A stretch of 64,000 nucleotides of DNA. It comes from Bacteroidota bacterium. Its GTDB lineage: Bacteria > Bacteroidota > Rhodothermia > Rhodothermales > UBA10348. The DNA is taken from assembly GCA_022567305.1 (NCBI GenBank), contig JADFHF010000012.1, forward strand, positions 1 through 64,000. Direction: 5' to 3'. Shown here piece after piece: positions 1 to 64,000 of this stretch. Made by a program: the position numbers and the translations under genes. How positions within the stretch are numbered: position 1 is the stretch's first letter; each line of letters begins with the position of its first letter. The notes under the pieces were generated by a model. The model saw nothing but the letters and a program-made list of their open reading frames with translations. It ran no database searches and was not told the DNA's origin.

Positions 1-328
1 GAATCGAAGCAAATTTTGTTGTTTTAATATGCGCTCCAGCCCAACTCGTTAGCCTTTCACTAATTTGCTTTGTTATTCCGTAGAGAGTTGAAGGATCAAC
101 AGCCTTATCAGTACTTATATTCAAAAATTTTTCTGGTTTATTTATCATGCACATTTTAATCATATTTACAGTTCCATTGATGTTAGTTTCAATGGTTTCA
201 ATTGGATTAAATTCTGAAATTTCAATATTTTTAATCGCAGCAAGATGAATTATCAAATCTACTCCAAAAGATGCCATTTCTAATCTTTCTTTTATAATAG
301 CAGCATTTTTTTTGTATTTATTTTGCAT
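1..328 (-). pseudogene. Truncated SDR polysaccharide-biosynthesis dehydratase/epimerase (Polysacc_synt_2 type), cut at both ends
   Basis: The minus strand is open from an ATG at 328 to the window edge. It translates to the middle of an extended SDR of the PseB/FlaA1/CapD class (UDP-sugar 4,6-dehydratase or epimerase for surface polysaccharide). Visible marks are HLAAIKNIEISEFNP, the DKAVDP stretch and the catalytic YGITK (YxxxK). The N-terminal Rossmann half with the GxxGxxG motif is missing. A TAA lies in frame two codons before the ATG, so the gene is cut at about 328-340. The stretch is strongly AT-rich, unlike everything to its right, which suggests recent transfer. It may continue past the left edge, so the C-terminal state is unknown. 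The family call is firm; the pseudogene status is inferred from the lost N-terminus. Confidence 0.8.
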
Positions 329-339
329 GATTTAGATAA

Positions 340-855
340 ATGGGAGGCTCAGGTTCAACACGTTGGCAGAATTATGAAAGGCGGTTGGCTGTTGAGGATT
401 GCCTCTGCGTGTCAACAACTGACCTGTTCCGTTATCCTCTTCCCACTGATAGGCTGGGTCAGATTGATTGGACAATTCGGCGGACGGGAGGAATCCTCGC
501 CTTCATGTTTTATCAGCTTGATGCGACTGACCTGAACGACCAGAGAATATGGACCAGCGTCAACAGGAATTTTGATGGAGTGATGAAGTCAGAGGAGCAG
601 TGGGTTGGACTCGAGTGGACCGAGTGTAATAGGCATGGAGGCGTGAGGTGGTGGTTTACGTGTCCGTCGCCTTACGGGAGTTGCGGAAATAGAAGGTGTC
701 GGAAGCTGTATCTCACGCCGAATGGATTGCTGCTGTCGTGCCGGGAATGTCATAATTTGACGTACGCGAGTTGTCAGGATTCCCACAGAAACGACTGGCT
801 CCAGCGCATGATCAAGAACAGGTCAGTTGGCCAACATTCAACAATCGTTGAATAG
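340..855 (+). CDS. Mobile-element-associated hypothetical protein with zinc-type cysteines
   Basis: This 171-residue protein begins MGGSGSTRWQNYERRLAVED. It resembles a widespread family of unknown function found on phages and integrative elements (MGGxGSGRW start, VEDCL, then a beta-rich middle). The C-terminal part carries cysteines spaced as in a zinc ribbon (CPSPYGSCGNRRC, then CRECHNLTYAS). Its start lies only about 11 bases from the head of the truncated SDR gene on the other strand, too little for two natural promoters, so the segment boundary probably lies there. The usual basic C-terminal tail looks shortened. The function is unknown. The family resemblance is from memory of the motif pattern. 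Confidence 0.65.
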   Translation: MGGSGSTRWQNYERRLAVEDCLCVSTTDLFRYPLPTDRLGQIDWTIRRTGGILAFMFYQLDATDLNDQRIWTSVNRNFDGVMKSEEQWVGLEWTECNRHGGVRWWFTCPSPYGSCGNRRCRKLYLTPNGLLLSCRECHNLTYASCQDSHRNDWLQRMIKNRSVGQHSTIVE

Positions 856-1016
856 AAGGGAAATTGGGAGGTTGGAAATTTGAGTTTCCGAATTCCATAC
901 CATCTCGTGTCCTCAGTTTCTAGCGATGTGCCTTGAGGTGCCTATTCCTCCCATCAGATTACCCATCCAGAAGCCGAAGGAAGCAAGGGGTGTTCTGTTG
1001 AAAATGTTGAAGCGAT

Positions 1017-1481
1017 CTAATTTGTCTGCTGTAGTTGCCCGATGCGCTCCCAACCTGGTTGGGAGTTAAGTACTACAGTGATCGAAATCATATCGCCTGA
1101 ATTTGAGGCGGAGAGGGGACGCCGAAGATTTGCCTCTACCTGGTCGGGACTGATCTTATATAGACCTCCAGTTATGGCGTCAACAGCTAATCCAATGAGG
1201 CCGCCGAACACAATATTACCCCATACCCAACCGCTCGTTTTTCGTCCAAGACCAATCTCGTACGGTTCGTATCCCTCTAGCTCGATTCGGATCATGTGTT
1301 TGTCCTTCCTCTTAAGATCTGCCACCACAGGAGTCGTGCCATATGTCTGACCATCAATTGTGATCGTAGCACCTGTAGGTTGACTAGAAATGCTCACATC
1401 CTGGGTTGTGCCGTGCATTATAGTGGCACATCCGGCGATCACAAAAGCGAGTATTAAAAGGGCGTAAGTAGCTGATTTCAT
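1017..1481 (-). CDS. PEGA-domain lipoprotein
   Basis: The start at 1481 is chosen over an upstream ATG at 1520 because it gives a clean lipoprotein signal peptide (MKSATYALLILAFVIAGC, lipobox VIAGC) and has an AGGAAG Shine-Dalgarno about 8 bases upstream. The mature protein holds a PEGA domain (ISSQPTGATITIDGQ...GTTP), a beta-sandwich common in surface lipoproteins. A glycine-rich hydrophobic stretch follows (GNIVFGGLIGLAVDAITGGLY). About 155 residues. It is probably anchored in the outer membrane or periplasm. It sits inside the mobile region and is likely cargo. Its role is unknown. Confidence 0.8.
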   Translation of the reverse strand: MKSATYALLILAFVIAGCATIMHGTTQDVSISSQPTGATITIDGQTYGTTPVVADLKRKDKHMIRIELEGYEPYEIGLGRKTSGWVWGNIVFGGLIGLAVDAITGGLYKISPDQVEANLRRPLSASNSGDMISITVVLNSQPGWERIGQLQQTN

Positions 1482-1514
1482 AATGTCTTCCTGTATAGTC
1501 GTGCAGCATGAAAG

Positions 1515-1549
1515 ATGCAATACGCAGTACTACAATGCAATACGCAGTA
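1515..1549. repeat. Two 15-bp direct repeats, period 20, upstream of the PEGA lipoprotein
   Basis: ATGCAATACGCAGTA occurs at 1515-1529 and again at 1535-1549. The 20-bp period equals about two helical turns, so a protein could bind both on one face. They lie just upstream of the lipoprotein start at 1481 and could be operator or activator sites, or part of the origin-like region to the right. Confidence 0.7.
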
Positions 1550-1608
1550 ATACTACCGTCATTCTTGATACAGATCATTCCCGACCCAAATCGTGAGTAT
1601 CAAAGGGA

Positions 1609-1795
1609 TGACGCAAATGACGCAATGATTTTTGTGATTCCGTCGCTGAATATCTACCTAGTTGGCCTATTCAGGCCACTTTTCTGGATTGATGACGCAA
1701 TGACGGAATTCTTTCTATAAAAAAATAAATAGATATAAAGAGTAGTAGAGAGAAAAAGAATGACCAGAAAATTGCGTCATTGCGTCATTCCGTCA
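1609..1795. repeat. Seven TGACG(C/G)AA octamers around an AT-rich tract: candidate iteron origin
   Basis: Direct copies lie at 1609-1616, 1618-1625, 1693-1700 and 1701-1708. Inverted copies (TTGCGTCA, TTGCGTCA, TTCCGTCA) lie at 1772-1779, 1780-1787 and 1788-1795. Between the two inner groups is a strongly A/T-rich stretch (about 1709-1770). The region ends ten bases from the stop of a D5-like replication ATPase. Iterons flanking an AT-rich unwinding element beside a replication gene is a known layout for plasmid and phage-satellite origins; the assignment here is inference. Confidence 0.5.
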
Positions 1796-1804
1796 CCCCA
1801 CTGT

Positions 1805-3301
1805 TCAGGTAGTCGTTGATGTCGCTGACATGCCGAGTTTCGTTTTCGAACTCATGGGCGACTGAGTATTTGCAGTTGCCTGAATCTCTCGAATAAACAC
1901 CACACGGGCGTTCTTCGACCTCAACGAGTCAATCTGAACAACCTCAATCCCGTGAATACTTCGTAGCATCGGATTAAGGTGTTTCAGCTTGTTCATAAGC
2001 CAATTCGCCGTCGCCGGTACGGCTTGCCGTTTAGGATTCGGATCGGTATCCAGTAGATGTAGCTTTTTTAACAGCTCGGTAGGCGATCCGGTGAAGATGA
2101 TCCCATCCTTTCGCTGACGGCCCTCGATAAACTGAATCAAAACGCCAGCCAGGGGATCCAATTCAAGCTGCTGGGCCTCAGCGAGCAAAAGATTTCGCTG
2201 ATAGACCTTGATAAATGCGCCTTTAGGCCAAGGGAGACCCGGTTCGCATGCAATTACGAATCTGGAATAATCGGCCATTCTCGGAAGATTGGTCGTTTCG
2301 ACTGAACCCATTCGCGATAAGCCGATACTTGCGGCACTGAGTATTCCTCCTAGAACTCGGGGCAGGACTTTTTCCAGCTCAACAGCCATTTCCGACTCGG
2401 TTTTTCGACTTTTTAGTCTTGGAAGATGGATAATAATGCTCCGGCTAAGTAGATCGGGACGCCGTGCAATTTCATCGATTCCATTAAGAATGAGCGGACG
2501 TCGGGCCTTTACTATGTATTCATCGGCATCCGTGTAAAGTTCACGAGTCGCAAATCCGACGCCGGTCGACAGCGTACAGAGCACGTCCGACATCGTGTTT
2601 GACAATCCAGACAGATTGTCGAAGGGAAGAATGTGGTTATGCTGCGCCGCAATCATAAGGTTGTGAGCACCACCAGGAAGGCGACGTACTCCCTCGGTTG
2701 CTGGATCGATAACCGATCTCAGTACCTTCGCAGTAGAGGATTTTCCACTATCCTGCTCGCCCTGGAGAACGAGAATGGGATATCCGCCCTCGGGTAGAAG
2801 AGTGCCAATTAACCAGGCGACGACAAGTGTCCAATCATCTTCTGAGCCGACGTTAATGAGCGGTCTTAGTAATTCAATGCTATTGGCATCACCCTTGAAC
2901 CTCTGCGGCAGCGGTAGTGCTTTCTGATTCGACCCTCGGACGAACGGAACAGGGGATTGATCAAGAATATCCCAGCCCTGCTTGTTCACAACGGCAACTC
3001 GTCCAGACGGATCACCAAGATCCAGAAAGAGCTTTTTATCGTGGTAGGCTATGCGAACAAATACGTCGTGGATATTACCGCCAAAAAGCGCCTCACCCTT
3101 GGCAGCTTGCATAGCTGCTTTTAGGTCATCAGGCTTGATGGTAGCATTGTGCTGCTGATAGTATTCGCGTTGGATCAGCTGTTCGAACCGTTTACTTCCA
3201 ATGGCAAACGTGAGAATGCCGGATTTCAGCTTGCATGTAGCATATGGATGTCCGTCGGGAGTAGAGAACAGCTTCAGGCCGGGGAGAAGCTGTCTAATCA
3301 T
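1805..3301 (-). CDS. D5-like mobile-element replication ATPase
   Basis: This 498-residue protein has a P-loop GEQDSGKSSTAK at about residues 180-191, followed by LPFDNLSGL and the sensor/arginine-finger stretch LILNGIDEIARRPDLLSRS. That arrangement is typical of the D5/SF3-type helicase-primase ATPases of phages, satellites and integrative elements. The N-terminal 130 residues look like an accessory region. No complete TOPRIM or AEP primase motif is visible, so it may be the helicase half only. Its start overlaps the end of the preceding small gene by 8 bases, implying translational coupling. The octamer-rich region lies just past its stop codon. Expected job: replication of the excised element. 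Confidence 0.75.
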   Translation of the reverse strand: MIRQLLPGLKLFSTPDGHPYATCKLKSGILTFAIGSKRFEQLIQREYYQQHNATIKPDDLKAAMQAAKGEALFGGNIHDVFVRIAYHDKKLFLDLGDPSGRVAVVNKQGWDILDQSPVPFVRGSNQKALPLPQRFKGDANSIELLRPLINVGSEDDWTLVVAWLIGTLLPEGGYPILVLQGEQDSGKSSTAKVLRSVIDPATEGVRRLPGGAHNLMIAAQHNHILPFDNLSGLSNTMSDVLCTLSTGVGFATRELYTDADEYIVKARRPLILNGIDEIARRPDLLSRSIIIHLPRLKSRKTESEMAVELEKVLPRVLGGILSAASIGLSRMGSVETTNLPRMADYSRFVIACEPGLPWPKGAFIKVYQRNLLLAEAQQLELDPLAGVLIQFIEGRQRKDGIIFTGSPTELLKKLHLLDTDPNPKRQAVPATANWLMNKLKHLNPMLRSIHGIEVVQIDSLRSKNARVVFIREIQATANTQSPMSSKTKLGMSATSTTT

Positions 3302-3620
3302 TGTTTGTCGCCGTTTTTCGAAATGGTGAATAGGTTTTCAACCAGTGAAGGATGGGACCGTCTTGATGAAGAAGATCCGGTAACGATTCTCCGAGCTGAC
3401 GTAATTCCGACTGTCGCTCATATAGGGATAAACTGAAGTCTGAAAACGATAACCAGCGCGATAGTGGTTCACGTTTGCAGGTGTAGAGTTGTACGTGGAG
3501 GTCATCGCCGTATCTAGCCGTGACTCTATATTTACCGCCGCTCATCCTTCCAATATGGGCATAATTGACCCCGATATTTCCGGGATCGAAACATAGATCT
3601 GTATTATATTCTGGTGTCAT
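3294..3620 (-). CDS. Small mobile-element protein of unknown function
   Basis: This 108-residue protein starts MTPEYNTDLCFDPGNIG. I recognise no family. It overlaps the start of the D5-like ATPase gene by 8 bases on the same strand, and in many integrative elements a small protein is coupled to the replication ATPase this way, so a replication accessory role is possible. Composition is ordinary, with no signal peptide or membrane segment. The Shine-Dalgarno is weak. Confidence 0.5.
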   Translation of the reverse strand: MTPEYNTDLCFDPGNIGVNYAHIGRMSGGKYRVTARYGDDLHVQLYTCKREPLSRWLSFSDFSLSLYERQSELRQLGESLPDLLHQDGPILHWLKTYSPFRKTATNND

Positions 3621-3704
3621 TGGAGTATTTGTAATAGACAGGCCTGGACGAGCTACCGTCTGGGTTTGTCTCTTTTAATGAGGTTTTGAACTGCGTAAAT
3701 CCTA

Positions 3705-3935
3705 CTAACCAATGACTGGCTCAACAGGATTGCGCATCTGGTACTCACGGAGGTCCTTCTCTAAGAAGAACACCCTCTTCCCGCCAGGCTTGTAATGCCG
3801 AATTTGTTGGCGAGAAGTGAGTTTGTAGAGATAGCTAGTTGAGATATCCAAGTAGCGCGCTGCTTCGTTAAACGTGAGCGGTTTGGACTGTTCGGTAGAC
3901 AAAATTGAGTCACCGAAGTGTCGTCGTTGCGGCAT
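3705..3935 (-). CDS. Excisionase-type helix-turn-helix DNA-binding protein (HTH_17)
   Basis: The C-terminal half matches the MerR-like excisionase fold: LTFNEAARYLDISTSYLYKL (helix-turn-helix), then the wing PGGKRVFFLEKDLREYQM. Such proteins (Xis, AlpA-like) direct excision or regulate element genes. The ATG at 3935 gives 76 residues, close to the family size. A TTG at 4058 that overlaps the upstream gene's TGA would add 41 residues of unremarkable sequence and cannot be excluded. It sits in the same-strand cluster with the replication ATPase. No integrase is present next to it. Confidence 0.7.
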   Translation of the reverse strand: MPQRRHFGDSILSTEQSKPLTFNEAARYLDISTSYLYKLTSRQQIRHYKPGGKRVFFLEKDLREYQMRNPVEPVIG

Positions 3936-4054
3936 GACTTGCACCGTGGATTGATTTTTGTCGATTTCAGGTGCAAAGATGGGAAGAGAAGTGCAGCCGC
4001 GATATAAGACAGAACTGTACCGGTACAGTGTTTGAAACCAATCGAAATCTCTGA

Positions 4055-4615
4055 TCAATCGTCGCCTGAACCGATCTCGTTTAACTGATCCAATAGGGAT
4101 TCGATGTCAGAGGCGCCGTGGGGTTTTCCCTCACGATTACTGAGATATTGAATTTTTTGATTGGAGAGCTGTTTTCTATCGAATGCCGAGCCGGTCTTCT
4201 TGACAAACATTTTAGAAATCTTCGACCAGATCTTATCCCCATCCCAAGTCTCAGATATTAATCCTCGCGCGAGGAGTTCTTCGAATAAGAATGCAAGCTG
4301 CCGTTCACTGCCTTGCCATTTAATCGGCTCGAATTCAGCAGTGCTCGTTACTGCACTTCTCGGGATCGACTCCCGAATTGCAAGCAGACCCAGCTGGCCG
4401 TCAATAAATTCGGCTAGCTCATTAGCGTGGTTCTCCAATCCACCTAGTCCCCATCCCTTCCGTGGATTTTTCCGGCACCAGTCGACTAACGCGACTCTTA
4501 CGGTATTCAGGAACTCTCGTTTTCTTTTGACATCGACAATTTGATTAAGACTATCTCTGACACTTTTGATATCAGGAATGGTTGTCCAATCAGTTACAAT
4601 ATGGCCGCCGCTCAT
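4055..4615 (-). CDS. Mobile-element hypothetical protein, faintly RteC-like
   Basis: This 186-residue soluble protein has a tryptophan-rich middle (VALVDWCRKNPRKGWGLGG). Its C-terminal stretch (KWQGSERQLAFLFEELLARG ... IWSKISKMFVKKTG ... RKQLSNQKIQYLSN) recalls the C-terminal region of RteC-like regulators and related Bacteroidota element proteins. I am not sure of that resemblance. It is the first gene of the minus-strand cluster that runs through the HTH protein to the replication ATPase. The Shine-Dalgarno is weak. Confidence 0.5.
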   Translation of the reverse strand: MSGGHIVTDWTTIPDIKSVRDSLNQIVDVKRKREFLNTVRVALVDWCRKNPRKGWGLGGLENHANELAEFIDGQLGLLAIRESIPRSAVTSTAEFEPIKWQGSERQLAFLFEELLARGLISETWDGDKIWSKISKMFVKKTGSAFDRKQLSNQKIQYLSNREGKPHGASDIESLLDQLNEIGSGDD

Positions 4616-4677
4616 TTTTATCTCGTCTGTTCGTGGCAGTGATCACCTGCAATGAATAGAATAAAAGAGCAAACATC

Positions 4678-4762
4678 GTCCCAGGTTTCATCGTACAATC
4701 ACCAAGTTCAGTAACCACTAACCTGGGACATCTGACATCGATGGGGTACATAATGGGGTACA
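4678..4762. repeat. 10-bp inverted repeat plus 10-bp direct repeat beside tRNA-Met; possible recombinase arm sites
   Basis: GTCCCAGGTT at 4678-4687 is mirrored by AACCTGGGAC at 4720-4729. Just beyond it, ATGGGGTACA occurs at 4741-4750 and 4753-4762 (period 12). They lie between the last element gene (start 4615) and the 3' end of the tRNA (4822), where an integrase or excisionase would bind the attachment region. A role as promoter or operator for the cluster is the alternative. Confidence 0.4.
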
Positions 4763-4821
4763 CACTCTGCGCTTCTCCCAACAAAAAACCCGCCTTGGAT
4801 CACTCCAAAACGAGCCTAGCG

Positions 4822-4895
4822 TGGCGAGAGGCAGGATTGAACTGCCGACCTTCGGGTTATGAATCCGACGCTCTAACCTTCTGAGCTACCTCGCC
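4822..4895 (-). tRNA. tRNA-Met (CAU)
   Basis: The minus strand folds as a cloverleaf. The acceptor GGCGAGG pairs with TCTCGCC (one G-T), the D-arm contains GCTCAG...GAGC, and the anticodon loop is TTCATAA with CAT. The T-arm is GGCAG-TTCAATC-CTGCC, with discriminator A and no encoded CCA. The anticodon stem has one inner A-C mismatch. Loop and arms fit elongator methionine tRNA; a tRNA-Ile2 with a modified CAU cannot be excluded from sequence alone. The mobile region abuts its 3' end. Confidence 0.9.
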
Positions 4896-5053
4896 ATTTC
4901 GGATGACCGGCATATTAGCGGAACGGGAAGCGTCCTTGCCCCCCTCTCGCAATGACGGCTGTCACAACGGTGACAGGGCCTCGAAAATACACCAGGGTTG
5001 ATTCTTTTCAAACGCACGGGATCAGCCGAGGTTTGATCGTCGTCTCAAGAAGC

Positions 5054-6226
5054 ATGGGTAATGCACTTCTAATCGGGCAAGAGCGAATTGCGGAAACACT
5101 CAGTGCCTCGGTCGCGGCCAACCGAGTTGCGCACGCCTATCTTTTTTATGGTCCGGAAGGATCAGGAAAGAAAGCGGCCTCACTCCAACTAGCCGCTGCG
5201 CTCCTCTGCGAACATCCTGCGGAAGGCGTGGCATGCGATACCTGCAATACGTGCTCCCGGGTCTTCAGCGTCGGTCATCCGGATGTCCATCTGATGATGC
5301 CGTACCCCAAGGATACTGGTATTGAGGCCGTCAGGGAGAGGCTCCGTCTTCTGGCCGAAAACCCGTATGCCGTCGTAGATTTTGAGAGAAGACCCTCTCT
5401 CGACTCCATGGAAGCGGTTTCCAACAAGCAGGTCGTGTACGTCCGGGACCGAATTGCCCAGGACCTCCGACGTGAAATGAGCCTTTCCTCGGTCGAGGGT
5501 GGATTCCGGATCGCGATTATCACTGATGCGGATCGAATGAGAGTCGAGGCGGCCAACGCGTTCCTCAAGCTCCTGGAAGAACCGGGAGATCGTACCGTGT
5601 TTATTCTGACGAGTGATCGTCCGGATCGAATGCTATCAACCATCCGATCACGCTGTCAACTGATTCGATTTTCAAGGCTTTCGGACGAAGAGATTTCTTC
5701 GGCTCTGTTCGAGCGCATTCAGCTCGATGAATCGGTCTCTAGGACGGTGGCCAGAATGGCCGACGGATCATTTAGTCGGGCTCTGGACCTGGCATCGTCC
5801 GATGAATTGTTCAGCTTGCGAACACTCGTTATAGAGTATTTCCGGGCCTCCTATAAATCAGACAGTGAACAGGTAACCAATTACGCCGAACGCCTGAACA
5901 GGATGGGGCGCGAGACGCTCAAGTTTTTTCTCCAACTCATGCTCAGCTGGCTTCGAGACCTCCTTCTCTACAAAATCGTCGGTGATGAAGCGCCAATCGT
6001 CAACCTGGATCAGACGGTGGAAATCGAGCGTTTTTGTAAAAACCTGCCCACTGCTCGATTGGAATCCATGGTCGAACTCGTTGAGGAGGCTTCGATTCTT
6101 GTCGAGAGGAATATGAACCTGCGGCTTACGTTTATTGTCCTTGCACAGACGCTCGGACAAGCAATGAAGGGTGAGGTCGTAAATGGACTGGTGGCTTCAC
6201 TCAGCGATGAGCCGTTGCTCGTCTAG
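5054..6226 (+). CDS. holB: DNA polymerase III subunit delta'
   Basis: This is the clamp-loader subunit that opens the beta clamp with tau/gamma and delta. The start at 5054 (MGNALLIGQERI, 390 residues) is chosen because the family begins with this IGQ region; an ATG at 4952 would add 34 atypical residues. A Walker-A-like GPEGSGKK is at residues 33-40. A four-cysteine zinc module follows at residues 52, 61, 64 and 67, then FLKLLEEP and the SRC motif in STIRSRCQLI. The C-terminal collar domain follows. Its stop overlaps the stop of the convergent GroES-like gene inside a CTAG. Confidence 0.9.
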   Translation: MGNALLIGQERIAETLSASVAANRVAHAYLFYGPEGSGKKAASLQLAAALLCEHPAEGVACDTCNTCSRVFSVGHPDVHLMMPYPKDTGIEAVRERLRLLAENPYAVVDFERRPSLDSMEAVSNKQVVYVRDRIAQDLRREMSLSSVEGGFRIAIITDADRMRVEAANAFLKLLEEPGDRTVFILTSDRPDRMLSTIRSRCQLIRFSRLSDEEISSALFERIQLDESVSRTVARMADGSFSRALDLASSDELFSLRTLVIEYFRASYKSDSEQVTNYAERLNRMGRETLKFFLQLMLSWLRDLLLYKIVGDEAPIVNLDQTVEIERFCKNLPTARLESMVELVEEASILVERNMNLRLTFIVLAQTLGQAMKGEVVNGLVASLSDEPLLV

Positions 6227-6627
6227 TCGTTTTTGCCCTCTTCCTGGTCGACATCGCTTAGGTTGTCCAGGATGTCGTCAGCATCTTCTCGGAGCAGCGC
6301 AAGAATAGCTGAATGTGGGACGATCAGATAGTCCTGTTTCTGATACGTAATTTCGATCGCATCCTTTTTGAGGAAATAGGCGTTGTCTCCGGGTCTCGCT
6401 TGAAGCGGCAAGTAGCGGATGGCATCGCCCGACGGTTTCCATGAATCGTCTTCCGAAAATTCCGGGTTCGGAACGATGTATCCGGGGCCGACGCTTACAA
6501 CCCTCCCGCTTTGAACTTTTTCGCGCTCCGCAACGGTGGCTGGAAGCACGAGTCCTGCCGGCGTCTGTCGCTCGCCATCATGAGGTGAGATCAATACACG
6601 ATCTCCTACGATAATTAATTCGCTCAT
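6223..6627 (-). CDS. GroES-like co-chaperonin (Cpn10 family) with acidic tail
   Basis: This 134-residue protein has the Cpn10 fold: VGDRVLISPHDGERQTPAGL near the start, SGRVVSVGPGY in the middle and FLKKDAIEITYQKQDYLIV toward the end. It is longer than classical GroES (about 97) because of an insertion at about residues 50-70 and an acidic C-terminal tail (DADDILDNLSDVDQEEG). It may be a second, divergent co-chaperonin rather than the housekeeping GroES, since no groEL is adjacent. The stop codon overlaps that of holB on the opposite strand. Confidence 0.8.
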   Translation of the reverse strand: MSELIIVGDRVLISPHDGERQTPAGLVLPATVAEREKVQSGRVVSVGPGYIVPNPEFSEDDSWKPSGDAIRYLPLQARPGDNAYFLKKDAIEITYQKQDYLIVPHSAILALLREDADDILDNLSDVDQEEGKND

Positions 6628-6660
6628 TTCCGCCTCGAATTATTCCGTTTCTCCAGCATC

Positions 6661-7893
6661 TTAATGTTTTTCAATCATGTTGCGAATCAAGTTTGCACAA
6701 CGAGCGATTCCCTGCTCTCGGCTATAATACGTTGATCTGGAAAGGGCATTCGCACTCCAAACTTTGTAATCGTCCGAATCTACCATCTCTGAACTCAATA
6801 CGGTTTCGACGTCTTCAAGATTCGACCACGAAAATTGAGGCCCGAACGCAAAACGATTCAGCTCATCTCCGAGCGGCGAGTCGCCATCGCAAATAGCGAG
6901 GACGGGTGTACCTGAGCTGACACCGGGGATGAGTTTACTGGGGATAAATGAATTGCCCACTCCTGTTCGCTCTGTTATGAGGTAATAGTCGGCTTCGAAG
7001 AGCTCTCGGGCCAGGCCGGCCTCATCGGATAACCCGTGGATCTCAATCCGCTGATCGTGCGCTCCGTGAATCCAACTCCGAAGCTCGGGAGCACGCCCGC
7101 CGTCTCCGTGAATACGAAGATGAAAATTGGCCTGGGTCGAATGAAGGTGCCGGCAGAAGGAAAGAAGATCTTGCTTTGTCCCGATGTTTCCCGAGTAGAG
7201 AAGACGAACTTCATCTGACCTCTCGCGCTCCGGTTGATCATGGAGTGCTTCAATCGATTCCGCAAGCGAGCGGTGTAACCAGTTGGGGATCAACTCGACG
7301 TGTTCAATGGAGTCTCCGATTTTCTCTAGGACTTCGACCATCGGAGCCGAAATACTACTCCATTTATCGGCTTTGGAAAAGAGACGATTCTGGAAGTGCA
7401 CCATCGTTCGAGTAAGAAATCCACTCTTCGATATTCCACCAGCCGCCGCCGCTTGGGCGGATAGATCCTGAACGTTAAGCCAAAGAGGAGCACCCGTATT
7501 TCTCTTTGCTGCCGTTGCATACGCTACGGCTCCAACGAGAGGGCAGATAACGAGAATTGCATCAAACGAATTTGAAGCCGGAAGTCGCCTACGGAGCGAC
7601 AGGTAAAAGGACGCTTCATAGATCAAACGCTGGAGCAGACTATTCGGATTTCCAGGAATGTAGATTCCGTGTCTTTCGACGGTGACACCATTTTCTACCG
7701 TAGTCCGAATTCGCCAGCCGTTGTGTCCACTCTTGTCTTTCCACTCCGGGTAATAGGAATATGCACATTTTACTGTTACCTCGAATTCTCTTTCTGACAG
7801 TCCTTCGCACAGGTCAGAAAAGAGTACGCCACCGCCAAGATCCGGACGGTAAACATTTACGATAACAAGAAGACGAGTTGGAGCTTTGGGCAC
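6661..7893 (-). CDS. GT4 family glycosyltransferase (WcaI/WbuB-like)
   Basis: This 410-residue protein has the GT-B two-domain form. The N-terminal domain begins LLVIVNVYRPDLGGG (donor/acceptor loop), and the C-terminal domain has LLYSGNIGTKQDL and SFIPSKLIPGVSSGTPVLAI, the usual nucleotide-sugar site with the E/PSKL element. It probably adds a sugar during surface polysaccharide synthesis at the cytoplasmic membrane. There are no other polysaccharide genes directly beside it. It lies 33 bases downstream of the GroES-like start on the same strand but is read toward it, so the two may be cotranscribed. Confidence 0.85.
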   Translation of the reverse strand: MPKAPTRLLVIVNVYRPDLGGGVLFSDLCEGLSEREFEVTVKCAYSYYPEWKDKSGHNGWRIRTTVENGVTVERHGIYIPGNPNSLLQRLIYEASFYLSLRRRLPASNSFDAILVICPLVGAVAYATAAKRNTGAPLWLNVQDLSAQAAAAGGISKSGFLTRTMVHFQNRLFSKADKWSSISAPMVEVLEKIGDSIEHVELIPNWLHRSLAESIEALHDQPERERSDEVRLLYSGNIGTKQDLLSFCRHLHSTQANFHLRIHGDGGRAPELRSWIHGAHDQRIEIHGLSDEAGLARELFEADYYLITERTGVGNSFIPSKLIPGVSSGTPVLAICDGDSPLGDELNRFAFGPQFSWSNLEDVETVLSSEMVDSDDYKVWSANALSRSTYYSREQGIARCANLIRNMIEKH

Positions 7894-8040
7894 AACGGGA
7901 AATAGATGTTATCAAATAGTGAGAGAAATTCTTTCAGGTTCTTTTCGTAGAACCCATTTTCTTTGTACGGTTATTCTAGCTGAAACAAAGACGGTCTTGA
8001 TCCCGCCTGGTCAGGCCAAAATAGTTATTCCATAAAAAAA

Positions 8041-8063
8041 GCACAGCCGCCAGGCGGCCGTGC
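8041..8063. terminator. Rho-independent terminator (bidirectional form)
   Basis: GCAC-A-GCCGC pairs with GCGGC-C-GTGC around a CAG loop, with an A-run to the left (8034-8040) and a T-run to the right (8066-8070). It could stop transcripts from either direction. It lies downstream of the small membrane peptide and purF on the minus strand. Confidence 0.8.
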
Positions 8064-8135
8064 GATTTTTCATTCAAGGTGGGCGTCGCTACGCTATCTC
8101 GTCTTTCTAATTTAAGGGGGAATGCTGAGCAGTGG

Positions 8136-8228
8136 CTATAGTAACTGAAACACAATCAGGACAATTAAACCAACCACTCCGGCTCCCAATGTCATTGCTC
8201 TGATAGCGCGATCTACAGGATTACGCAT
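8136..8228 (-). CDS. Possible 30-residue single-pass membrane peptide
   Basis: From the ATG at 8228 the minus strand encodes MRNPVDRAIRAM followed by a hydrophobic helix (TLGAGVVGLIVLIVFQLL). A clear terminator follows 73 bases after the stop, which supports a real leftward transcript. It sits downstream of purF. The Shine-Dalgarno is weak and I know no family. A longer frame from 8330 exists, but the extra part looks random. Confidence 0.35.
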   Translation of the reverse strand: MRNPVDRAIRAMTLGAGVVGLIVLIVFQLL

Positions 8229-8506
8229 GATGGATGCAGCGGTTAAACTTCGGTTGCTTCGGTAGGGAATTTCGAATGTACAAACCTTGTTAGGGTATCG
8301 AAACGAATTTGCGTCAATATAAGTACACATATATAATATTCACAACTTGTTCACAAAAAAGATTGGCTTATCCACAAACCGCCATTTGAGATCACTTCTG
8401 GTATAGATCGGAGTGATGGAGTGGAGATAGTGGGTCTATAACTCGGCGGAAACCGGAGTAACGAGAACAGAAATGCGTCTGGAATCTATCGACTACCGAC
8501 GAAGAA

Positions 8507-10009
8507 TTACCATTCGTTTTCGTCCTTTGAAACGCCCATACTTACGGGCACCGGGTACTTCGCAGTGAAGCAGGCGTCGCAGTATCCGAGCTCGCTTTCA
8601 TTAGCAGATTTCACTGCACGAATGAGACCCTCTATCGAGAGATAAGCCAGTGAATCTACTTGGAGCCATTCCTTCATTTCCTCTAATTCACTTCCGTGTC
8701 TTGTAGCAAATAATTCTTCGTGACTCGGAAAATCCATGCCATAGAAACATGGACTGATCACGGGTGGAGAGGCCACACGAAAATGAACCTCTTGTGCGCC
8801 CGCATTCCTAACCATTCGGACGAGCTGTTTCGCAGTGGTTCCACGAACGATCGAATCATCGATCATCACGACAATCCGATCTCGGAGCACGCCGGTCACC
8901 GTATTGAACTTGCTCCGAACCTTGCGCTCACGCGAATCTTGACCGGGAGCAATAAAGGTTCTGCCGACGTAATGATTTCGAATGAGTCCAATCTCAAATC
9001 GACAATCAAGTTCGAGTTTCTTGCACTCAGAGACATACCCCAACGTGGCTGTGTTCGATGAATCAGGGACAGATATTACGATCGGACAAGAACCGTCTTT
9101 TCCTGGCGGGGGCGGGGGAGCATCATGTGCGAGTTCCTTACCGATTTTTCTTCTCACCTTGTCGACCGACTCTCCGAAGATTTTCGAATCCGGCCGGGAG
9201 AAATACACATACTCGAAGATGCACTGACTTATCCCGAAATTCCGGCCAAGGTGATAACTCTGAAACTCTCCATTCTCACAACCGGCCCGGTTGATGACCA
9301 ATATCTCGCCGGGCTCGACGTCGCGAATGTACTCGGCGCCCACCAGATCGAATGCGCACGTTTCGCTGGCAATGCAGTAGGCCTTTGTACCATCCGGTCC
9401 GGCTCCTTCGATGGCTCCGAGGGCTAAAGGTCTGAAGCCATTTGGGTCTCGGACGGCGATCAATGACTCATCCGTCAGAAAGACGAGAGAGAACGCGCCT
9501 TCAACCTGTGTGAGGGCATCGATAATTTTGTCTTCCTGCCTTCGTCGTGTGCTCTGGGCGACCAGATGAAGAACGAGTTCCGTGTCGCTTGTGCTCTGGA
9601 AGAGGGTGCCCCGTTCGATGAAAGTCGTTCTGAGCTCACGAGCATTGGACAGATTTCCATTGTGTGCGAGGGCTAAATTTCCGTCTCGGTATTGAACCAC
9701 GAAGGGCTGAATATTAGCCCGATTGTTTGTAGATCCGGATGTTGAATACCGATTGTGACCGATTCCGGATGTTCCCAACAACTTGGAATTGAAGATTGAT
9801 GGTTTCTTGAACACATCGAGAACGAGACCATTACCCTTGTGAACGGGCATCACCATCTTCTGTCTCGCCTCGTCGTAAACCGACGTCACGATACCAGCGG
9901 ATTCCTGTCCTCGATGCTGCAGTGCATGAAGCCCGAGATAGATCTGATTCGCAGCGTTGTTGGCATTAACAATGCCAAAGATGCCACAGTACTCTTTGAT
10001 CTGGCGCAT
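8507..10009 (-). CDS. purF: Amidophosphoribosyltransferase
   Basis: The enzyme converts PRPP and glutamine to phosphoribosylamine, the first step of purine synthesis. The start at 10009 (MRQIKEYCGIFG) has a GGGA site about 9 bases upstream and leaves a 7-residue propeptide before the nucleophile Cys8. The N-terminal Ntn glutaminase domain contains ALQHRGQESAG and GHNRYSTSG. The C-terminal PRT domain has VVMIDDSIVRGTT. Cysteines at GISQCIF, SPCFYG and the CDAC pair match the ligands of the Bacillus-type [4Fe-4S] form, so an oxygen-sensitive cluster is likely. About 500 residues, normal length. Confidence 0.95.
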   Translation of the reverse strand: MRQIKEYCGIFGIVNANNAANQIYLGLHALQHRGQESAGIVTSVYDEARQKMVMPVHKGNGLVLDVFKKPSIFNSKLLGTSGIGHNRYSTSGSTNNRANIQPFVVQYRDGNLALAHNGNLSNARELRTTFIERGTLFQSTSDTELVLHLVAQSTRRRQEDKIIDALTQVEGAFSLVFLTDESLIAVRDPNGFRPLALGAIEGAGPDGTKAYCIASETCAFDLVGAEYIRDVEPGEILVINRAGCENGEFQSYHLGRNFGISQCIFEYVYFSRPDSKIFGESVDKVRRKIGKELAHDAPPPPPGKDGSCPIVISVPDSSNTATLGYVSECKKLELDCRFEIGLIRNHYVGRTFIAPGQDSRERKVRSKFNTVTGVLRDRIVVMIDDSIVRGTTAKQLVRMVRNAGAQEVHFRVASPPVISPCFYGMDFPSHEELFATRHGSELEEMKEWLQVDSLAYLSIEGLIRAVKSANESELGYCDACFTAKYPVPVSMGVSKDENEW

Positions 10010-10171
10010 CGGTTTTTCCCGGCCAAGAGTGGCGTTCAATGTGGGGCGTGTGATGACGTCCCCTCAGATCAGTTGCGAGAAAAATGAAAGGCTTTGATCG
10101 ACCAACAAAGTTACCCAAGTTCTATGGGGTAGACAAGCGAGATCAGGTGAAGATTCACATGGCTCTGAGAA

Positions 10172-11575
10172 CTAACTGGCATTCATGTCGGTCCGATTTC
10201 TGTCGACGGATTTCAACTCGTCTTCAGGGTCGACCTCTACGATGACGCTTACGATTCGGTGACTCTCGACACGCTCAACATTTATTTGAAGATTGTGGTG
10301 TCGGAAGGAATCCCCCGTCGCCGGAATTTCGCCTGCAAGATGAAAGATGAGGCCACCGAGCGTTTCGAAGTCGAAATCGTCTGTCTGAAGATGAGTACCC
10401 GCAATCTCATTCAGTTCATCCAGATCAATGCGCGCATCAAATCTATACACATTCTCTTCAAGCTTCTCGAACGGATCTCGTTCCGTCTCGTCATGCTCGT
10501 CCCGGATCTCCCCGACGATTTCTTCGAGTACGTCTTCAAGGGTTACCAGGCCCTCCGTACCTCCATATTCGTCGACGACGAGAGCCAGGTGGGTCTTTCG
10601 ATCCTGAAAATCCCGGAGCAGATCATCCAGCTTTTTTCCGAGTGGGACAAATATGGGTGGGCGTGCAAGGCTGGTCCAGTCGATGTGGTCTTCCTCGTCA
10701 TGAGTGGTCATGTAACGCAGCAGATCCTTGGCATAAACGATCCCAAGAATGTTATCCAAGTGTTCGACGTATAGAGGAAGTCGCGAGTGGCCACTGGTGC
10801 GAATAATCTCAATGGCCTCCGAGATCGTGGCTCCAGCAGGAAGTGCTACAACGTCCAGGCGGCTGATCATGATTTCGCGAACACTTGTGTTTCCAAATTC
10901 AACGATCGAATGGATCAGTTCGCGCTCCTCCTCTTCAATGGTTCCATGCGCCTCGCCAATCTCGGCCATGGTTTTTAGATCCTCCCCGGAGATCGGCAAG
11001 CGCCCATTGGACGGTTTGAATCGATTATGGAATGAATTCATGAATCGCGCAATAAGAGCAGAAACGGGATACAGAATTCGGTGAAGGGTGATCAGGAGCC
11101 AGGAAACACGTCGACTAAAATTGATTGCGTACCGAGTAGCCAACAGCTTTGGCGATATTTCGCTCACGACGAGGAGGACGAAGGTGAGCGCAACGACTTC
11201 GCCGAGAATGGTAAGCGTCGGGTTCCATGACATGGCAAGAGCGAAGTCATGTGTCATGATCGCCGCGAGAATGGCTGCCCCCACGTTAACAAATGTGTTC
11301 AGGATAAGAATCGTAACCAACAGGGCGCGGGGTTTCTCCAGCAGTTTGACGACTCGTTTACTGGCGCGGTCGGTATTCTTCACGAGCTGTTCTCTCTCTG
11401 TCGGAGCAAGCGAAAACAGGGCTACTTCCGAACCCGAGAAGAGGGCTGATAGAAAAAGGAGCACGACCAATACAATTGCACCCGTCAGAAACGGGGCAAG
11501 TTCGAAGGGGATTTCCTGAAGGGGAAGTGAAAAGATCAATCCCGCGATATGCAACGGAGGTTGGTCGGACTCCAA
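10172..11575 (-). CDS. CNNM/HlyC-type membrane protein (GldE-like)
   Basis: The order is a DUF21 (CNNM) membrane domain at about residues 30-190 (FLSALFSGSEVALFSL opens it), a CBS pair at about 215-335 (MISRLDVVALPAGATISEAI and VDEYGGTEGLVTLEDVLEEI), and a CorC_HlyC domain at the end. Relatives transport Mg2+/Co2+ or, in gliding Bacteroidota, act as GldE. The start codon is read as TTG at 11575; no ATG precedes the first helix. It lies upstream of purF with a gap of about 160 bases, and may be monocistronic. Confidence 0.85.
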   Translation of the reverse strand: MESDQPPLHIAGLIFSLPLQEIPFELAPFLTGAIVLVVLLFLSALFSGSEVALFSLAPTEREQLVKNTDRASKRVVKLLEKPRALLVTILILNTFVNVGAAILAAIMTHDFALAMSWNPTLTILGEVVALTFVLLVVSEISPKLLATRYAINFSRRVSWLLITLHRILYPVSALIARFMNSFHNRFKPSNGRLPISGEDLKTMAEIGEAHGTIEEEERELIHSIVEFGNTSVREIMISRLDVVALPAGATISEAIEIIRTSGHSRLPLYVEHLDNILGIVYAKDLLRYMTTHDEEDHIDWTSLARPPIFVPLGKKLDDLLRDFQDRKTHLALVVDEYGGTEGLVTLEDVLEEIVGEIRDEHDETERDPFEKLEENVYRFDARIDLDELNEIAGTHLQTDDFDFETLGGLIFHLAGEIPATGDSFRHHNLQINVERVESHRIVSVIVEVDPEDELKSVDRNRTDMNAS

Positions 11576-11692
11576 AGCGGTCGAGGCTCGATCCTCATTT
11601 AGTGAGACAGAAAAATTCTCCCGGATTCAGATCTACTGAATTGCAGTCGGACCGGTTCCGGTTACTCGGTTTTCAGACGTTTTTAAGCCGGT

Positions 11693-13060
11693 TTACATGT
11701 ACTGCTGCGTAATGATAATGAACGCGATGACCAATCCTACAGCTAGCGGGCAAACGTATCGGATGAGGACACCCCAAATATTTCCGGCCGGCATGCTGTA
11801 TCCACCGCTTTCGAGCGATTCGAGTGCTTTCGGGACCCCCCACTTCCATCCCACAAAAACGCAAAGAAGAAGCGCTCCAATACCGAGAGAATAGTTGCCC
11901 CAGATGATATTCTGTAGTGACAGAAAATCGATTCCGGACCCGAAGAAATTGGTAAAGAAATCGGATCCTCCCGCAGCGAGCGCCGAGGGTATCGCGATCA
12001 CGAAGCAAATAGCGCCCATGGTAATCGCAGCTTTTGAGCGCTTCCAGTCACGCTCATCTACGAAATAGGCAACGACTACTTCCAGCAGACTAATGGTCGA
12101 GGTGAGCGCCGCAATGGCCAAGAGGGCATAGAACGCGATGGCGAAGAAGCTACCCGCGGGCATACTTCCAAAAATCGTGGGAAGGACGATGAATACGAGG
12201 CCGGGTCCGCCGTCCGGATCTACGCCGGCCGCAAAAATTGCGGGAAAGATGATCACGCCGGCTAGAAGTGCAATCATCGTATCAAATAGAGCAACTGCCG
12301 CTCCGGCCTGAGGCAAGTTTTCACGTTTGGGGAAATAGGAGCCGTACGTAATCATGGCTCCCATACCTAGCGACAGACTAAATAGAGCCTGACCCATCGC
12401 ATTCATAATGACTCCGAACGTAATCTTCGAGAAGTCGGGCTTGAAGAGATAGACGAGTCCTTCCATACCACCTTCAAGAGTTACAGAACGAATCGCAAGA
12501 AGGATTAGAATGACCAACAGCAGTGGCATCAGGATTTTTGTCGTTCGCTCGATACCCTTTGAAATTCCACCCCGGACGACGAAGACGGTAAGTGCCAAAA
12601 AGACCGCTGTGAAGAATATGGCCAGGAGAGGGTCGCTCGTGAGCGACACGAACATGGTCTCACTCTGTTCTGCAGAGATGCTCCCGGAAAAGCCACCCAG
12701 AAGGGCTTCCCACAAATACCAGAGCGTCCATCCGGCGATCACTGAATAGAAGGCAAGAATGCCGAAACCGGTTGCTACACCTAATCCACCGACCCAATGC
12801 CACTTGGTTTCCGGAAATAAGGCTTTGAATGCGCCGACTGCATTTCGCTCCGTTCGTCGGCCGAGCGAAAGTTCGGCAAGGACGACCGGGACCCCAATGA
12901 GCAGGACGAAGAGAAGATATACGAGGACAAAGGCTCCGCCTCCGTTCTCGCCGGCGGTGTACGGAAATCGCCAAATATTACCCAGGCCGATGGCCGAGCC
13001 GGCGGCAGCGAAAATAAATCCAGTTTTTCCACTCCACTGGCCACGACTTGCAGTTGCCAT
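11693..13060 (-). CDS. Sodium-dependent transporter of the neurotransmitter:sodium symporter family
   Basis: The protein has 455 residues and about eleven to twelve membrane segments. TM1 holds the sodium/substrate motif GSAIGLGNIWRFPYTAGENG, followed by GGGAFVLVYLLFVLLIGVPV, the clear NSS (SNF) signature. It probably imports an amino acid or similar solute with Na+. A strong AAGGAG Shine-Dalgarno lies about 8 bases before the ATG. The substrate cannot be told from sequence alone. Confidence 0.92.
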   Translation of the reverse strand: MATASRGQWSGKTGFIFAAAGSAIGLGNIWRFPYTAGENGGGAFVLVYLLFVLLIGVPVVLAELSLGRRTERNAVGAFKALFPETKWHWVGGLGVATGFGILAFYSVIAGWTLWYLWEALLGGFSGSISAEQSETMFVSLTSDPLLAIFFTAVFLALTVFVVRGGISKGIERTTKILMPLLLVILILLAIRSVTLEGGMEGLVYLFKPDFSKITFGVIMNAMGQALFSLSLGMGAMITYGSYFPKRENLPQAGAAVALFDTMIALLAGVIIFPAIFAAGVDPDGGPGLVFIVLPTIFGSMPAGSFFAIAFYALLAIAALTSTISLLEVVVAYFVDERDWKRSKAAITMGAICFVIAIPSALAAGGSDFFTNFFGSGIDFLSLQNIIWGNYSLGIGALLLCVFVGWKWGVPKALESLESGGYSMPAGNIWGVLIRYVCPLAVGLVIAFIIITQQYM

Positions 13061-13323
13061 GTGATACTCCTTCTCTGTGATTCTGAGTGATACCTGAGCT
13101 GAAAACGCAAGAATAGGGCTTCTTTAGTCCAAATAGAAGATGTGCCGCGTCCCCTTGACCCCCAAATTACCGTCTCGGTGAGAAAAAGTGCAAGCTTGAC
13201 TGCTTCTGGATCTAGACGCCAACGAGAATTTCCATCCCGATCCACGTTGCTGGTCTTCGGACGTTTTGTCAGTGCGTTACGATCCAGAAGGAGTATTTGC
13301 CGCGTGAGCTGTGCCTGATCTTG

Positions 13324-15738
13324 TCACTCGTTTCGAAGAGCTTTGATCGGATTTTCTAGTGCGGCGCGGGCGGCCTGAATCCCAACGGTGGCTGTGGCTA
13401 TCACCAGCGATGCAGTGAACACAGCTGCAAATGTAGCGATACTCATCTCAGTGCTGTACGCGAAATCGTTCAGCCAGCTTCGCATTGCGAAATATGCCAA
13501 TGGCGTCGCGATGATGAATGCCGGAATGACAAGACGAACCAGGTCCCTCGTAAGCAGGTACGCGATTCCCGGAACCGACGCGCCCATGGCCTTTCGAATA
13601 CCGATTTCTTTCGAACGCCGTTCTGCTGCAAACGACGCCAGGCCGAACAGCCCCATACAGGCAATAAAAATCGTGAGGAGCGCGAAGTACTTGAGCAATT
13701 GCTGAAGCACCACATCTGAGCGATACAGCTGATCGAAGTCATCGTCGAGGAACGAATAATCGAAAAGATATCCGGGCAAAATATTGGTCCATGATTCCTC
13801 CAGCGAAGCGATGGTTTGCTGCAAGTCATCCATCTGCAATCGGACAAAGGCGAAGAAATGAAAGTTGGCAAAATGCGACATCACGACCGGACCAATCACC
13901 TCGTGAACGGACTTCGTGTGAAAATCCTTGGTTACGCCGACAATCTGCAGCCGGGCATTTCCGAAGCCCAAAAATTCCACTTCTTGACCAATAGCCTCTT
14001 CCGGATTTGTCCAGCCGAAAGCAGCTGCAGCCGTTTCGTTGATGACGACAGCGCGGGTCGAGTCGGACGAAAAATCACTCGTTAGTGGTCGTCCCGCGGC
14101 CATCTCGATTCCAAGCGTTTCCGTGTAGAGGAAATCGGTAGCGTACCAGGCGGCAACCCAGTTTTCGTCCGTCGTTATGTGTCCCGGCCTTATCCGGATT
14201 TCCTGCGTGAAGCCTCCCGGAGTACCATTGGCTGCGGTTACGCTTAACACGTTAGGATGGCGAACAATTGCATCACGGAACACGGGATACAAACGGGTGG
14301 GCGTGGGATCGGTTAGTTCGACGACGAGCACCTGGTCCTTGTCGAATCCCAGAGACTTTCCATTGATAAATTTCATCTGATTATAGACGACCGCTGTGGC
14401 AATGATCAGTGCGATTGAAATGGCAAACTGGAATACCACCAGCGCATCGCGCAGCTTGATGCCGTTTCTACCCGACAAATTGAACGTGCCCTTCAGAACG
14501 GTCGCGGGCTCAAAAGCGGAGAGGAAAAATGCCGGGTAACTACCAGAGACCAAGCCGGTAACCAGCGTCACGCCAATCACGATTGCGATCGTGCCCGGAT
14601 CGAAGAGGTGTAAAAGTCCAAATTCCTTCCCTGTCAGGGAGTTGAAGACGGGAAGAGAAATGATTGCCAATAGGAGACCGACAAAAAGCGCAAGCAGAGA
14701 TATGAGAACAGACTCACCCAGGAATTGACGTACCAAGTGAGATCTGGATGCTCCAACCACTTTTCGAACGGCAACCTCTCGGGCCCGTCCGGATGACCGC
14801 GCGGTTGCCAGATTCATGAAGTTGACGCTGGCAATCAGCAGAATGAAGATCGCGATAGCAATAAACACAAGTACCGTACCCATAGAGGCGTTTGCGACAA
14901 TTTCATCCGACCGGTGGGATTTCAAGTGGATGTCTGTCAACGGAATAAGGTCGGCGTCAATTGTGATGCCGCCTGCGCGCTGATTCGCTGGAATAGCGTT
15001 ATTGACGAATGTGTCGATTTTGTTGTCAACCTGAGATAGATCGACGTTTTCGTCAAGAAGCAAATAGGTGTATGCGAACGGAAATGTTACAGCCGGGACG
15101 TCCGTTAAATAAAGCTGCTGAGGATCCTGCATCGAGATGAACGAAGCTAGAAAATCGTACTGAAAATGACTCGTAGTTGGTGCATCCTTCATGACCGCTG
15201 TCACGCGGAAGTCGTACTGGTTATCGAGGGATAGAATTCGGTCAACAGGGTCACGGCGCCCAAAATATTTCCGAGCCATTGATTCGTTGATCACAACCGT
15301 AAATGGATCGGTTAATGCGCGTTCAGAAACACCCTGGACAAGGTCAATATCGAATATGTCGAAAACGGTGGAGTCGGCGAATACCCATCTGATCTCCGAA
15401 AAATTGACATTCTCATACGAGACCATCCATTTTTGACGCGGAGGTTTAAACCGGACTGCATTTTTGACTTCCGGGATCTCATCAACCAAGCCAGGAATCC
15501 AAAATGGCGGAGTTTGAGCAAGATCCTGCTCACCCTGCTGTGAATTAATCTGGACGCTGATCCGGTAAATATTGTCCGCCCTCTCGTGATGCCGATCGTA
15601 GCTCAGCTCATCTCGAACAAACAGAAGAATTAGCGTAAAGCACGCGAGGCCGATAGCTAGACCCGCGACATTAATGAAAGCGAATCCTTTACTCGAGCGC
15701 AGATTGCGAAGAGCAACCTTGAAGTAGTTTTCCAGCAT
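13324..15738 (-). CDS. FtsX/MacB-like ABC transporter permease (800-residue type)
   Basis: This is an 804-residue protein with the duplicated architecture common in Bacteroidota and relatives. TM1 (FAFINVAGLAIGLACFTLIL) is followed by a periplasmic MacB_PCD domain, an FtsX core of three helices (TARSSGRAREVAVRKVVGAS coupling helix), a second periplasmic domain and a second FtsX core (RSKEIGIRKAMGASVPGIAY). It should work with a MacB-like ATPase in extrusion or mechanotransmission, but none is adjacent. A paralog lies at 47339-49759. The start is at an ATG giving the usual MLENYFKVALRNL. Confidence 0.9.
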   Translation of the reverse strand: MLENYFKVALRNLRSSKGFAFINVAGLAIGLACFTLILLFVRDELSYDRHHERADNIYRISVQINSQQGEQDLAQTPPFWIPGLVDEIPEVKNAVRFKPPRQKWMVSYENVNFSEIRWVFADSTVFDIFDIDLVQGVSERALTDPFTVVINESMARKYFGRRDPVDRILSLDNQYDFRVTAVMKDAPTTSHFQYDFLASFISMQDPQQLYLTDVPAVTFPFAYTYLLLDENVDLSQVDNKIDTFVNNAIPANQRAGGITIDADLIPLTDIHLKSHRSDEIVANASMGTVLVFIAIAIFILLIASVNFMNLATARSSGRAREVAVRKVVGASRSHLVRQFLGESVLISLLALFVGLLLAIISLPVFNSLTGKEFGLLHLFDPGTIAIVIGVTLVTGLVSGSYPAFFLSAFEPATVLKGTFNLSGRNGIKLRDALVVFQFAISIALIIATAVVYNQMKFINGKSLGFDKDQVLVVELTDPTPTRLYPVFRDAIVRHPNVLSVTAANGTPGGFTQEIRIRPGHITTDENWVAAWYATDFLYTETLGIEMAAGRPLTSDFSSDSTRAVVINETAAAAFGWTNPEEAIGQEVEFLGFGNARLQIVGVTKDFHTKSVHEVIGPVVMSHFANFHFFAFVRLQMDDLQQTIASLEESWTNILPGYLFDYSFLDDDFDQLYRSDVVLQQLLKYFALLTIFIACMGLFGLASFAAERRSKEIGIRKAMGASVPGIAYLLTRDLVRLVIPAFIIATPLAYFAMRSWLNDFAYSTEMSIATFAAVFTASLVIATATVGIQAARAALENPIKALRNE

Positions 15739-16041
15739 GGTCGGTCACGAGGAAGGTTTTGGATTTCCGTTCGTCCGGCTGCGTCGCGCTAGACGATCTC
15801 AGCGATACGACAACTATTCTGATTGGATACACTGGGGACTCATTCGTACCCATCGGGGACAATTAGCCCCGATTCAATGGCTGCTGGATCGTAGCGCACT
15901 TGCAAGAAGTCCGAAGGATATACGGCCAACGTTGACGATATGGCATCTGGGTCGACGTGCACATACAAGTAGTCCGACAAAGCGCAGAACGATCGAATTT
16001 GACAATTCTTGTTGGCATGAAGACCCCGATGCCGGAAACAA
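15739..16041. other. Intergenic region without a gene
   Basis: No reading frame here looks coding. A hairpin with 7-bp arms (ATCGGGG at 15852-15858, CCCCGAT at 15867-15873) is present without a T-run. The region presumably holds the promoter of the permease gene, which starts at 15738 and reads leftward. Confidence 0.6.
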
Positions 16042-16072
16042 AAAGCCCCGCCCAAATGATGGACGAGGCTTT
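16042..16072 (-). terminator. Terminator of ssb
   Basis: AAAGCC and GGCTTT form the base of an imperfect hairpin with CG and CCA/TGG pairs inside and an AATGA loop. It lies 28 bases beyond the ssb stop on the minus strand, and T-rich sequence follows on that strand. Confidence 0.65.
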
Positions 16073-16099
16073 AAAACATTGAGTTGCAATGACAACTTG

Positions 16100-16558
16100 C
16101 TAGAAGGGAAGATCGTCGTCGGGCTCGAAGCTCATCTCGTCAGAGTTTCCATTCGTAGACGCAGTCGCCGCTGCTGTGGCCGGCTCTACCGCCTGAGATC
16201 CCTCGAACGAGTCGCCACCGCCACCACGGCCGCTCAGCATCATCATCTCACGCGCCTTGATTTCAGTCACGTATTTGGTGTTGCCGTCTTTGTCTTCGTA
16301 ACTGCGAGTCTGTAGCGATCCCTCGAAATACACTTGAGAGCCTTTCTTTAGGTACTCGTTGCATATTTCCGCGAGCCGAGCCCACGCGACAATACTATGC
16401 CACTCGGTGCGCTCAACCCATTCGCCATTGGAATCCTTGTACGATTCGTTTGTAGCCAAGCGTAAATTGCACACGGCGGTACCGGAGCCTGTATATCGAA
16501 GCTCCGGATCCTGGCCAAGATTGCCTACAAGGATCACCTTATTTATTCCACGCGCCAT
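16100..16558 (-). CDS. ssb: Single-stranded DNA-binding protein
   Basis: From the ATG at 16558 ([20 protein letters not shown]), the protein has 152 residues with an OB-fold (about 1-108), a Gly/Ala/Thr-rich linker and the acidic tip EPDDDLPF that binds partner proteins. A strong AGGAGGTG Shine-Dalgarno sits 5 bases before this ATG, which rules out the upstream ATG at 16612. It coats single-stranded DNA in replication and repair. It is divergent from mazG across a 300-base promoter region. Confidence 0.95.
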
Positions 16559-16867
16559 GTTTACACCTCCTGTATCATTTTCTTTTACATGAGCCCCTGG
16601 CGATTCGTACACGAGTCCACCGGTTCACCGGTCCGTCCTGAAGTCGTTCAGCTGAATCCACCAGAAGATGTAATAGGTATATGGACGGTTATGGACCTGT
16701 TGCTCCAGCATAGAGCACAAAGATCCTGAATTGTAACTTACGGTCGAAAAATAACGACCGACTGTGACAGCCTTCTGTCGCAGCCTACTATCACCCCATA
16801 GAAATGATTCGACGAGCATTTTCCGAAACCAGTTCCACGATCGTAACCTAGTTACCAACCTGAATTA

Positions 16868-17683
16868 ATGAAATCAAAAATCTACGAAGAGTCCTTTGTG
16901 GTGTCGGAAGAACTGCTGGAATCATTTGGCGATTTCGTTGCCATCGTCCGGCAGCTACGGCGGGATTGTCCCTGGGATAGAGCGCAGACGCATGAGTCGA
17001 TCAAGCATCTTCTGATTGAAGAAGCGTACGAAACAGTGGATGCAATTAGTGACGCCGATTATGAACACCTCAGTAAGGAGCTGGGCGATATTTTATTGCA
17101 CGTCGTTTTTCATTCCGTCCTTGCGACGGAGAGCGACCGCTTCACACTTGATCAAGTCATTCGTTCAGAAACGGACAAACTCGTTCGACGGCACCCACAT
17201 GTATTCGGGGATGTTAAAGTCAGTAGCGTTGAAGAGGTCCTTACGAATTGGGAATCGATCAAAATTCGGGACGGCGAAAAAAAGTCGGCGATGGAGGGCA
17301 TTCCGAAAACGCTTCCGACGCTGCTAAGGGCTTTCCGTATCCAGGAAAAAGCAGCCGGCGTCGGTTTCGATTTTCCATCTGCTGATGATGCATGGGAAAA
17401 AGTGGACGAAGAGTTGAGAGAATTCAAACAGTTGTTGGGTCAGGACGCCGCGAAAGACGAATACGAGAAGGAGCTCGGCGATCTTCTGTTCGCTGTTGTG
17501 AACTATGCGCGCCTGAAGGGACTCAATCCGGAGAATGCGCTCGGCCACACCAATTCAAAGTTCATTCGCCGATTTCAGCACATCGAAGATAGACTCGAAG
17601 AATCGGGTACCAGCATCATAGACGCCACATTGGAGGAGATGGATGTCTTCTGGGAAGAGGCCAAGTCGCGGGAGGGCGAGTAG
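16868..17683 (+). CDS. mazG: Nucleoside triphosphate pyrophosphohydrolase
   Basis: This is a 271-residue all-alpha NTP-PPase with two MazG repeats. The first contains CPWDRAQTHESIKHLLIEEA and ELGDILLHVVFH (ExxE...ExxD metal site). The second contains EELREF and YEKELGDLLFAVVNYARLKG. The enzyme hydrolyses NTPs to NMP and PPi, which cleans non-canonical nucleotides and may lower stress nucleotides. Length fits the E. coli enzyme (263). No mazEF toxin pair is nearby. Confidence 0.93.
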   Translation: MKSKIYEESFVVSEELLESFGDFVAIVRQLRRDCPWDRAQTHESIKHLLIEEAYETVDAISDADYEHLSKELGDILLHVVFHSVLATESDRFTLDQVIRSETDKLVRRHPHVFGDVKVSSVEEVLTNWESIKIRDGEKKSAMEGIPKTLPTLLRAFRIQEKAAGVGFDFPSADDAWEKVDEELREFKQLLGQDAAKDEYEKELGDLLFAVVNYARLKGLNPENALGHTNSKFIRRFQHIEDRLEESGTSIIDATLEEMDVFWEEAKSREGE

Positions 17684-17734
17684 ATAGGGTCGGGCTGCCG
17701 CTGCGTTGACGCCACGTCAAAGCCCACTCAGACC

Positions 17735-19075
17735 CTAATTAACAGCCGGGATCACCTCTACAGACTGAATTCGACCTTCGTCTCGGTTCAAGAATTCCTT
17801 GTACAGCCGAATGTGTTGACTGTCAATGGGCACGTTGAACCCATCGATGAAAAGTCCGACGATTTGTGTAGCGGGCTCAAAAGGATCACCGTCTGAGATA
17901 AAAAAATTCGCTTTCTTTCCCACTTCAATCGAGCCGTAATCGTCAGCCACGCCAAATATTTCTGCGGGTGTCAACGTTACCGCGCGAAGGGCCTCTTCTT
18001 TCCCCAATCCATATGCAGCGGCAAATCCAGCATTGAACGGAAGATTCCTGACGTTGGCAGCATCACCCGATCGGATGGCCACTTTTACGCCTGCATCATT
18101 GAGCAGACCAGCGTTTGAGTAGGCCCGGTCGTAGCGATCGGTCTGGCGCGTAGGCATGGAGAACACAGGACCCACGATGCAGGAAATACCTGCATCGGCC
18201 AGTTTATCGGCGACGCGCCATCCTTCCGCAACGCCGCTGAAGACCACTTCGACGATCTCCCGGGACGCGACCCAGTCTATCGCAGCTAGAATATCTTTTT
18301 CGGCATTCACTTTTACCATTAGTATCATCTCACCGCGAATAACCGGCGCGATGGCTGCCATCTCGGGTGCATACTCGGGTCTCACGCCCACATTCGAGTC
18401 GGCCATGTACGCGGCGTCAATATGCTCGTACAGTTCAGCCCGATCCCAAACCTCGTTGAGTTTCTCCATTGCCCGTTTGTAGCGAGCATCTGAGTCATCT
18501 TTATCACTCTCGGCTTGACCGAAGCGGCGGCCGCCGGAAGATTTTCTCGGAAACTCCAGGATGAGCAGCCGCACGTCACCCGCGTGCATCTGTTCGGGAG
18601 TATATCCCACCAGATTGATCATCGTAGCCGTACCCGGGAGCATGCCTCCTGAGGGCTCTGAGATGACCGTCGTTACGCCGCTCACCCGGGTGACCGGGAT
18701 CAAGACTGAATTTGGATTGATCGCCGTCAAAGCCTGCATCTGAGGGGTGATGTCCCCGATTTCATTTGAATCCGTTGTCTCCTGTACCGATCCGATCTCC
18801 GTTAGGCCCAGCCGAGTTCCGGAGTCAATCAGTCCCGGGTATACGGATAATCCTGAACCGTCGATCACCTCGGCGTCGGCCGGAATATCGACATTCGTAC
18901 CTACGGCCGTGATGCGGTCGCCTCGAACGACGATGGTCCCATTCTCGATGGTCCCGTTCGAAACGGTCTCGATCGTGACGTTCGTCACGGCATACGACCC
19001 CTGTCGGGGTTTTACGGTTTGCTGCTGAAACGAAATTAGGCCGGTCGTGAGAAGAAAGCTGAGTAAGATGTTCAT
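17735..19075 (-). CDS. Exported amidohydrolase homolog lacking the metal-binding HxH
   Basis: This 446-residue protein has a short signal peptide and the amidohydrolase beta-barrel fold (GDRITAVGTNVDIPADAEVI opens it). At the first metal site, where the family has DxHxH, this one reads GLIDSGTRLGL, so both histidines are gone. The end holds the usual composite strand (GSIEVGKKANFFISDGDPF). It is the last of three tandem homologs, 53 bases after the next. Loss of the HxH suggests a non-metal or non-catalytic role, perhaps with the neighbour as partner. The absence of the histidines is seen; the role is inferred. Confidence 0.8.
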   Translation of the reverse strand: MNILLSFLLTTGLISFQQQTVKPRQGSYAVTNVTIETVSNGTIENGTIVVRGDRITAVGTNVDIPADAEVIDGSGLSVYPGLIDSGTRLGLTEIGSVQETTDSNEIGDITPQMQALTAINPNSVLIPVTRVSGVTTVISEPSGGMLPGTATMINLVGYTPEQMHAGDVRLLILEFPRKSSGGRRFGQAESDKDDSDARYKRAMEKLNEVWDRAELYEHIDAAYMADSNVGVRPEYAPEMAAIAPVIRGEMILMVKVNAEKDILAAIDWVASREIVEVVFSGVAEGWRVADKLADAGISCIVGPVFSMPTRQTDRYDRAYSNAGLLNDAGVKVAIRSGDAANVRNLPFNAGFAAAYGLGKEEALRAVTLTPAEIFGVADDYGSIEVGKKANFFISDGDPFEPATQIVGLFIDGFNVPIDSQHIRLYKEFLNRDEGRIQSVEVIPAVN

Positions 19076-19128
19076 GCTGAAATAAATCGAATCGTGAGGT
19101 GGGGAAGAGGTCGTGTAGGTAATCGTGG

Positions 19129-20511
19129 CTAGCGTTCTTGGAAGATTTCCTTAAAGGACCTGACTCGATCGTTATGATGGATGTCGATTTCCTCCTCCAT
19201 ATACGTGTCAAGGTCGGCAGATGGGCTTACGCTCAGGCGGACATCGTCCGGATCCTCGTCGCGGTCGAAATACTTCACACCGTCAACAAATGTCTTGAGC
19301 GGAATCGTGTAGACCGAGAGTGGATGTTCGCTGAAGAGGACCAGATCGCCGTCTTTTCCGACCTCGATGGATCCGACACGCTCGTCGATACCCAGTTGCA
19401 TCGCGGGATTGATCGTGATAAGCGACAAGGCCTCATCGTCGGTAAGCCCACCATATCGCTGCGTCTTGGCTGCCTCATGGAAGAGATGCCTGTTCAGTTC
19501 GCCTGAATCCGAGTTAATGGACGTGACGACGCCATTCTTTACGAGGATGGCCGCGTTGTAGGCCGTGGAGTAGTAGACTTCAAATTTGTACGTCCACCAA
19601 TCAGCGAAGACCGATGCACCGGCTCCATAGGCGGCCAGTTCCGGTGCCACCTTAAAGCCCTCATTCGCATGTTGGAAGGTGATCTTGGTCACGCCGAAAT
19701 CCTCCAATACATCTAGCAGCATCAGGATTTCATCTGCTCGATAGCTGTGACAGTGAACGATGATATCACCCCGGATGATATCCGCGATCACTTCCAAACG
19801 CCCGTTGTATTTCGGGGGAACGGCATTGCGGTTCCGCCTCCGGTCGACTTCGTATGCATCCCAGTCTTCCATGTAACGCTGGGCGTTCGTAAATGCGTCG
19901 CGGAGGACAGCCTCGACGCCCATGCGAGAGGACGGTCGAAGGGCTGGTTGACTGTCTCCAGATCCTCGATTTCCATGAACTCGCGTTGGATTCTCACCCA
20001 GCGCAAATTTGATGGTCCTCGGCGCCCCGGCAAACCGGAGATCGTCCGGGTTTTTTGATCCCCAGCGATGTTTGATCGTCTCGTTCTGGCCACCTATTAC
20101 ATTCGCCGAACCGTGCATCGTATGCGAGGTGGTTACTCCTCCTGCCAGAGCCCGATAGATCCCGAGGTGATAGGGATTGACCACGTCTTCCATGGTGACT
20201 TCCGCCGTGACCGGGCTTGAGCTCTCATTGATACTGCTGAGAGCAATATGAGAATGTGCATCTACGATACCCGGCATCAAGTACTGACCTGAGGCATCGA
20301 TCACCTCCACACCATTTGGCGCTGAGAGATTAAAACCAATGCCGGTTATTTTGCCGTTCTCAACGAGAACGTCGGTATGGTCCAGTGTCCCGTTGGTGAT
20401 CGTAAGAACGGTTGCGTTCTGGATGAGAACGCTACCCGTTTCCTGGGCGACCGCAGGCATCGCTGCGATGTGGAATGCCAGCAGCGATATCGGGATGGAT
20501 TTGCGGGTCAT
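19129..20511 (-). CDS. Exported amidohydrolase (imidazolonepropionase-like)
   Basis: This 460-residue protein has a signal peptide (MTRKSIPISLLAFHIAAMPAVA). It keeps the full first metal motif (MPGIVDAHSHIAL), then GVTTSHTMHGSANVIGGQ, further histidines (IIVHCHSYRADE, TFQHANEGF) and the Asp-containing stretch SINSDSGELNRHLFHEA. It is likely a periplasmic metal-dependent hydrolase acting on a cyclic amide, dipeptide or similar. The substrate is unknown. It is the only one of the three tandem homologs with an intact site. Confidence 0.85.
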   Translation of the reverse strand: MTRKSIPISLLAFHIAAMPAVAQETGSVLIQNATVLTITNGTLDHTDVLVENGKITGIGFNLSAPNGVEVIDASGQYLMPGIVDAHSHIALSSINESSSPVTAEVTMEDVVNPYHLGIYRALAGGVTTSHTMHGSANVIGGQNETIKHRWGSKNPDDLRFAGAPRTIKFALGENPTRVHGNRGSGDSQPALRPSSRMGVEAVLRDAFTNAQRYMEDWDAYEVDRRRNRNAVPPKYNGRLEVIADIIRGDIIVHCHSYRADEILMLLDVLEDFGVTKITFQHANEGFKVAPELAAYGAGASVFADWWTYKFEVYYSTAYNAAILVKNGVVTSINSDSGELNRHLFHEAAKTQRYGGLTDDEALSLITINPAMQLGIDERVGSIEVGKDGDLVLFSEHPLSVYTIPLKTFVDGVKYFDRDEDPDDVRLSVSPSADLDTYMEEEIDIHHNDRVRSFKEIFQER

Positions 20512-20562
20512 GATATTTTTGACTCTGTCTTGTAGGATTCGAAATGGTCTAGTCCGAAGTGG

Positions 20563-22305
20563 TTATTCGGGTGAGTCTTCTTTGACTCCAATCACCAACA
20601 TTTCTTCTTCACCGATGATAACAATGCCTTCAAATTCGTCACCCGAGATGCTGCCCTCCACGGTCATCGTACCACTATTCGGATCTTCCCAGCTGAAGGA
20701 TAAATGATCTTCGTCCAGGCTTACGTCCGTCAGTTCCATGGTGACATCCAGATCCGGATAGGTTATGGTTCCGGTGTACGACTCGCCGTCTTTCTCAAAA
20801 ACGACCTCACCCGATTGTTCACCATCTGGAGTGAAGGCGGTAAACGTCCACGTACCCGCCAGGGAGTCATCGTCAGTTTGTCTCTCTCTCTCGCTTTTCT
20901 CGTAGAAGAACTTCTTTCCGTCGACAAAGACGTATTGGTATTTTGTATTTGCGTCGAATAGCGGCCCGTCAGCGACGATCAGATTGGCGATTTTTCCAAC
21001 ATCGACAGATCCGAGTGACTCAGACAGACCCAGATTTGCAGCTGCGTGGGTCGTGAGAGCTGCGAGGGCAGCGTCTTCCGAGAGACCGCGGTCTATCATT
21101 TCCCGGATGTTCTTTCTGATGTCCTTTGTTTTGGCACCTCGGGTCGTAAATCCAAAAGACACGCCTGCGGCTTCCAATTTGGCGGCAACGCTTGCGAACT
21201 CGTCGCGACTCATTACCTGACGGGCTTCAAGGTTTCGGCGCTCGGCCTCGACATCACGAAACGTAGCCGTTCTCGTTTCATCATCATAGGCGGCAAGAAT
21301 CGTTTCCAACGAATCCCTTTTGAGCTTCGACATCCATTTCGGCTTTTTGGGAAGATCCAATGTCACGAACAGAGGGGCACCTGAACTGGCCAGCGCGTCG
21401 ACGGCATCGAATCCCTCATGGAGTCCAGCGAGCGAAAGATCGAATCCCAGGATGGACTGGAGCTTTAACGCCCGATGTATTTCAAGCACATCGTCCACGT
21501 AGAAGAAGACCGGTTTCTCCCGATCGATGACGGGGAAGAAGGCGTAGTGCACCTCGTCGAACTCGGGTCGCGGAACGCCGGAGGTTCCAGATTCGAACAA
21601 TTGCACCATCTGTTGACGACGCTTTGCTTCCGTAAACAATTGCCTGAATTTGGCTGTCATAGCCATGGGCGTTCCCGGGTACATTCTGCGAGCGCCCTGA
21701 AACTGGACGAATAGGGATGCATCGCCCTTCAGGACCATGTCTCTGGGCTCATCACCCGCGAGAAGTACGACCGCCCCTGAGCCCGGAAGCATGCGACCGA
21801 TCGGAACCACGTGGGCGGCTCCAAACCCCAATTTTCGCAGGTTTTCAATCGATTTTTGATCCGCAGAGAGTAAGCTGCGAACATCCCGTTGCGGCTGGAT
21901 GCCCGCCCGATCATCCGGTGGATTGCCTCGATCTGGAACCGGAGGCAGGTCCTCTTCCTCCTTGGGTTGAGGTACGCCGGTTGAGGACAGTCCGTCAATG
22001 AATCCGGCGTAGACGGTCATGGAATCGGGGGCGATCCGCTCGGCGTCATACGGGACATCAACATTCTCCCCCACCGCCTCAATCAGCCCATTTCGAATGA
22101 GAACGGTTCCGTTTTCGATAACGCGGCCGGGCGACTGAACAATACGAACACCCTCCAGCGCCACCGCCTTGGTCACGACCGGAATGTCGGAGGCATCACG
22201 TTGAGCGAGCGCCGTTGAAGAGGGGATGCTGGCCAGGAAAAGAGCCACCAGGACGGCGGTAGAAGGCCACGATTCGGGCCTTCTCCGCATGGAGTAGAGA
22301 TTCAT
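20563..22305 (-). CDS. Exported amidohydrolase homolog lacking HxH, with a C-terminal beta domain
   Basis: This protein has about 580 residues. From the ATG at 22305 it has a signal peptide (…VALFLASIPSSTALAQ). The first metal motif is replaced by AGFIDGLSSTG, with no histidines. The C-terminal 110 residues (DDDSLAGTWTFTAFTPDG onward) form an added beta-rich domain of the lipocalin-like type (…GEVVFEKDGESYTGTI...). It is the first gene of the three-gene tandem, and spacing (about 50 bases each) suggests one operon. An alternative start at 22290 would remove five residues. Confidence 0.8.
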   Translation of the reverse strand: MNLYSMRRRPESWPSTAVLVALFLASIPSSTALAQRDASDIPVVTKAVALEGVRIVQSPGRVIENGTVLIRNGLIEAVGENVDVPYDAERIAPDSMTVYAGFIDGLSSTGVPQPKEEEDLPPVPDRGNPPDDRAGIQPQRDVRSLLSADQKSIENLRKLGFGAAHVVPIGRMLPGSGAVVLLAGDEPRDMVLKGDASLFVQFQGARRMYPGTPMAMTAKFRQLFTEAKRRQQMVQLFESGTSGVPRPEFDEVHYAFFPVIDREKPVFFYVDDVLEIHRALKLQSILGFDLSLAGLHEGFDAVDALASSGAPLFVTLDLPKKPKWMSKLKRDSLETILAAYDDETRTATFRDVEAERRNLEARQVMSRDEFASVAAKLEAAGVSFGFTTRGAKTKDIRKNIREMIDRGLSEDAALAALTTHAAANLGLSESLGSVDVGKIANLIVADGPLFDANTKYQYVFVDGKKFFYEKSERERQTDDDSLAGTWTFTAFTPDGEQSGEVVFEKDGESYTGTITYPDLDVTMELTDVSLDEDHLSFSWEDPNSGTMTVEGSISGDEFEGIVIIGEEEMLVIGVKEDSPE

Positions 22306-22961
22306 TATGTCGGAGAGAATTTCGGGGATGAATCCATTAAGATATTCTCTCGGGTCAGGAGGGGCAACCCGCAACAATTCTTCCCAGAAGGGCCCCGAGC
22401 GCAGATGAATGGCCTGAAATCGAAAATCAATATCCAGGTTTCGAAATCCGTCTATTGCCCACTGGCGAGTGGGATCGGCTCGCTTTCAGCTAATTCCAGG
22501 AAAAACGCCGTACGCGGGGTAATTAGTCTCACAAAATCGGTCATTCTGGTCTAGAATTGACGAAAATGCCCAAAACCGGCCTGAATCACACAATCAGCCC
22601 CAAAAGAGAGTCCCAATTTGAGGCGCCTCATATTCGGAATCAGCGTTCAGAAGTCCGTTCGAGCGAATTGAACTTTTTTTGGCCCTTTGGCACGACTATT
22701 GGTGAATTTTACGTAGACATCATGTCCGAAAAGATCTAACACCATGTGCAACAATCGTTTATCCATGCTTATCAACTGCTCTCCGGAGATTTTCGGTAAG
22801 CCTTTCGGAAAGGCATTCGATACCGACGCCATGTGCTGGATTCAGAAGAGACGGACCGTCGATTCTACTCGGAACCTGAATATTAGCAGTTCGCCTCTGG
22901 TTCGGTCTTACGCCGGATAACAAGCGGGCCCTCTTAACGCTGACTTGAACGGTTATACGTC
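22306..22961. other. Divergent intergenic region, no gene seen
   Basis: This 656-base stretch separates the leftward amidohydrolase operon from the rightward pseudopilin-like operon and must hold both promoters. No frame in it looks coding: the short ones at about 22557-22739 and on the minus strand lack a Shine-Dalgarno or recognisable motif. I see no repeat or strong hairpin. Confidence 0.6.
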
Positions 22962-23810
22962 ATGCAACAGACAATACTCGGAATGCTCGCCCTCATGATT
23001 GTTGGCACGTTTACACTCGGCCAGCACCGAGGAGCCGTAAGAACCTATAATGAGCTGGTAGACGACGAGCTGGAGATTGCCGCCGCTGGTGTTGCCATGC
23101 ACGTCATGGAGCTCATCGGTAACCGGGCGTTCGACTCGAGAACGCTGCCGGACCAGACCAAAGTGTACGGAATGCCAGTGGGTAGTGCTGAGCTTACGAC
23201 CGTAAGCGCATTCGGAAAGACAGGATCAACTTGTGACCTGGACGAACCGTTCAAAGACACGTCGCCTTGTCTCGACATTGACGACGCCCATATGGCGGCG
23301 GACGAGTGGCAGGATGTGCCTTTCCGTCTGAAAGATGGCAAAGAGTTACCATTCGACGTCCGCGTTGAAGTGTTCTATGTCGATCCTTCGGATCTGGATA
23401 CGCCCTTGCCAGCTGGACAGAGAAGCCTTCACAAGAAGGTCGTAGTGAAGCTTCGCGCCAAGCATCACGTGAGGCAGAAGCGCTACAACAATGGTTTTGT
23501 TCGGATAGAGCGCATTTTCTCCTACGACATAAAGAAAGCAGAGAACCGCCTGAGAGAGAAGTTTGGAGACCCGCTTGTCGTCGAGAATCCTCCTCCGTTC
23601 GATAATCCTCCTGGGGGACCGACAAGCGACGACGACGACGGCGCCGATGTATACGATCAGGACGAAGTCATAGTGCTGGATCCAAATACTCGTGTAAAGA
23701 TCTGCCACCGTCGCGTGCGCAAAGGAAAGATTACCTGGAGGACGAGAACAGTGAAGCAGAAGTTTGTCGATAAGCACATCGGCCACGGCGACATACTGGG
23801 TGCGTGCTAA
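22962..23810 (+). CDS. Pseudopilin-like membrane-anchored protein with a C-terminal ICH...HGDxLGxC module
   Basis: This 282-residue protein has an uncleaved-looking N-terminal hydrophobic helix (residues 4-20, LGMLALMIVGTFTLG) followed by an amphipathic helix rich in Ala/Glu, as in minor pilins and pseudopilins. There is no canonical prepilin-peptidase G|FxxxE site. A lysine/arginine-rich middle and a proline- and aspartate-rich linker precede the end. The end reads VKICHRRVRKGK ... HIGHGDILGAC, matching the ICHxxxG...AHLxHGDxLGxC tail known from other secreted bacterial proteins. It is the first of three similar genes. The function is unknown. Confidence 0.6.
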   Translation: MQQTILGMLALMIVGTFTLGQHRGAVRTYNELVDDELEIAAAGVAMHVMELIGNRAFDSRTLPDQTKVYGMPVGSAELTTVSAFGKTGSTCDLDEPFKDTSPCLDIDDAHMAADEWQDVPFRLKDGKELPFDVRVEVFYVDPSDLDTPLPAGQRSLHKKVVVKLRAKHHVRQKRYNNGFVRIERIFSYDIKKAENRLREKFGDPLVVENPPPFDNPPGGPTSDDDDGADVYDQDEVIVLDPNTRVKICHRRVRKGKITWRTRTVKQKFVDKHIGHGDILGAC

Positions 23811-23860
23811 AGATGCGAACGGGCCATTTACGCCGAACAGGTAACTAACAGAGAACAGCT

Positions 23861-24478
23861 ATGTGGTTCATATTTGACAACTTAAGAGCACTTATGATTG
23901 CCGGAGCGGTGCTGATCATACTCCTCACTGCGATGACGCGCCAGCGCGAGCTCGGAGTCGAACAATTGTCCGTCTACGCGGCAAAGAGCCACTCACTCGA
24001 CCTCGCCGAATGGCTGGAAGATGACATTTCGACACTGGGATCCAATTTCGACTCGACGACGATCCGGTTCCTACTGCCCACCCTTCAAGGTGGAAATACG
24101 ACCCAGTTCATCTTTCACCGTGACACCGTTGGAGCCGCTCCTGACTTCGACAAGGTGCGCATCGAGACGCGATACCGCCTGATCGACACAAAGATGGCTG
24201 TATTGAAAGATACTACGATTCAGATGCATCAGATCATTCGTGATCTTCGCATCCAGCAGGGTGCGGGTTGGTCAGCGTGGGTAGAGGACGGCCGGAGTTC
24301 TCCGCGCATGTCCTATTTCATGATCTCTTTGTTGGATGGCCTCGGGCAATTGGTTACGACGGAGTCTGAGACGGTTTTTCTGAAGATGGACTTTACCATT
24401 ATTCCTCCCTTCCCACAGGGGAGACAGTATTTGAACCAACTGAGCTGGGGCACCACGATTCGTCTCAGGCCTTACTAG
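23861..24478 (+). CDS. Pseudopilin-like membrane-anchored protein (second of three)
   Basis: This 205-residue protein has one N-terminal helix (LRALMIAGAVLIILLTAM, about residues 8-26) and then an alpha-helical segment (ELGVEQLSVYAAKSHSLDLA), the layout of minor pilins. A beta-rich C-terminal domain follows. No prepilin-peptidase motif is evident. It starts 50 bases after the first gene and shares its N-terminal plan, so the three proteins probably assemble together. I recognise no named family. Confidence 0.55.
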   Translation: MWFIFDNLRALMIAGAVLIILLTAMTRQRELGVEQLSVYAAKSHSLDLAEWLEDDISTLGSNFDSTTIRFLLPTLQGGNTTQFIFHRDTVGAAPDFDKVRIETRYRLIDTKMAVLKDTTIQMHQIIRDLRIQQGAGWSAWVEDGRSSPRMSYFMISLLDGLGQLVTTESETVFLKMDFTIIPPFPQGRQYLNQLSWGTTIRLRPY

Positions 24479-24522
24479 AATAAGAATTAGTTCACCCTCA
24501 ACAACACTTTTAGGTGTGAGTC

Positions 24523-25656
24523 ATGGGACAAGGATTACTAATAATCGTTTTTGGAGTTGTACTGGGGGCGTCGATACTGATGTTCCAGCAGAAACAAACT
24601 GCACTCGAAACGACTGAACGTCAGACCGGATACGAGGAAGAGATTCTCGCGCGTGAAATCGCACGTTCAGCGTACGATATTGCGAAGAATCTCGTGTCGG
24701 CTGCCGGTAATGACCTTTCAGAAGCAATCGCGAACGTCAATGGCCGCTTAACAAATGGCGCACCAGACTATAACGGCGAACTTACAGGTGTTTATCAGGG
24801 CGGGAATTATTCGGCTCAGGCGTTCATGATCGATGGCCAAAACATTCAAATTCGCGCTACAGGATGGTTCGGCGATGCCGAGCACATTATCAACGAGAAT
24901 TTCTACGTGAAGATGCTGACGGTCCAGGATTCCAGCAAAGTCGAAATTGAGTTCCTGCAATCCATGGCGGGTTATTGTTCGGCTGTCTTCTTGCAGCGCT
25001 TTATCCCGAATACCGGCCAGAAGCCTACAATGACCGGAAATTTTGGAAAAAGTTCGAAAAGTTCGAAAAGTAAGAAAAACAGTATGAAAGGATACGCGCT
25101 CGGCAAAATGGTGCTGAGTGACGACGAAAAATACTGGATTCTTCCCCCTGAGATGCTCTTCGATTCAGGTCATAACAGGACGGGCATGGATGAGATCATC
25201 GCTACGCCTGCTGACATTGTACTCTCGCCCAACACACGTGTGAACTTTTTCATTGGAGTCGATAAGAATTGTAGTGAAGAAGGGGTCTGGGAAGAAAAGT
25301 ACAAGGAGGACCGCTACGACTATATCCACAACGCGTTGGAAGAAGACACGCAAAACCTCGAAGACTTGCAGGAAGGACCGTACTCCATGATCGAAGCCCA
25401 TGCGACGGACGTTCAGACATGGCGCATTGCCTTCGAAGACCTTCGAAGTTTCTCCGTCAAGCAACACGAAGACATCAAGGCGAACGGTTACGGCGGTAGC
25501 TGGGATCCTTATTACGAAACGTACGGTGGATCGGGCTGGATGTATAAGGACTCGAAAGGATACCGCAAGCTCAAAGACTTCGGCCAGAAGCCGGATTTCA
25601 GCGACCAGGTGATCGAGGTAACATTCAAATCATGCAGTGGAAATTGTCAAAACTAA
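24523..25656 (+). CDS. Pseudopilin-like membrane-anchored protein (third of three)
   Basis: This 377-residue protein has an N-terminal helix (LLIIVFGVVLGASILMF, residues 5-21) followed by a Glu/Ala-rich helix (EEEILAREIARSAYDIAKNL). The middle has a short Lys/Ser low-complexity run (SSKSSKSKKNS, near residue 180). The C-terminal part is aromatic and glycine-rich (YGGSWDPYYETYGGSGWMY) and ends with a C-x3-C pair (KSCSGNCQN). A Shine-Dalgarno AGGTG lies upstream. It ends before a very strong terminator, and a decayed copy of its last 70 codons lies beyond that. Function unknown. Confidence 0.55.
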   Translation: MGQGLLIIVFGVVLGASILMFQQKQTALETTERQTGYEEEILAREIARSAYDIAKNLVSAAGNDLSEAIANVNGRLTNGAPDYNGELTGVYQGGNYSAQAFMIDGQNIQIRATGWFGDAEHIINENFYVKMLTVQDSSKVEIEFLQSMAGYCSAVFLQRFIPNTGQKPTMTGNFGKSSKSSKSKKNSMKGYALGKMVLSDDEKYWILPPEMLFDSGHNRTGMDEIIATPADIVLSPNTRVNFFIGVDKNCSEEGVWEEKYKEDRYDYIHNALEEDTQNLEDLQEGPYSMIEAHATDVQTWRIAFEDLRSFSVKQHEDIKANGYGGSWDPYYETYGGSGWMYKDSKGYRKLKDFGQKPDFSDQVIEVTFKSCSGNCQN

Positions 25657-25719
25657 TTGATTTGCGGCAGCACCCCATAGTAACTGCTTAAAAGTCGTTG
25701 CTGCAAGTTGACGGTGAGA

Positions 25720-25751
25720 AGCGGCGCTCCGGAATATTCCGGAGCGCCGCT
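25720..25751 (+). terminator. Strong terminator: 32-base perfect palindrome
   Basis: Positions 25720-25735 are exactly complementary to 25736-25751 (AGCGGCGCTCCGGAAT mirrored), giving a GC-rich stem of up to 14 usable pairs, followed by TTTT. It ends the pseudopilin-like operon. Confidence 0.9.
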
Positions 25752-25760
25752 TTTTATGGC

Positions 25761-26009
25761 CAGGCATGGCGCATCGCTTTCGAAGACCTTCGAGGCTTTT
25801 CCAACGCGAAGCACGAAGATATCAAGGCCACTAGCTACGGTGCTTAGCTGGAATGAATCCGGACAGATATACAGTGGCTCTGGCTGGAAAGACAAAGATG
25901 TCCTGGGCTATCATAAGCTGAGCGACTTGGATGGAACCCGGACTTCAGTGATCGGGTGATCGAAGGTACTTTGACCCCTTGTGGGGGAGTCTGTGAACCT
26001 CCTGCCTAG
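25761..26009 (+). pseudogene. Decayed duplicate of the 3' end of the third pseudopilin-like gene
   Basis: In one frame, from 25761, it reads QAWRIAFEDLRGFSNAKHED, matching TWRIAFEDLRSFSVKQHED in the gene at 24523-25656. After a one-base shift at about 25845 it continues as SGSGWKDKDVLGYHKLSD (compare GGSGWMYKDSKGYRKLKD). After a second shift at about 25935 it reads NPDFSDRVIEGTLTPCGG (compare KPDFSDQVIEVTFKSCSG) and ends at a TAG. The 5' three quarters of the gene are absent. It lies directly after the terminator, so it is probably not transcribed from the operon. Confidence 0.85.
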
Positions 26010-26383
26010 GTCGAGATAGACTGGACCAAACCCGTCTTGCTCAACGCCGAATCGTCAGCTTCATAATGATCCGGTGTTATGCATTCACGGGATCGATACC
26101 TGTCGAAGATATGCTGCGTTTAGTAGCCAGCGCTGGTTCTTGCAAGTCATTGAATAAATAATTACCAGCTCTAAATCCCAAATAGTCAGTTTCCTTCTTC
26201 GTTTAGTTGTCATATTGAGAAAAATACTCAAACGGTATGCGCTGTCCATCACGATAGGCGTACTCGTTCTGCTCTGGATCGCTTTCGTGGCTGCCATTAG
26301 AGATTTGGCAATCGTCAGAAACAGCTTCATTTATGCCATAGCTGCCCAGAGTATTGCTGATCTAGGCTGGAGTCCTTTTCCGG
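26010..26383. other. Intergenic region, no gene seen
   Basis: No coding pattern is convincing on either strand. It separates the duplicated pilin-like remnant from the 3' end of the broken exporter gene. No clear terminator for the lipid operon is seen. Confidence 0.5.
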
Positions 26384-28632
26384 TTATTGCTGACACAATC
26401 CTTTTGTACGATGCATTACCGTCAATACCAGAGGCAACAGCACAAGATCTCCAAATAACGCTCCAACAACGGCGATTGATGTAAGAAGTCCAAAGTAGAA
26501 GACAGTTTTGACCCCAGCCAGCATGAGAATGGAGAATCCGAACGCCAGTACAATGCTTGTGAAGACGATCGATCGTCCTACGTGAGCCACGGTTTTTGTA
26601 AGGGCATCATCGGGACTGAGCGAAGCGGTCAGTTCCTGATACCGGACGAGAAGATGGATCGTATCATCGATCGCCACTCCCAGAACGATGGCCGCGACCA
26701 TGGCAGTGCCCATATCCAGCGGAATTCTAGCGATGCCCATTACACCGATCATTAAAGCGACCGGGATCAGGTTGGGCACCATCGCAATAAGTGCGAGTTT
26801 GAAATCGCGGATAAACAACCAGAAGAGTAAGAATACAAGGACGATCGCCAAGTAAAAGCTCTGAACTTGTGCCTCTTTGATATATGTGATCATCCGGGTG
26901 TATAAGGGAGGATACCCGGCCACGCGAGCATCAGCCAATCCTTCAAAATGCTTCTTGGTGAGCTCTTCAATTTGTAGAAGAGTTTTCTTCAGCGCTCGTG
27001 CGCTCATCATCGAACCTGTCAATGTCATACGGCTGGTCGTTCGATCCTCGCTCATCAGCCGATTGAATTCTTCCTCTTCGCGAGCTTCGACCATTCTGAG
27101 TGCAGAGCGTATTTGGGAATTGTTAGTCAGGACGCGATCGTTTCCATATCACGCTGCCGAATACCCCTTTACGAAGGTGTGAAGTCCGAGCGTCCCACTA
27201 ACACCTTCTATGCTCACGACCTCTTCTGAGAAAGCAACCAGAGAGGCCATGATTTTCGGATCTGAGAAACCATAGTCGCCGATTGGTCGAATCGTCACGT
27301 CAACGGACGAATAATCTCCCCAGTTTTCCTCGAGAAAGCGATGATCCCTGGTTACCCGATTATCACTCGGTAGATAACCGAGCGTATACGTATCCACCTC
27401 TATGTTACTGATACCGATGGTCGATACGACGGTTATAACAACCGCCACCATTCCGTATCGAGCAGGATGCCGTCTTACGCTTGAGAGCAGCGCAACAAGC
27501 AAATCTGTCAGTAGAGGTACAGCTCTCGGCCTGTAGCCCCGAGATTCGATAAGCGGCAGCATAGCGGCTGACCATACGAATGTGGCCAGTAGCGCCATGA
27601 CGATACCAATCGCTGAAAAAGCTCCCAACTCTCGATTACCCCGACCCGTGCGAACGAAAGCGTCAGGAAGCCAGCAGCTGTTGTCAGCGACGTGAACAGG
27701 CACGGACGAGCGACCCGGCTCAGGCATTCTTTTGCGAGTGTAAATCGATCTCCACGACGATCTCCTGCTCGCACGGCAAATTCGTTCAGCACATGGATCA
27801 GGTCGGCGATACCCAGTATGGAAACCACCGTCGGCAGCATGGCGGTCACCATGTTGATCTGCCTTCCGGATAGGCCCAGTGCCATAAGCGTAAGCAGGGA
27901 GGCTGTCAGTATTACACCAAACGTTAGCGCGACGAAAGCGACTCGCCGATATAGCAGATAGATTACCAGAAAAATGATGACGTAGCTCACTCCCATGAAA
28001 AGACCGAAGTCGCTTTTGGAGATACGGTTAATGCCCGTGAGGATTACGCCGTTCCCACCCAGATGTACAGCGTCCGTGCCGAGCACGGACGTTGCGGCAT
28101 CTGTAATATTAGAGATGATTCTCTCGCGCTCAGAATCGACATCCTGATCGGCAGCCATACGCGTCCAGATCATCGCCATGGTACCGGCCTCGTTGAGAAA
28201 CCTACCGCCGATTATCGGGGAATCTACGAGCAGATGTTTAAGCATTCGGGGAGGGGTCTCATATTTTTCGAGCACATTCACTACGCGAATTCCGAATGCC
28301 TGTCTCATCAGAACGCGAGCATTGGCGAGCGAGTACCCTCTGTCTATACCTTCGATTTCCTCCAAATCAGCGGTCAGTCGACGAATTTTATCTAGTTCCA
28401 CTCGATTCAACAGTCCGTCTTCATTTAGATACCCGATGACGACCACCTCGTCACTGCCAAACTCGTCGATGAACTCCCTGTAGGTCGTCACCGCAGGATC
28501 GCCCTCAACAAACCAGACCGTCAGGGCGTGGTTAGGCACGGATGCGTATCGGACGTATGACAACCTGAGCACGACGCACAGAATCAGAGCTGCGAAGTAA
28601 ATCCATCTGTATTTAGTCAGGTGCTCAATCAT
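26384..28632 (-). pseudogene. MMPL/RND-family lipid exporter, broken by one frameshift and one in-frame TGA
   Basis: Three pieces add up to one protein of about 750 residues with two RND halves, each with an N-terminal helix, a periplasmic loop and a sterol-sensing-type block. Piece one runs from 28632 to about 27630 (…TAMLPTVVSILGIADLIHVL, then FARVGVI). A one-base loss near 27630 moves the frame, and the sense continues as ELGAFSAIGIVMALLATF. At 27149-27151 an in-frame TGA follows GYSAA, after which the same frame continues YGNDRVLTNNSQIRSALRMV to the end (26384). Relatives export lipids or hydrophobic compounds. The ATG overlaps the preceding PSD-like stop as ATGA. A sequencing error could explain the frameshift but less easily both lesions. 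Confidence 0.85.
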
Positions 28633-29531
28633 GGGACTCTACCTATGGCGTCACCGAGTCGGATGTACGTCTCGAGCTCTTTTTCTGTATTGCTGATGAG
28701 ATCATTATCGAAGACAATCGCTCCTGGCTCGAAGAGGAGGACGATCGTCGAACCACCCAGCCCGAAGAGCCCCTTCCGAGCACTTTTTTCTACATGTTTA
28801 TCCGGGCAATAACGCTGCTGAATGGAGCCGATCGTGAACGCGCCGATTTCGACCATTCCAATCGGACCGAAATGGTCGGAATGAAAAACGGTCACCATCC
28901 GGTGATTTTCCGAATAGAAGGGTACGAGCGTTCGACGCGCGTATGGACTCACAGCGTAGTACTTCCCAGGAACGTTTGCAGCTGGTCCGGGCTTTCCGGA
29001 GTCCGGAAAATGAAAGTGATGATAGTCCGCAAGATAAAGTCGACTAACGAAAGCCGAGCCGTTGTCGAAATCGGCCGCCAATGACTCGTCGCGTACCAAC
29101 TCTCGAAGATCAAACGTTGCGCGCTTTATGCGAAAAGTCGTGTTAGCCTCAATCAACGGATATGCCAACGCACGGCCATCAACCGGCGAGACGCAGACTC
29201 CCGGTGTCGGACATATTGGGCGGTTGGAGAGGTCGATTTCGCGACTGAAGAACTCGTCGAAGCTCACGAACGTCTCGATTGGACGATTCAGATCTGAAAG
29301 GTCGATATTGAGAGCCTCGACAAACGGACCGATACGCCTCCGGCTCCAGTAGGTACTGTTTACCCAACCATAGAACCGCGAAAGCCACTTGTGTCGCAAG
29401 ATCAGTTCGGTCGCCAGGAGCCCGACCCTGGAATTGTAAGACCACGACAGGAACGACTGCGCGTATACGGCCTCAGTGACCAAGCGGCCACTTTCCCGGT
29501 CCATGTATGTCAGATTATCCATTGTGCTCAT
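28629..29531 (-). CDS. Phosphatidylserine-decarboxylase-like enzyme
   Basis: This 300-residue protein is of the pyruvoyl-dependent PSD family. The middle holds PVDGRALAYPL and YLADYHHFHFPDSG, and the self-cleavage site reads GGST at about residue 256 (LGST/GGST class), where the serine becomes the pyruvoyl group. The N-terminal part resembles PSD enzymes with an added domain (FVSFDEFFSREID). In the usual pathway it makes phosphatidylethanolamine. Here no phosphatidylserine synthase is adjacent, while a DUF3419 transferase that adds an amino-acid headgroup is in the same operon, so a different headgroup may be the substrate. It overlaps both neighbours by ATGA. Confidence 0.85.
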   Translation of the reverse strand: MSTMDNLTYMDRESGRLVTEAVYAQSFLSWSYNSRVGLLATELILRHKWLSRFYGWVNSTYWSRRRIGPFVEALNIDLSDLNRPIETFVSFDEFFSREIDLSNRPICPTPGVCVSPVDGRALAYPLIEANTTFRIKRATFDLRELVRDESLAADFDNGSAFVSRLYLADYHHFHFPDSGKPGPAANVPGKYYAVSPYARRTLVPFYSENHRMVTVFHSDHFGPIGMVEIGAFTIGSIQQRYCPDKHVEKSARKGLFGLGGSTIVLLFEPGAIVFDNDLISNTEKELETYIRLGDAIGRVP

Positions 29532-30658
29532 CGTTGGATCTCATAAAGGGCGTATTCGCGGTGTGCCGGAAAAGCATCGCCGAGGGCAAGCCCCCTGGAG
29601 ACTCCATCCGACAGCATGGGGCCGATCGTGAACGAATCGAGGCCGGCAGCGCGCATTGTTTGTGCAAAGTGGAACAAAGCCGATCGTCCAAAGCCCACGC
29701 GTCTGGCTATTGTTTCGCGAGTGGCGCCGGTGAGATAAAATAGCACGTGCTTCGAACGCCGCAGCTGCTGCAGGAATCGCACTTTGCTCAAGAGATGGTC
29801 CCGTCCCCCCATCCTTCGCACCGCTTCAGAAGGATCAAGAAACGCACCCGACAGGCCAGCGAGTTGATCATCCGCGTCGTATACGAGGCAGAAGAGCTGG
29901 TCATGGAGAGCATAACGGAGTCCCGCATGGAGCCTCTGAAAGCGCTCGACTGTAATCGGCGTGTATCCTAGAAAATCAGAGAACGAGTCAGCAAGAACCT
30001 CATGTATTCGTCTGATCTCCTCTTTAAACGAAGCCTTTGTAACCGGCTTGAAGCGGTACCCGAGTCTGATAAAGCGCTGGTAGCATTCTTCGTGTGGAAG
30101 CGAGAGTCGATCAATATCTTCCTGACCTTTTATGTCAATCGATTCCCAACGCTTTTTGACAGTAAAGCCATAGCGCTCGGCAAAATCCGGATAATAGGAT
30201 TTGTTGTAGGGTTCACTCTGGGGCCTGGGCTGAATGAATCCCTGCGTCATCCAGCGGTATCCGTGCCAGATATCGAAATTTATCGGAGCCCAGATGCGAT
30301 TTACTCCGTGCTTTGCTTCGAGCCATTCGAGTGCACGATTAAATAGGTCTTCCGCTGCCGCGAAGTCTTCAACGCATTCGAAATTTCCAATCGTACCTAC
30401 CTGTTCGCCGTCGCCGTCTTGAAGGGAGCCGTTGACGAACGCGGAAATTCTTCCCAATGTCGTTCCGTTGGTCCTTGCCAGGAGATGCCGACTGTCGCCT
30501 GCCTTCCGGTCATAGAGGGTCTCGGAAGACGCGAAGTTGGCGAGCTGTTTCTTCCGGAAGGGCGGAATCCACGCGGGATCCGAACAATAGAGTCGATAGA
30601 CGAAGTCGACAAACTCCGTTGCCAGCTCAAGGTTGGTATTGATGCAGAATATTCCCAT
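29528..30658 (-). CDS. GNAT-fold acyltransferase-like protein
   Basis: This is a 376-residue protein of the type annotated as GNAT-like N-acyltransferase. The N-terminal third resembles a degenerate GNAT lobe (ARTNGTTLGRISAFVNG, then IGNFECVEDFAAAEDLFNRA). The core strands contain PINFDIWHGYRWM and RFIRLGYRFKPVTKASFKEE. It probably acts on an acyl or amino group; the substrate is unknown. The gene lies 12 bases downstream of the UbiA-like gene and overlaps the PSD-like start by four bases (ATGA). No signal peptide is present, so it is cytoplasmic or peripheral. Confidence 0.65.
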   Translation of the reverse strand: MGIFCINTNLELATEFVDFVYRLYCSDPAWIPPFRKKQLANFASSETLYDRKAGDSRHLLARTNGTTLGRISAFVNGSLQDGDGEQVGTIGNFECVEDFAAAEDLFNRALEWLEAKHGVNRIWAPINFDIWHGYRWMTQGFIQPRPQSEPYNKSYYPDFAERYGFTVKKRWESIDIKGQEDIDRLSLPHEECYQRFIRLGYRFKPVTKASFKEEIRRIHEVLADSFSDFLGYTPITVERFQRLHAGLRYALHDQLFCLVYDADDQLAGLSGAFLDPSEAVRRMGGRDHLLSKVRFLQQLRRSKHVLFYLTGATRETIARRVGFGRSALFHFAQTMRAAGLDSFTIGPMLSDGVSRGLALGDAFPAHREYALYEIQR

Positions 30659-30670
30659 GGCGGAGCTCGC

Positions 30671-31669
30671 TCAGTTTGTTAAAATGCTACCCGCGATGAC
30701 GTAGTCCAGAATGACGGCCACGAGCGTCGCAAGAGCAAAAAATTCGGCAAAGGGTTGTAATCTGGACGTCCGCGGAGATGGGTGCCAAAGAAATCGGACG
30801 TACCCAACGACCACGATGGAAAATGCACCTATCAGGATCGTCGTGAACGCTGCGGACATCAGATCAATCCTGTAAAAGTAAATACCGAGTCCCAGTGCAA
30901 GCGCCTGCGCTAGTCCGGCGACGAGGACTGCACCCGATTGACCGAAGATCTGGGAGTAAGTGACATAGGCGTTTTCTTCTTCGGCCGAGCGGATTTTTCG
31001 CGCAATTTCCCATGCGAAGAAAGGCGCCCAGATCATGGCGATCGATAGGAGCGTCTTGGCCCAGTCGATGTGATGGATTTCCATTCCTGACTCCACAGAG
31101 AATAGGATGGCCAGGTAGAGGAGCATGAGGGGAATGATGGGGTTATGCGTTGCCAGATTGAGGAGCAGATGCTGTCTCAGAAGACCGGGCATAAAGAAAT
31201 AGACGAACATGAGCAGTGCGTACCCGAGCACAGCCAGGGCCGCCCAGAAAGCGTTGCCGGCCTGGCTGTTGACGAGCACGAAAAGCACGATCAGGACTAC
31301 GAGACTGAAAACGAGGTCCGATTCCCGAACCCGTCCAGACGGCAGAGGACGGTCACTGAATAGCTGCCGATCGATTTCTCTGTCCTTCAGTTCATCCATC
31401 AAACGCAGGATGAGCAGCAGACTGAACACACTCCAGATTCCGATCAATGAGTATTTGGATACGAGGTTGACGCGCGTATCATGAATGTTGGCAAGCACCG
31501 TCGACTGGCCGAGGAAAATGATTGCGGCCCTTACTAGACCAGCAGGAATAGGATACGTGTCGGAGAGGTAGGCCCTTGTTCTCGCCATGTATCCGACAAG
31601 CGATTGCCCGATGGCGGGGAGGCCGCCATCTCCTCTGGTGCTTGATAGTATGCCGGTATTCTTTTTCAT
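30671..31669 (-). CDS. UbiA-family prenyltransferase-like membrane protein
   Basis: From the ATG at 31669 (332 residues) there are about eight to nine membrane helices. The first conserved loop reads RLMDELKDREIDRQLFSDRP, a UbiA-type Asp-rich motif that binds Mg2+-prenyl diphosphate; the second, in the region of HHIDWAKTLL...AWEIARKIRSAEEE, is less regular. UbiA enzymes put a prenyl chain on an aromatic or glycerol acceptor. The acceptor here is unknown. The ATG overlaps the upstream stop (ATGA at 31666-31669), so the gene is translationally coupled to the phytol-kinase-like gene. Confidence 0.75.
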   Translation of the reverse strand: MKKNTGILSSTRGDGGLPAIGQSLVGYMARTRAYLSDTYPIPAGLVRAAIIFLGQSTVLANIHDTRVNLVSKYSLIGIWSVFSLLLILRLMDELKDREIDRQLFSDRPLPSGRVRESDLVFSLVVLIVLFVLVNSQAGNAFWAALAVLGYALLMFVYFFMPGLLRQHLLLNLATHNPIIPLMLLYLAILFSVESGMEIHHIDWAKTLLSIAMIWAPFFAWEIARKIRSAEEENAYVTYSQIFGQSGAVLVAGLAQALALGLGIYFYRIDLMSAAFTTILIGAFSIVVVGYVRFLWHPSPRTSRLQPFAEFFALATLVAVILDYVIAGSILTN

Positions 31670-32358
31670 GTCGAAATGACTTCCAAGAGCGTGTTCAATA
31701 GAAAGAAGCCGCCCAGCGGAATCAAGAGATTGTCTAAGCCTCGCCAAGCGATTGCCTCGAGAAGTGTCACGAAAATGGCCAGCGTAACGGCGATCACAAT
31801 CGCCTCAAGATGGCTCAACGCGAGGAAGTAGACGACGGGGAAGTATGTGCCGGCTAGACCGACAATGAAGAGTGCGCAGGAACCTTGCAAACTCTTCATT
31901 CCCCCGGGGGCTTCGTAACAAACACTGCCGTAACGAGTCCCTACCACTGCCGCGGCCGCGTCTCCAATCGTCAGATAGATAAGAGGAATGCAGTAGTAAA
32001 TCGGGTTTCCATTGCTGAGCAGGAACAGCACCGCGACCGCTGCCGGGAAGCACAATTCACCCATAGAATTACGACCTACTCCTCTGAGAACGGATCCTGC
32101 CGTTTTGGCCAGAGCTGGAATCCATCTAAGAGCCGCCAGTACGACGAAGGCGCTGACGCAGATAATGAGGACAGGCCAAGCGGACTCGAATATCCAGGGG
32201 AATGTCATAGACACCATGCCCATGGTCACATGGACCGTCTTTCGGGACGTCTCGGTTCGAATTTGGTATCTCTCCGCCAGGAAGTGAAGCATACCGATGA
32301 GGCTGCACAGCAGAACGAGGACGATTCCGATTCCTATCCATTCACTTGAGACATTCAT
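31666..32358 (-). CDS. Phytol/dolichol-kinase-like CTP-dependent membrane enzyme
   Basis: This 230-residue protein has about seven helices. It shows the SEC59/VTE5/CDP-diglyceride-synthase-type marks: SRKTVHVTMG near residue 40 (the KxxH pattern), and IYLTIGDAAAAVVGTRYG followed by PGGMKSLQGS, the nucleotide-binding end. Relatives phosphorylate phytol, dolichol or undecaprenol with CTP, or make CDP-lipids. The adjacent UbiA-like gene makes an isoprenoid alcohol/diphosphate role plausible. It starts 36 bases after the DUF3419 gene. Confidence 0.8.
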   Translation of the reverse strand: MNVSSEWIGIGIVLVLLCSLIGMLHFLAERYQIRTETSRKTVHVTMGMVSMTFPWIFESAWPVLIICVSAFVVLAALRWIPALAKTAGSVLRGVGRNSMGELCFPAAVAVLFLLSNGNPIYYCIPLIYLTIGDAAAAVVGTRYGSVCYEAPGGMKSLQGSCALFIVGLAGTYFPVVYFLALSHLEAIVIAVTLAIFVTLLEAIAWRGLDNLLIPLGGFFLLNTLLEVIST

Positions 32359-32394
32359 GTCACTTCTCGTTTTATCGGAATGACGTTGGTTTCG

Positions 32395-33531
32395 TCAGCA
32401 GATTTCCTCAACGACGAAATCGCTGTAGAAAAAGGTTTTATTCACTCGGTGCAATCGGCGGCTGAGCCTTGAAAGTGGACGCAGCCTGTCGGCCATGGAC
32501 TCGGGACGACGCCTGGAAACAAGCAGGTTCCAATAGGCCAGCCTGCCTCCCGAGCGACCGATGAATAGCAGTCGATCAAGCAGGCGATGGTAAATGCTCT
32601 CTGACATGTACTCGAAGATGTCACTGAGATTGAAGCGATCGATGCTATTGCCAGGGTAATCTTTCGCCAGGGATTCGATTGAGCCGCATCGTAACTCCAG
32701 CCGGTCCAGGTTGGCTCTAATCACTTCGAAATTCTCTTCGCGCAACGCGTACGGGAGAGCTGTTCGATGGCTGCCCGTTAGGATCCAGATCAGATATGGA
32801 TTTTCGGATGGATCAAGAATTGAAAATGCACGATGGGCCCTGGACAGAATCTGGTCGCTCACACTCCCTTCCACGTAACGGAAACACCCCTCTTCCCGCC
32901 CCAGAAGGGACATCGTAACGCGCGAAAAAAAGCAATGGGAGAAGAATTTCCATCTCCATGTATTCCAATGGCTTTGATAAAATCGAATCCTATCGGAGCT
33001 CGATTTCGGCAGTAGCATCTCGTGCACACGATGCTTCCCATGAATAAGAGGAAGCACCCTGCGGCGAAAGAGGGTGAAATATCTTTCCAGTTGGCCGGAA
33101 CCAGAGAATCCCTGTGCGATAGCTTCGCCCTGCCCATCCCAAAAACGTCTGCTATCGCTGGACAGAAGAGTGCGGCATCGACTGTAGAGCCTGTCCCGTC
33201 TTAAGCTAGGCCGCGACCCCACCAGCTCGAGAAGTTCTCCGTGATCCAGCTCACGGTAAGCGGCCATGCGGAGCTCCAGGCAGGCGAGTTGTGCGGGATT
33301 CAGGTCGAGTGCGATCACGTGCTCCGGATCTCTGGTCAGGAGAGCGAGTGTATTATCCCCTGCCGAAGAGATGGACAGACACGTATCGCCCGGTTGGACA
33401 TTGAGTCCATCCAGGAGTACGTCGGTGTCTTCCCAGCACTGCGCGTATTTGATCCCGGCTGTATTTACCTGCCATTCAGAAACAGATGTTTCGCGAAGCA
33501 TCTCGTTAGTATTTGTGAGAAAGCCGATCAT
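32395..33531 (-). CDS. DUF3419 (BtaA-like) S-adenosylmethionine 3-amino-3-carboxypropyl transferase
   Basis: From the ATG at 33531 (378 residues), the start overlaps the upstream stop as ATGA; an earlier ATG at 33564 is less likely. The methyltransferase-like fold has GIKYAQCWEDTDVLLDGL and the AdoMet loop LSISSAGDNTLALL, then IALDLNPAQLACLELRM, the DUF3419 signature. The middle (about 190-230) and end hold the extra helices. BtaA of this family transfers the aminocarboxypropyl group of AdoMet to diacylglycerol, the first step to the betaine lipid DGTS. No BtaB N-methyltransferase is adjacent, so the product may be a non-methylated homoserine lipid. Confidence 0.85.
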   Translation of the reverse strand: MIGFLTNTNEMLRETSVSEWQVNTAGIKYAQCWEDTDVLLDGLNVQPGDTCLSISSAGDNTLALLTRDPEHVIALDLNPAQLACLELRMAAYRELDHGELLELVGSRPSLRRDRLYSRCRTLLSSDSRRFWDGQGEAIAQGFSGSGQLERYFTLFRRRVLPLIHGKHRVHEMLLPKSSSDRIRFYQSHWNTWRWKFFSHCFFSRVTMSLLGREEGCFRYVEGSVSDQILSRAHRAFSILDPSENPYLIWILTGSHRTALPYALREENFEVIRANLDRLELRCGSIESLAKDYPGNSIDRFNLSDIFEYMSESIYHRLLDRLLFIGRSGGRLAYWNLLVSRRRPESMADRLRPLSRLSRRLHRVNKTFFYSDFVVEEIC

Positions 33532-36233
33532 ACCATAACCTTTATATTTTTGTCTGACGTGCACTGATTGTCGCTTGAGAGACGCCGTACCCTTCCCGTG
33601 CTTCCGTCCATCTCCACGAGATCGCCGTCGCGAAGCCAGTTCGTTACCCCGGACAGCGAGACAATCGACGGGATTCCCAATTCACGCGAGACGATCGCAA
33701 CGTGTGACAAAACGCTTCCGCGCTCGACCAAAACGCCGGCGCAGACGGGAAACAGCATGACCCAACCTGGATCCGTTCTCTCTGCTACGAGAATTTCACC
33801 GCCTTTCAGATCGACTGTATTTGGATCTTTGACAATGCGAACCCGTCCCCGTATTCGACCGGGTGAACACGCGATTCCGCAGCACGAGTCATCGGCTGAG
33901 TCCGCACGAAGTACAACGTCAGATGTTTGAAAGGTGTGGCCAATATTTACGTTGCCTTGTGTTATGAAACGGTCTGCCGGGGAACAATCACTATACTGTT
34001 CAAAGTTCGTTTTGCGGAGTACTGCTAATCCCTCGAGATCCGTTGTCGTTGCCGTGCCGTCAACGAACCCCAGGATCTCGTGTAATTCGAGATAGAAGAT
34101 GTTGCGCGGGTGAGAAAGAACGCCGTCTGCATGGAACCGGTGTCCGATTTCTACGAAGACACGCCTTACCATTCCAAACGCACGTGTTCTCTCAAATCGC
34201 AGATTCTCTCGACCGGTAACTCGCGCGCGCGCATGCTTGAGCACCCATGCGAATACGCATCTACGCAGCGGGTGGCGCCGTAACGACCGTGAAATGTACC
34301 GTTCGATTTGTCGCCTCTGGTCCGGAATAGAAATATCCGATCCAGGGCTCTTGGACGATAGGATGTAGCGAGCAGTCTGTCCGATGGATCGGAGGAGGAG
34401 GTTTGGATCATCGATAAGGGTAAAACTCTCCAGCTTCAGCTCATCCAGACAGCGATCCCCGAATTTGGCCAAATAGTCTTGAAAAAGACGGAAAAGCCGG
34501 GGATAATTGGCGAGTACGCTAACCGTTTCGGGTCCTGATCCAGAAATCAGATTGTCGACCAATTCGGGCCGTGAAGCGGCAAGTGAAGCCATTTCCCGGA
34601 TACGTCGCGCAGGTTCTGTACTGATTACTCCACCGTCACTGATGAGTAAGGCATTCTCCAAATGATTCTTATCAGGCAGCCAAATGGACACAAGCTTTTT
34701 CAGCACGCCGTAGAAAATCATGGCAAAAAAATCGTTGATAATTGGCGCATCCCATTTTCTAAGTAGCTGTTGCTCCAGGAAGCGGTAGTAATCGGTGAGT
34801 TCGTCGATGCGGAGGATTTCGAGGCTACCGCCTGGTGGAATCAAGGTGTTGTTCAGCCGCTCGTAAAATGCTCTGCTTCGACGCCGTAACGTGAAATGGT
34901 TGTAGATCAACCCGCAGATCGCCCCAAGGAACCGTGCTCCGTCACGAACCCGTTCGCTCGTGGACTGAACAGGGCTTGAGTCCACTGCGTGTTTTGGGAG
35001 CGATTCATCTAGCCCCAGCATTTGGGTGTGGAATTTCCAAGTGAATTTTGATCCGGGCAACAGACAAAGCAAGCGATACCAGTTATGAACGTTGTAGTAC
35101 ATGCGCCCGCGTATCAGGCCGATCATGGCGCCGAAGCAGTCCTCATACGCGGCGATCGTCTTTCCCGACACCCACATAAAGCGGGCGAAACTACGGTAAA
35201 CCTCTTCATATGCACGCCTGGCGAATGAAAACGTCAACGGCGTCGTAACGCCTCCGTAGCTCTCCACAAGATTCGTATTGTCCCAGACTGCAGGTTTTCC
35301 CTCCGGATCGGGCAAGTTGCCGAGAGCAGTAATCGGACGCGATTGAAGCAGATGTATCCGGTCGTCTTCAATCGCCCACTCAATGTCCTGCGGTCGATGA
35401 AAATGGCGACTGCAGACGTCAGCCATAGCTGCTACGGCCCGAACATGTTTGTCGGTAATAACCTGCCTGGAGAAGCGACGGACATGCGTTCGGGACGCTG
35501 CCATCCCGGCTTCGCCGATGGAATCGAAAGAACGTGATCTTCCCTCCTCGGTCAGGAGACGTTCCAGAATGCGACCGTCACGGTCGAGTCGAAACGTGTC
35601 TGCCGAGGCGGCGCCCGATACAAGATCTGTTGCAAGACCGCTGACGGCGCTTACGACAGAGACATCTCTACGTCCGGTTACGGGATCAGCGTCGAAGGCA
35701 ACACCAGAAACCTGGGCATCGACCATTTGCTGAATGAGAACGGCTGGTGGCTGGATTGTCTCTTCGATTTGCTGCGCCTGCGCATAGTCGGATATTCGTT
35801 TGGAAAAGCTGGATCGCCAGATCGAAGTAACAGCATTGAGTACGTCCGATGGATACACGAAAAGGAAGGTCTCGTATTGACCGGCGAAAGAAGCCGATTC
35901 TCCATCTTCAAATACGGCTGACGATCGGACCGCGACTGCTGTGCCGTCAGGACACAGGCGTTTCAGCGCCAAGGTGAGCTGTTTCTCTACCGTGGGCGAA
36001 GGAAAGACGTCGTAACGCCTGGATGTAGGTGAATGACGGCTAGATCGGTGCTTTCGTCTCTGCTGCGTCGCTAAACTGTCGGAAAAAGCTTTCGTAGTGA
36101 GAGCGAACCAAGGAGGAATTGGCAGATTCGTCGTTTGCAACTCAGCAAGAGCTGCCGCCTTACCTCCGATCAATTCGCGCGATCCTCCGTCTTCCGGGAA
36201 TCGTATGATATTCTTGTCGTATGTCGATTTCAT
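33528..36233 (-). CDS. PEP-synthase/pyruvate-phosphate-dikinase-like enzyme
   Basis: From the ATG at 36233 the protein has about 901 residues. The N-terminal PPDK ATP-grasp domain (residues 1-330) has GGKAAALAEL, VAVRSSAVFEDGESASFAGQ and GVAFDADPVTGRRDVSVVS. The C-terminal mobile domain carries the catalytic histidine in ERGSVLSHVAIVSRELGIPS (about residues 835-855). The PEP/pyruvate TIM-barrel of real PEP synthase is absent; the middle 330-800 is another, alpha-rich region. Proteins of this kind phosphorylate unusual acceptors (as in rifampin phosphotransferase). In this operon it may act on a lipid or isoprenoid. Such a role is inference. Confidence 0.8.
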   Translation of the reverse strand: MKSTYDKNIIRFPEDGGSRELIGGKAAALAELQTTNLPIPPWFALTTKAFSDSLATQQRRKHRSSRHSPTSRRYDVFPSPTVEKQLTLALKRLCPDGTAVAVRSSAVFEDGESASFAGQYETFLFVYPSDVLNAVTSIWRSSFSKRISDYAQAQQIEETIQPPAVLIQQMVDAQVSGVAFDADPVTGRRDVSVVSAVSGLATDLVSGAASADTFRLDRDGRILERLLTEEGRSRSFDSIGEAGMAASRTHVRRFSRQVITDKHVRAVAAMADVCSRHFHRPQDIEWAIEDDRIHLLQSRPITALGNLPDPEGKPAVWDNTNLVESYGGVTTPLTFSFARRAYEEVYRSFARFMWVSGKTIAAYEDCFGAMIGLIRGRMYYNVHNWYRLLCLLPGSKFTWKFHTQMLGLDESLPKHAVDSSPVQSTSERVRDGARFLGAICGLIYNHFTLRRRSRAFYERLNNTLIPPGGSLEILRIDELTDYYRFLEQQLLRKWDAPIINDFFAMIFYGVLKKLVSIWLPDKNHLENALLISDGGVISTEPARRIREMASLAASRPELVDNLISGSGPETVSVLANYPRLFRLFQDYLAKFGDRCLDELKLESFTLIDDPNLLLRSIGQTARYILSSKSPGSDISIPDQRRQIERYISRSLRRHPLRRCVFAWVLKHARARVTGRENLRFERTRAFGMVRRVFVEIGHRFHADGVLSHPRNIFYLELHEILGFVDGTATTTDLEGLAVLRKTNFEQYSDCSPADRFITQGNVNIGHTFQTSDVVLRADSADDSCCGIACSPGRIRGRVRIVKDPNTVDLKGGEILVAERTDPGWVMLFPVCAGVLVERGSVLSHVAIVSRELGIPSIVSLSGVTNWLRDGDLVEMDGSTGRVRRLSSDNQCTSDKNIKVMV

Positions 36234-36255
36234 GATGTTTCGCCTCACACGGCAT

Positions 36256-37362
36256 TCAGGCAAGGAGGCGACCCCACTGTGTGGCTACACAGAATCGAAC
36301 GACCTTCTTGAGATATTCCCGTGGATCTGGCAGTTCATAGTCGTATTCCGGAATCGCATTCGTGACGTTGCATCGATCGAACATCTTTGGATAATCAAGC
36401 TGACGGATGGACTTCAGCACGCCTGGGACCTTTGATCCATCTCTGCTTTCAGTAGGATTCGAGAATTGCCCGACCTTCTTTTCAGGAGCAATAACGGGTT
36501 CAACGATATTTCGCAGAGTCCACTTCGGGTCGGTCGTTGCAAATGCGTCGAATACCTCATGAATGAAGTCCGAGAGTGCGATCGTCTTCTCTTCACTCGC
36601 CGTGATGTGATACGTGCATCCGGGACGAAACTGCGTGAGGAACAGCTGACAGATCGTGGTGGCGGCGTAGTCATTAGGAATGAAATTGATAGGATACTCG
36701 GGAGTGCCAGGCAAAACTTGGGCAACGCCATCGTACATCAGTCTCATCGTCTGGTGCGGTGCAGCCATTTTATTGACCGCGCCCGTACGGCTGTTACCGA
36801 GAATTATTGATGGTCGGAAAACAGATACTGGCAAGAAATTGGCAATCGAACGAACGAAGCATTCGGCTTCGTACTTTGACTGCTCATACGTATTGAGGAA
36901 TCCTAGATCGTGTACGAGCTCACTCTCCCGGATTTGGCCTTTTCTCTTTCCGCTCACGTAGGCAGTACTGACATGTCCAAATTGTCGGAGTGACCGACAC
37001 GCGCTCGCAAACTCTGCGACATGACGTGTACCATTGAGATTGACGATACGGGCTTGTTCTATACCCTGGCTGAATCGGGTATCGGCCGCGGTGTGGAGAA
37101 TATGCGTGAGGGATTTCTGTAGTTCTCGGCGATCAGACAGGGCTAGTCCCAAGTCCGACCTGGTGACATCACCTTGTATGACCCGTAATCGCCTGCAAGG
37201 GGACAAGCCGTAGTACTTCCGAAGGAACGTGGAGTGATTTTCGTCAGCACCGCTCTTGTGGACGAGCAGCACCAAATCGGCACTGGAGCGCGCATAAAGC
37301 GCCGGAACCAGTTCACGCCCCATCACGCCTGTCGCACCCGTTATTAGGATTGAACTTTTCAT
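36256..37362 (-). CDS. NAD_binding_4-type reductase (fatty acyl / thioester reductase-like SDR)
   Basis: From the ATG at 37362 (MKSSILITGATGVMGREL) the protein has 368 residues. The Rossmann motif TGATGVMG is at residues 9-16, HILHTAADTRFSQG follows, and the catalytic tyrosine/lysine is in NTYEQSKYEAE. This resembles the male-sterility / thioester-reductase SDR family that reduces fatty acyl-CoA or acyl carrier thioesters to aldehydes or alcohols. It is the first gene of the eight-gene operon and lies 22 bases before the PEP-synthase-like gene. The longer frame from 37533 has no start support. Confidence 0.82.
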   Translation of the reverse strand: MKSSILITGATGVMGRELVPALYARSSADLVLLVHKSGADENHSTFLRKYYGLSPCRRLRVIQGDVTRSDLGLALSDRRELQKSLTHILHTAADTRFSQGIEQARIVNLNGTRHVAEFASACRSLRQFGHVSTAYVSGKRKGQIRESELVHDLGFLNTYEQSKYEAECFVRSIANFLPVSVFRPSIILGNSRTGAVNKMAAPHQTMRLMYDGVAQVLPGTPEYPINFIPNDYAATTICQLFLTQFRPGCTYHITASEEKTIALSDFIHEVFDAFATTDPKWTLRNIVEPVIAPEKKVGQFSNPTESRDGSKVPGVLKSIRQLDYPKMFDRCNVTNAIPEYDYELPDPREYLKKVVRFCVATQWGRLLA

Positions 37363-37446
37363 GGCCTTGACCCAGATTGATGATCGTTGTGTACGAATGG
37401 TCAAAAAATCGATACAAGAACATGTGGTATGTGGGTCATTTCCATG

Positions 37447-37472
37447 GACAAATGCGCGATGTCGCATTTGTC
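37447..37472 (-). promoter_or_regulatory. Perfect 10-bp inverted repeat upstream of the lipid operon; candidate operator
   Basis: GACAAATGCG at 37447-37456 is mirrored by CGCATTTGTC at 37463-37472 with a 6-base spacer. It lies about 85 bases before the first operon start (37362), just beyond an A/T-rich tract whose minus strand reads TTATAGT, which could be the -10. A dimeric repressor bound here would cover the promoter. Confidence 0.4.
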
Positions 37473-37822
37473 TACTATAAATGTCTGGATAACCATGGGA
37501 GATTCGGGATTTACTCACCGTCTCCTGGTTCAACTATTAAGAGGAAGGCATTTCCAACCGCCGTCTGGAGCCCCAGACGATGATTTATCGCCACTGAAAA
37601 TCAAGACTGTTTTCAAGAAAGAAGTTTACAACTCGGACGTTGCGCCCATACGGAGTGACCGAAGTGGACTTCACTATCTCAGTCGTTTATAACGAGTTCA
37701 GTGGCTATATCCACCTCCGTCTTCAACTCGCATGAGTGAATTCAAATGAGGTGGTCGTGGTACGTGGAACCGATAGTTTATGAGTCCATGGGTAGAGGCT
37801 CTAGACAGTGCCTCCTGAGACG

Positions 37823-37956
37823 TGGACCCCGTTTTTCGGACCCGAGCCCTAAGTAAAATTTCGTGCTCTTGATCATGCTGCTGCCCGTGCGGAGCGGGCT
37901 TCGAAAAATACGTCATCTGGAGTCTTACGTCTGAGCGGCTGGTGTTGCCGTTTATG
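37823..37956 (-). mobile_element. IS3-like transposase tail and terminal inverted repeat (remnant)
   Basis: On the minus strand the stop at 37873-37875 is preceded by HKRQHQPLRRKTPDDVFFEARSARAAA read in parts: HKRQHQPLRR at about 37930-37956 and KTPDDVFFEARSARAAA beyond it, the sort of tail ending an IS3-family DDE integrase. From 37823 the plus strand reads TGGACCCCGTTTTTCGGAC, an IS3-type terminal repeat. No further transposase is present to the right, so only this end remains. Confidence 0.5.
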
Positions 37957-38286
37957 CTGAAATCAGTATGAGGAACAAGGTCAAGAATAAGTGCGATCTC
38001 GACGAAAATGTCTACAGGGGTATCAGCAATAATAGGACACGCCTAACGGTTACTCTACCGTCTGAGCATCTGGCTGGACAGAGAACCTAACGAATCGGGA
38101 TACTATCGCCCGACTGTAAATAAGCCGGCAATTTATCAAGATCGGCCTGATAGTAAACGCGTGAGGAAGCTTCTTCCGATCCCTATGGGGAAGCACTCGA
38201 TTACGGTGTATGCAAGCGGCATCGGTTCGCTTGTTTGTCTGCTGAGAATTAGAAAGCTCGAAGACGCCTATCCTGCTGACGATTAA
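37957..38286. other. Intergenic region, no gene seen
   Basis: No frame here is supported by a start, motif or Shine-Dalgarno. It lies between the IS remnant and the terminator of the EutN gene. Confidence 0.5.
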
Positions 38287-38312
38287 ACCGAAAACGCGCG
38301 TTGGTTTTCGGT
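38287..38312 (-). terminator. Terminator of the EutN/CcmL gene
   Basis: ACCGAAAAC (38287-38295) and GTTTTCGGT (38304-38312) form a 9-bp stem with an 8-base loop, 6 bases past the EutN stop on the minus strand. A short T-rich run follows on that strand (TTTAATC). Confidence 0.75.
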
Positions 38313-38318
38313 CTAAAT

Positions 38319-38597
38319 TCAAGCTTCGTACGACCAGTCGTCCACGACTCCCAGAATCACGACGTTAGCCGGGACGTTATCGCTCTTCATGAGCTGACGC
38401 ACGACCGCTCCTTCACGAGCAACCAGTACCACATCATCCAGGCCCGCGCCGAAGCCTGGATCGATCGCGAGCATATCCATCTCGCCGTCCAGTTCACCAA
38501 ACACGTCCACCGGGTGAACGACAAGGAGTTTGCTACCACGAAAATGTTCGTCTTTTCTGGCGGAGACAATGGTGCCTGTTACTTTACAAAGATACAT
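38319..38597 (-). CDS. EutN/CcmL-family microcompartment vertex protein
   Basis: This 92-residue protein shows the family in order: a first strand MYLCKVTGTIVSARKD, then GSKLLVVHPVD, AIDPGFGAGLDDVVLVARE, and a closing strand PANVVILGVVD. EutN/CcmL proteins form the pentamers that close the vertices of bacterial microcompartments and carboxysomes. No BMC shell hexamer gene is in the window, so it is a lone copy; such orphans are known and may have another role. A terminator follows its stop. A Shine-Dalgarno is not obvious. The neighbouring minus-strand genes encode an AAA+ ATPase and an aldolase. Confidence 0.9.
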   Translation of the reverse strand: MYLCKVTGTIVSARKDEHFRGSKLLVVHPVDVFGELDGEMDMLAIDPGFGAGLDDVVLVAREGAVVRQLMKSDNVPANVVILGVVDDWSYEA

Positions 38598-38787
38598 GGG
38601 CGGTGGGCCGGCCTTCTAACTACAATCTATCGCTAAGGGCGGTTCAAACGTAAGTGCTCCGAATATACATCGAAAAGATCGACATCAAACTCCGAACAAT
38701 ATTATCATAAACTGCTGGTATTATTCAGGCATTATTTTATATACTAGCCCCGAAATACTCCACCGAATTCCATCACAGTATTATCCT

Positions 38788-38991
38788 ATGTATTTCACGA
38801 AGGGAATAGAAGCGGTAGCTACCATTACGGAACTTCGATCCAAAACTTCTGAACTGGTTGAACATGCCAAAGGGATAGACCGAGGCATCTTGATTCAGAA
38901 GAACAACGAACCCTATGCAGTTCTCATTTCATATGATGTATACGAAAAACTGTTAAAAGGAAGCGGTTCCGGGGGTAGAAAGAAGAAATAG
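38788..38991 (+). CDS. Phd/YefM-type antitoxin, no toxin seen
   Basis: This 67-residue protein matches the prevent-host-death fold: VATITELRSKTSELVEHA (strand-helix opening), GILIQKNNEPYAVLISYDVY and a basic tail (GGRKKK). The family blocks a Doc or RelE toxin and represses its own operon. No toxin follows: a terminator lies 12 bases after the stop and the next gene is on the other strand. It may be orphaned or used in regulation. The upstream region is A/T-rich (TTATATACT about 50 bases upstream). Confidence 0.8.
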   Translation: MYFTKGIEAVATITELRSKTSELVEHAKGIDRGILIQKNNEPYAVLISYDVYEKLLKGSGSGGRKKK

Positions 38992-39002
38992 GGGTATTGA
39001 AT

Positions 39003-39026
39003 CGGACGAGGCAAGAGGCTCGTCCG
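39003..39026 (+). terminator. Terminator of the Phd-type gene
   Basis: CGGACGAG (39003-39010) and CTCGTCCG (39019-39026) form an 8-bp stem with an 8-base loop, followed by GATTTATT. Confidence 0.8.
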
Positions 39027-39102
39027 GATTTATTGCTGGACCTCCTAGGGAGTGTCAGGGGAGATTTTCGAGGTGGCGCCGTTACTTTTTCTGCTCGACT
39101 TT

Positions 39103-40995
39103 CTATTTAACAAATTGCTTGAGCTCGGCTATTCTCCGAACAATCGTCTCGCGATCCATCTCTCTATACTGAACCGGAAGTAGTGCACGACTTGTACACT
39201 CCAGCACGGCAACGAGTGTCTGTAGTTCGATTTCCAACGGATAAGTAGGGGGCATGAAATCGTCCACTACTTCTTGCATGATGCGCTTAGAAACTTTTCC
39301 TTTCGTTCGAGCATCGGCGGCGGCTCTGAACTTCGCGCGGGTCAACAATGCCTCCATATCTGCACCGCTGAAAACACGTTCGCCGTTCAGTAGGGATTCG
39401 GGTATTTCATCCATTTTTACGTTCACTTCTGTGCGCCGGAGCATGACCCGGAGTAGCTCTTCCCGTTCCTTTCGATCCGACGGATAGAATAGCGCGATAT
39501 GTTCCTCGGCTCTTCCCTGTCGCTTGAGGTCGACAGGCATGTAATCCGGTCGAGCCGTTACCAGGAAAAAGATGACCCGACCTCGATGTTTGGGGTTACT
39601 CATGAATGCGGCGATCTGTCCAAACACACGTTTCGAGACGCCCGAATCTCCTCCGGAATCGCGGTTACCCAACGCAGCATCAGCCTCATCGATCATTACA
39701 GCAACCGGTGTCATGGCTTCTAATAGTGTAAGGATCTTCTCCAGATTGGCTTCTGTCTGACCCTGCCACTGTGATCGGAAGTTTTTCAGCATGACCATCG
39801 GAATTCCGATGTCTCCTGCGAAGCATTGAACCATAAATGTTTTGCCGCATCCCACGGGGCCACTCACCAGGTATCCCATCGGGAGCACGTCCGGGTGGCC
39901 GTTGCGAAGCGCTTGAGCGGCGTGCTTCAAGTGCGCTTTGGCTTCTGTGTGGCCAGCCACCATCTTCAAATTCCAGTCCGATTCCACGAATTCGAGCATA
40001 CCATGGGCTTCCGCCTCGATGAATTCCTTCTTCATCGAAGAAAGCACTTCGAATGAGAGTTTGGTCCGATTCTCGAGCACATCCGCAAGGATGCTGCGAA
40101 GAGGGATATATCCCAGGCCGGCTGTGTTGGAGGCTAGAAGATCCGGACTCACTTCAGAGCGTTCCTTGAAGACATCCTCATGGCCGTTCAGATACCAGTG
40201 GACGAACGCTCTGCGGTCGTTTTCGCTCGGAAGGGGAAGCTGAATTTCAGCCGTATAAGGGCTTTGGACCAATTGATGGTTCAGTTCCTTGATGTTCTCC
40301 GAAACAAGGATGATCGTAAAGTCGCTCTCTATGAAAAGCGGATCGTGCGCCCATTTCTGCAAGAACACCAGGGCATTTCGATCTTCAGAGGAATAAGTGG
40401 ATGCCTCGGCCATCGGAATGACCGTTTCGGCATAATCAATGATGCAGGCGATTCGTTTGCCTTCTCCCAGGCGAAGCCGAAAATAATTCTGCAGCACCGA
40501 AAACACCCGGACAGGATCTTTCGGAAGTTTTTGAGCAAAGTCCGTCCCGAATATGGTATCGTACCCCGAGAGGGCTCGGCTGAAATCCTTTTGTGATGTC
40601 TTGTCGACGAAGTGGATTCCACTTGATCGGTCGTAAAAAACGACGAGATCGCGCGAAGCGAACAGGTCTTCTGTCAGGAAGCCCCGGAGCGACATGTAGA
40701 CCAGTTTTCCGTCATCATCCTGCGTCGGGATAAGGTCCCGGACATTTCCGTAGAGAATAAACTGCGTAAGTGTCTTCGTGAAGTACTTTCGGGCAAAATC
40801 CTTGGCCCAGTCGGGGTAATGGGCCGTGTATTGATCCAAGAGACTGGGTGCGACCGGAGACGGCACCGTCATGGTTACGGTACTATCGTCGGGAGATCCA
40901 TTTTCTATACCAACTGGCGCACCATCGGATGCATGCTTGTTCAGCTGCTCAGCGTCTTTTTTAGCACCGATTTTGGACGACCTGTTTTCCGCCAT
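39103..40995 (-). CDS. AAA+ ATPase, Ycf46-like, with a degenerate first half
   Basis: This 630-residue protein has a first half (about 60-340) that resembles an ATPase fold but lacks a P-loop (ACIIDYAETVIP sits at the Walker-B place). The second half is intact: GPVGCGKT at about residues 378-385, AVMIDEAD near 431, then sensor and arginine-finger regions (VTARPDYMPVDLKRQGRAEE). Such inactive/active pairs occur in Ycf46-like and related chaperone-type ATPases. The role is unknown. It lies near the EutN gene, but the Phd-type gene on the other strand separates them. Confidence 0.8.
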   Translation of the reverse strand: MAENRSSKIGAKKDAEQLNKHASDGAPVGIENGSPDDSTVTMTVPSPVAPSLLDQYTAHYPDWAKDFARKYFTKTLTQFILYGNVRDLIPTQDDDGKLVYMSLRGFLTEDLFASRDLVVFYDRSSGIHFVDKTSQKDFSRALSGYDTIFGTDFAQKLPKDPVRVFSVLQNYFRLRLGEGKRIACIIDYAETVIPMAEASTYSSEDRNALVFLQKWAHDPLFIESDFTIILVSENIKELNHQLVQSPYTAEIQLPLPSENDRRAFVHWYLNGHEDVFKERSEVSPDLLASNTAGLGYIPLRSILADVLENRTKLSFEVLSSMKKEFIEAEAHGMLEFVESDWNLKMVAGHTEAKAHLKHAAQALRNGHPDVLPMGYLVSGPVGCGKTFMVQCFAGDIGIPMVMLKNFRSQWQGQTEANLEKILTLLEAMTPVAVMIDEADAALGNRDSGGDSGVSKRVFGQIAAFMSNPKHRGRVIFFLVTARPDYMPVDLKRQGRAEEHIALFYPSDRKEREELLRVMLRRTEVNVKMDEIPESLLNGERVFSGADMEALLTRAKFRAAADARTKGKVSKRIMQEVVDDFMPPTYPLEIELQTLVAVLECTSRALLPVQYREMDRETIVRRIAELKQFVK

Positions 40996-41114
40996 GACTG
41001 AAATTCCGGTTTCCGATGAAGTTTTTCAGATTTCTCCAGTATACGCAGTCTCCACCCCGATGGGTTTCGGTCTTTGTAGACAAAAACGCGGGTAGAAGAT
41101 CTTGCGACAAAGAC

Positions 41115-41142
41115 AAAAGGCCCGTCGACAGGCGAGTCTTTT
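41115..41142. terminator. Possible weak terminator between the aldolase and AAA+ genes
   Basis: AAAAGG and CTTTT arms surround a partly paired GCCCG/CGAG core. Pairing is imperfect. It lies 34 bases past the aldolase stop on the minus strand. Confidence 0.35.
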
Positions 41143-41176
41143 CCCTTTCGATCGGTTACCGCGGGAGGCTCAACCG

Positions 41177-42256
41177 CTAGGCGATCGTAATACTTTCGTC
41201 TAGATAAACATCCTGAATCGCATTCAGCAATTTGATCCCATCTCTCATCGGCTTCTGGAAGGCCTTACGTCCAGATATCAGTCCCGTACCCCCGGCCCGC
41301 TTATTGATGACGGCCGTTTTCACGGCTTGCTGGAGATCGTTTGAACCGGACGCACCACCCGAATTGATGAGTCCGACACGGCCCATATATCCGTTGGCCA
41401 CTTGGTAGCGGGTCAGGTCAATCGGATGGTCCGTGCTCAGTTCTGAATACATCAATTCGCTGTATTTTCCATACGATCCATTCCCCGAATTGAGCGCTGC
41501 GTAGCCTCCATTCTGTTCGGGCAGCTTCTGCTTCAAAATGTCAGCTTGAATCGTTGCACCGAGGTGATTGGCTTGTCCGGTCAGATCCGCACTGGATTCG
41601 TGATTGACTCCGTCCACTTTGAACGCGGAATTTCGGACGTAGCACCAGAGTATCGTGGCCATCCCAAGTTCGTGGGCATGGGAGAACATTTCGGACACCT
41701 CGACAATCTGTCGGCCGCTATCTTCAGATCCGAAATAAATGGTCGCACCGACGGCGACACAACCCATGTTCCACGCATCATCGATCTGAGCGAAAACGAT
41801 CTGTTCGAACGAATTAGGATAGGTAAGAAGTTCGTTGTGGTTAAACTTCAGAATGAACGGGATCCTGTGCGCGAACTTTCGGGCCACAGAACCAAGTACG
41901 CCAAACGTGGAGGCGACCGCATTGCAGCCGCCTTCAATGGCGAGTGTCACAATATTCTCCGGGTCGAAATAAATGGGATTCGGCGCAAACGATGCGCCTC
42001 CCGAGTGTTCGATCCCTTGATCAACCGGTAAAATGGAGACATACCCGGACCCTGCCAGCCTTCCATTCCCAAAAAGGGTTTGTAGGGACCGAAGAACACG
42101 CGGGTTGCGATCCGAATCCAGGAATACGCGATCTACGAAGTCGGGACCTGGTAGATGCAGGTCGTCTTTCGAAATGGTCGAACACGTATGGTCCAGTAGA
42201 TAAGCGGCCTCATCTCCGAGTAATTCTGCTGTTTGAGATGCGATTACTTCCGCCAT
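41177..42256 (-). CDS. fbaB: Class I fructose-bisphosphate aldolase (DhnA/FbaB type)
   Basis: This 359-residue protein is of the archaeal-type class I aldolase family. Visible marks are [14 protein letters not shown], the conserved loop [14 protein letters not shown] (usual Schiff-base lysine region), and the phosphate-binding end [10 protein letters not shown]...[17 protein letters not shown]. It interconverts fructose-1,6-bisphosphate and triose phosphates in glycolysis and gluconeogenesis. The Shine-Dalgarno TGGAGGG lies 6-7 bases before the ATG, inside a short GAGGGATCCCTC palindrome. Length fits the family (about 350). Confidence 0.92.
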
Positions 42257-42318
42257 GAGGGATCCCTCCAGTTAAAATGCTTTGTTCTTATAACCTGAGT
42301 GGTCGGGGAGAAAAGAGT

Positions 42319-43413
42319 CTACTCCCGATAAAAAGTACGGTGCCCTGATCCATGAAGATTAACGCTTATTTCCTTTGGAATCGCACTGGGTTTCTCGAAG
42401 AATTTTGGTAATTCGTACGCCAGAAGAGGTGCCATCAACAGGCCCTTCGCACCCAGTCCGGTAAAGATCCAAACGTTGTGACTGCCAGGGAGTGGGCCAA
42501 GCATTGGAAGGCGAATTTCAGGGACCGTTACCCGGATGCTTGCTCCCGCATCTGTTACTGTCGACCGCCTTAGAGACGGTATGAGCAGGCAGGCCTCCCT
42601 GTGAAGGTCTTTGATCACTTCCTCGGTCGGTTCGATTGTAGAGTACTTGTGCTCATAACTGCTGCCAACCACAATCCCCTTGTCGTCTCGAGCCAGATAC
42701 GACCCCGAAGAAATAGCCACCGTTTGGGGCAAGTTGTCGCGGGATCTCAGCCGGATCCACTGGCCTTTGATCGGGTGGAGTCGGAGGGCGCGGAGTTCCG
42801 GAAACTCGGTATACCCTTCGCCCAGGCACAGCAGGAGCCGCCGTGAAGTAAACTCCTCGTTTGATGAAAGCCGGACAGTCACTTGGTCTCCGGAGTCCTC
42901 CCAGCCCTGAATCGCACAGGCAGATTTTGATTCCGCACCTCTATCACATGCCGCGTGAACGAGAGTCTGGCAGAACGCCGGCATGGAAACCGCGCCGCCG
43001 GAGGTGACCTCCAGAACACCAAATTGAGTAAAGAGGTAGGGCCAGCGTTCGGCAGCACTTTCGGGCTCAAACCAGCGCCCATGATCCGGCCATTTCATCG
43101 ACGCGTCTCTAAACTCAATCGCCTGCTCCTCGCTTCTTGCAGGTTTCCGTACGCCGGACGCTGAAAAATGACTTGAAGCCTTCGATTCAGCGAGCAAGCG
43201 ATGAAAAGATTGCATGGCTTCTTCCATGCGCCAAACCGGTCGAGCTCGTCGTGCCATGAGCGGACTGATTAGACCGACAGGTACTCCGGAGGCTCCGCAT
43301 CCGGGTTGCTCTGCATCCAGAATAAGGACCCGTTCATTTTCAGAAAGCACGAATGCCGCACACGATCCTGCAAGCCCGGACCCTGCGATAATCGTATCAA
43401 ACGAATGATTCAT
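42319..43413 (-). CDS. FAD-dependent oxidoreductase (DAO family)
   Basis: From the ATG at 43413 the protein has 364 residues. The FAD-binding GxGxxG is in TIIAGSGLAGSCAAFVL, and the end carries WIFTGLGAKGLLMAPLLA. The family includes MnmC's oxidase domain and D-amino-acid oxidases, and the exact substrate is not evident. It lies head to head with thiO, with 103 bases between the two start codons. A regulatory link to thiamine synthesis is possible, but thiO is complete without it. Confidence 0.8.
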   Translation of the reverse strand: MNHSFDTIIAGSGLAGSCAAFVLSENERVLILDAEQPGCGASGVPVGLISPLMARRARPVWRMEEAMQSFHRLLAESKASSHFSASGVRKPARSEEQAIEFRDASMKWPDHGRWFEPESAAERWPYLFTQFGVLEVTSGGAVSMPAFCQTLVHAACDRGAESKSACAIQGWEDSGDQVTVRLSSNEEFTSRRLLLCLGEGYTEFPELRALRLHPIKGQWIRLRSRDNLPQTVAISSGSYLARDDKGIVVGSSYEHKYSTIEPTEEVIKDLHREACLLIPSLRRSTVTDAGASIRVTVPEIRLPMLGPLPGSHNVWIFTGLGAKGLLMAPLLAYELPKFFEKPSAIPKEISVNLHGSGHRTFYRE

Positions 43414-43516
43414 GGGCACAATCGGCCTTCGCGAAACAAAATCGCGTCCATGCATTACGTTATGCTGGATTTGCGGAGATCATCAAGATAGGGTCGATAG
43501 GCGGAACGCCACTGAA

Positions 43517-44650
43517 ATGGACAAAAAGTCAATCATCATTGTTGGAGGCGGCATCATTGGGATGTCAATCGGCTGGGAATTGATTCGCCTGGGCCACGAT
43601 GTGACCATCGTAGAACGAGATCGCGTCGGCCGGGGAGCCTCCTGGATAGCCGGAGGAATGCTGTCGGCAAACGCGGAGGTGGGCTTTGAAGAAATGGAAT
43701 TCTATCGGATCTCGGCGGAGAGTCTTCGCAGGTGGCCCGAGTATGCCAAGATGCTTGAGAGAGAAAGCTCAAGGTCGGTTTGTTACCGGGATGAGGGCTC
43801 GATTACGGTTGCGGACGATCGAGATAGCGCTGAAGCGCTCCGAAGAAGATTCGAATTCCAAGCTGAACACGGCCTGGATGTTCGATGGCTTTCCGCGGCC
43901 GAAGCGTTGGATCTGGAACCGTTCCTGGCTCCGGGACTGTCTGCAGCCGTTCATTCACCGCTGGATCATCAGGTCGACAATCGATGCGTACTCGATGCGC
44001 TTCGGGATCTGATCCTTGAGGGTGGGGGTCGCTTGGTGGAACTGTCTGCCGTTGTGGCTATTGTTCCAGACGACGTGGCTCCTTCTGTTGAGATCGACGG
44101 TCAGGACTCGATCGGGGGACATGTGGTTGTTGTCGCTGCAGGTGCTTGGTCGCGCCAGTTCAGTGGCATTGAGCCGGAGCATCTTCCTGCCGTACGACCC
44201 GTGAAGGGTCAAATCCTGGATCTAAAGGTTAAAGAGCCATTCAATCTGAAACACGTCATTCGCGGCCCTCAGGCCTACGTTATTCCGAAAGATGAGACGC
44301 GTGTTGTCGTAGGTGCTACGGAGGAGGAGATGGGCTTCGACGTTCAGGTAACGGCCGGCGGAGTATACAAGTTGTTGGAGGGTGCGTGGGAGATCGTTCC
44401 GGGGATCTATGACCTTCCTCTTCTGCACGCCTATGCGGGTCTTCGGCCTGGCTCGAGAGACAATGAACCCATTGTCGGCTGGTCCGATGCGCCCGGTGTG
44501 TATTATGCGAGTGGGCATTACAGAAACGGGGTTTTGCTAACACCCATTACCGCCCAGGAAGCAGCGCTGGAGATCGCGGAGAAAAATGATTCCGACTGGT
44601 TGAAGGGGTTTCGACCACAAAGATTACAGATGACCACCTCTACTGGGTAA
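43517..44650 (+). CDS. thiO: Glycine oxidase for thiamine synthesis
   Basis: The protein has 378 residues from the ATG at 43517. It has the Rossmann motif IIIVGGGIIGMSIGWELI, then GASWIAGGML and the C-terminal GLRPGSRDNEPIVGW...ASGHYRNGVLLTP. It oxidises glycine to iminoglycine, which ThiG uses for the thiazole ring. An O2-using ThiO instead of the radical ThiH means the route is aerobic. It is the first gene of a five-gene operon; no TPP-riboswitch elements are seen in the 103-base leader. Confidence 0.92.
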   Translation: MDKKSIIIVGGGIIGMSIGWELIRLGHDVTIVERDRVGRGASWIAGGMLSANAEVGFEEMEFYRISAESLRRWPEYAKMLERESSRSVCYRDEGSITVADDRDSAEALRRRFEFQAEHGLDVRWLSAAEALDLEPFLAPGLSAAVHSPLDHQVDNRCVLDALRDLILEGGGRLVELSAVVAIVPDDVAPSVEIDGQDSIGGHVVVVAAGAWSRQFSGIEPEHLPAVRPVKGQILDLKVKEPFNLKHVIRGPQAYVIPKDETRVVVGATEEEMGFDVQVTAGGVYKLLEGAWEIVPGIYDLPLLHAYAGLRPGSRDNEPIVGWSDAPGVYYASGHYRNGVLLTPITAQEAALEIAEKNDSDWLKGFRPQRLQMTTSTG

Positions 44651-44654
44651 GCCA

Positions 44655-44870
44655 ATGACGATCGATATTGTGGTGAATGGAGACGAGAGTAGGGTCGAGA
44701 ACGGATCGACACTCGCGGATTTATTAGAATCCGTGAACATCGACATAGAAAATACTCGTGGAATCGCTGTGGCTGTCAACGACGAGATTATTCGGCGAAC
44801 GGATTGGAATAAGAGAGAACTCAACGCCGGTGATTCAGTCGAACTGGTAACGGCACGGCAGGGGGGATAG
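44655..44870 (+). CDS. thiS: Thiamine sulfur-carrier protein
   Basis: This 71-residue ubiquitin-like protein ends in TARQGG; the terminal Gly-Gly is adenylated and thiocarboxylated to carry sulfur for the thiazole ring. It starts 4 bases after the thiO stop. No ThiF/MoeB adenylyltransferase gene lies in the window, so activation must come from elsewhere. Confidence 0.92.
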
Positions 44871-44887
44871 GACGAGGGCAAAAGCGC

Positions 44888-45733
44888 ATGGAACAGGTAA
44901 AAGAGGTTCAAATACCGGTGGCACCTGATTCGCGTGGCACCGATGCGAAGCCATTCGTTGATATCTGGTCGATCGGATCTATCGAACTCAGATCCAGACT
45001 TCTGTTGGGGACGAGCGGTTACCCCAATCCCGCCGTTATGCTGGAATCTCTCGCAGCCTCCGAAACACAACTGGTCACCGTCGCCATCCGGCGCGTAGAT
45101 ATTCGCGACCGCTCGGATGAGAGTTTGTTGGAATTACTGTCTCGACTGCCGGTTCACGTGTTGCCCAATACGGCGGGCTGTTATACGGCCAAAGAAGCGG
45201 TCCTGGTTGCTGAGTTGGCTCGGGAGGTTCTCGAGACCGATCTCGTGAAGTTAGAGGTAATCGGAGATGATGAGACGTTGTTGCCGGATGTCGAACAGCT
45301 CCTTCAGGCAGCCAAGACATTGATTGATGCCGGATTCGAGGTTCTGGCGTATACGAATGACGATCCGATCACCTGCAGAAAGCTGGCAGATCTGGGATGC
45401 GCAGCCGTGATGCCACTTGCATCACCCATTGGCAGCGGAATGGGATTGATGAACCCATACAATCTGCAGTTGATACGAGATATCATTTCAGACACCCCGC
45501 TCGTCGTCGATGCCGGAATTGGAACAGCGAGTGACGCCACGCTGGCCATGGAACTGGGGTATGATGGGGTTCTCATTAACACCGCGGTGACCAAAGCAAA
45601 ACACCCTGTTCAAATGGCTGCAGCCATGCGAAACGCCGTTCAAGCCGGGCGACTCGCACATCTGGCGGGCCGAATTCCACGACGATTTTACGCTGCAGCC
45701 TCGTCTCCGATGGAGGGGAGGGTTGGCCAGTGA
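44888..45733 (+). CDS. thiG: Thiazole synthase
   Basis: This 281-residue TIM-barrel protein has [18 protein letters not shown] (start), [17 protein letters not shown], and [10 protein letters not shown] with the Schiff-base lysine. [13 protein letters not shown] and [19 protein letters not shown] then form the phosphate site. It joins iminoglycine, ThiS-COSH and deoxyxylulose phosphate into the thiazole phosphate. About 20-25 residues longer than usual at the N-terminus. Confidence 0.95.
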
Positions 45734-46368
45734 ATCCGCGCGGATTGCTTCCAAAACTTCTTCTCATCGGCAATCGATTTACGGATCCCGATGTCGGTTC
45801 TAGGATTGTAGAAGCCGTCAAGTGCGGGGTTCCATGGGTGCAACTCCGGGACCATGATGCGGATACGGCTACTTTTCTTCACACCGCCAAATCCCTTGTC
45901 GAGTCCTTACGGGCGGTAAGATCCGATCTGCTGATCTCCATCAATTCGCGAGTCGCAGTGGCCGAAAAACTTCAATGTGCCGTTCATTTGCGGTTTAGCG
46001 GACCACAGGTTGATGCGGCCAGAACACTTATTCCGGAAGGGCTTCCCGTGGGTATTTCCGTCCATACGTTTTCGGAAATTGAACACACCGCATCTGATTA
46101 TTTAATCTGGAGTCCTGTTTTCGAGACGAAAAGCAAACCCGGTCATCAGGGGACGGGGCTTGACGCGCTGTCACAAGTCTGCGAGTTAGCCTCTCCAATC
46201 CCCGTAATTGCGATGGGAGGTGTCACGCCTGACACGGTAGAGGTCTGTTTGGCTTCGAAAGCCTATGGTGTCTCCGTCCTCTCGGGAATTCTAGACGCGG
46301 ACGACATCCACGCCTCCGTGAACGCCTATCGCGACGCCCTTCATTTGGAGGTCGTCGGGCATGGGTGA
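45730..46368 (+). CDS. Thiamine phosphate synthase or TenI-like protein
   Basis: This 212-residue TIM barrel is of the ThiE/TenI family. It starts at GTG 45730, overlapping the thiG stop as GTGA. It has [14 protein letters not shown] (pyrimidine-side loop), then AVHLRFSG in place of the usual DGVHLGQ, and [12 protein letters not shown]...[12 protein letters not shown]. The altered loop leans toward TenI (thiazole tautomerase), but its place before thiD also fits ThiE, so the choice is open. It would couple the thiazole and HMP diphosphate, or isomerise the thiazole. Confidence 0.8.
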
Positions 46369-47182
46369 AGTAAAAGTATGCTTGACCATTGCCGGGAGTG
46401 ATTCGGGCGGTGGCGCTGGAATTCAGGCGGACATCAAATCGATGCAGGCAAACGGAGTATTCGCGACGTCTGTTCTAACGGCGATTACGGCACAGAATAC
46501 GCGTGAAGTCACAGATGCGCTCGAGCTACCCGTTGAACTGATTCGATCTCAGATCGACGCGGTGTTCGACGATTTTCAGATCTCTGCGACCAAGACCGGC
46601 ATGCTATCATCGGTAGAGGTTATCGAAACGGTTGCCGAGAGCGTGTCCGAACGAAACATCAGCCCGCTCGTCGTGGATCCGGTGATGATCTCGAAAAGCG
46701 GCTTCAAATTGTTGAAAGATGACGCTGTGGATGTGCTGAAGACCGTGCTGTTACCACTAGCGACTCTCGTAACACCCAACGCACACGAGGCAGCTTTGCT
46801 AACCGGTTTTCCGGTCGAGACAGAAGAGGACGCGCGAAAGGCGGCTGAGGCGATTGCTGGGATGGGTCCGGGTGCTGTTCTGGTGAAAGGTGGGCATCTC
46901 GAGAAAGAAGAGGAGGCCGTCGATGTGCTCTTCGATGGGACGGAGTTTCATTCCTTCCGAGAGGATCGGATCGACACGCCGCACACACACGGCACGGGCT
47001 GTACATACGCAGCCGCTATCACGGCGAATCTGGCCAAAGGCTATCCGTTGCGCGTCGCGGTGGCTCGGTCTAAACTGTACGTGACGAAAGCGATCCGAGC
47101 CGGACTTCCGCTGGGATCCGGCCACGGCCCCACGGATCATTTCTACTATCTGCGCCGAAGGACCGAGTTTCCTTTCAGCTGA
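46361..47182 (+). CDS. thiD: Hydroxymethylpyrimidine/phosphomethylpyrimidine kinase
   Basis: This 273-residue ribokinase-fold protein has LTIAGSDSGGGAGIQADIKS at the start and THGTGCTYAAAI at the end (the anion hole and catalytic Asp/Gly region). VVDPVMISKSG is in the middle. It phosphorylates HMP twice to HMP-PP. It overlaps the previous gene by 8 bases and ends the operon. thiC is not in the window. Confidence 0.95.
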   Translation: MGEVKVCLTIAGSDSGGGAGIQADIKSMQANGVFATSVLTAITAQNTREVTDALELPVELIRSQIDAVFDDFQISATKTGMLSSVEVIETVAESVSERNISPLVVDPVMISKSGFKLLKDDAVDVLKTVLLPLATLVTPNAHEAALLTGFPVETEEDARKAAEAIAGMGPGAVLVKGGHLEKEEEAVDVLFDGTEFHSFREDRIDTPHTHGTGCTYAAAITANLAKGYPLRVAVARSKLYVTKAIRAGLPLGSGHGPTDHFYYLRRRTEFPFS

Positions 47183-47338
47183 TATTCGAGTTGTATCGTC
47201 TGCTTTTTACGTTTTCCAATCTTGGGCTCAAAGGGATCTGTCGTGCCATGTAACGATCTTTCTTATACTAATCCCGATATACATTCGTTATCTCGGGACG
47301 CCTCTAAGCCCGAATTTCAGACCTGAACCCAGAACATC

Positions 47339-49759
47339 ATGCTTCGCAACTATCTGCGCACGGCCCTGCGCGTTCTCCGCCGGCATCCCAGCTACACAGC
47401 GATCAACCTTGCTGGGTTGTCGATCGGAATCGCCGCTTCGTTCCTGCTTCTGCTCTTCGTCAAGAACGAGATCACTTTTGACCAGAAGCACGAGAATGCC
47501 GACCGAATCTATCGAGCGTGGGTACTGGAGGATTACGGCGAAGATCAGCAATTTTTCAATACGACGACACCTGTACCGCTGGGTCCGGGTCTCCAGGCAA
47601 ATCTCCCCGAAATCGAAACGTTTGTTCGTTTTGATCGATTGACCAATACCGTAAGAAAGGGAGATACGAGCCTGAATGAGACGCTCTTCATGGTCGACCC
47701 GGAGTTTCTGTCGGTGTTCGATTTCCCCGCAATACTCGGCAATCCAGAACAGATGTTCACGAATCCGAACGCGATCGTGCTTACGGAGTCGGCCGCAAGA
47801 CGGTATTTCGAAAACGACAATCCGGTGGGTGAAACACTCACGATTGAGTTCGGTGAAGACCTGAGAGAATTCGAGGTTACGGGGGTGCTGGCAGACGTCC
47901 CGGAAAATTCAAGTCTTCAATTTGAAATGCTCCTATCGTACGCGGTTACCGACTGGTTTTACTCGGATCGGATGAAGCAGGCATGGATGAACGTGAGTCC
48001 GGAAACGTATGTGATGCTCAGAGAGGGAGTAGAAATTTCGAATGTGGAAGCCAAACTGCCGGCAGTTGTAAATCAGCTTTTGGGTGATCGAGTGGAAGAG
48101 GGTCAGTACCAGGTAGGCTTGCAACCGCTGCTGGATATTCACATGAATCCGGAAATACCACAGGGATATGCTCCGGTTATTAATCCATTCTACGTTCGCA
48201 TTTTACTCGGCGTAGCTCTTCTGATCCTGGCGATCGCCTGCATCAATTTCGTTACGCTGACCATCAGCCGATCTACTGCACGTTCCCGGGAGATTGGAAT
48301 CCGAAAAGTAGTCGGTGCCGGTCGATCTCAACTGATGCGCCAATATTGGGGAGAAGCGATGCTCATGACGGGAATCTCGATTGGGATAGGATTGGTCCTC
48401 GCCCGCGCCCTGCTGCCCGCCTTCAACGAGCTAAGCACCAAAAGTCTTTCCTTGACATTCGAGCCAATAACCCTGGTGATGATCCTGGGACTCTTCGGTG
48501 TCATCAGTTTGGTGGCGGGTCTATACCCCGCCGTCGTTCTATCAGGGTTAAATCCACACCACGCTCTCTACGGTAAGTCGGACGCCAGATTAAATCGAGG
48601 CCGGTTGCGTAAGGGCCTCGTCGTCATTCAGTTCAGCTTGGCCATTCTTCTGATGGTCAGCACATTTGTGATGGGAAATCAATTGCGCTTTCTCGAGAAC
48701 AAGGATCTGGGCTTCACCCCCGAGTCGGTTTTGGTTATTCCGACAGAGATTCGTCAGTCGAACGCCAACGATTTAGTCGAACGACTTCGATTCGCAACAG
48801 CAGGGAATGACGAGGTAATATCTCTTACGTCATCCATGATGTTATTCGATATAAATGGATGGGGGAGAATTGGTTACAATGCAACGGACGGCACATACAA
48901 GCGATTCTACACAAATGTCATCGACCACGAATTTGTGGAGACACTCGGGCTTCGATTGAAGGAAGGAAGGGATTTCAGCCCGGATCAGCCAGGCGACCTT
49001 GAGCGGGGGATGTTGATCAATGAGTCCTTTGCCCGAGCGTACGGCTGGGAAGATCCTCTCTCAGAGACGATACCCGGAAATTTCGACGAGCATGAAATTA
49101 TTGGTGTGGTCGAAGATTTTCACTATGCCTCGCTTCATACCGACATACAACCTGCCGTAATGGTGGTGAACAGCAATGTCGCGTTTTCGGGCGCGTCCGA
49201 TTTTGACTACGGAGCCTCAACGGCGGCAAAAATTGCCATACGCATCAGAACCGACGATCTTCAGTCGACCATCAAGAATCTGGAGATCGCATGGGCGGAG
49301 GCGGCTCCGGATTTGCCATTCTCTTATTCGTTTCTGGATGATTCGATTTCGTCCCAGTATGTCCAGGAAGAGCGACTTTCAGACGTGACGATGCTCGGAG
49401 CCTTGCTCGCCATATTCACGGCCGGACTGGGGTTATTCGGCCTGGCGGCGATGTCAGTGGCCCGCCGCACGAAGGAGATCGGGTTGAGAAAAGTGCTTGG
49501 AGCTAGTATCACGACGATCGTGCAACTCTTCATCCGGGAGTTCAGTCTGCTAATGGGAATCGCGTTCGTCCTGGCTGTGCCGCTCGCGTACTTCGGGATG
49601 AATGAATGGTTGGAGGCGTTCGCTTATCGGGCCAGCATTGGTGTTCTTCCATTCGTTTTGGCCGGTATTGGAGCCGCACTGGTCATGTGGGTGGCCGTGG
49701 GATTTCAGTCCCTCAGAGCCGCACTCGCGAATCCCGTGGACGCGCTCAGGGACGAATAG
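47339..49759 (+). CDS. FtsX/MacB-like ABC transporter permease (paralog)
   Basis: This is an 806-residue protein with the same plan as the gene at 13324-15738: TM1 (YTAINLAGLSIGIAASFLLL), a periplasmic MacB_PCD domain (DQKHENADRIYRAWVLEDYG), a first FtsX core with SRSTARSREIGIRKVVGAGR, a second periplasmic domain, and a last core with ARRTKEIGLRKVLGAS. No ATPase gene is adjacent. The substrate is unknown. The start ATG gives MLRNYLRTALRVLRRH, typical of the family. Confidence 0.9.
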   Translation: MLRNYLRTALRVLRRHPSYTAINLAGLSIGIAASFLLLLFVKNEITFDQKHENADRIYRAWVLEDYGEDQQFFNTTTPVPLGPGLQANLPEIETFVRFDRLTNTVRKGDTSLNETLFMVDPEFLSVFDFPAILGNPEQMFTNPNAIVLTESAARRYFENDNPVGETLTIEFGEDLREFEVTGVLADVPENSSLQFEMLLSYAVTDWFYSDRMKQAWMNVSPETYVMLREGVEISNVEAKLPAVVNQLLGDRVEEGQYQVGLQPLLDIHMNPEIPQGYAPVINPFYVRILLGVALLILAIACINFVTLTISRSTARSREIGIRKVVGAGRSQLMRQYWGEAMLMTGISIGIGLVLARALLPAFNELSTKSLSLTFEPITLVMILGLFGVISLVAGLYPAVVLSGLNPHHALYGKSDARLNRGRLRKGLVVIQFSLAILLMVSTFVMGNQLRFLENKDLGFTPESVLVIPTEIRQSNANDLVERLRFATAGNDEVISLTSSMMLFDINGWGRIGYNATDGTYKRFYTNVIDHEFVETLGLRLKEGRDFSPDQPGDLERGMLINESFARAYGWEDPLSETIPGNFDEHEIIGVVEDFHYASLHTDIQPAVMVVNSNVAFSGASDFDYGASTAAKIAIRIRTDDLQSTIKNLEIAWAEAAPDLPFSYSFLDDSISSQYVQEERLSDVTMLGALLAIFTAGLGLFGLAAMSVARRTKEIGLRKVLGASITTIVQLFIREFSLLMGIAFVLAVPLAYFGMNEWLEAFAYRASIGVLPFVLAGIGAALVMWVAVGFQSLRAALANPVDALRDE

Positions 49760-49768
49760 ACATACCCG

Positions 49769-51028
49769 CTAACGACCAATTTCCAACGGGATATCCCAAT
49801 GAAAGTGGTTGTTCTCCTTGTAGATAACACCGTCGCGCATGACGAAGTGGACACCATGGATGGCCATGATATCGTCGAGAGGGTTCTCAGAAACTGCGAC
49901 GATATCGGCCGCAAGGCCTTCGCGGAGCACCCCACGCTCTTCTAATATGCCGAGTAACTCGGCGCCGTTAACGGTCATCATCTTCAGGATGTAGGACGCC
50001 GGGATTTCGGCTTCGACGTAACTTTCCAGAAATTCCAGGGTGAGTGATCCGCGTGTTTCACCGTCCCGGTACCACGTCTCGTCCGTTCCGAATGCCATCG
50101 GAGTGCCAATTCGAAACGCCCTCCGAATTCGGTCGATACGTACGTCATATGCACGGGGTGATCGCTCGCGCGGAAAATCCGTACCGACCAGATATACGTG
50201 CCGATCCTTCATAAGCTGGAGAATATCGTCCGACAGGTAGCTGCCGTGCTCAATGGACGCGACTCCAGCCATGATGGCGCTTCTGGCCGTATCGTCCCAA
50301 TACGCATGGGCAGCGACCTTGATATTCATTCGAGACGCTTCGTCGACAGCGGCTCGTATGTCGTTCTCTGTATAAACATACGGCTGATTGTCAACGATCA
50401 GCTTGATAACCTTGGCTCCGAAATGAACGTTTTGCCGGACAGCCTTACGAAGCTCCTCCGGAGTATCCGCAAAAAAATATTCCGGTTCTGCCAGATCAGG
50501 TTTTTCCGGTTGCAAGTGGAACTGGCCCCCAAACGGCGCAATGAGGCGACCTGAGTTGATAATCTTGGGACCCGGAATCCATCCCTCTTCGATCGCACGA
50601 CGAAGATCGGTATCGGCATAATTACCGGCATTCCCGACGTCACGTATCGTCGTGAAACCAGTTTCGAGCATGGATCTCGAATTGGTGACTCCCTGAATAG
50701 CGCGATAAGGAGTGGGCTCCAGAAGAGTCGTGAAGTAGTACGCCCCGAAATCTCTCCTCGCCTGACGCGTAAGTGCCATGTGAGTGTGCGATTCTATCAA
50801 GCCCGGGAGGACATATGAATCGCTGAGATCAACGACACGAGCATCAGCTGGGATGTCGACGTCTTCGCCCATCGCACTGATGATACCGTCCGTGACCAAT
50901 ATGATTTGGTTGTCGCGGATCGTGCTCGATTCCACGTCCACCACGTGACCGGCCCGTATAACGACATTTTGTGCTGCCGAGGCCGAGATGATGAAACAAA
51001 GTGCGACGAGGGAAAGAAAGGTCTTCAT
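49769..51028 (-). CDS. Exported amidohydrolase with intact metal site
   Basis: From the ATG at 51028 the protein has 419 residues and a signal peptide (MKTFLSLVALCFIISASAAQ). The first metal motif is present (LPGLIESHTHMAL), followed by GFTTIRDVGNAG, KVIKLIVDNQPYVYT (bridging-lysine region), KVAAHAYWDDTARSAI, ASIEHGSYL and AFGTDETWYRDG. It resembles imidazolonepropionase-like and Xaa-Pro/organophosphate-type periplasmic amidohydrolases. The substrate is not evident. The gene is separate from the triple at 17735-22305 and has complete ligands. Confidence 0.87.
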   Translation of the reverse strand: MKTFLSLVALCFIISASAAQNVVIRAGHVVDVESSTIRDNQIILVTDGIISAMGEDVDIPADARVVDLSDSYVLPGLIESHTHMALTRQARRDFGAYYFTTLLEPTPYRAIQGVTNSRSMLETGFTTIRDVGNAGNYADTDLRRAIEEGWIPGPKIINSGRLIAPFGGQFHLQPEKPDLAEPEYFFADTPEELRKAVRQNVHFGAKVIKLIVDNQPYVYTENDIRAAVDEASRMNIKVAAHAYWDDTARSAIMAGVASIEHGSYLSDDILQLMKDRHVYLVGTDFPRERSPRAYDVRIDRIRRAFRIGTPMAFGTDETWYRDGETRGSLTLEFLESYVEAEIPASYILKMMTVNGAELLGILEERGVLREGLAADIVAVSENPLDDIMAIHGVHFVMRDGVIYKENNHFHWDIPLEIGR

Positions 51029-51101
51029 ATCGGTCACCATTCGGGTGGGAATTAAGGATGGGCCTGAGGTAGGGAATCATAGTAACAGATTCTCTTATCA
51101 C

Positions 51102-51149
51102 TTGACAACCCTCGGGCAATTGATTATAATGGTAACCATATGGTTACCA
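51102..51149 (+). promoter_or_regulatory. Consensus promoter with a 20-bp palindromic operator overlapping the arsR start codon
   Basis: TTGACA is at 51102-51107 and TATAAT at 51125-51130 with a 17-base spacer, both perfect. Positions 51130-51149 form a perfect palindrome (TGGTAACCAT and its mirror). The predicted transcription start is about 51137-51140, so the arsR ATG at 51140 would be at or almost at the 5' end of the mRNA. Confidence 0.85.
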
Positions 51150-51517
51150 ATACACATACAACTATTCACAGAAACGCCCACAACCTGGACCAAACGTTCG
51201 GGGCTCTGGCCGACTCGACGCGCCGCGCAATTCTCGTGCGACTAGCGAGTGGCGAGGCAACGGTGGGCGAGTTAGCCTGGCCGTTTGAAATATCCCGCCC
51301 GGCCATATCCAAACATCTTCGTGTTCTGGAAAACGCAGGACTCGTCCGGCGAACCGTTGATGGAAGGATTAGCCGATGTGAGCTGGATGCCGCTCCGATG
51401 CGCGATGCTTCGGAGTGGGTAGAGTTTTACCGCAAATATTGGGAGGGTCAGCTCGACCTCCTGGCCAGCTATTTCAACGAAAAGAAGAAAACCACTAACG
51501 AGGAAAAAGAGAAATGA
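51140..51517 (+). CDS. ArsR-family winged-helix repressor
   Basis: This 125-residue protein has [20 protein letters not shown], then [20 protein letters not shown] (recognition helix) and [17 protein letters not shown] (wing), the pattern of ArsR/SmtB-like regulators paired with AHSA1 proteins. It has no metal-site cysteines like ArsR proper. Its own start codon sits inside the operator palindrome, so it very probably represses itself and the downstream gene, which starts inside its last codons (ATGA). Confidence 0.9.
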
Positions 51518-51954
51518 GTGTCGAAACCACATCATCATTAAAATTGTCCAGGATCATCAACGGAACCCGAGAGGACGTATTCGATGCATGGACCAACCCT
51601 GAGCAGATCAAACAGTGGGCGGCGCCGGAGGGGATTACGGTCGAGCAATCTGACGTTGATCTGCGCGAAGGAGGAGAATACCTCCTTCTAATGCATGCCC
51701 CGGAGGACAAGATTCATACGGCTTTCGGAACCTACAAAGAAGTAGACCGACCGTCGAAACTGGTCTACAGTTGGGACTGGAAGGAAGAAGATTCCCAGAT
51801 GGGCGATACGCTTGTGACCGTCGAATTTAATGCGATGGGTGAGACCACTGAGGTGGTCATTACCCACGAATTCTTCCCAAACGACGAGGTTCGGGACGGC
51901 CACGACATGGGCTGGACGAGTTGCCTCAACCAGCTCGAACAGCTGTTCGTCTAA
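51514..51954 (+). CDS. SRPBCC/AHSA1-domain protein
   Basis: This 146-residue protein has the START-like helix-grip fold: [20 protein letters not shown] at the start, then YSWDWKEED and EVVITHEFF, ending with a long helix ([14 protein letters not shown]). The family binds hydrophobic ligands. It is paired with the ArsR gene by a four-base overlap (ATGA), a widespread two-gene arrangement. Its end overlaps the end of the convergent peroxiredoxin gene by four bases. Confidence 0.9.
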
Positions 51955-52502
51955 TCGTCAGACTGTTGTTGTAATTCAGCGAGAGCCTCCAGCACTTCAC
52001 CGCTGTGAGGATTCGGATTCACGCCAAGGAACACCTTTGCCACGACGCCTTCTGGGTCGATGACGAAGGTGTTTCTTGCTGACATTTTAACGTCACCGAC
52101 TCCTCGTAGCGAGCCGTACTCTTCGGAAACAGTTGTTTCTGAATCTGAAAGCAGCTTAAACGTCAACCCCTCTTTGGCGCAGAAATCTTTATGGCTCTCG
52201 GCGCTGTCGACGCTGACTCCTAAGATCACCGTGTTGATTTCTTCGTATTTTTCCAGGTCACGCTGGAAATTTTTGGCCTGGATCGTACAGCCGCGAGTGA
52301 AATCTCTCGGGTAGAAATAGAGCACGACCCATTGTTCGCGATAGTCAACCAAGCTGACCTCGGTTCCTTCGTTGGAAACAAGCGTGAACTCAGGGGCGGG
52401 ATCACCCACTTCTGGCGGATCTCCGATGGGCGTCCAAGCGACCCAAAACAGGCCTGCTAGTGCTAAGACGACGCCAAGTGCGATGAAACGAAACTTCTTC
52501 AT
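51951..52502 (-). CDS. Membrane-anchored peroxiredoxin (Bcp/PrxQ-like)
   Basis: This 183-residue protein has an N-terminal hydrophobic helix (FIALGVVLALAGLFWVAW) and then a thioredoxin-like peroxiredoxin domain. The peroxidatic Cys72 is in FTRGCTIQ, and a second cysteine (Cys108) is in HKDFCAKEG, not the usual spacing for PrxQ (CTxxxC). It reduces hydroperoxides, here facing the periplasm. It ends convergently with the AHSA1 gene. Confidence 0.85.
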   Translation of the reverse strand: MKKFRFIALGVVLALAGLFWVAWTPIGDPPEVGDPAPEFTLVSNEGTEVSLVDYREQWVVLYFYPRDFTRGCTIQAKNFQRDLEKYEEINTVILGVSVDSAESHKDFCAKEGLTFKLLSDSETTVSEEYGSLRGVGDVKMSARNTFVIDPEGVVAKVFLGVNPNPHSGEVLEALAELQQQSDD

Positions 52503-52709
52503 GGTTCTTCGTGGGGAAGGAAGAGTGGAATGATGGTCTGAGGAATGCGAAAACCGAAGATGGGGAGCTTGGTTCCATCTGGCTACGACGTAGCGCTATT
52601 GCAACTCAGAGCGGAATCCCGTTATTTGTGGGCCCATCGCGCGCAAGATTCATGAAAGGCGTCACCCTAAATCACCACGAAATACTCGACCTCGTACGAG
52701 AATGATCAG

Positions 52710-55655
52710 ATGATCGGCCAAACCATTTCTCACTACCGGATCGAAGAGCAGCTCGGCGAGGGCGGGATGGGGATCGTGTATCGAGCCGTAGATACCAAAC
52801 TCGATCGAGACGTAGCCCTCAAGTTTCTTCCACCACGCCTCTCGACTGATCCGGAAGCGAAAGCTCGATTTGTACAGGAAGCCAAGGCAGCCTCAGGCCT
52901 CGATCATCCCAATATCTGTACGATTTACGACATCGGTGAAGCTGATGATGGCGGTCTATTCATTGTGATGGCTTTTTACGAAGGCCAGACGCTCAAGTAC
53001 GAACTGCAGAGCGGAGCCATGGCGCCTGATCGCGCCGCTTCCATTGCCGCTCAAATCGCGGATGGTTTGAGAAAGGCGCACGGCGCCAACATGGTCCACC
53101 GAGACATCAAGCCGGCGAACATCATGGTCACGTCCGAAGGCCGGGTTAAGATTCTGGATTTTGGAGTAGCCAAGCTGGCGGGAGGAGCTGACCTTACGAA
53201 AGCAGGCTCGACGGTTGGAACCACAGCGTATATGAGCCCGGAGCAGGCTCGGGGAGAACTCGTCGACGCGAGGGCAGATTTATGGTCTCTAGGAGTTCTT
53301 CTCTACGAAATGCTCTCGGGTGAAAAGCCGTTTGGAGGCGAGTATGATCAGGCTGTGTTCTATTCCGTACTCAATGAGAATCCCAAACCACTGCCTGGTG
53401 TCGTACCAGGAGAGCTGGCCAAAGTCGTCGAGAAACTGCTTGAAAAGTCGCCCGACGACCGATTTCAATCTGCAAATGAGGTGCTGACCGCGCTTGAACC
53501 TTGGGCTGATTCTCGAATACGAACGGCTGTACATCAAACGACCGTCACAGCACCGCCGCTTATTCCGAATCGCCTGGCAGCGTTGGCAGGAGGAATATTG
53601 CTGATCGCGGTGCTGATATGGCTCTTCGTTCCGATGGGTGGGCAGGTGGCCGCCCCTGAGGATGAATTTGACCGCATTGCGGTTCTGCCTTTCAAGGTCC
53701 AGGGTGACGAAAGCCTTGCCTATCTCCGTGACGGCATGGTGACCATCTTAAGCGGTATGCTGGACGGAGCTGGACCCATTCGAAGCATTGATGCGAATCG
53801 GGTAACCGGCTACGTGGAGCGCCATCCTGATTTCGTAATCGATCCAGAAGGAGGCCAGACGATCGCAGCAGAGCTGGGCGCCACCCGATACGTGATTGGA
53901 ACCGTGGTGCAGGCGGGATCGGAAAGGCAACTCGAAGCCACGCTCTACGATGCCAATGGTGCCAGTCTGGCAATCGCGCAGTCCATGTTCACCGGGGACA
54001 ATACGTTCATGCCTGCGGTCGACGCATTGGCGCGCCAGCTCATTGGTAGCCAATTGGAAAATCCAGACACCCAGCTGCCGACGCTGGCTTCTGAAACAAC
54101 CAATTCAGTATCCGCGCTGAAAAGCTACCTTCTTGCAGAGCAGGCGCTCCGGAACGGCGACTGGGATTTAGCGATCGACCTGTCGCTTGCCGCCACCCGG
54201 GAGGATTCCACATTCGCCCTCGCCTGGTTCGCACTCTCCGAAGCCTATGGTTGGGTGTCTGATTTCGATGCTGGGAGAGAGGCAATGTTTGAAGCATACA
54301 AATACGTGGACCGCCTCGAAGGCAGTCTGCGCTTGCTCATCGAAGGTACATACGCCTTCGAGGCAGCGAAACCACATGACGCCGAGCGAATATTCAGGCG
54401 GATGGTCCGTGAGTATCCAAACGATGTGCGCGCTATCGCTGGGTTGGCGGAGCTGCTTTTCCACTTCAATCCATGGTTTGTCCGTGAAGGGGATCCACTT
54501 CGAGAATCATGGGACCTTTTCAATCAGGTTATCGAACTGGATCCGACCAATCAAGAATATCGGGAGCATCTCGCGCAGCTCGCGGTCAGATATGGGGGAG
54601 CTGTCCAACTGGACTCGCTCATTGCTCGCGTTCAAGGGGACAAATCGTACTACGCGAACCGCCTGGAATTCCTAACCGAAAACAGACAGGACGCCAAAGC
54701 GTTTCTGGCGAATGGTCCAGATTGGACGACTGTGCGTGTTTATGCTTGGTATGCTTATTTTGACGACAACTTCGCCGTAGCGACTGAACTATACGACTAC
54801 CTGCTGGAGAATCGATTCGATTTCTCCACCGTCTTCATGACGCTCCCGACACTTATCCCATTTAACCGCGCATCAGCAGGGCGGATCAAGACCCGAAATA
54901 GCTATTATGAAGAGTTTCGATCACCTGAATTGCAGGCCCATGAGCTCGCAAGCCGTGTTTTTGATGCCATACTACCGGGCTTCGAATGCTGTGCCGATGA
55001 TTTGGAAGTATTGGAAGCTGATCTAAAGCGATTTGATGCTGCTGAGTTAGACACTTCTTCCTTGGAGTTCTTTGCTTGGCACGACGCAGCAAGGGATTAC
55101 CTGCTCGGTCTTATCAGTTGGAAGAAGGGTGACGATGCCGCATTGCAGACGTATGCAGATCGTTTCGACACGGCGTGGTCAGGCGAGGGCCCGATTGTAG
55201 CCTCGTTCGGGCACGAACTTCGGGGTCTTGTCGCTTGGCGAAAAGGTGATCTAAAAGGAGCGCTCGGACACTTTGAGGGTGTATTAGGGGATTTCAACTG
55301 GCTTCAGATGGTCAATACGCTTCCAGGGCGAGCGACCCACTTCTGGTTTACCGCCGAGATCATGATCGAGTTGGGTCGATACGAGGACGCGATAAGGTAT
55401 TTGGATTATACCTATCGATTTTTCTCTTATGCACAGTGGCGCGGTCCAAGCGTCATCCGGCAAGGAGAAATCTACGAATTGATGGGAGACCTTGAAGCGG
55501 CGATCGAGCGCTACGAACGAATCCAAAAAATCTGGTCTGGTGCTGACGAAGAGTTGCAGCCGCAACTTGTCCAGGCTCGCGCTCGAAGGGATGAGCTACT
55601 AATACGACTTGGCCGCGAGTCGGCCGACTTACCGGTACCCGGACCTAGCAACTGA
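52710..55655 (+). CDS. Membrane Ser/Thr protein kinase with TolB-like and TPR-like sensor
   Basis: This 981-residue protein has the kinase domain at residues 9-270: the glycine loop GEGGMGIVYRA, Lys38 in VALKFLPP, HRDIKPANIM at about 130-139, DFGVAK and SPEQARG. A transmembrane helix follows at about 287-307 (LAALAGGILLIAVLIWLF). Then come a TolB/FlgO-like beta domain (FDRIAVLPFKVQGDESLAYL) and a helical, TPR-like region to the end. The catalytic part is cytoplasmic and the sensor outside. It probably phosphorylates a regulator of the envelope or metabolism. No phosphatase is adjacent. Confidence 0.9.
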   Translation: MIGQTISHYRIEEQLGEGGMGIVYRAVDTKLDRDVALKFLPPRLSTDPEAKARFVQEAKAASGLDHPNICTIYDIGEADDGGLFIVMAFYEGQTLKYELQSGAMAPDRAASIAAQIADGLRKAHGANMVHRDIKPANIMVTSEGRVKILDFGVAKLAGGADLTKAGSTVGTTAYMSPEQARGELVDARADLWSLGVLLYEMLSGEKPFGGEYDQAVFYSVLNENPKPLPGVVPGELAKVVEKLLEKSPDDRFQSANEVLTALEPWADSRIRTAVHQTTVTAPPLIPNRLAALAGGILLIAVLIWLFVPMGGQVAAPEDEFDRIAVLPFKVQGDESLAYLRDGMVTILSGMLDGAGPIRSIDANRVTGYVERHPDFVIDPEGGQTIAAELGATRYVIGTVVQAGSERQLEATLYDANGASLAIAQSMFTGDNTFMPAVDALARQLIGSQLENPDTQLPTLASETTNSVSALKSYLLAEQALRNGDWDLAIDLSLAATREDSTFALAWFALSEAYGWVSDFDAGREAMFEAYKYVDRLEGSLRLLIEGTYAFEAAKPHDAERIFRRMVREYPNDVRAIAGLAELLFHFNPWFVREGDPLRESWDLFNQVIELDPTNQEYREHLAQLAVRYGGAVQLDSLIARVQGDKSYYANRLEFLTENRQDAKAFLANGPDWTTVRVYAWYAYFDDNFAVATELYDYLLENRFDFSTVFMTLPTLIPFNRASAGRIKTRNSYYEEFRSPELQAHELASRVFDAILPGFECCADDLEVLEADLKRFDAAELDTSSLEFFAWHDAARDYLLGLISWKKGDDAALQTYADRFDTAWSGEGPIVASFGHELRGLVAWRKGDLKGALGHFEGVLGDFNWLQMVNTLPGRATHFWFTAEIMIELGRYEDAIRYLDYTYRFFSYAQWRGPSVIRQGEIYELMGDLEAAIERYERIQKIWSGADEELQPQLVQARARRDELLIRLGRESADLPVPGPSN

Positions 55656-56681
55656 CTATTGACCCATCCCCACGATGTCCTCAACTACATCGTGAAGCGC
55701 ATCCCAGATCTCGTCGTCGTAGTGGTTCCAGTAGTTGCCATTTCTGGAACCATTTCTGGAACCATGGCCATGACGATCGCGGAGCAGATCTCGCATATCG
55801 ATATCGTCCAGGTCCATGCTCTTTAGGTCATCGACAAAGAGTCTGTTCACCCGAAGGATTTTCATGGCGACGAGTCTGTCCGGCGTGAAATTCGAAAGCC
55901 CCAGCCGCTCCATCTTGTCGCGGTAGCGCACATCGATATCGTATATCCGCAGTCTCAGCGCCCGGTCAGGCGTCAGCGAATCAAACCCCAGCTCTTTCAT
56001 TTCGCGCATAAAGCGGGCGTTGATCCTGTGGATGCGAAAAGAAATCAATTCGTCTGCTGTCAAATCCGGAAATCCGAGTTCCTCCATTTCGTCAATGAAG
56101 TCGGTGTCTACTCCATGAATCCTGAACGAGAGCAATTCATCGGCATCTAGGTCGGCGAATCCGAGTTCGGCCATTTCTCGAATAAAAGACGGTTTCACGC
56201 CATGAATTCTGAAAGACACGGCTTCGTCGGCGTCAAGCTCGAATCCCAGAGATTCCATTTCGGCCAGAAAATACCCATTCACGCCATGGATCTTGAAAGA
56301 GACCAGATCATCCCCCGAGAGATATCCAAGGTCCAACCCGCGCATCTCTTCTACGTATCGGGGCGAAACACCATGAATCCGGAAGGAAATCAAATCGTCC
56401 GCCGATAGACGACCCATCTCCAGTTCACTCATCTTCTCGATAAACCGCGCGGTAACGCCGTGAATACGAAAGGAAATGAGCTCATCCGCATCCAGATTGT
56501 CGTAACCGAGCTCTGACATCGACCGCACGAACGAATCGGTAACGCCGTGAATCCTGAAGGCTCGACGTTCATACCTGGTTTCTGCAATCGATTCCGCGGT
56601 TTGCGCAGAAACTGAAGCTGGCAAGAACGAAACAGAAAGGACTAAACACGCGGTCGCGAATAAGACAAATCGGGATTTCAT
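55656..56681 (-). CDS. Exported protein of nine 29-residue FRIHGV repeats
   Basis: From the ATG at 56681 (MKSRFVLFATACLVLSVS signal) the protein has 341 residues. Nine tandem repeats of about 29 residues (one of 28) each read SFRIHGV then xxxFIxEMxELGF then LxADELI. The later three diverge (RLRIYDI, AMKILRV). A Gly/Asn/Arg-rich and acidic tail follows. The same repeat occurs at the C-terminus of some BlaR1/M56-type membrane peptidases and in other unnamed proteins. It lies convergent to the kinase gene; the two stops are one base apart. Function unknown. Confidence 0.8.
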   Translation of the reverse strand: MKSRFVLFATACLVLSVSFLPASVSAQTAESIAETRYERRAFRIHGVTDSFVRSMSELGYDNLDADELISFRIHGVTARFIEKMSELEMGRLSADDLISFRIHGVSPRYVEEMRGLDLGYLSGDDLVSFKIHGVNGYFLAEMESLGFELDADEAVSFRIHGVKPSFIREMAELGFADLDADELLSFRIHGVDTDFIDEMEELGFPDLTADELISFRIHRINARFMREMKELGFDSLTPDRALRLRIYDIDVRYRDKMERLGLSNFTPDRLVAMKILRVNRLFVDDLKSMDLDDIDMRDLLRDRHGHGSRNGSRNGNYWNHYDDEIWDALHDVVEDIVGMGQ

Positions 56682-56921
56682 GACTGGTATCGTACGTAGT
56701 TTCAATATGTGCTAGATTTCTAGCATAACGGATGGATGTGGAAATGGTTACATCCGATGGTTGGACAATCTATAATTACGCTTGGTTGGCTGACAACGAC
56801 ATGCTAGACGAAGAACGGCAATCGTATTTGTTTGCCGATGTTGTGTTCAACTGAATCGAGGACCCGAAAGAAAGGGGCTAGGACACACGAATAACTCTAT
56901 ATCGCGATCAGCGGGATTTGC

Positions 56922-57278
56922 TTACGCTCGCCCAAGTGCGCGCTTCCACCATTTCTTGCTGTTCGCGCGAGCGATCGCTTCGTCTCGTCTGGCCTTTTCT
57001 GCCGCAGCTTCCGTTTCTTCCAATTCGGCAATTTCTTTCAGGCGAATGGTTCCGGTCTCTTGAATTTCGGAGATGCTTACTCCTGGATCGCCATTCGGCT
57101 TGGAGACGAGTACATGGCCTTTCTCCTGGAGCTGCATAGCCATGGCCCAGACATGATCGTTCATGAATCCGGGAATCTTGGCGCTTCCGTGTGTTCTTGT
57201 TTTTGGATGGGCCGTTGCAGATGCCGCATATTCTAAAATTGCTTTCTCAAGAACTGTCTGGTAATCCAACGAAGTCAC
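56922..57278 (-). CDS. Hypothetical helical protein
   Basis: This 118-residue protein has no recognised family. The first half has mixed composition; the second half is a long charged helix with coiled-coil-like repeats (KEIAELEETEAAAEKARRDE) ending in basic and aromatic residues (KKWWKRALGRA). No signal peptide. It stands alone between longer gaps. Confidence 0.5.
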   Translation of the reverse strand: MTSLDYQTVLEKAILEYAASATAHPKTRTHGSAKIPGFMNDHVWAMAMQLQEKGHVLVSKPNGDPGVSISEIQETGTIRLKEIAELEETEAAAEKARRDEAIARANSKKWWKRALGRA

Positions 57279-57598
57279 CTGATTGTCTGCGTGAAAGCCG
57301 TGTGCTACGGCGATGCATGATCAGAGTTACAGGGAAAATGAGAATGTAAGTTTCTCCCTTTTACAGACGCGGTGGTACATAGAGGAACCGACCTAAACGA
57401 TTCTCTTCACCAGGGCTAATCGCATCGAGCCGGTAGACCACCCATACCCACTTGCCGAGGAGGTCTTGCTCTAACCCGTTGATGTGCTTACCCTTGAGTG
57501 AGAACAGTCTGTAGAAATAGAAGCCCACACCGAATAAGCTGCCTGTTTCAGGCTCAGACGACGTGCTTATTGCCCACGACGCACCATTTAGAGGACCA
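57279..57598. other. Intergenic region, no gene seen
   Basis: No supported frame on either strand. A GTG at 57563 would extend the next gene but gives an unlikely N-terminus. No strong repeat or terminator is seen. Confidence 0.5.
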
Positions 57599-58531
57599 AT
57601 GAGACCCGATAAAAAAATCCAGTTCCAGCTTTTTTACATCATGTTATTCGCTGTCTCAACAGGGACGGTATTCGCTCAGCAAAACTTCGACGACGTTGAA
57701 ATTCAGGCCATTCCGGTCGCGGACGGAATTTATATGCTCACCGGTTCTGGAGGAAACCTCGGCCTTTCAGTTGGAGATGAAGGTGCGTTCCTGATAGACG
57801 ATCAGTTCGCGCCGTTAACCGAGAAAATTTTATTAGCGATCAAAGAACAAACTGACCACCAAGTTCAGTTCGTAGTCAATACACATTGGCACGGCGATCA
57901 TACCGGAGGGAATGAAAGTATGGGCGAGGCTGGTGCCATAATCGTGGCCCACGAAAACGTGCGGAAGCAGATGACCGTCGATCATTTCCTGGCCGCGTTC
58001 AACAGTACAACACCGGCGTCACCTGAAAGCGCACTACCAGTCGTCACATTTACGGAATCGGTAACGTTTCACTGGAATGGGGACGAAATTCGAGTTTTTC
58101 ATGTAGATCCGGCGCACACGGACGGCGATTCGGTCATTCACTTCAAGAGATCGAACGTGATTCATGCAGGGGATGTCTTTTTCAACGGGATGTATCCATT
58201 TTTCGACACATCGACCGGTGGATCGCTTGGCGGAATGATGGCGGCGACAGCCCGGATACTCGAGCACACGAACGATGAAACGAAGATTATCCCGGGCCAC
58301 GGTGCGCTTGCAGGTAGGATGGAGTTAGAGCAGTATTACGAAATGCTCGTTACCGCGCGCGATCTGATTAAGGAGCATGTGGACGCTGGGAAATCCCGCG
58401 ATGAGGTCATCGCAGCAAAGCCGACCGAGACCTTGGATGCCACGTGGGGAGGAGGCTTTCTCCCGCCAGACATGTGGGTTGGCATCGTCTATGACGGAAT
58501 GCAACTCTTTTCGACCGGGGTCGGAGAGTAG
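57599..58531 (+). CDS. Exported MBL-fold metallo-hydrolase
   Basis: From the ATG at 57599 (MRPDKKIQFQLFYIMLFAV) the protein has 310 residues and a signal peptide ending at about AQQ. The metal motif is THWHGDHTGG, followed by HAGDVFFNGMYPFFD and IIPGHGALAGRMEL. This resembles B3-type or related periplasmic metallo-hydrolases of the glyoxalase II/beta-lactamase superfamily, but the substrate cannot be told. A GAGG Shine-Dalgarno lies 5-8 bases before the ATG. A long helical C-terminal part follows the domain. Confidence 0.88.
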   Translation: MRPDKKIQFQLFYIMLFAVSTGTVFAQQNFDDVEIQAIPVADGIYMLTGSGGNLGLSVGDEGAFLIDDQFAPLTEKILLAIKEQTDHQVQFVVNTHWHGDHTGGNESMGEAGAIIVAHENVRKQMTVDHFLAAFNSTTPASPESALPVVTFTESVTFHWNGDEIRVFHVDPAHTDGDSVIHFKRSNVIHAGDVFFNGMYPFFDTSTGGSLGGMMAATARILEHTNDETKIIPGHGALAGRMELEQYYEMLVTARDLIKEHVDAGKSRDEVIAAKPTETLDATWGGGFLPPDMWVGIVYDGMQLFSTGVGE

Positions 58532-58610
58532 CAACGCAGGTGTTTTTATCTCTTTAATCGGTCTGTTAGTGATGGACGAGCGTCTCGTTCGCATCAGCAC
58601 CCCTTGATCC

Positions 58611-58671
58611 TAGATCAAGTGTCCGCTGTGGAGAAGTCGGTCCAGGATGGCGTCAGCGATCGTCGCTTTGC
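58611..58671 (-). mobile_element. IS21-type istB remnant (C-terminal tail)
   Basis: On the minus strand the frame ends at a TAG (58611-58613) and reads ATIADAILDRLLHSGHLI before it, the usual C-terminal tail of IS21 IstB ATPases. The rest of the gene is gone, and the sequence upstream (58672-58800) no longer codes. It marks an old insertion between the MBL and YceI genes. Confidence 0.6.
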
Positions 58672-58804
58672 TGCGGCGGCGGCTTTCCTATTCTACGCTC
58701 AAGTACGAACCCTTCTCGGGGTAAGGCTCCCGGTAATGTCTACTTGTCGGGAGTCATTTTGGGTATGATGGTCGCGTTAATCACCTTGTTAACAGATGCC
58801 TCGT

Positions 58805-59449
58805 TCATTCCTGCTTCGTCAATTCCAGACTCAGCGTAATGGTAATGTCTCGTCCGGCGATAAGCCCTCCCACTTCGGTTAGACGATCAAAATTCAGGTG
58901 ATAATCAAACCGATCTAATACGGCACTTAGTTCGAATCCCGCCCTTTTACCTCCTTGTGTTTCAATGGCACCCAGGAAGGTCCCTTCCAATACGAACTCC
59001 TTTGTCACATCCTTAATCGTCAAATCTCCCACAAGCTCGAATTCATCTCCATCTACGTTTCGAATCTCTTTACTCGTAAATGTTATCTGCGGATACGTTA
59101 CAGCATCAAAAAAGTCAGATGAACGAAGATGATTGTCTCTGCGCTCCACTCCGGTTTCAAGACTTTCAACTTCAATAGTTGCCGACACTTCCAACGTGTT
59201 TAAATCCGACTCGTCAAACTCAATCGTAGCGCTGAACGTCTTGAAGTCGCCGCGCACTTTGAACATTCCCATGTGCCGGGCGCTAAAGCCGACTTCCGAA
59301 TGATTATAATCAACCGACCACGACGCTCTGTCGTCTGACATGTTGATGGCGGGAGAGGATTCTGATTTCTCAATGGATTGGAATCTGAAGCCGGATAAAA
59401 GGACGATTAGTGCGGCTAAACCAATAATTTTTAAATGGTTACTCATCAT
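58805..59449 (-). CDS. YceI-family exported lipid/isoprenoid-binding protein
   Basis: This 214-residue protein begins with a signal-like helix (LKIIGLAALIVLLSGF). The YceI beta-barrel follows, starting WSVDYNHSEVGFSARHMGMF, with FDESDLNTLEVSATIEV and HLRSSDFFDAVTYPQITF in the middle and the closing strand FDRLTEVGGLIAGRDITITL. YceI proteins bind polyisoprenoids and are often periplasmic. The start is at the first of two adjacent ATGs. Confidence 0.93.
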   Translation of the reverse strand: MMSNHLKIIGLAALIVLLSGFRFQSIEKSESSPAINMSDDRASWSVDYNHSEVGFSARHMGMFKVRGDFKTFSATIEFDESDLNTLEVSATIEVESLETGVERRDNHLRSSDFFDAVTYPQITFTSKEIRNVDGDEFELVGDLTIKDVTKEFVLEGTFLGAIETQGGKRAGFELSAVLDRFDYHLNFDRLTEVGGLIAGRDITITLSLELTKQE

Positions 59450-59918
59450 GGCAATTGAAGTGTTGTTGTGACCAATGTTTAGGCGTTCGAAAGCTGCTAG
59501 CAGCGCGACGACGGAAGGTACGATCTATGTCAACTTCGACGCGTGTTCGTTACCACCAGTTTGATGCTCGTAATACGCTGCTACGACTTGATCGACCACC
59601 TCGGTAGGGATATTTCGTTGTTGGATGGTACTCTCGATTAAAACCCCCTCACCCACCGGACATCAGCTGAGCGAGGTGTGTCTTAGGAGGCTTTCCAGTG
59701 AACTTAGTGGCGATCGCATTAGCGCCGTATAATGTAGAAATACACAAATCAACTCGATTCTAAGAGTGATGGTTGTTCCACGAGGCTCCGAACCACATCG
59801 TGACATCGGGACTTTCTGGTTCTACCGTAGTGGGTAATCAAGTAACGCGACTGGCGGACGCACCCAGTGTTCGTCGATTATCGACCACAGGTTACATGTT
59901 CAAAGCAGTAGGGCAGTC
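59450..59918. other. Intergenic region, no convincing gene
   Basis: A 40-codon open stretch on the minus strand ends near 59525 (…PTEVVDQVVAAYYEH…), but no start, Shine-Dalgarno or known family supports it; it may be a gene remnant. I see no repeat or strong hairpin. Confidence 0.4.
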
Positions 59919-60167
59919 ATGAGTGGAGGCATGTGTTACAGTTTCGACGATCTGTTCCGCGCTGTAAAGCGTCGTGATATGACCGAGTCCGAGGCACGTC
60001 AGTTCAGGAATATGACTCAAGACGAGAAGAACAGAATGGTGAAACAATTGGTCAATCAATCCGACGGTGCCTTCAAGTCCGAAGATCGCGTCGGGTCAGA
60101 TGGGCGGACATATACGGCATTCGAGGCCACACGTGATTTCGAGATGGAGCAACGCCGGCGCGTCTAG
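59919..60167 (+). CDS. Small hypothetical protein
   Basis: This 82-residue charged protein starts MSGGMCYSFDDLFRAVKRRD. It has no signal peptide or known motif. It ends with an acidic/basic helix (ATRDFEMEQRRRV). It stands alone between two non-coding stretches, with a weak Shine-Dalgarno. Confidence 0.4.
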   Translation: MSGGMCYSFDDLFRAVKRRDMTESEARQFRNMTQDEKNRMVKQLVNQSDGAFKSEDRVGSDGRTYTAFEATRDFEMEQRRRV

Positions 60168-60596
60168 GTATCAAGCCATATAAGCCGGTCAAGTGTTATG
60201 ATATCGCCGAACCCGACCACTGAGGATTAAGAATTGAAAAGTACAATCGGCAGGAAAATAGCCGCCGTGATGGCGACCTTGGCTCGGTCGGCTTCGTATT
60301 AATTGCAGATCCTCGAGCAGTTTCGGGCATTCGCCTACGAACTGCGGAAGCGAGAATCATCCGAGAAATATTCCGACAGAATCGAGAGAGTTGTCCCGAT
60401 GCTGAGGCTCGAGTGACGACAGGAAAGATAACGGAGGGGCACGTAGCGCCAGCTCTTTAGATCTTTCACCAGCTTTCCTGTCCGCTGATTCGAAACCCGC
60501 CTCCGGAGTTTCGTACCATTCCGCCGCCACCACTATGGACGCCCCTGTAAACCAATCCGGCACTGCCCGTGTCTATCGCGGCAAATCAGGTGCCTG
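60168..60596. other. Intergenic region upstream of the sigma operon
   Basis: No supported gene. A 68-codon minus-strand frame at 60357-60563 has no motif. The region should hold the promoter of the sigma/anti-sigma/HEAT operon, but I cannot point to a -35/-10 pair with confidence. Confidence 0.5.
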
Positions 60597-61169
60597 ATGT
60601 TCTCGATGACAGAACCCGTTCTTGCTGATGTGGCTACCGGCCACGCTCAGATTTCGTTTCGTGAAGTCGTAGAGACGCACAAGCGTTCTATCTACTTCCT
60701 CGCCCTCGATCTGACGGGAAATCATCACGATGCTGAAGATTTGTCGCAAGATGCGTTCATCAAAGCGCACCGAGGGCTGAAAAGCTTTCGCGGGGAGGCG
60801 CAGATGTACACCTGGCTTCGACGTATCACCGTGAATACCTATTTGAATAAGCGCCGCAAGAAGGCGATCTCGTTTATGAGGTTTTTCGGAGATGAAGACG
60901 AGCCCGAGCACACGCCGTCCGATGAGTTGGCACCTGATAGGTCGGCGGAGAGGGGGATTTTGCGGCAACACGTTGAGCGCGCGCTTGACACGCTTTCTCC
61001 TCGTGAGAAGAGTGCGTTTGTGCTTCGGCACTACCGTGATCTCTCCGTGAAGGAAGTGGCGTCTTCGATGGAAGTCGCCGACGGAACCGTAAAGAGCTTG
61101 CTCTTTCGTGCCACACAAAAACTGCAGAAGGAATTGGCCTATTTGCAGAACGAAATTGACAGAAGCTGA
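60597..61169 (+). CDS. ECF RNA polymerase sigma factor
   Basis: This 190-residue protein shows region 2 (FLALDLTGNHHDAEDLSQDA...YTWLRRITVNTYL) and region 4 (LDTLSPREKSAFVLRHYRDL, then VKEVASSMEVADGTVKSLLF, a helix-turn-helix). The start at 60597 has AGGTG four bases before; an ATG at 60606 is possible. It directs polymerase to a small regulon, and a zinc-binding anti-sigma factor follows 42 bases later. The operon then encodes a HEAT-repeat protein, probably the main target. Confidence 0.9.
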   Translation: MFSMTEPVLADVATGHAQISFREVVETHKRSIYFLALDLTGNHHDAEDLSQDAFIKAHRGLKSFRGEAQMYTWLRRITVNTYLNKRRKKAISFMRFFGDEDEPEHTPSDELAPDRSAERGILRQHVERALDTLSPREKSAFVLRHYRDLSVKEVASSMEVADGTVKSLLFRATQKLQKELAYLQNEIDRS

Positions 61170-61211
61170 TGGAGACCCTAACGGGTTCGACTCGTGAAAG
61201 TCCGCAATAAT

Positions 61212-62084
61212 ATGGTCTGTAAAAACTACATATCGCTGATTACTGAAGTGGCTTCCGGTGCAGCCGGAGAGGGAGACCGGCTCCACCTGGAAGAACACAC
61301 GTCGACCTGCGACAGCTGCGCCACCGAGTATGCTCGGTTGACTTCGCTATTGGCAATGGCTCGACTCGAACAGGCAGATCCGGGCGACGCCTATTGGCAG
61401 AGTTATTACGCAGGAATCATGGAGCGAATCGATGGCAAGCCGTCGCATCCACAAAATTCGGAGATGCAGCCCGCAGGGACTACCGGTGGCGAATTGCGTC
61501 AACGACTGGACCGCCTGACTGATCTGCTCGTCCCGCGTCACCGCTGGGCAACGAAGTTCGTAACGCAGTTGGCTTTGGCTGTTCTGCTCGTCGTTACCGG
61601 TGTCCTTCTGGGGCGCACTTTTCTGAGTCCGGCTGAGAACGATCGGATTCTGGCCGAAAACGAACGTCTTGGAGCTGACATACAGCAAGCAGCGCTTGAA
61701 ATGAGGGCGCATGCCTATTTGGACCGTTCGAAAACGCTTCTGCTGGCACTCGTCAATTTCGACGTGGAAGAAGATGATCCGAGTACGCTCAATTTCGGTC
61801 GGCGTCAGGCGATGGCCGGCGATCTGGTTCGTGAAGCCAGCTTTTTGCAGGAACGACTTTCGACCGCGGAGCATCAGCGCCTCCGGAGGCTCGTTGCCGA
61901 CCTCGAAGTCATTCTTATTCAGATCGCGAACATAGAATCGGCCTTCGATGTGCCCGAAATCGAAATCATACAAAGCGGAGTCAACCGCAAGGCCATCCTA
62001 TTTAAAATAGAAGTAGAAGAAATGCGGCGTGACCAAGTCGCAATGTCAGCCACGAGAAGCGCGACAGCGACTTCATCGGTCTGA
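61212..62084 (+). CDS. Anti-sigma factor, zinc-binding, single-pass
   Basis: The start at 61212 (MVCKNYISLI) is chosen because Cys3, His29, Cys33 and Cys36 then form the classic C...HxxxCxxC ZAS zinc finger; the GTG at 61194 lacks a well-placed Shine-Dalgarno. The protein has 290 residues, with a transmembrane helix at about residues 111-131 (QLALAVLLVVTGVLLG) and a periplasmic helical C-terminal part with Leu-rich heptads. It should bind and hold the preceding sigma factor until a signal arrives. Confidence 0.87.
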   Translation: MVCKNYISLITEVASGAAGEGDRLHLEEHTSTCDSCATEYARLTSLLAMARLEQADPGDAYWQSYYAGIMERIDGKPSHPQNSEMQPAGTTGGELRQRLDRLTDLLVPRHRWATKFVTQLALAVLLVVTGVLLGRTFLSPAENDRILAENERLGADIQQAALEMRAHAYLDRSKTLLLALVNFDVEEDDPSTLNFGRRQAMAGDLVREASFLQERLSTAEHQRLRRLVADLEVILIQIANIESAFDVPEIEIIQSGVNRKAILFKIEVEEMRRDQVAMSATRSATATSSV

Positions 62085-62104
62085 CCATAAACGAATCAAT
62101 AGAT

Positions 62105-63772
62105 ATGAAACGGAAGAACAATACTCGCCTCTTTTCAGCTGCGCTCCTCTCGTTCGTTCTGGTAACGAGTGTGTCCGCACAAGATGCGTATGAGTCGGCT
62201 TATCAGGCGGCCAACGACCTTATTCTGGATGGAAATTGGTCGCAAGCGATTACGGCCTTTCAGAGTTTCCTTCGAGACAACCGAAGTGGACGACGTACGG
62301 ACGATGCGAGCTTTTTTATTTGTTACGCCCACGACAAACGGAGTCCGGGCTCGGAGACCGCTTTTAACTGTTTCGACGAATTTTTGGGCGATCACGGTCG
62401 GTCCACCTACGCCGACGATGCCCAAAGAAGTTTAATTCGGATTGGGCAGCGACTCGCCCGGGAGGGGAATCCTGAATACGGCGAACGGATTCGTTCGCTT
62501 CGCCAGGCAGACGACGAAGAGGTGGCGATTGCAGCACTGTATGCCTTACAGAATATCGGCGACGACGAGGCGCTCTCGACGATGATGAGCCTTTTCGATC
62601 GCACGAAAAGCGAGAAAATACAGAAAAAAATTGTCTACGCGATGGCCCATTTCGAGACGACCGAAGTCGTGGACAAGCTGATCGAAATCGCAACGGGTGA
62701 GGCTTCCGTAGAGATTAGAAAGAGTGCGGTCTACGCCCTGTCCAGTCACGGCGATGATCGATATGTGGTCTCTGCCCTGAACAGTATCGTTGACTCGGAT
62801 GCGGATACTGAGATACGGAAGGCTGCGCTGCACGCGATGAGCAATACGGATGTCTCCGATGTGGTGCCGATGCTGGAAGCCATCGCGATGAACGAAGCGA
62901 ATGGGGAGCTGGCGAAGGCAGCAGCATACGCTTTGGGAAATGTCCAAACGCGCGAGGCCGGGGAAGCGCTTAAGAATATCATGATGAATGCTCGCCTGAC
63001 CGCAGCTAGAAAGGCGGCGCTGTACGCGATCGGGAATACAGATATGGCAGACCTCGTGTCCTTTGTCCGCGATGCAGCCATCAATGCCTCTGACGCAGAG
63101 TTGGGCAAAGCAGCTGCATACGCGTTAGGAAATTTCGACTCCAGCGATGCGAATGCAGCACTGGCGATGGTTCTTTCAAACGCACGGCTCACCGAGGTCA
63201 AGAAGGCGGCTCTTTATGCGCTTGGAAACCGCGACGCGGCTGCGGGACTTCCTCTTCTCCTTGAAGCAGCGCTCGAAAGCAGCGATGCCGAGCTCCAAAA
63301 AGCAGCGGTGTATGCGATCGGAAACGTAGACGGCCGGGAAGCATCCGATGCGCTCCGGAGCATCTTTGATCGCTCCGAGCATTCCGAAGTGCGCAAGGCG
63401 GTGATCTATGCGATCGGCAACCAGGAGGACGAAAGCTCGAGAGTATTTCTTCTAAGCATAGCTATCGGCCACTCAGACACCGAGGTCGCCAAAGCTGCGG
63501 TCTATGCGCTTGCTAATTCGCTCGATGAGGAGGGAATTGCCCTACTCGGTGAGATTCTCGAAAGTTCAGAAGATGCAGAAGTAAAGCGGGTGGTCATTTT
63601 CGCTATAGGAAATACGAATGACGATTCCGCGGTGGGTCTTCTGATCAACGTCATTCAAAACAATTTAAATATGCGCGTGCGAACGGCAGCGGTGCAAGCG
63701 CTTGGAAACATCGGAACGCCCGCTGCCAAACAGGCCCTGCTCGACATCCTCGAGGGCGGTCAGAACGGCTAA
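62105..63772 (+). CDS. Exported HEAT-repeat protein
   Basis: This 555-residue protein has a signal peptide (…FSAALLSFVLVTSVSAQ). Residues 25-140 look like a TPR/YbgF-type tail domain (YESAYQAANDLILDGNWSQA...YADDAQRSLIRIGQRL). From about residue 145 onward there are some twelve HEAT repeats of about 31-33 residues (e.g. AELGKAAAYALGNFDSSDAN, EVKKAALYALGNRDAAAGL). It probably serves as a protein-protein scaffold in the periplasm. It is the third gene of the sigma operon. Confidence 0.85.
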   Translation: MKRKNNTRLFSAALLSFVLVTSVSAQDAYESAYQAANDLILDGNWSQAITAFQSFLRDNRSGRRTDDASFFICYAHDKRSPGSETAFNCFDEFLGDHGRSTYADDAQRSLIRIGQRLAREGNPEYGERIRSLRQADDEEVAIAALYALQNIGDDEALSTMMSLFDRTKSEKIQKKIVYAMAHFETTEVVDKLIEIATGEASVEIRKSAVYALSSHGDDRYVVSALNSIVDSDADTEIRKAALHAMSNTDVSDVVPMLEAIAMNEANGELAKAAAYALGNVQTREAGEALKNIMMNARLTAARKAALYAIGNTDMADLVSFVRDAAINASDAELGKAAAYALGNFDSSDANAALAMVLSNARLTEVKKAALYALGNRDAAAGLPLLLEAALESSDAELQKAAVYAIGNVDGREASDALRSIFDRSEHSEVRKAVIYAIGNQEDESSRVFLLSIAIGHSDTEVAKAAVYALANSLDEEGIALLGEILESSEDAEVKRVVIFAIGNTNDDSAVGLLINVIQNNLNMRVRTAAVQALGNIGTPAAKQALLDILEGGQNG

Positions 63773-63795
63773 TCAACATTCAATGCACTAGAAAA

Positions 63796-64000
63796 ATGGA
63801 ACGAACAAGACAAATGCTCGCCATATCCATTCTGGGCGCCTTTGGCCTGCTTGCAGCCATGCCCTTTATCGGCATTCATCCTGGAGAAATTGCACGCGAT
63901 GCAATTGCTTCCTTTAAGGGATCCTCTTTAGAACACGAACAAGTCGCTGACTATGAATCCGTAGGCTATGATTTTGGTGCGATAGAAAACGAAGACCCTG
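63796..64000 (+). CDS. Exported or membrane-anchored protein, cut by the window edge
   Basis: Only 68 codons are visible, starting MERTRQMLAISILGAFGLLA, a signal-like hydrophobic start, then IGIHPGEIARDAIASFKG. It begins 23 bases after the HEAT gene stop and is the fourth gene of the operon. The family is unknown. Confidence 0.7.
   Translation, partial: MERTRQMLAISILGAFGLLAAMPFIGIHPGEIARDAIASFKGSSLEHEQVADYESVGYDFGAIENEDP

Follow-up and report, generated by a model that had tools for sequence, protein, structure and literature searches.

A candidate iteron-type replication origin beside a predicted D5-family helicase gene in a bacterium of the class Rhodothermia

The locus

The stretch of DNA analysed here (the window, 64,000 nucleotides at the start of a contig from a Bacteroidota bacterium of the class Rhodothermia) carries near its left end a compact array of short repeats, next to the gene for a D5-like ATPase and followed by several small genes and a tRNA-Met gene (Table 1). 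An exact octamer scan of the window agrees with an earlier sequence-only reading in finding seven TGACG(C/G)AA octamers, four in one orientation (starting at 1609, 1618, 1693 and 1701) and three inverted (1772, 1780 and 1788), with the strand order ++++--- and starts spaced 8 or 9 bases apart within the clusters. The A/T-rich tract noted in that reading does lie within the array, and its 63 bases, from the inner pair to the right triplet, are 78% A+T, as against 48% window-wide, and 71% purine. The same reading had placed the array ten bases from the ATPase gene, a fair description of the 9 bases that separate the last octamer from the stop codon; it left unstated that the gene is on the minus strand, and because of this the array is 3′ (downstream) of it.

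The octamer occurs 11 times in the window, compared with 6.1 expected, and 7 of the 11 fall inside 187 bases; when the whole window was shuffled 300 times with its dinucleotide content kept, the top 187-base cluster held one octamer (277 shuffles) or two (23). When the 64 kb are scanned in 250-base segments, the array region is also the richest in any repeated 6-mer. We confirm that the array is real and far above chance.

Table 1. Features at the left end of the window (strand given as + or -, or as a point where neither applies)
Feature	Position	Strand	Basis
ORF with a homologue adjoining the ATPase in another element (G061)	340..855	+	E 3e-5
Candidate origin, seven-octamer array	1609..1795	.	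octamer scan, shuffles, alignment with three other copies
Left outer octamer pair, starts 9 apart	1609..1625	+	conserved in alignment of copies
Degenerate inverted octamer TTCCGTCG, left spacer	~1638..1645	-	read from sequence
Small hairpin GGCCT-ATTC-AGGCC, left spacer	~1664..1677	.	read from sequence
Inner octamer pair, starts 8 apart	1693..1708	+	octamer scan
A/T-rich, purine-rich tract, candidate unwinding element	1709..1771	.	composition; conserved in aligned copies
Right outer octamer triplet, period 8	1772..1795	-	octamer scan
D5-like AAA+ helicase, 498 aa, candidate initiator	1805..3301	-	ORF; predicted model
ORF, 108 aa, no family above cut-off	3294..3620	-	Pfam/PHROGs/NCBIfam scans
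HTH_17 protein, excisionase-like	3705..4058	-	family scans
ORF, 186 aa, no family above cut-off	4055..4615	-	family scans
GGGGTAC-N5-GGGGTAC, probable integrase arm site	4743..4761	+	whole-assembly count
tRNA-Met, attachment site, 3′ end toward element	4821..4895	-	tRNA search; relatives compared

The predicted helicase

The ATPase gene is an intact open reading frame, and its product has no match in Pfam, PHROGs or NCBIfam. Despite this, the predicted fold agrees with its description as D5-like: an AlphaFold2 model built on an alignment (A4) of 17 window and locus proteins, with a mean pLDDT of 82.8, has as its Foldseek neighbours the D5-family helicases mpox E5, vaccinia D5, phage NrS-1 and SaPI5 PriRep1. 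The top VIA-align match is the SaPI5 primase-helicase 7om0 (Z 18.5, rmsd 5.1, 361 residues, within residues 1-459 of the model); the SaPI5 primase-helicase 7ola aligns over 357 residues, and vaccinia D5 (Z 16.4) and SCCmec Cch (12.8) rank lower. The assignment to the D5-family AAA+ helicase fold is borne out by the model, in which the C-terminus (last 120 residues) looks winged-helix-like in its secondary structure.

Most relatives in the class carry a C-terminal PF tail, which the window helicase does not have. An acidic stretch followed by PF (e.g. EDDEDEAPF) ends the helicases of loci L048-L056 and L079-L086, and tails of this type occur at 15 of 22 class and phylum loci, 2 of 104 loci of a broader set and none of 13 plasmid and phage loci. 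Such ends resemble the tip of bacterial SSB; a literature search for SSB-like tails on element helicases returned nothing relevant, and one for virulence-associated E origins returned nothing. No primase family was recognised among the seven window proteins scanned, the element being cut by the contig start. Because no primase was found in the part of the element that is seen, and its helicase lacks the tail, the window copy may be incomplete.

Integration at tRNA-Met

To the left of the array, the homology of the first ORF in Table 1 suggests that the element continues in that direction, where it passes out of view because the contig begins at window base 1. An A/T-rich open frame, cut by the contig end, occupies window positions 1-328. 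To the right, comparison with relatives indicates that the tRNA-Met gene is the integration site. All 5 relatives fetched keep the order amidase, actin-like gene, tRNA-Met, delta′; in them the tRNA and the actin-like gene are 0.1 to 5.4 kb apart, and the element genes have no match; in the host genome delta′ and tRNA-Met are on the window contig (C57) and the actin-like gene is on C107. Exactly two copies of GGGGTAC-N5-GGGGTAC exist in the 3.76-Mb assembly, both at tRNA-Met-linked ends, the second being on contig C100, at the start of an integrase region and next to the tRNA, and this motif is probably an integrase arm site. C100 has a full-length integrase ORF that shares the arm site with the window, where no integrase adjoins the helicase, and this contig ends inside tRNA-Met-like sequence with 28 bases identical to the window tRNA-Met. 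In a related genome, G006, about 255 bases (tRNA-Met and the DNA that follows it) are directly repeated, with one copy by delta′ and the other by an integrase and an array.

The tRNA-Met site, the probable arm sites and the empty site in relatives support the earlier description of the locus as part of a mobile element. These sequences are best explained if one element at tRNA-Met has both the helicase end and the integrase end, or if each end is part of its own element, the two being of the same type and both inserted at tRNA-Met. No joined map of C57, C100 and C107 was obtained: comparison of five contig ends gave no common k-mer of 15 or more, and tRNA-Met has no 15-base match in the 29 kb at the C107 end. 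We considered a misassembly of C57 and C100 through the array and rejected it, since identity between their arrays is only about 72%. No gene for packaging interference or helper hijacking was recognised among the few genes scanned in this incomplete element. Elsewhere in the host genome (G000), a TOPRIM primase remnant lies by tRNA-Ser (C59, 1470-1697; L140) and is perhaps a trace of another such element.

Copies of the array in the host family

A sequence model (R1), built from four copies of the array and run on the class genome set, recovers the array complete five times, in the window, on C100 of that genome and in G005, G012 and G006 (four genomes in all), and as fragments at C89 of the window's genome and at G005:C83; matches with E of 1e-4 and above are probably noise. 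The array is kept whole in C100, G005 and G012, with about 69% column identity in the alignment. There the place of the degenerate octamer is taken by TTCCGTCA in the C100 and G005 copies, and the spacer hairpin is recognisable in those of C100 and G012, not in that of G005.

On C100 and in G006 the array immediately follows, on the 3′ side, one of two related integrases (63% identical) that adjoin tRNA-Met, with no helicase in the sequence seen, and the arrays at G005:C101 and G012:C15 are solo, intergenic copies with neither helicase nor integrase. The complete solo array at G005:C101 (L023) has a Ser/Thr kinase gene on one side and an amidohydrolase gene on the other, both identified by eye. 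These helicase-free copies would be either remnants or units replicated in trans, and they are the main fact that a pure account of helicase-linked origins must explain. On C100 a short ORF near the array (L012:10712-11278) matches only the target-recognition domain of MmeI.

At G000:C89:61377-61451 and G005:C83:4585-4653 a partial array precedes a junction between the beginning of a kinase gene and the 3′ half of a tRNA-Leu. We rejected the idea that contig C89 is chimeric, since G005:C83 has the same junction, and this junction, common to two genera, is probably an old tRNA-Leu insertion. Two further candidates proved not to be arrays: at L022 (G095) there is one isolated octamer pair before a gene, and the 18-mer TGACGCAAATGACGCAAT gave two single matches in viral_contigs, both within coding DNA.

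The state of these copies bears on whether the window array is a relic, that is, a true origin by descent in a decayed element that in this strain no longer excises or replicates, which is compatible with its being an origin. We consider this a real possibility, somewhat short of an even chance: it would fit a window that has no integrase beside the helicase, no primase found in the part seen and no PF tail on the helicase, as well as the broken reading frame of the G006 integrase and the degenerate partial arrays at C89 and G005:C83, but the helicase ORF of the window is intact, its octamers are uncorrupted and the integrase ORF at the other tRNA-Met-linked end, on C100, is full-length.

Arrays behind homologous helicases

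The helicase is present in 8 of 148 relatives, the window's genome counted, and when any part of an alignment (A2) was allowed to match, the primase half included, 41 of 244 genomes of the class and 53 of 394 of the phylum had matches. At 22 helicase-core loci (12 in the class, 10 in the phylum) we counted 8-mers with at most one mismatch, on either strand, within 300 nt, and passed a locus that exceeded the best of 25 shuffles by 2 or more. Arrays 3′ of the gene pass at 8 of the 12 class loci, the window included, and at none of the 10 more distant phylum loci by the same 8-mer score. As to the class loci that do not pass, the contig at L051 stops 58 nt past the stop codon, with three copies of one word visible, L057 has five GTCGTCA words just past its stop codon, L056 is degenerate by eye and L010 is distant. 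The words differ by element (TGCAAG at L053 and L055, GGCGGAC at L052 and L011, GGTGAC at L049, CCGTCC at L050, GTGACG at L048), and close relatives have one in common, the helicases of L052 and L011 being about 88% identical. A second array, of another 8-mer (CGTCAGAT type), is found in G042 (L016:11171-11427) a few hundred bases behind the first, in the apparent tail of a lost helicase gene.

The sequence-only reading had expected the same octamer beside orthologous ATPases and its absence there to count against an origin. The first part did not hold, in that the exact octamer TGACG(C/G)AA was not found beside ATPases outside the host family, where the word differs; what is conserved is the type of array and its inverted arrangement, in many cases together with a GACG core, and we therefore judge the test of octamer absence to have been wrongly framed.

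A tblastn search with the helicase gave 28 plasmid and 2 phage records. For 13 of the 22 listed, 7-mers were counted from -400 to +700 of the stop codon, with a pass at the shuffle maximum plus 2 or more; 7 of the 13 pass, or 4 of the 13 with a shorter region of the 300-nt type. Chlorohelix has 12 copies of GCGTCAC at +9 to +270 of the helicase stop, two Streptomyces plasmids have 14 and 13 copies of the same word, NBC_01383, pSTS2 and pFP11 pass the 7-mer count, and the GC-rich phage Zeta1847 does so doubtfully. Several free plasmids have 9-14 copies of an inverted word just 3′ of the helicase homologue, and six of the 13 records, including the archaeal pH6Ac, show no array by the 7-mer count.

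Single-protein helicase scans of genome_contigs and viral_contigs found no relative, whereas alignment searches did, and 80 of the 310 confirmed genome_contigs loci together with 80 of the 162 viral loci were reduced to a broad set of 104 at 80% identity. Inverted arrays of 8-9-mers are present in 40 of 102 testable 3′ regions, as against none of the 103 gene bodies and none of the 94 upstream regions, and were not detected in 62 of the 102. By their record titles the positives include Rhodobacter, Acidobacteriota, Bacillota, Rubrobacter, Planctomycetota and Methylovulum. All 40 have the word in both orientations, 9 is the commonest spacing, and in 20 the array lies wholly within the helicase reading frame. 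The best word contains GACG or CGTC in 27 of the 40 positives, compared with 19 of 62 negatives, 11 of 103 gene bodies and 5 of 94 upstream regions; the word varies between elements but the core recurs, and the TGACG(C/G)AA of the window has it. Among neighbours in the same orientation 7-11 bp apart, exactly 9 bp is found in 91 of 120 in-frame and 48 of 78 outside (Fisher p 0.039), a count over the 40 positives plus 8 hand-chosen class loci in which neighbours are not independent and L053 and L235 are apparently the same contig, so that a reading-frame constraint on the 9-bp period is suggestive only.

Such arrays are linked to the 3′ end of genes for this family of helicases, and the occurrence of like arrays behind homologous ATPases in integrated elements and plasmids, with none in control regions, supports the origin first proposed for the window array. 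We hold that the array is very probably the replication origin (ori) of a tRNA-integrated mobile element. It could instead be a dispersed non-coding repeat (MITE-like or a structured RNA) that lies beside the helicase by chance, and in its favour would be that the family has five full copies spread over four genomes, that two of these copies are solo and intergenic, and that the outer clusters resemble terminal inverted repeats. We find this highly improbable, however, as copies are very few (two full and a fragment in the host genome) and a wandering repeat would not account for one layout, with changing words, behind members of a single helicase family in different phyla.

Comparison with known origins

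The closest likeness is to the SaPI elements of S. aureus, whose SaPI5 PriRep1 and SaPIbov1 Rep are self-loading AAA+ helicases; the predicted fold of the window protein is that of SaPI5 (Z 18.5), and the SaPI iteron origin lies directly downstream of the helicase gene, as the window array does. In SaPIbov1, from the 2012 work of Ubeda, iterons reportedly flank both sides of an A/T-rich stretch, and the window has repeats on either side of its own, at 1709-1771. According to a study of these proteins, the C-terminal domain of SaPI Rep recognises iterons directly downstream of its own gene, and that of SCCmec Cch2 likewise binds repeats that closely follow the gene encoding it (eLife 2020, PMC7581432). 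However, residue identity with SaPI5 in the structural alignment is 9%, the window protein has no fused primase, the host phylum is another, and an array of the window type also stands behind an integrase. The SCCmec Cch2/CCPol-MP operon, as described there, shares the D5-type helicase and the repeats just downstream of its gene, but has three 5-nt iterons where the window has seven 8-mers. A satellite origin of another initiator family is treated in a further paper (NAR 2019, PMC7145576).

Among free replicons, the Streptomyces theta plasmid pFP11 encodes a homologue of the window helicase (27.7%, E 2e-40) and has an AGGGACG array at +214 to +671 of the helicase stop. Plasmid pWTY27 has a primase-polymerase, a RepA of 522 aa and a region of 300 bp that holds five 8-bp repeats, five inverted 7-bp repeats and A/T-rich regions; gel shift and footprint experiments put RepA on this repeat region, within the minimal replication locus, and the same binding is cited for pFP1 and pFP11 (BMC Microbiol 2012, PMC3583192). 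Unlike the window element, pFP11 and pWTY27 are free plasmids with an adjacent primase-polymerase, and pWTY27 is likened to it here by its published description.

These plasmids also bear on the possibility that the window array serves not as an origin but in partition, as a centromere, or in the control of neighbouring genes, as an operator. Arrays of inverted repeats also serve partition and repression, and several Streptomyces plasmids have theirs between the helicase and parA. There is, however, no parA found beside the window array, and arrays of this kind come where the helicase gene ends, or fall within it in half of the broad-set positives, and do not stand at a promoter of that operon. 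Together with the binding of RepA to such an array in the minimal replication locus of pWTY27 (PMC3583192), this leaves partition or operator function with very little probability.

Iterons within a coding sequence have a precedent too. The ori of phage lambda lies inside gene O, with its iterons in the coding sequence of the initiator, as they do in 20 of the 40 positive helicase relatives, but the lambda initiator is of another family and the window array is outside its gene. By analogy in fold, position and layout, we suggest that the window array works like a SaPI or plasmid iteron origin.

Proposed mechanism and implications

We propose that the helicase would bind the octamers through its C-terminal winged helix, and that complexes on the inverted outer clusters would hold the intervening DNA, in which the A/T-rich tract would melt. 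Two helicase hexamers could then load and unwind in opposite directions, with synthesis primed by host or element proteins.

It is conceivable, though we think it rather unlikely, that one origin design extends across phyla, with outer groups of 2-3 words 9 bp apart, spacers of about 45 bp and a mixed inner group, the words often having a GACG core and otherwise being element-specific, and half of the arrays lying inside the helicase frame. If this were true, the word would be a readable specificity code, and integrase-origin units such as those of C100 and G006:C66 would be mini-elements that depend for their replication on a helicase of the same word acting in trans.

Literature searches found no described replicon of this type for Rhodothermia, and the locus offers a concrete candidate pair of origin and initiator for an integrative element in this class. 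The arrangement is of a known kind, here in a new bacterial group, and the family-wide pattern may outweigh the single locus: the origins of many uncharacterised D5-helicase elements can be located from sequence, where the helicase gene ends, and the specificity between initiator and origin thereby becomes directly testable by word swaps.

Follow-up and report, generated by a model that had tools for sequence, protein, structure and literature searches.

The eight-gene operon at positions 26384-37362 of the window (the whole stretch of 64,000 nucleotides that was analysed) is, with a probability of roughly one half, the decarboxylase (PSD) form of an undescribed and patchily spread lipid pathway that would combine S-adenosylmethionine (SAM), decarboxylation and N-acylation chemistry. 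Its product is probably a nitrogen-containing lipid of an unusual kind, made from SAM. In many phyla seven functional slots are found together, in order and on a single strand, and it is well supported that they form one shared pathway. Chance grouping is excluded because the gene set is kept across many genomes; this conserved synteny, proposed earlier as the check, bears out the original prediction of a single pathway.

Operon architecture in the window

The genes of the operon are listed in Table 1. Read from the sequence, all eight are on the minus strand, and neighbouring genes either overlap by 4 bp or are at most 36 bp apart. The DUF3419 start and the PEPS stop overlap in GTATGATC, the PhyK stop is overlapped by the UbiA ATG, the GNAT stop by the PSD ATG (junction CGATGAGC) and the PSD stop by the MMPL ATG (junction CCATGATT). 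The intergenic gaps are about 22 bp between Red and PEPS, 36 bp between DUF3419 and PhyK and 12 bp between UbiA and GNAT. Genes, order and junctions of the predicted coupled operon were as claimed, except that MMPL is not one open reading frame. A promoter and terminator scan gave a signal no better than shuffled sequences.

Table 1. Features of the operon in the window
Gene	Description	Positions	Strand	Remarks
Red	NAD_binding_4/thioester-reductase-like SDR, reductase slot	36256..37362	-	ATG at 37362; ORF opens at 37533 with TTG
PEPS	PPDK_N and phospho-His domain protein (RPH/PigC-like dikinase)	33528..36233	-	ORF reaches 36263
DUF3419	BtaA-like SAM 3-amino-3-carboxypropyl transferase family	32395..33531	-	ORF to 33564
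PhyK	Phytol-kinase-like membrane protein, short form without C-terminal extension	31666..32358	-
UbiA	UbiA-like membrane transferase	30671..31669	-	ORF to 31747; first Asp motif present, second absent
GNAT	Tandem-GNAT N-acyltransferase	29528..30658	-	Homology to proteins adjoining serine palmitoyltransferase
PSD	PSD-family decarboxylase	28629..29531	-	GGST cleavage motif; second PSD copy of the genome
MMPL	MMPL/RND exporter gene, broken	26384..28632	-	Frame switch at about 27616-27634; in-frame TGA at 27149-27151

Domain searches gave NAD_binding_4 for Red (E 5e-50), PPDK_N (9e-58) plus PEP-utilizers domains for PEPS, PF11899 for DUF3419 (E 3e-65), the PSD family for the decarboxylase (E 3e-46) and an MMPL family match. 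The PhyK, UbiA and GNAT proteins of the window are without a convincing Pfam match, and their labels are based on relatives and, for GNAT, also on a predicted tandem-GNAT fold.

Intact MMPL homologues of 755, 758 and 754 amino acids (loci L038, L074 and L011) align to the window gene in two frames. Because of the frameshift and the in-frame stop the exporter is here broken or mis-assembled, which speaks against the working exporter that had been predicted for this genome. Nor is a core role of MMPL in the operon supported, the gene being present in only 6 of 89 loci.

Conservation and replacement of the functional slots

The 567 confirmed relatives of DUF3419, 80 of which were examined, come from about 15 phyla, and the operon was seen in cyanobacteria, planctomycetes, verrucomicrobia, acidobacteria, proteobacteria and others. 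The conserved one-strand set comprises a reductase, UbiA, a PEP-synthase-like protein, DUF3419, a lipid-alcohol kinase, GNAT and a probable carboxyl-group enzyme. In the 89 loci PEPS occurs 79 times, GNAT and UbiA 71 times each, PhyK 66 times, an OleC-like ligase 61 times and an HMG-CoA-reductase-like (HMGR-like) protein 49 times, with the same strand in 400/402 cases. UbiA, PEPS and GNAT are all found beside DUF3419 in 62 of the 89 loci, and the window also has these four on one strand. No further widely conserved gene was found in the flanks of the family loci.

The distribution of the operon is sporadic, with one copy on a plasmid, and its patchy spread was probably horizontal. No description of this operon was found in the literature searched, in agreement with the earlier statement that no cluster with such content was known. 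The Lipocone paper (PMC12419801) was considered as an earlier description and rejected, the matching terms being in unrelated passages.

For three of the slots, different genomes appear to use unrelated enzymes. The reductase slot holds an HMGR-like or NAD_binding_4 protein, the kinase slot a phytol-kinase-like, YegS or APH-like fusion protein, and the carboxyl slot either the OleC-like ligase (61 of the 89 loci) or PSD (5 loci), both together in none. The PSD form is based on these five loci and the Red and YegS replacements on one or two each. Red of the window and of L132 lies in the slot taken by the HMGR-like gene in L038, and the window genome is without any HMGR; the lipid kinase of L132 is YegS/DAGK, PhyK being absent there. 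Matches to Red in L067 and L075 were discounted as large reverse-strand reading frames outside the reductase slot. The window has Red, PhyK and PSD as thioester reductase, alcohol kinase and carboxyl enzyme, each assigned at family level only. Its eight-gene set, the NAD_binding_4/PSD form, is a minority variant, the commoner form having the HMGR-like protein and the OleC-like ligase instead. Some cyanobacterial and verrucomicrobial variants have radical-SAM or PigE-like genes instead, which the scheme proposed below does not account for. Fusions of HMGR with an EcKL/APH kinase (L011) and of PhyK with UbiA (L038) suggest the order reductase, then kinase, then UbiA.

The HMGR-like member could mark a mevalonate-supply operon for isoprenoids, of which the window would be a degenerate copy. 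The catalytic residues of HMGR are indeed retained, and the equivalent of human Asn755, counted back from the catalytic Asp, is conserved. The only change claimed, from the HMG-contacting Ser to Glu, is found in 39/39 HMGR-like proteins. HMG-CoA synthase is absent in 28 of 30 hosts and above the cut-off in only one, in a search that detected four positive controls, and the MEP enzyme DXR is present in 26 of the 30. With no HMGR in the window genome either, mevalonate supply is extremely improbable and was dropped on account of the missing HMG-CoA synthase. Judged from its sequence and its hosts, the HMGR-like enzyme apparently has no part in the mevalonate pathway.

Proposed chemistry and alternative products

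In the lipid pathway preferred here, Red would convert an acyl thioester to an alcohol, which PhyK would activate, the PEPS-like dikinase perhaps adding a second phosphate. The UbiA-like enzyme would link the phosphorylated chain, to glycerol for instance, through an ether or a comparable bond. The DUF3419 enzyme would add a SAM-derived 3-amino-3-carboxypropyl group, and PSD would take off its carboxyl to leave an aminopropyl group; in other genomes the OleC-like ligase probably acts on the same carboxyl. The ceramide-synthase-like GNAT would N-acylate the amine to a two-chain, ceramide-like aminolipid, which MMPL would export were its gene not broken here. We infer this chemistry, and the scheme does not fix the relative order of the UbiA, DUF3419, PSD and GNAT steps.

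The predicted structure of DUF3419 is a SAM Rossmann fold (pLDDT 90). Its fold matches are generic SAM methyltransferases (Z up to 13, top 6ulo) and therefore do not point to a substrate; in Foldseek the nocardicin 3-amino-3-carboxypropyl transferase was among many weak matches. No real sequence relatives of DUF3419 were found in the PDB, the matches being 20-residue repeats. The operon has the DUF3419 family in common with the BtaA/BtaB pathway and would, like it, use SAM to place an aminocarboxypropyl group on a lipid hydroxyl. A betaine (homoserine) lipid operon in which DUF3419 is BtaA and the remaining genes are accessory is nevertheless very unlikely. The window protein is 24-27% identical to BtaA-type proteins (24% to Rhizobium BtaA), and the tree sets the BtaA-type rows apart from the operon rows by branches of 9-10 changes per site. 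Because of this low identity and the very long branches, the transferred group and acceptor are assigned by analogy. Rhizobium BtaA is followed by a BtaB-like methyltransferase and has none of the operon genes beside it, whereas the operon, with UbiA, PEPS, kinase, GNAT and PSD, has no BtaB-type methyltransferase. Tree, identity and absent methyltransferase led to this reading being dropped.

In the same genome, serine palmitoyltransferase has GNAT homologues on its flanks: two genes adjoining that enzyme (G000:C19) match with E-values of 7e-22 and 2e-22, and on this sequence homology GNAT is called ceramide-synthase-like. The operon and bacterial ceramide synthesis (Spt, bCerS, CerR), with the Caulobacter ceramide phosphoglycerate pathway (PMC11324152, PMC11087976), have in common probably the same N-acyltransferase family, a lipid kinase and a lipid operon of several genes. 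The operon differs in lacking serine palmitoyltransferase, and its amine would derive from SAM, not serine.

Both the window genome and B-type relatives carry the operon PSD as an additional copy. In microcin C synthesis (MccD/MccE) aminocarboxypropyl transfer is followed by decarboxylation to aminopropyl. The operon would share these two steps but uses other enzyme families, and the microcin substrate is a peptide-nucleotide, not a lipid. The predicted aminocarboxypropyl step and subsequent decarboxylation are plausible for the PSD form, given the second PSD copy and the synteny of the 89 loci. The lipid kinases, the ceramide-synthase-like GNAT and this second PSD also make the predicted lipid product probable.

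The window UbiA matches prenyltransferase PRK13592 (3e-39). Its first motif, DExKDxxxD, is kept and the second Asp motif is replaced by ExxRKxR, so the donor may not be a diphosphate. A DPPR-synthase-type UbiA was considered, with no match to a solved one. PhyK has no real sequence relative in the PDB; its profile finds two further proteins of about 240 amino acids per genome in all four cyanobacteria tested. In phytol salvage, VTE5 and VTE6 kinases feed UbiA-type transferases. The operon shares the pairing of a putative alcohol kinase with UbiA, and the C-terminal half of the type A kinase is weakly DUF92/VTE6-like (DUF92, E 0.002-0.04); it differs as a bacterial operon with thioester reductase and SAM/N-acyl steps.

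An isoprenoid-ether (archaeal-like) lipid is doubtful. For such a product UbiA would put a prenyl chain on glycerol phosphate, prenols would be salvaged or activated by PhyK, and DUF3419 and PSD would set the headgroup. Of the solved structures, digeranylgeranylglyceryl-phosphate synthase is the one nearest to the UbiA profile (E 1e-5), and the two extra cyanobacterial PhyK-profile proteins are as expected of phytol kinases. However, the flanks show no conserved GGGP synthase or prenyl synthase, and the reductase slot implies a thioester-made chain rather than one taken straight from prenyl diphosphate.

PEPS, whose translation carries the His motif LSHVAIVSRELGIP also found in relatives, is related to PigC/RedH ligases. 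OleC models are the best match of the type A ligase and are matched by 20/20 members, though below the curated cut-off (236 against 900 bits for the one member given), and its closest relatives are olefin beta-lactone synthetases. OleC of olefin synthesis differs in that no OleA, OleB or OleD is among the conserved neighbours, and the ligase is not in the window operon. These two affinities, the verrucomicrobial variants with a PigE-like aminotransferase and a second PEPS-like gene, and the sporadic distribution with its plasmid copy would fit a diffusible, non-membrane natural product (beta-lactone or prodigiosin-like, for example), the kinases and UbiA merely handling an isoprenoid or alkyl building block. 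Such a product is possible but unlikely: PSD, the YegS lipid kinase, the ceramide-synthase-like GNAT and MMPL indicate lipid substrates, and the conserved neighbours include neither a carrier-protein megasynthase nor a dedicated regulator.

Significance of the pathway

More speculatively, the product of the lipid pathway may be a new class of membrane lipid in about 15 phyla. The HMGR homologue or NAD_binding_4 enzyme would turn an acyl thioester into an alcohol, which after phosphorylation would serve the UbiA-type enzyme as a non-terpenoid donor. The headgroup would be a SAM-derived, decarboxylated and N-acylated aminopropyl group, giving a ceramide analogue for which no serine or mevalonate is required.

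That many phyla share a seven-slot pathway whose product has apparently not been described marks a considerable gap in the lipid (or natural product) chemistry of bacteria, and the pathway includes an HMG-CoA reductase homologue apparently acting outside the mevalonate pathway. The predicted product would be a SAM-derived, ceramide-like lipid, and the cultured hosts of the type A operon include Calothrix PCC 7103, Desulfobulbus rhabdoformis DSM 8777 and Methylomonas.

The operon in the window

All eight genes predicted for the minus-strand operon are real and lie in the order Red (NAD_binding_4), PEPS, DUF3419, PhyK, UbiA, GNAT, PSD and MMPL. They are as tightly coupled as proposed; four junctions are 4-bp overlaps of the ATGA type and the remaining gaps are 12 to 36 bp. 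The MMPL exporter gene, last in the operon, is not intact in the window: alignment of intact homologues across it follows two frames, and an in-frame TGA is present. This damage may reflect a pseudogene or an error in the draft assembly (3.76 Mb, 115 contigs, 95.6% complete). Of the genes upstream of the operon, the one for a microcompartment vertex protein possibly belongs, with the aldolase and the ATPase, to a fragment of a bacterial microcompartment locus. No obvious toxin was called with the antitoxin gene.

Coordinates of features in the window and at other loci
Feature	Location	Position	Strand	Remark
Eight-gene operon	window	26384-37362	-	
MMPL in-frame TGA	window	27149-27151		
MMPL frame switch	window	about 27616-27634		
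EutN/CcmL vertex protein gene	window	38319-38597	-	E 1e-18; upstream of operon
Phd/YefM-type antitoxin gene	window	38788-38991	+	
Grouped with EutN/CcmL gene	window	41177-42256	-	DeoC-family aldolase and AAA ATPase in vicinity
HpaI/GarL-type aldolase gene	L067 (Calothrix relative)	7940-8710		between PEPS and DUF3419
Serine palmitoyltransferase, then GNAT, HAD, GNAT, HAD	L131 (window genome, G000:C19)	6471-11556		
HMG-CoA-synthase-like gene	G074:C43	54446-55090		above cut-off

Recurrence and apparent replacement of operon genes

When 84,980 genomes were scanned with an alignment of four sequences, at least 567 DUF3419 relatives were confirmed, in about 15 phyla (phylum as in the record title; many genomes are metagenome-assembled). 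The operon is patchy, since only 6 of 60 related genomes have a DUF3419 protein. The 89 loci scored with profiles built in this analysis come from the best 80 of the at least 567 relatives, the window, two plasmid loci, G046, G007, G216 and three other genomes of the order; DUF3419 similarity decided their choice, and they are not mutually independent. The gene counts, lower bounds because many loci are truncated at contig ends, are PEPS 79, GNAT 71, UbiA 71, PhyK 66, OleC-like ligase 61 and HMGR-like 49. The synteny expected of a single pathway was recovered for the core set. MMPL and PSD were scored in 6 and 5 of the 89 loci, likewise lower bounds. On the DUF3419 strand lie 400 of 402 core genes, and de novo clustering of all ORFs gave no further widely conserved neighbour. 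The usual form (type A) has the order HMGR, UbiA, PEPS, DUF3419, PhyK, GNAT, ligase. The operon is also present on a Roseinatronobacter plasmid, annotated with generic names only.

In the PSD form (type B) PSD adjoins GNAT in the window, L035, L038, L052 and the distant L132, and none of the 89 loci combines PSD with the ligase. Type B loci do not form a single well-supported clade in the DUF3419 tree. An HMGR-like gene lies upstream of PEPS in L038, at the position held by Red in the window; Red also occurs in L132, and no HMGR homologue is found anywhere in the window genome. L132 lacks PhyK and carries a lipid kinase of the YegS/DAGK type. HMGR is fused to an EcKL/APH-like kinase in L011 and PhyK to UbiA in L038. 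We read these differences and fusions, with small Red and YegS counts, as replacements within one pathway, hinting at the order reductase, kinase, UbiA. We put the probability that the operon genes serve one shared pathway at about 0.95.

Properties of the enzyme families

The HMGR-like enzyme keeps its catalytic residues, and the serine contacting the HMG carboxylate in human HMGR (Ser684) is glutamate in all 39 readable sequences. HMG-CoA synthase is absent from 28 of 30 host genomes and DXR is found in 26 of 30. The HMG-CoA-synthase-like gene of G074 is possibly a polyketide-type HCS.

Of the two Asp motifs, UbiA retains only the first; its profile is nearest to digeranylgeranylglyceryl-phosphate synthase and chlorophyll synthase, both O-alkylating. 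The domain make-up of PEPS, ATP-binding plus phospho-His, is that of the RPH/PigC group, and nearly all relatives retain the His motif. The C-terminal half of type A PhyK weakly matches DUF92, the family of plant phytyl-phosphate kinase, and the N-terminal half matches relatives of about 240 aa in each cyanobacterium tested. Structure prediction gave a SAM Rossmann enzyme with extra helices for DUF3419 (pLDDT 90) and a tandem GNAT fold for the window GNAT protein.

The operon may encode a PSD other than the housekeeping enzyme, since a further copy lies on a separate contig of the window genome and two or three matches were seen in B-type relatives. Nearly every genome of the phylum (373 of 394) encodes a member of the GNAT family. 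This family is likely the bacterial ceramide synthase family, because two members lie beside a serine palmitoyltransferase gene in the window genome; that locus is a probable sphingolipid locus with duplicated GNAT-HAD pairs. Caulobacter CerS is an N-acyltransferase (PMC11324152, PMC11087976).

Proposed pathway and novelty

Red would reduce an acyl thioester to an alcohol, which PhyK would phosphorylate, PEPS perhaps adding a second phosphate, before a UbiA-type transfer. DUF3419 would then transfer the aminocarboxypropyl group from SAM, PSD would decarboxylate, GNAT would N-acylate and MMPL, broken in the window, would export the product. The product is probably a lipid, and the SAM-dependent step is somewhat favoured; the chances that PSD acts on the SAM-derived group are about even, and the exact scheme from Red through MMPL is unlikely to be correct. 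It does not account for two variants. Four cyanobacterial loci (L032, L072, L080, L088) lack HMGR and PhyK and have, upstream of UbiA, a radical-SAM/SPASM gene and proteins of about 340 and 140 aa without assigned family. In the verrucomicrobial loci L024, L042 and L015 the operon includes a PigE-like aminotransferase gene as well as another PEPS-like gene, and in L024 and L042 also a SnoaL-like gene.

In the literature searched, DUF3419 appears mainly for algae, betaine lipids and a fungus, and no paper combines it with PSD. The claim that the cluster lacks a known description stands for this literature, although an earlier description is possible because most subscription papers and all preprints lay outside the search. 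What appears to be new is the pathway as a set, each single enzyme being from a known family.
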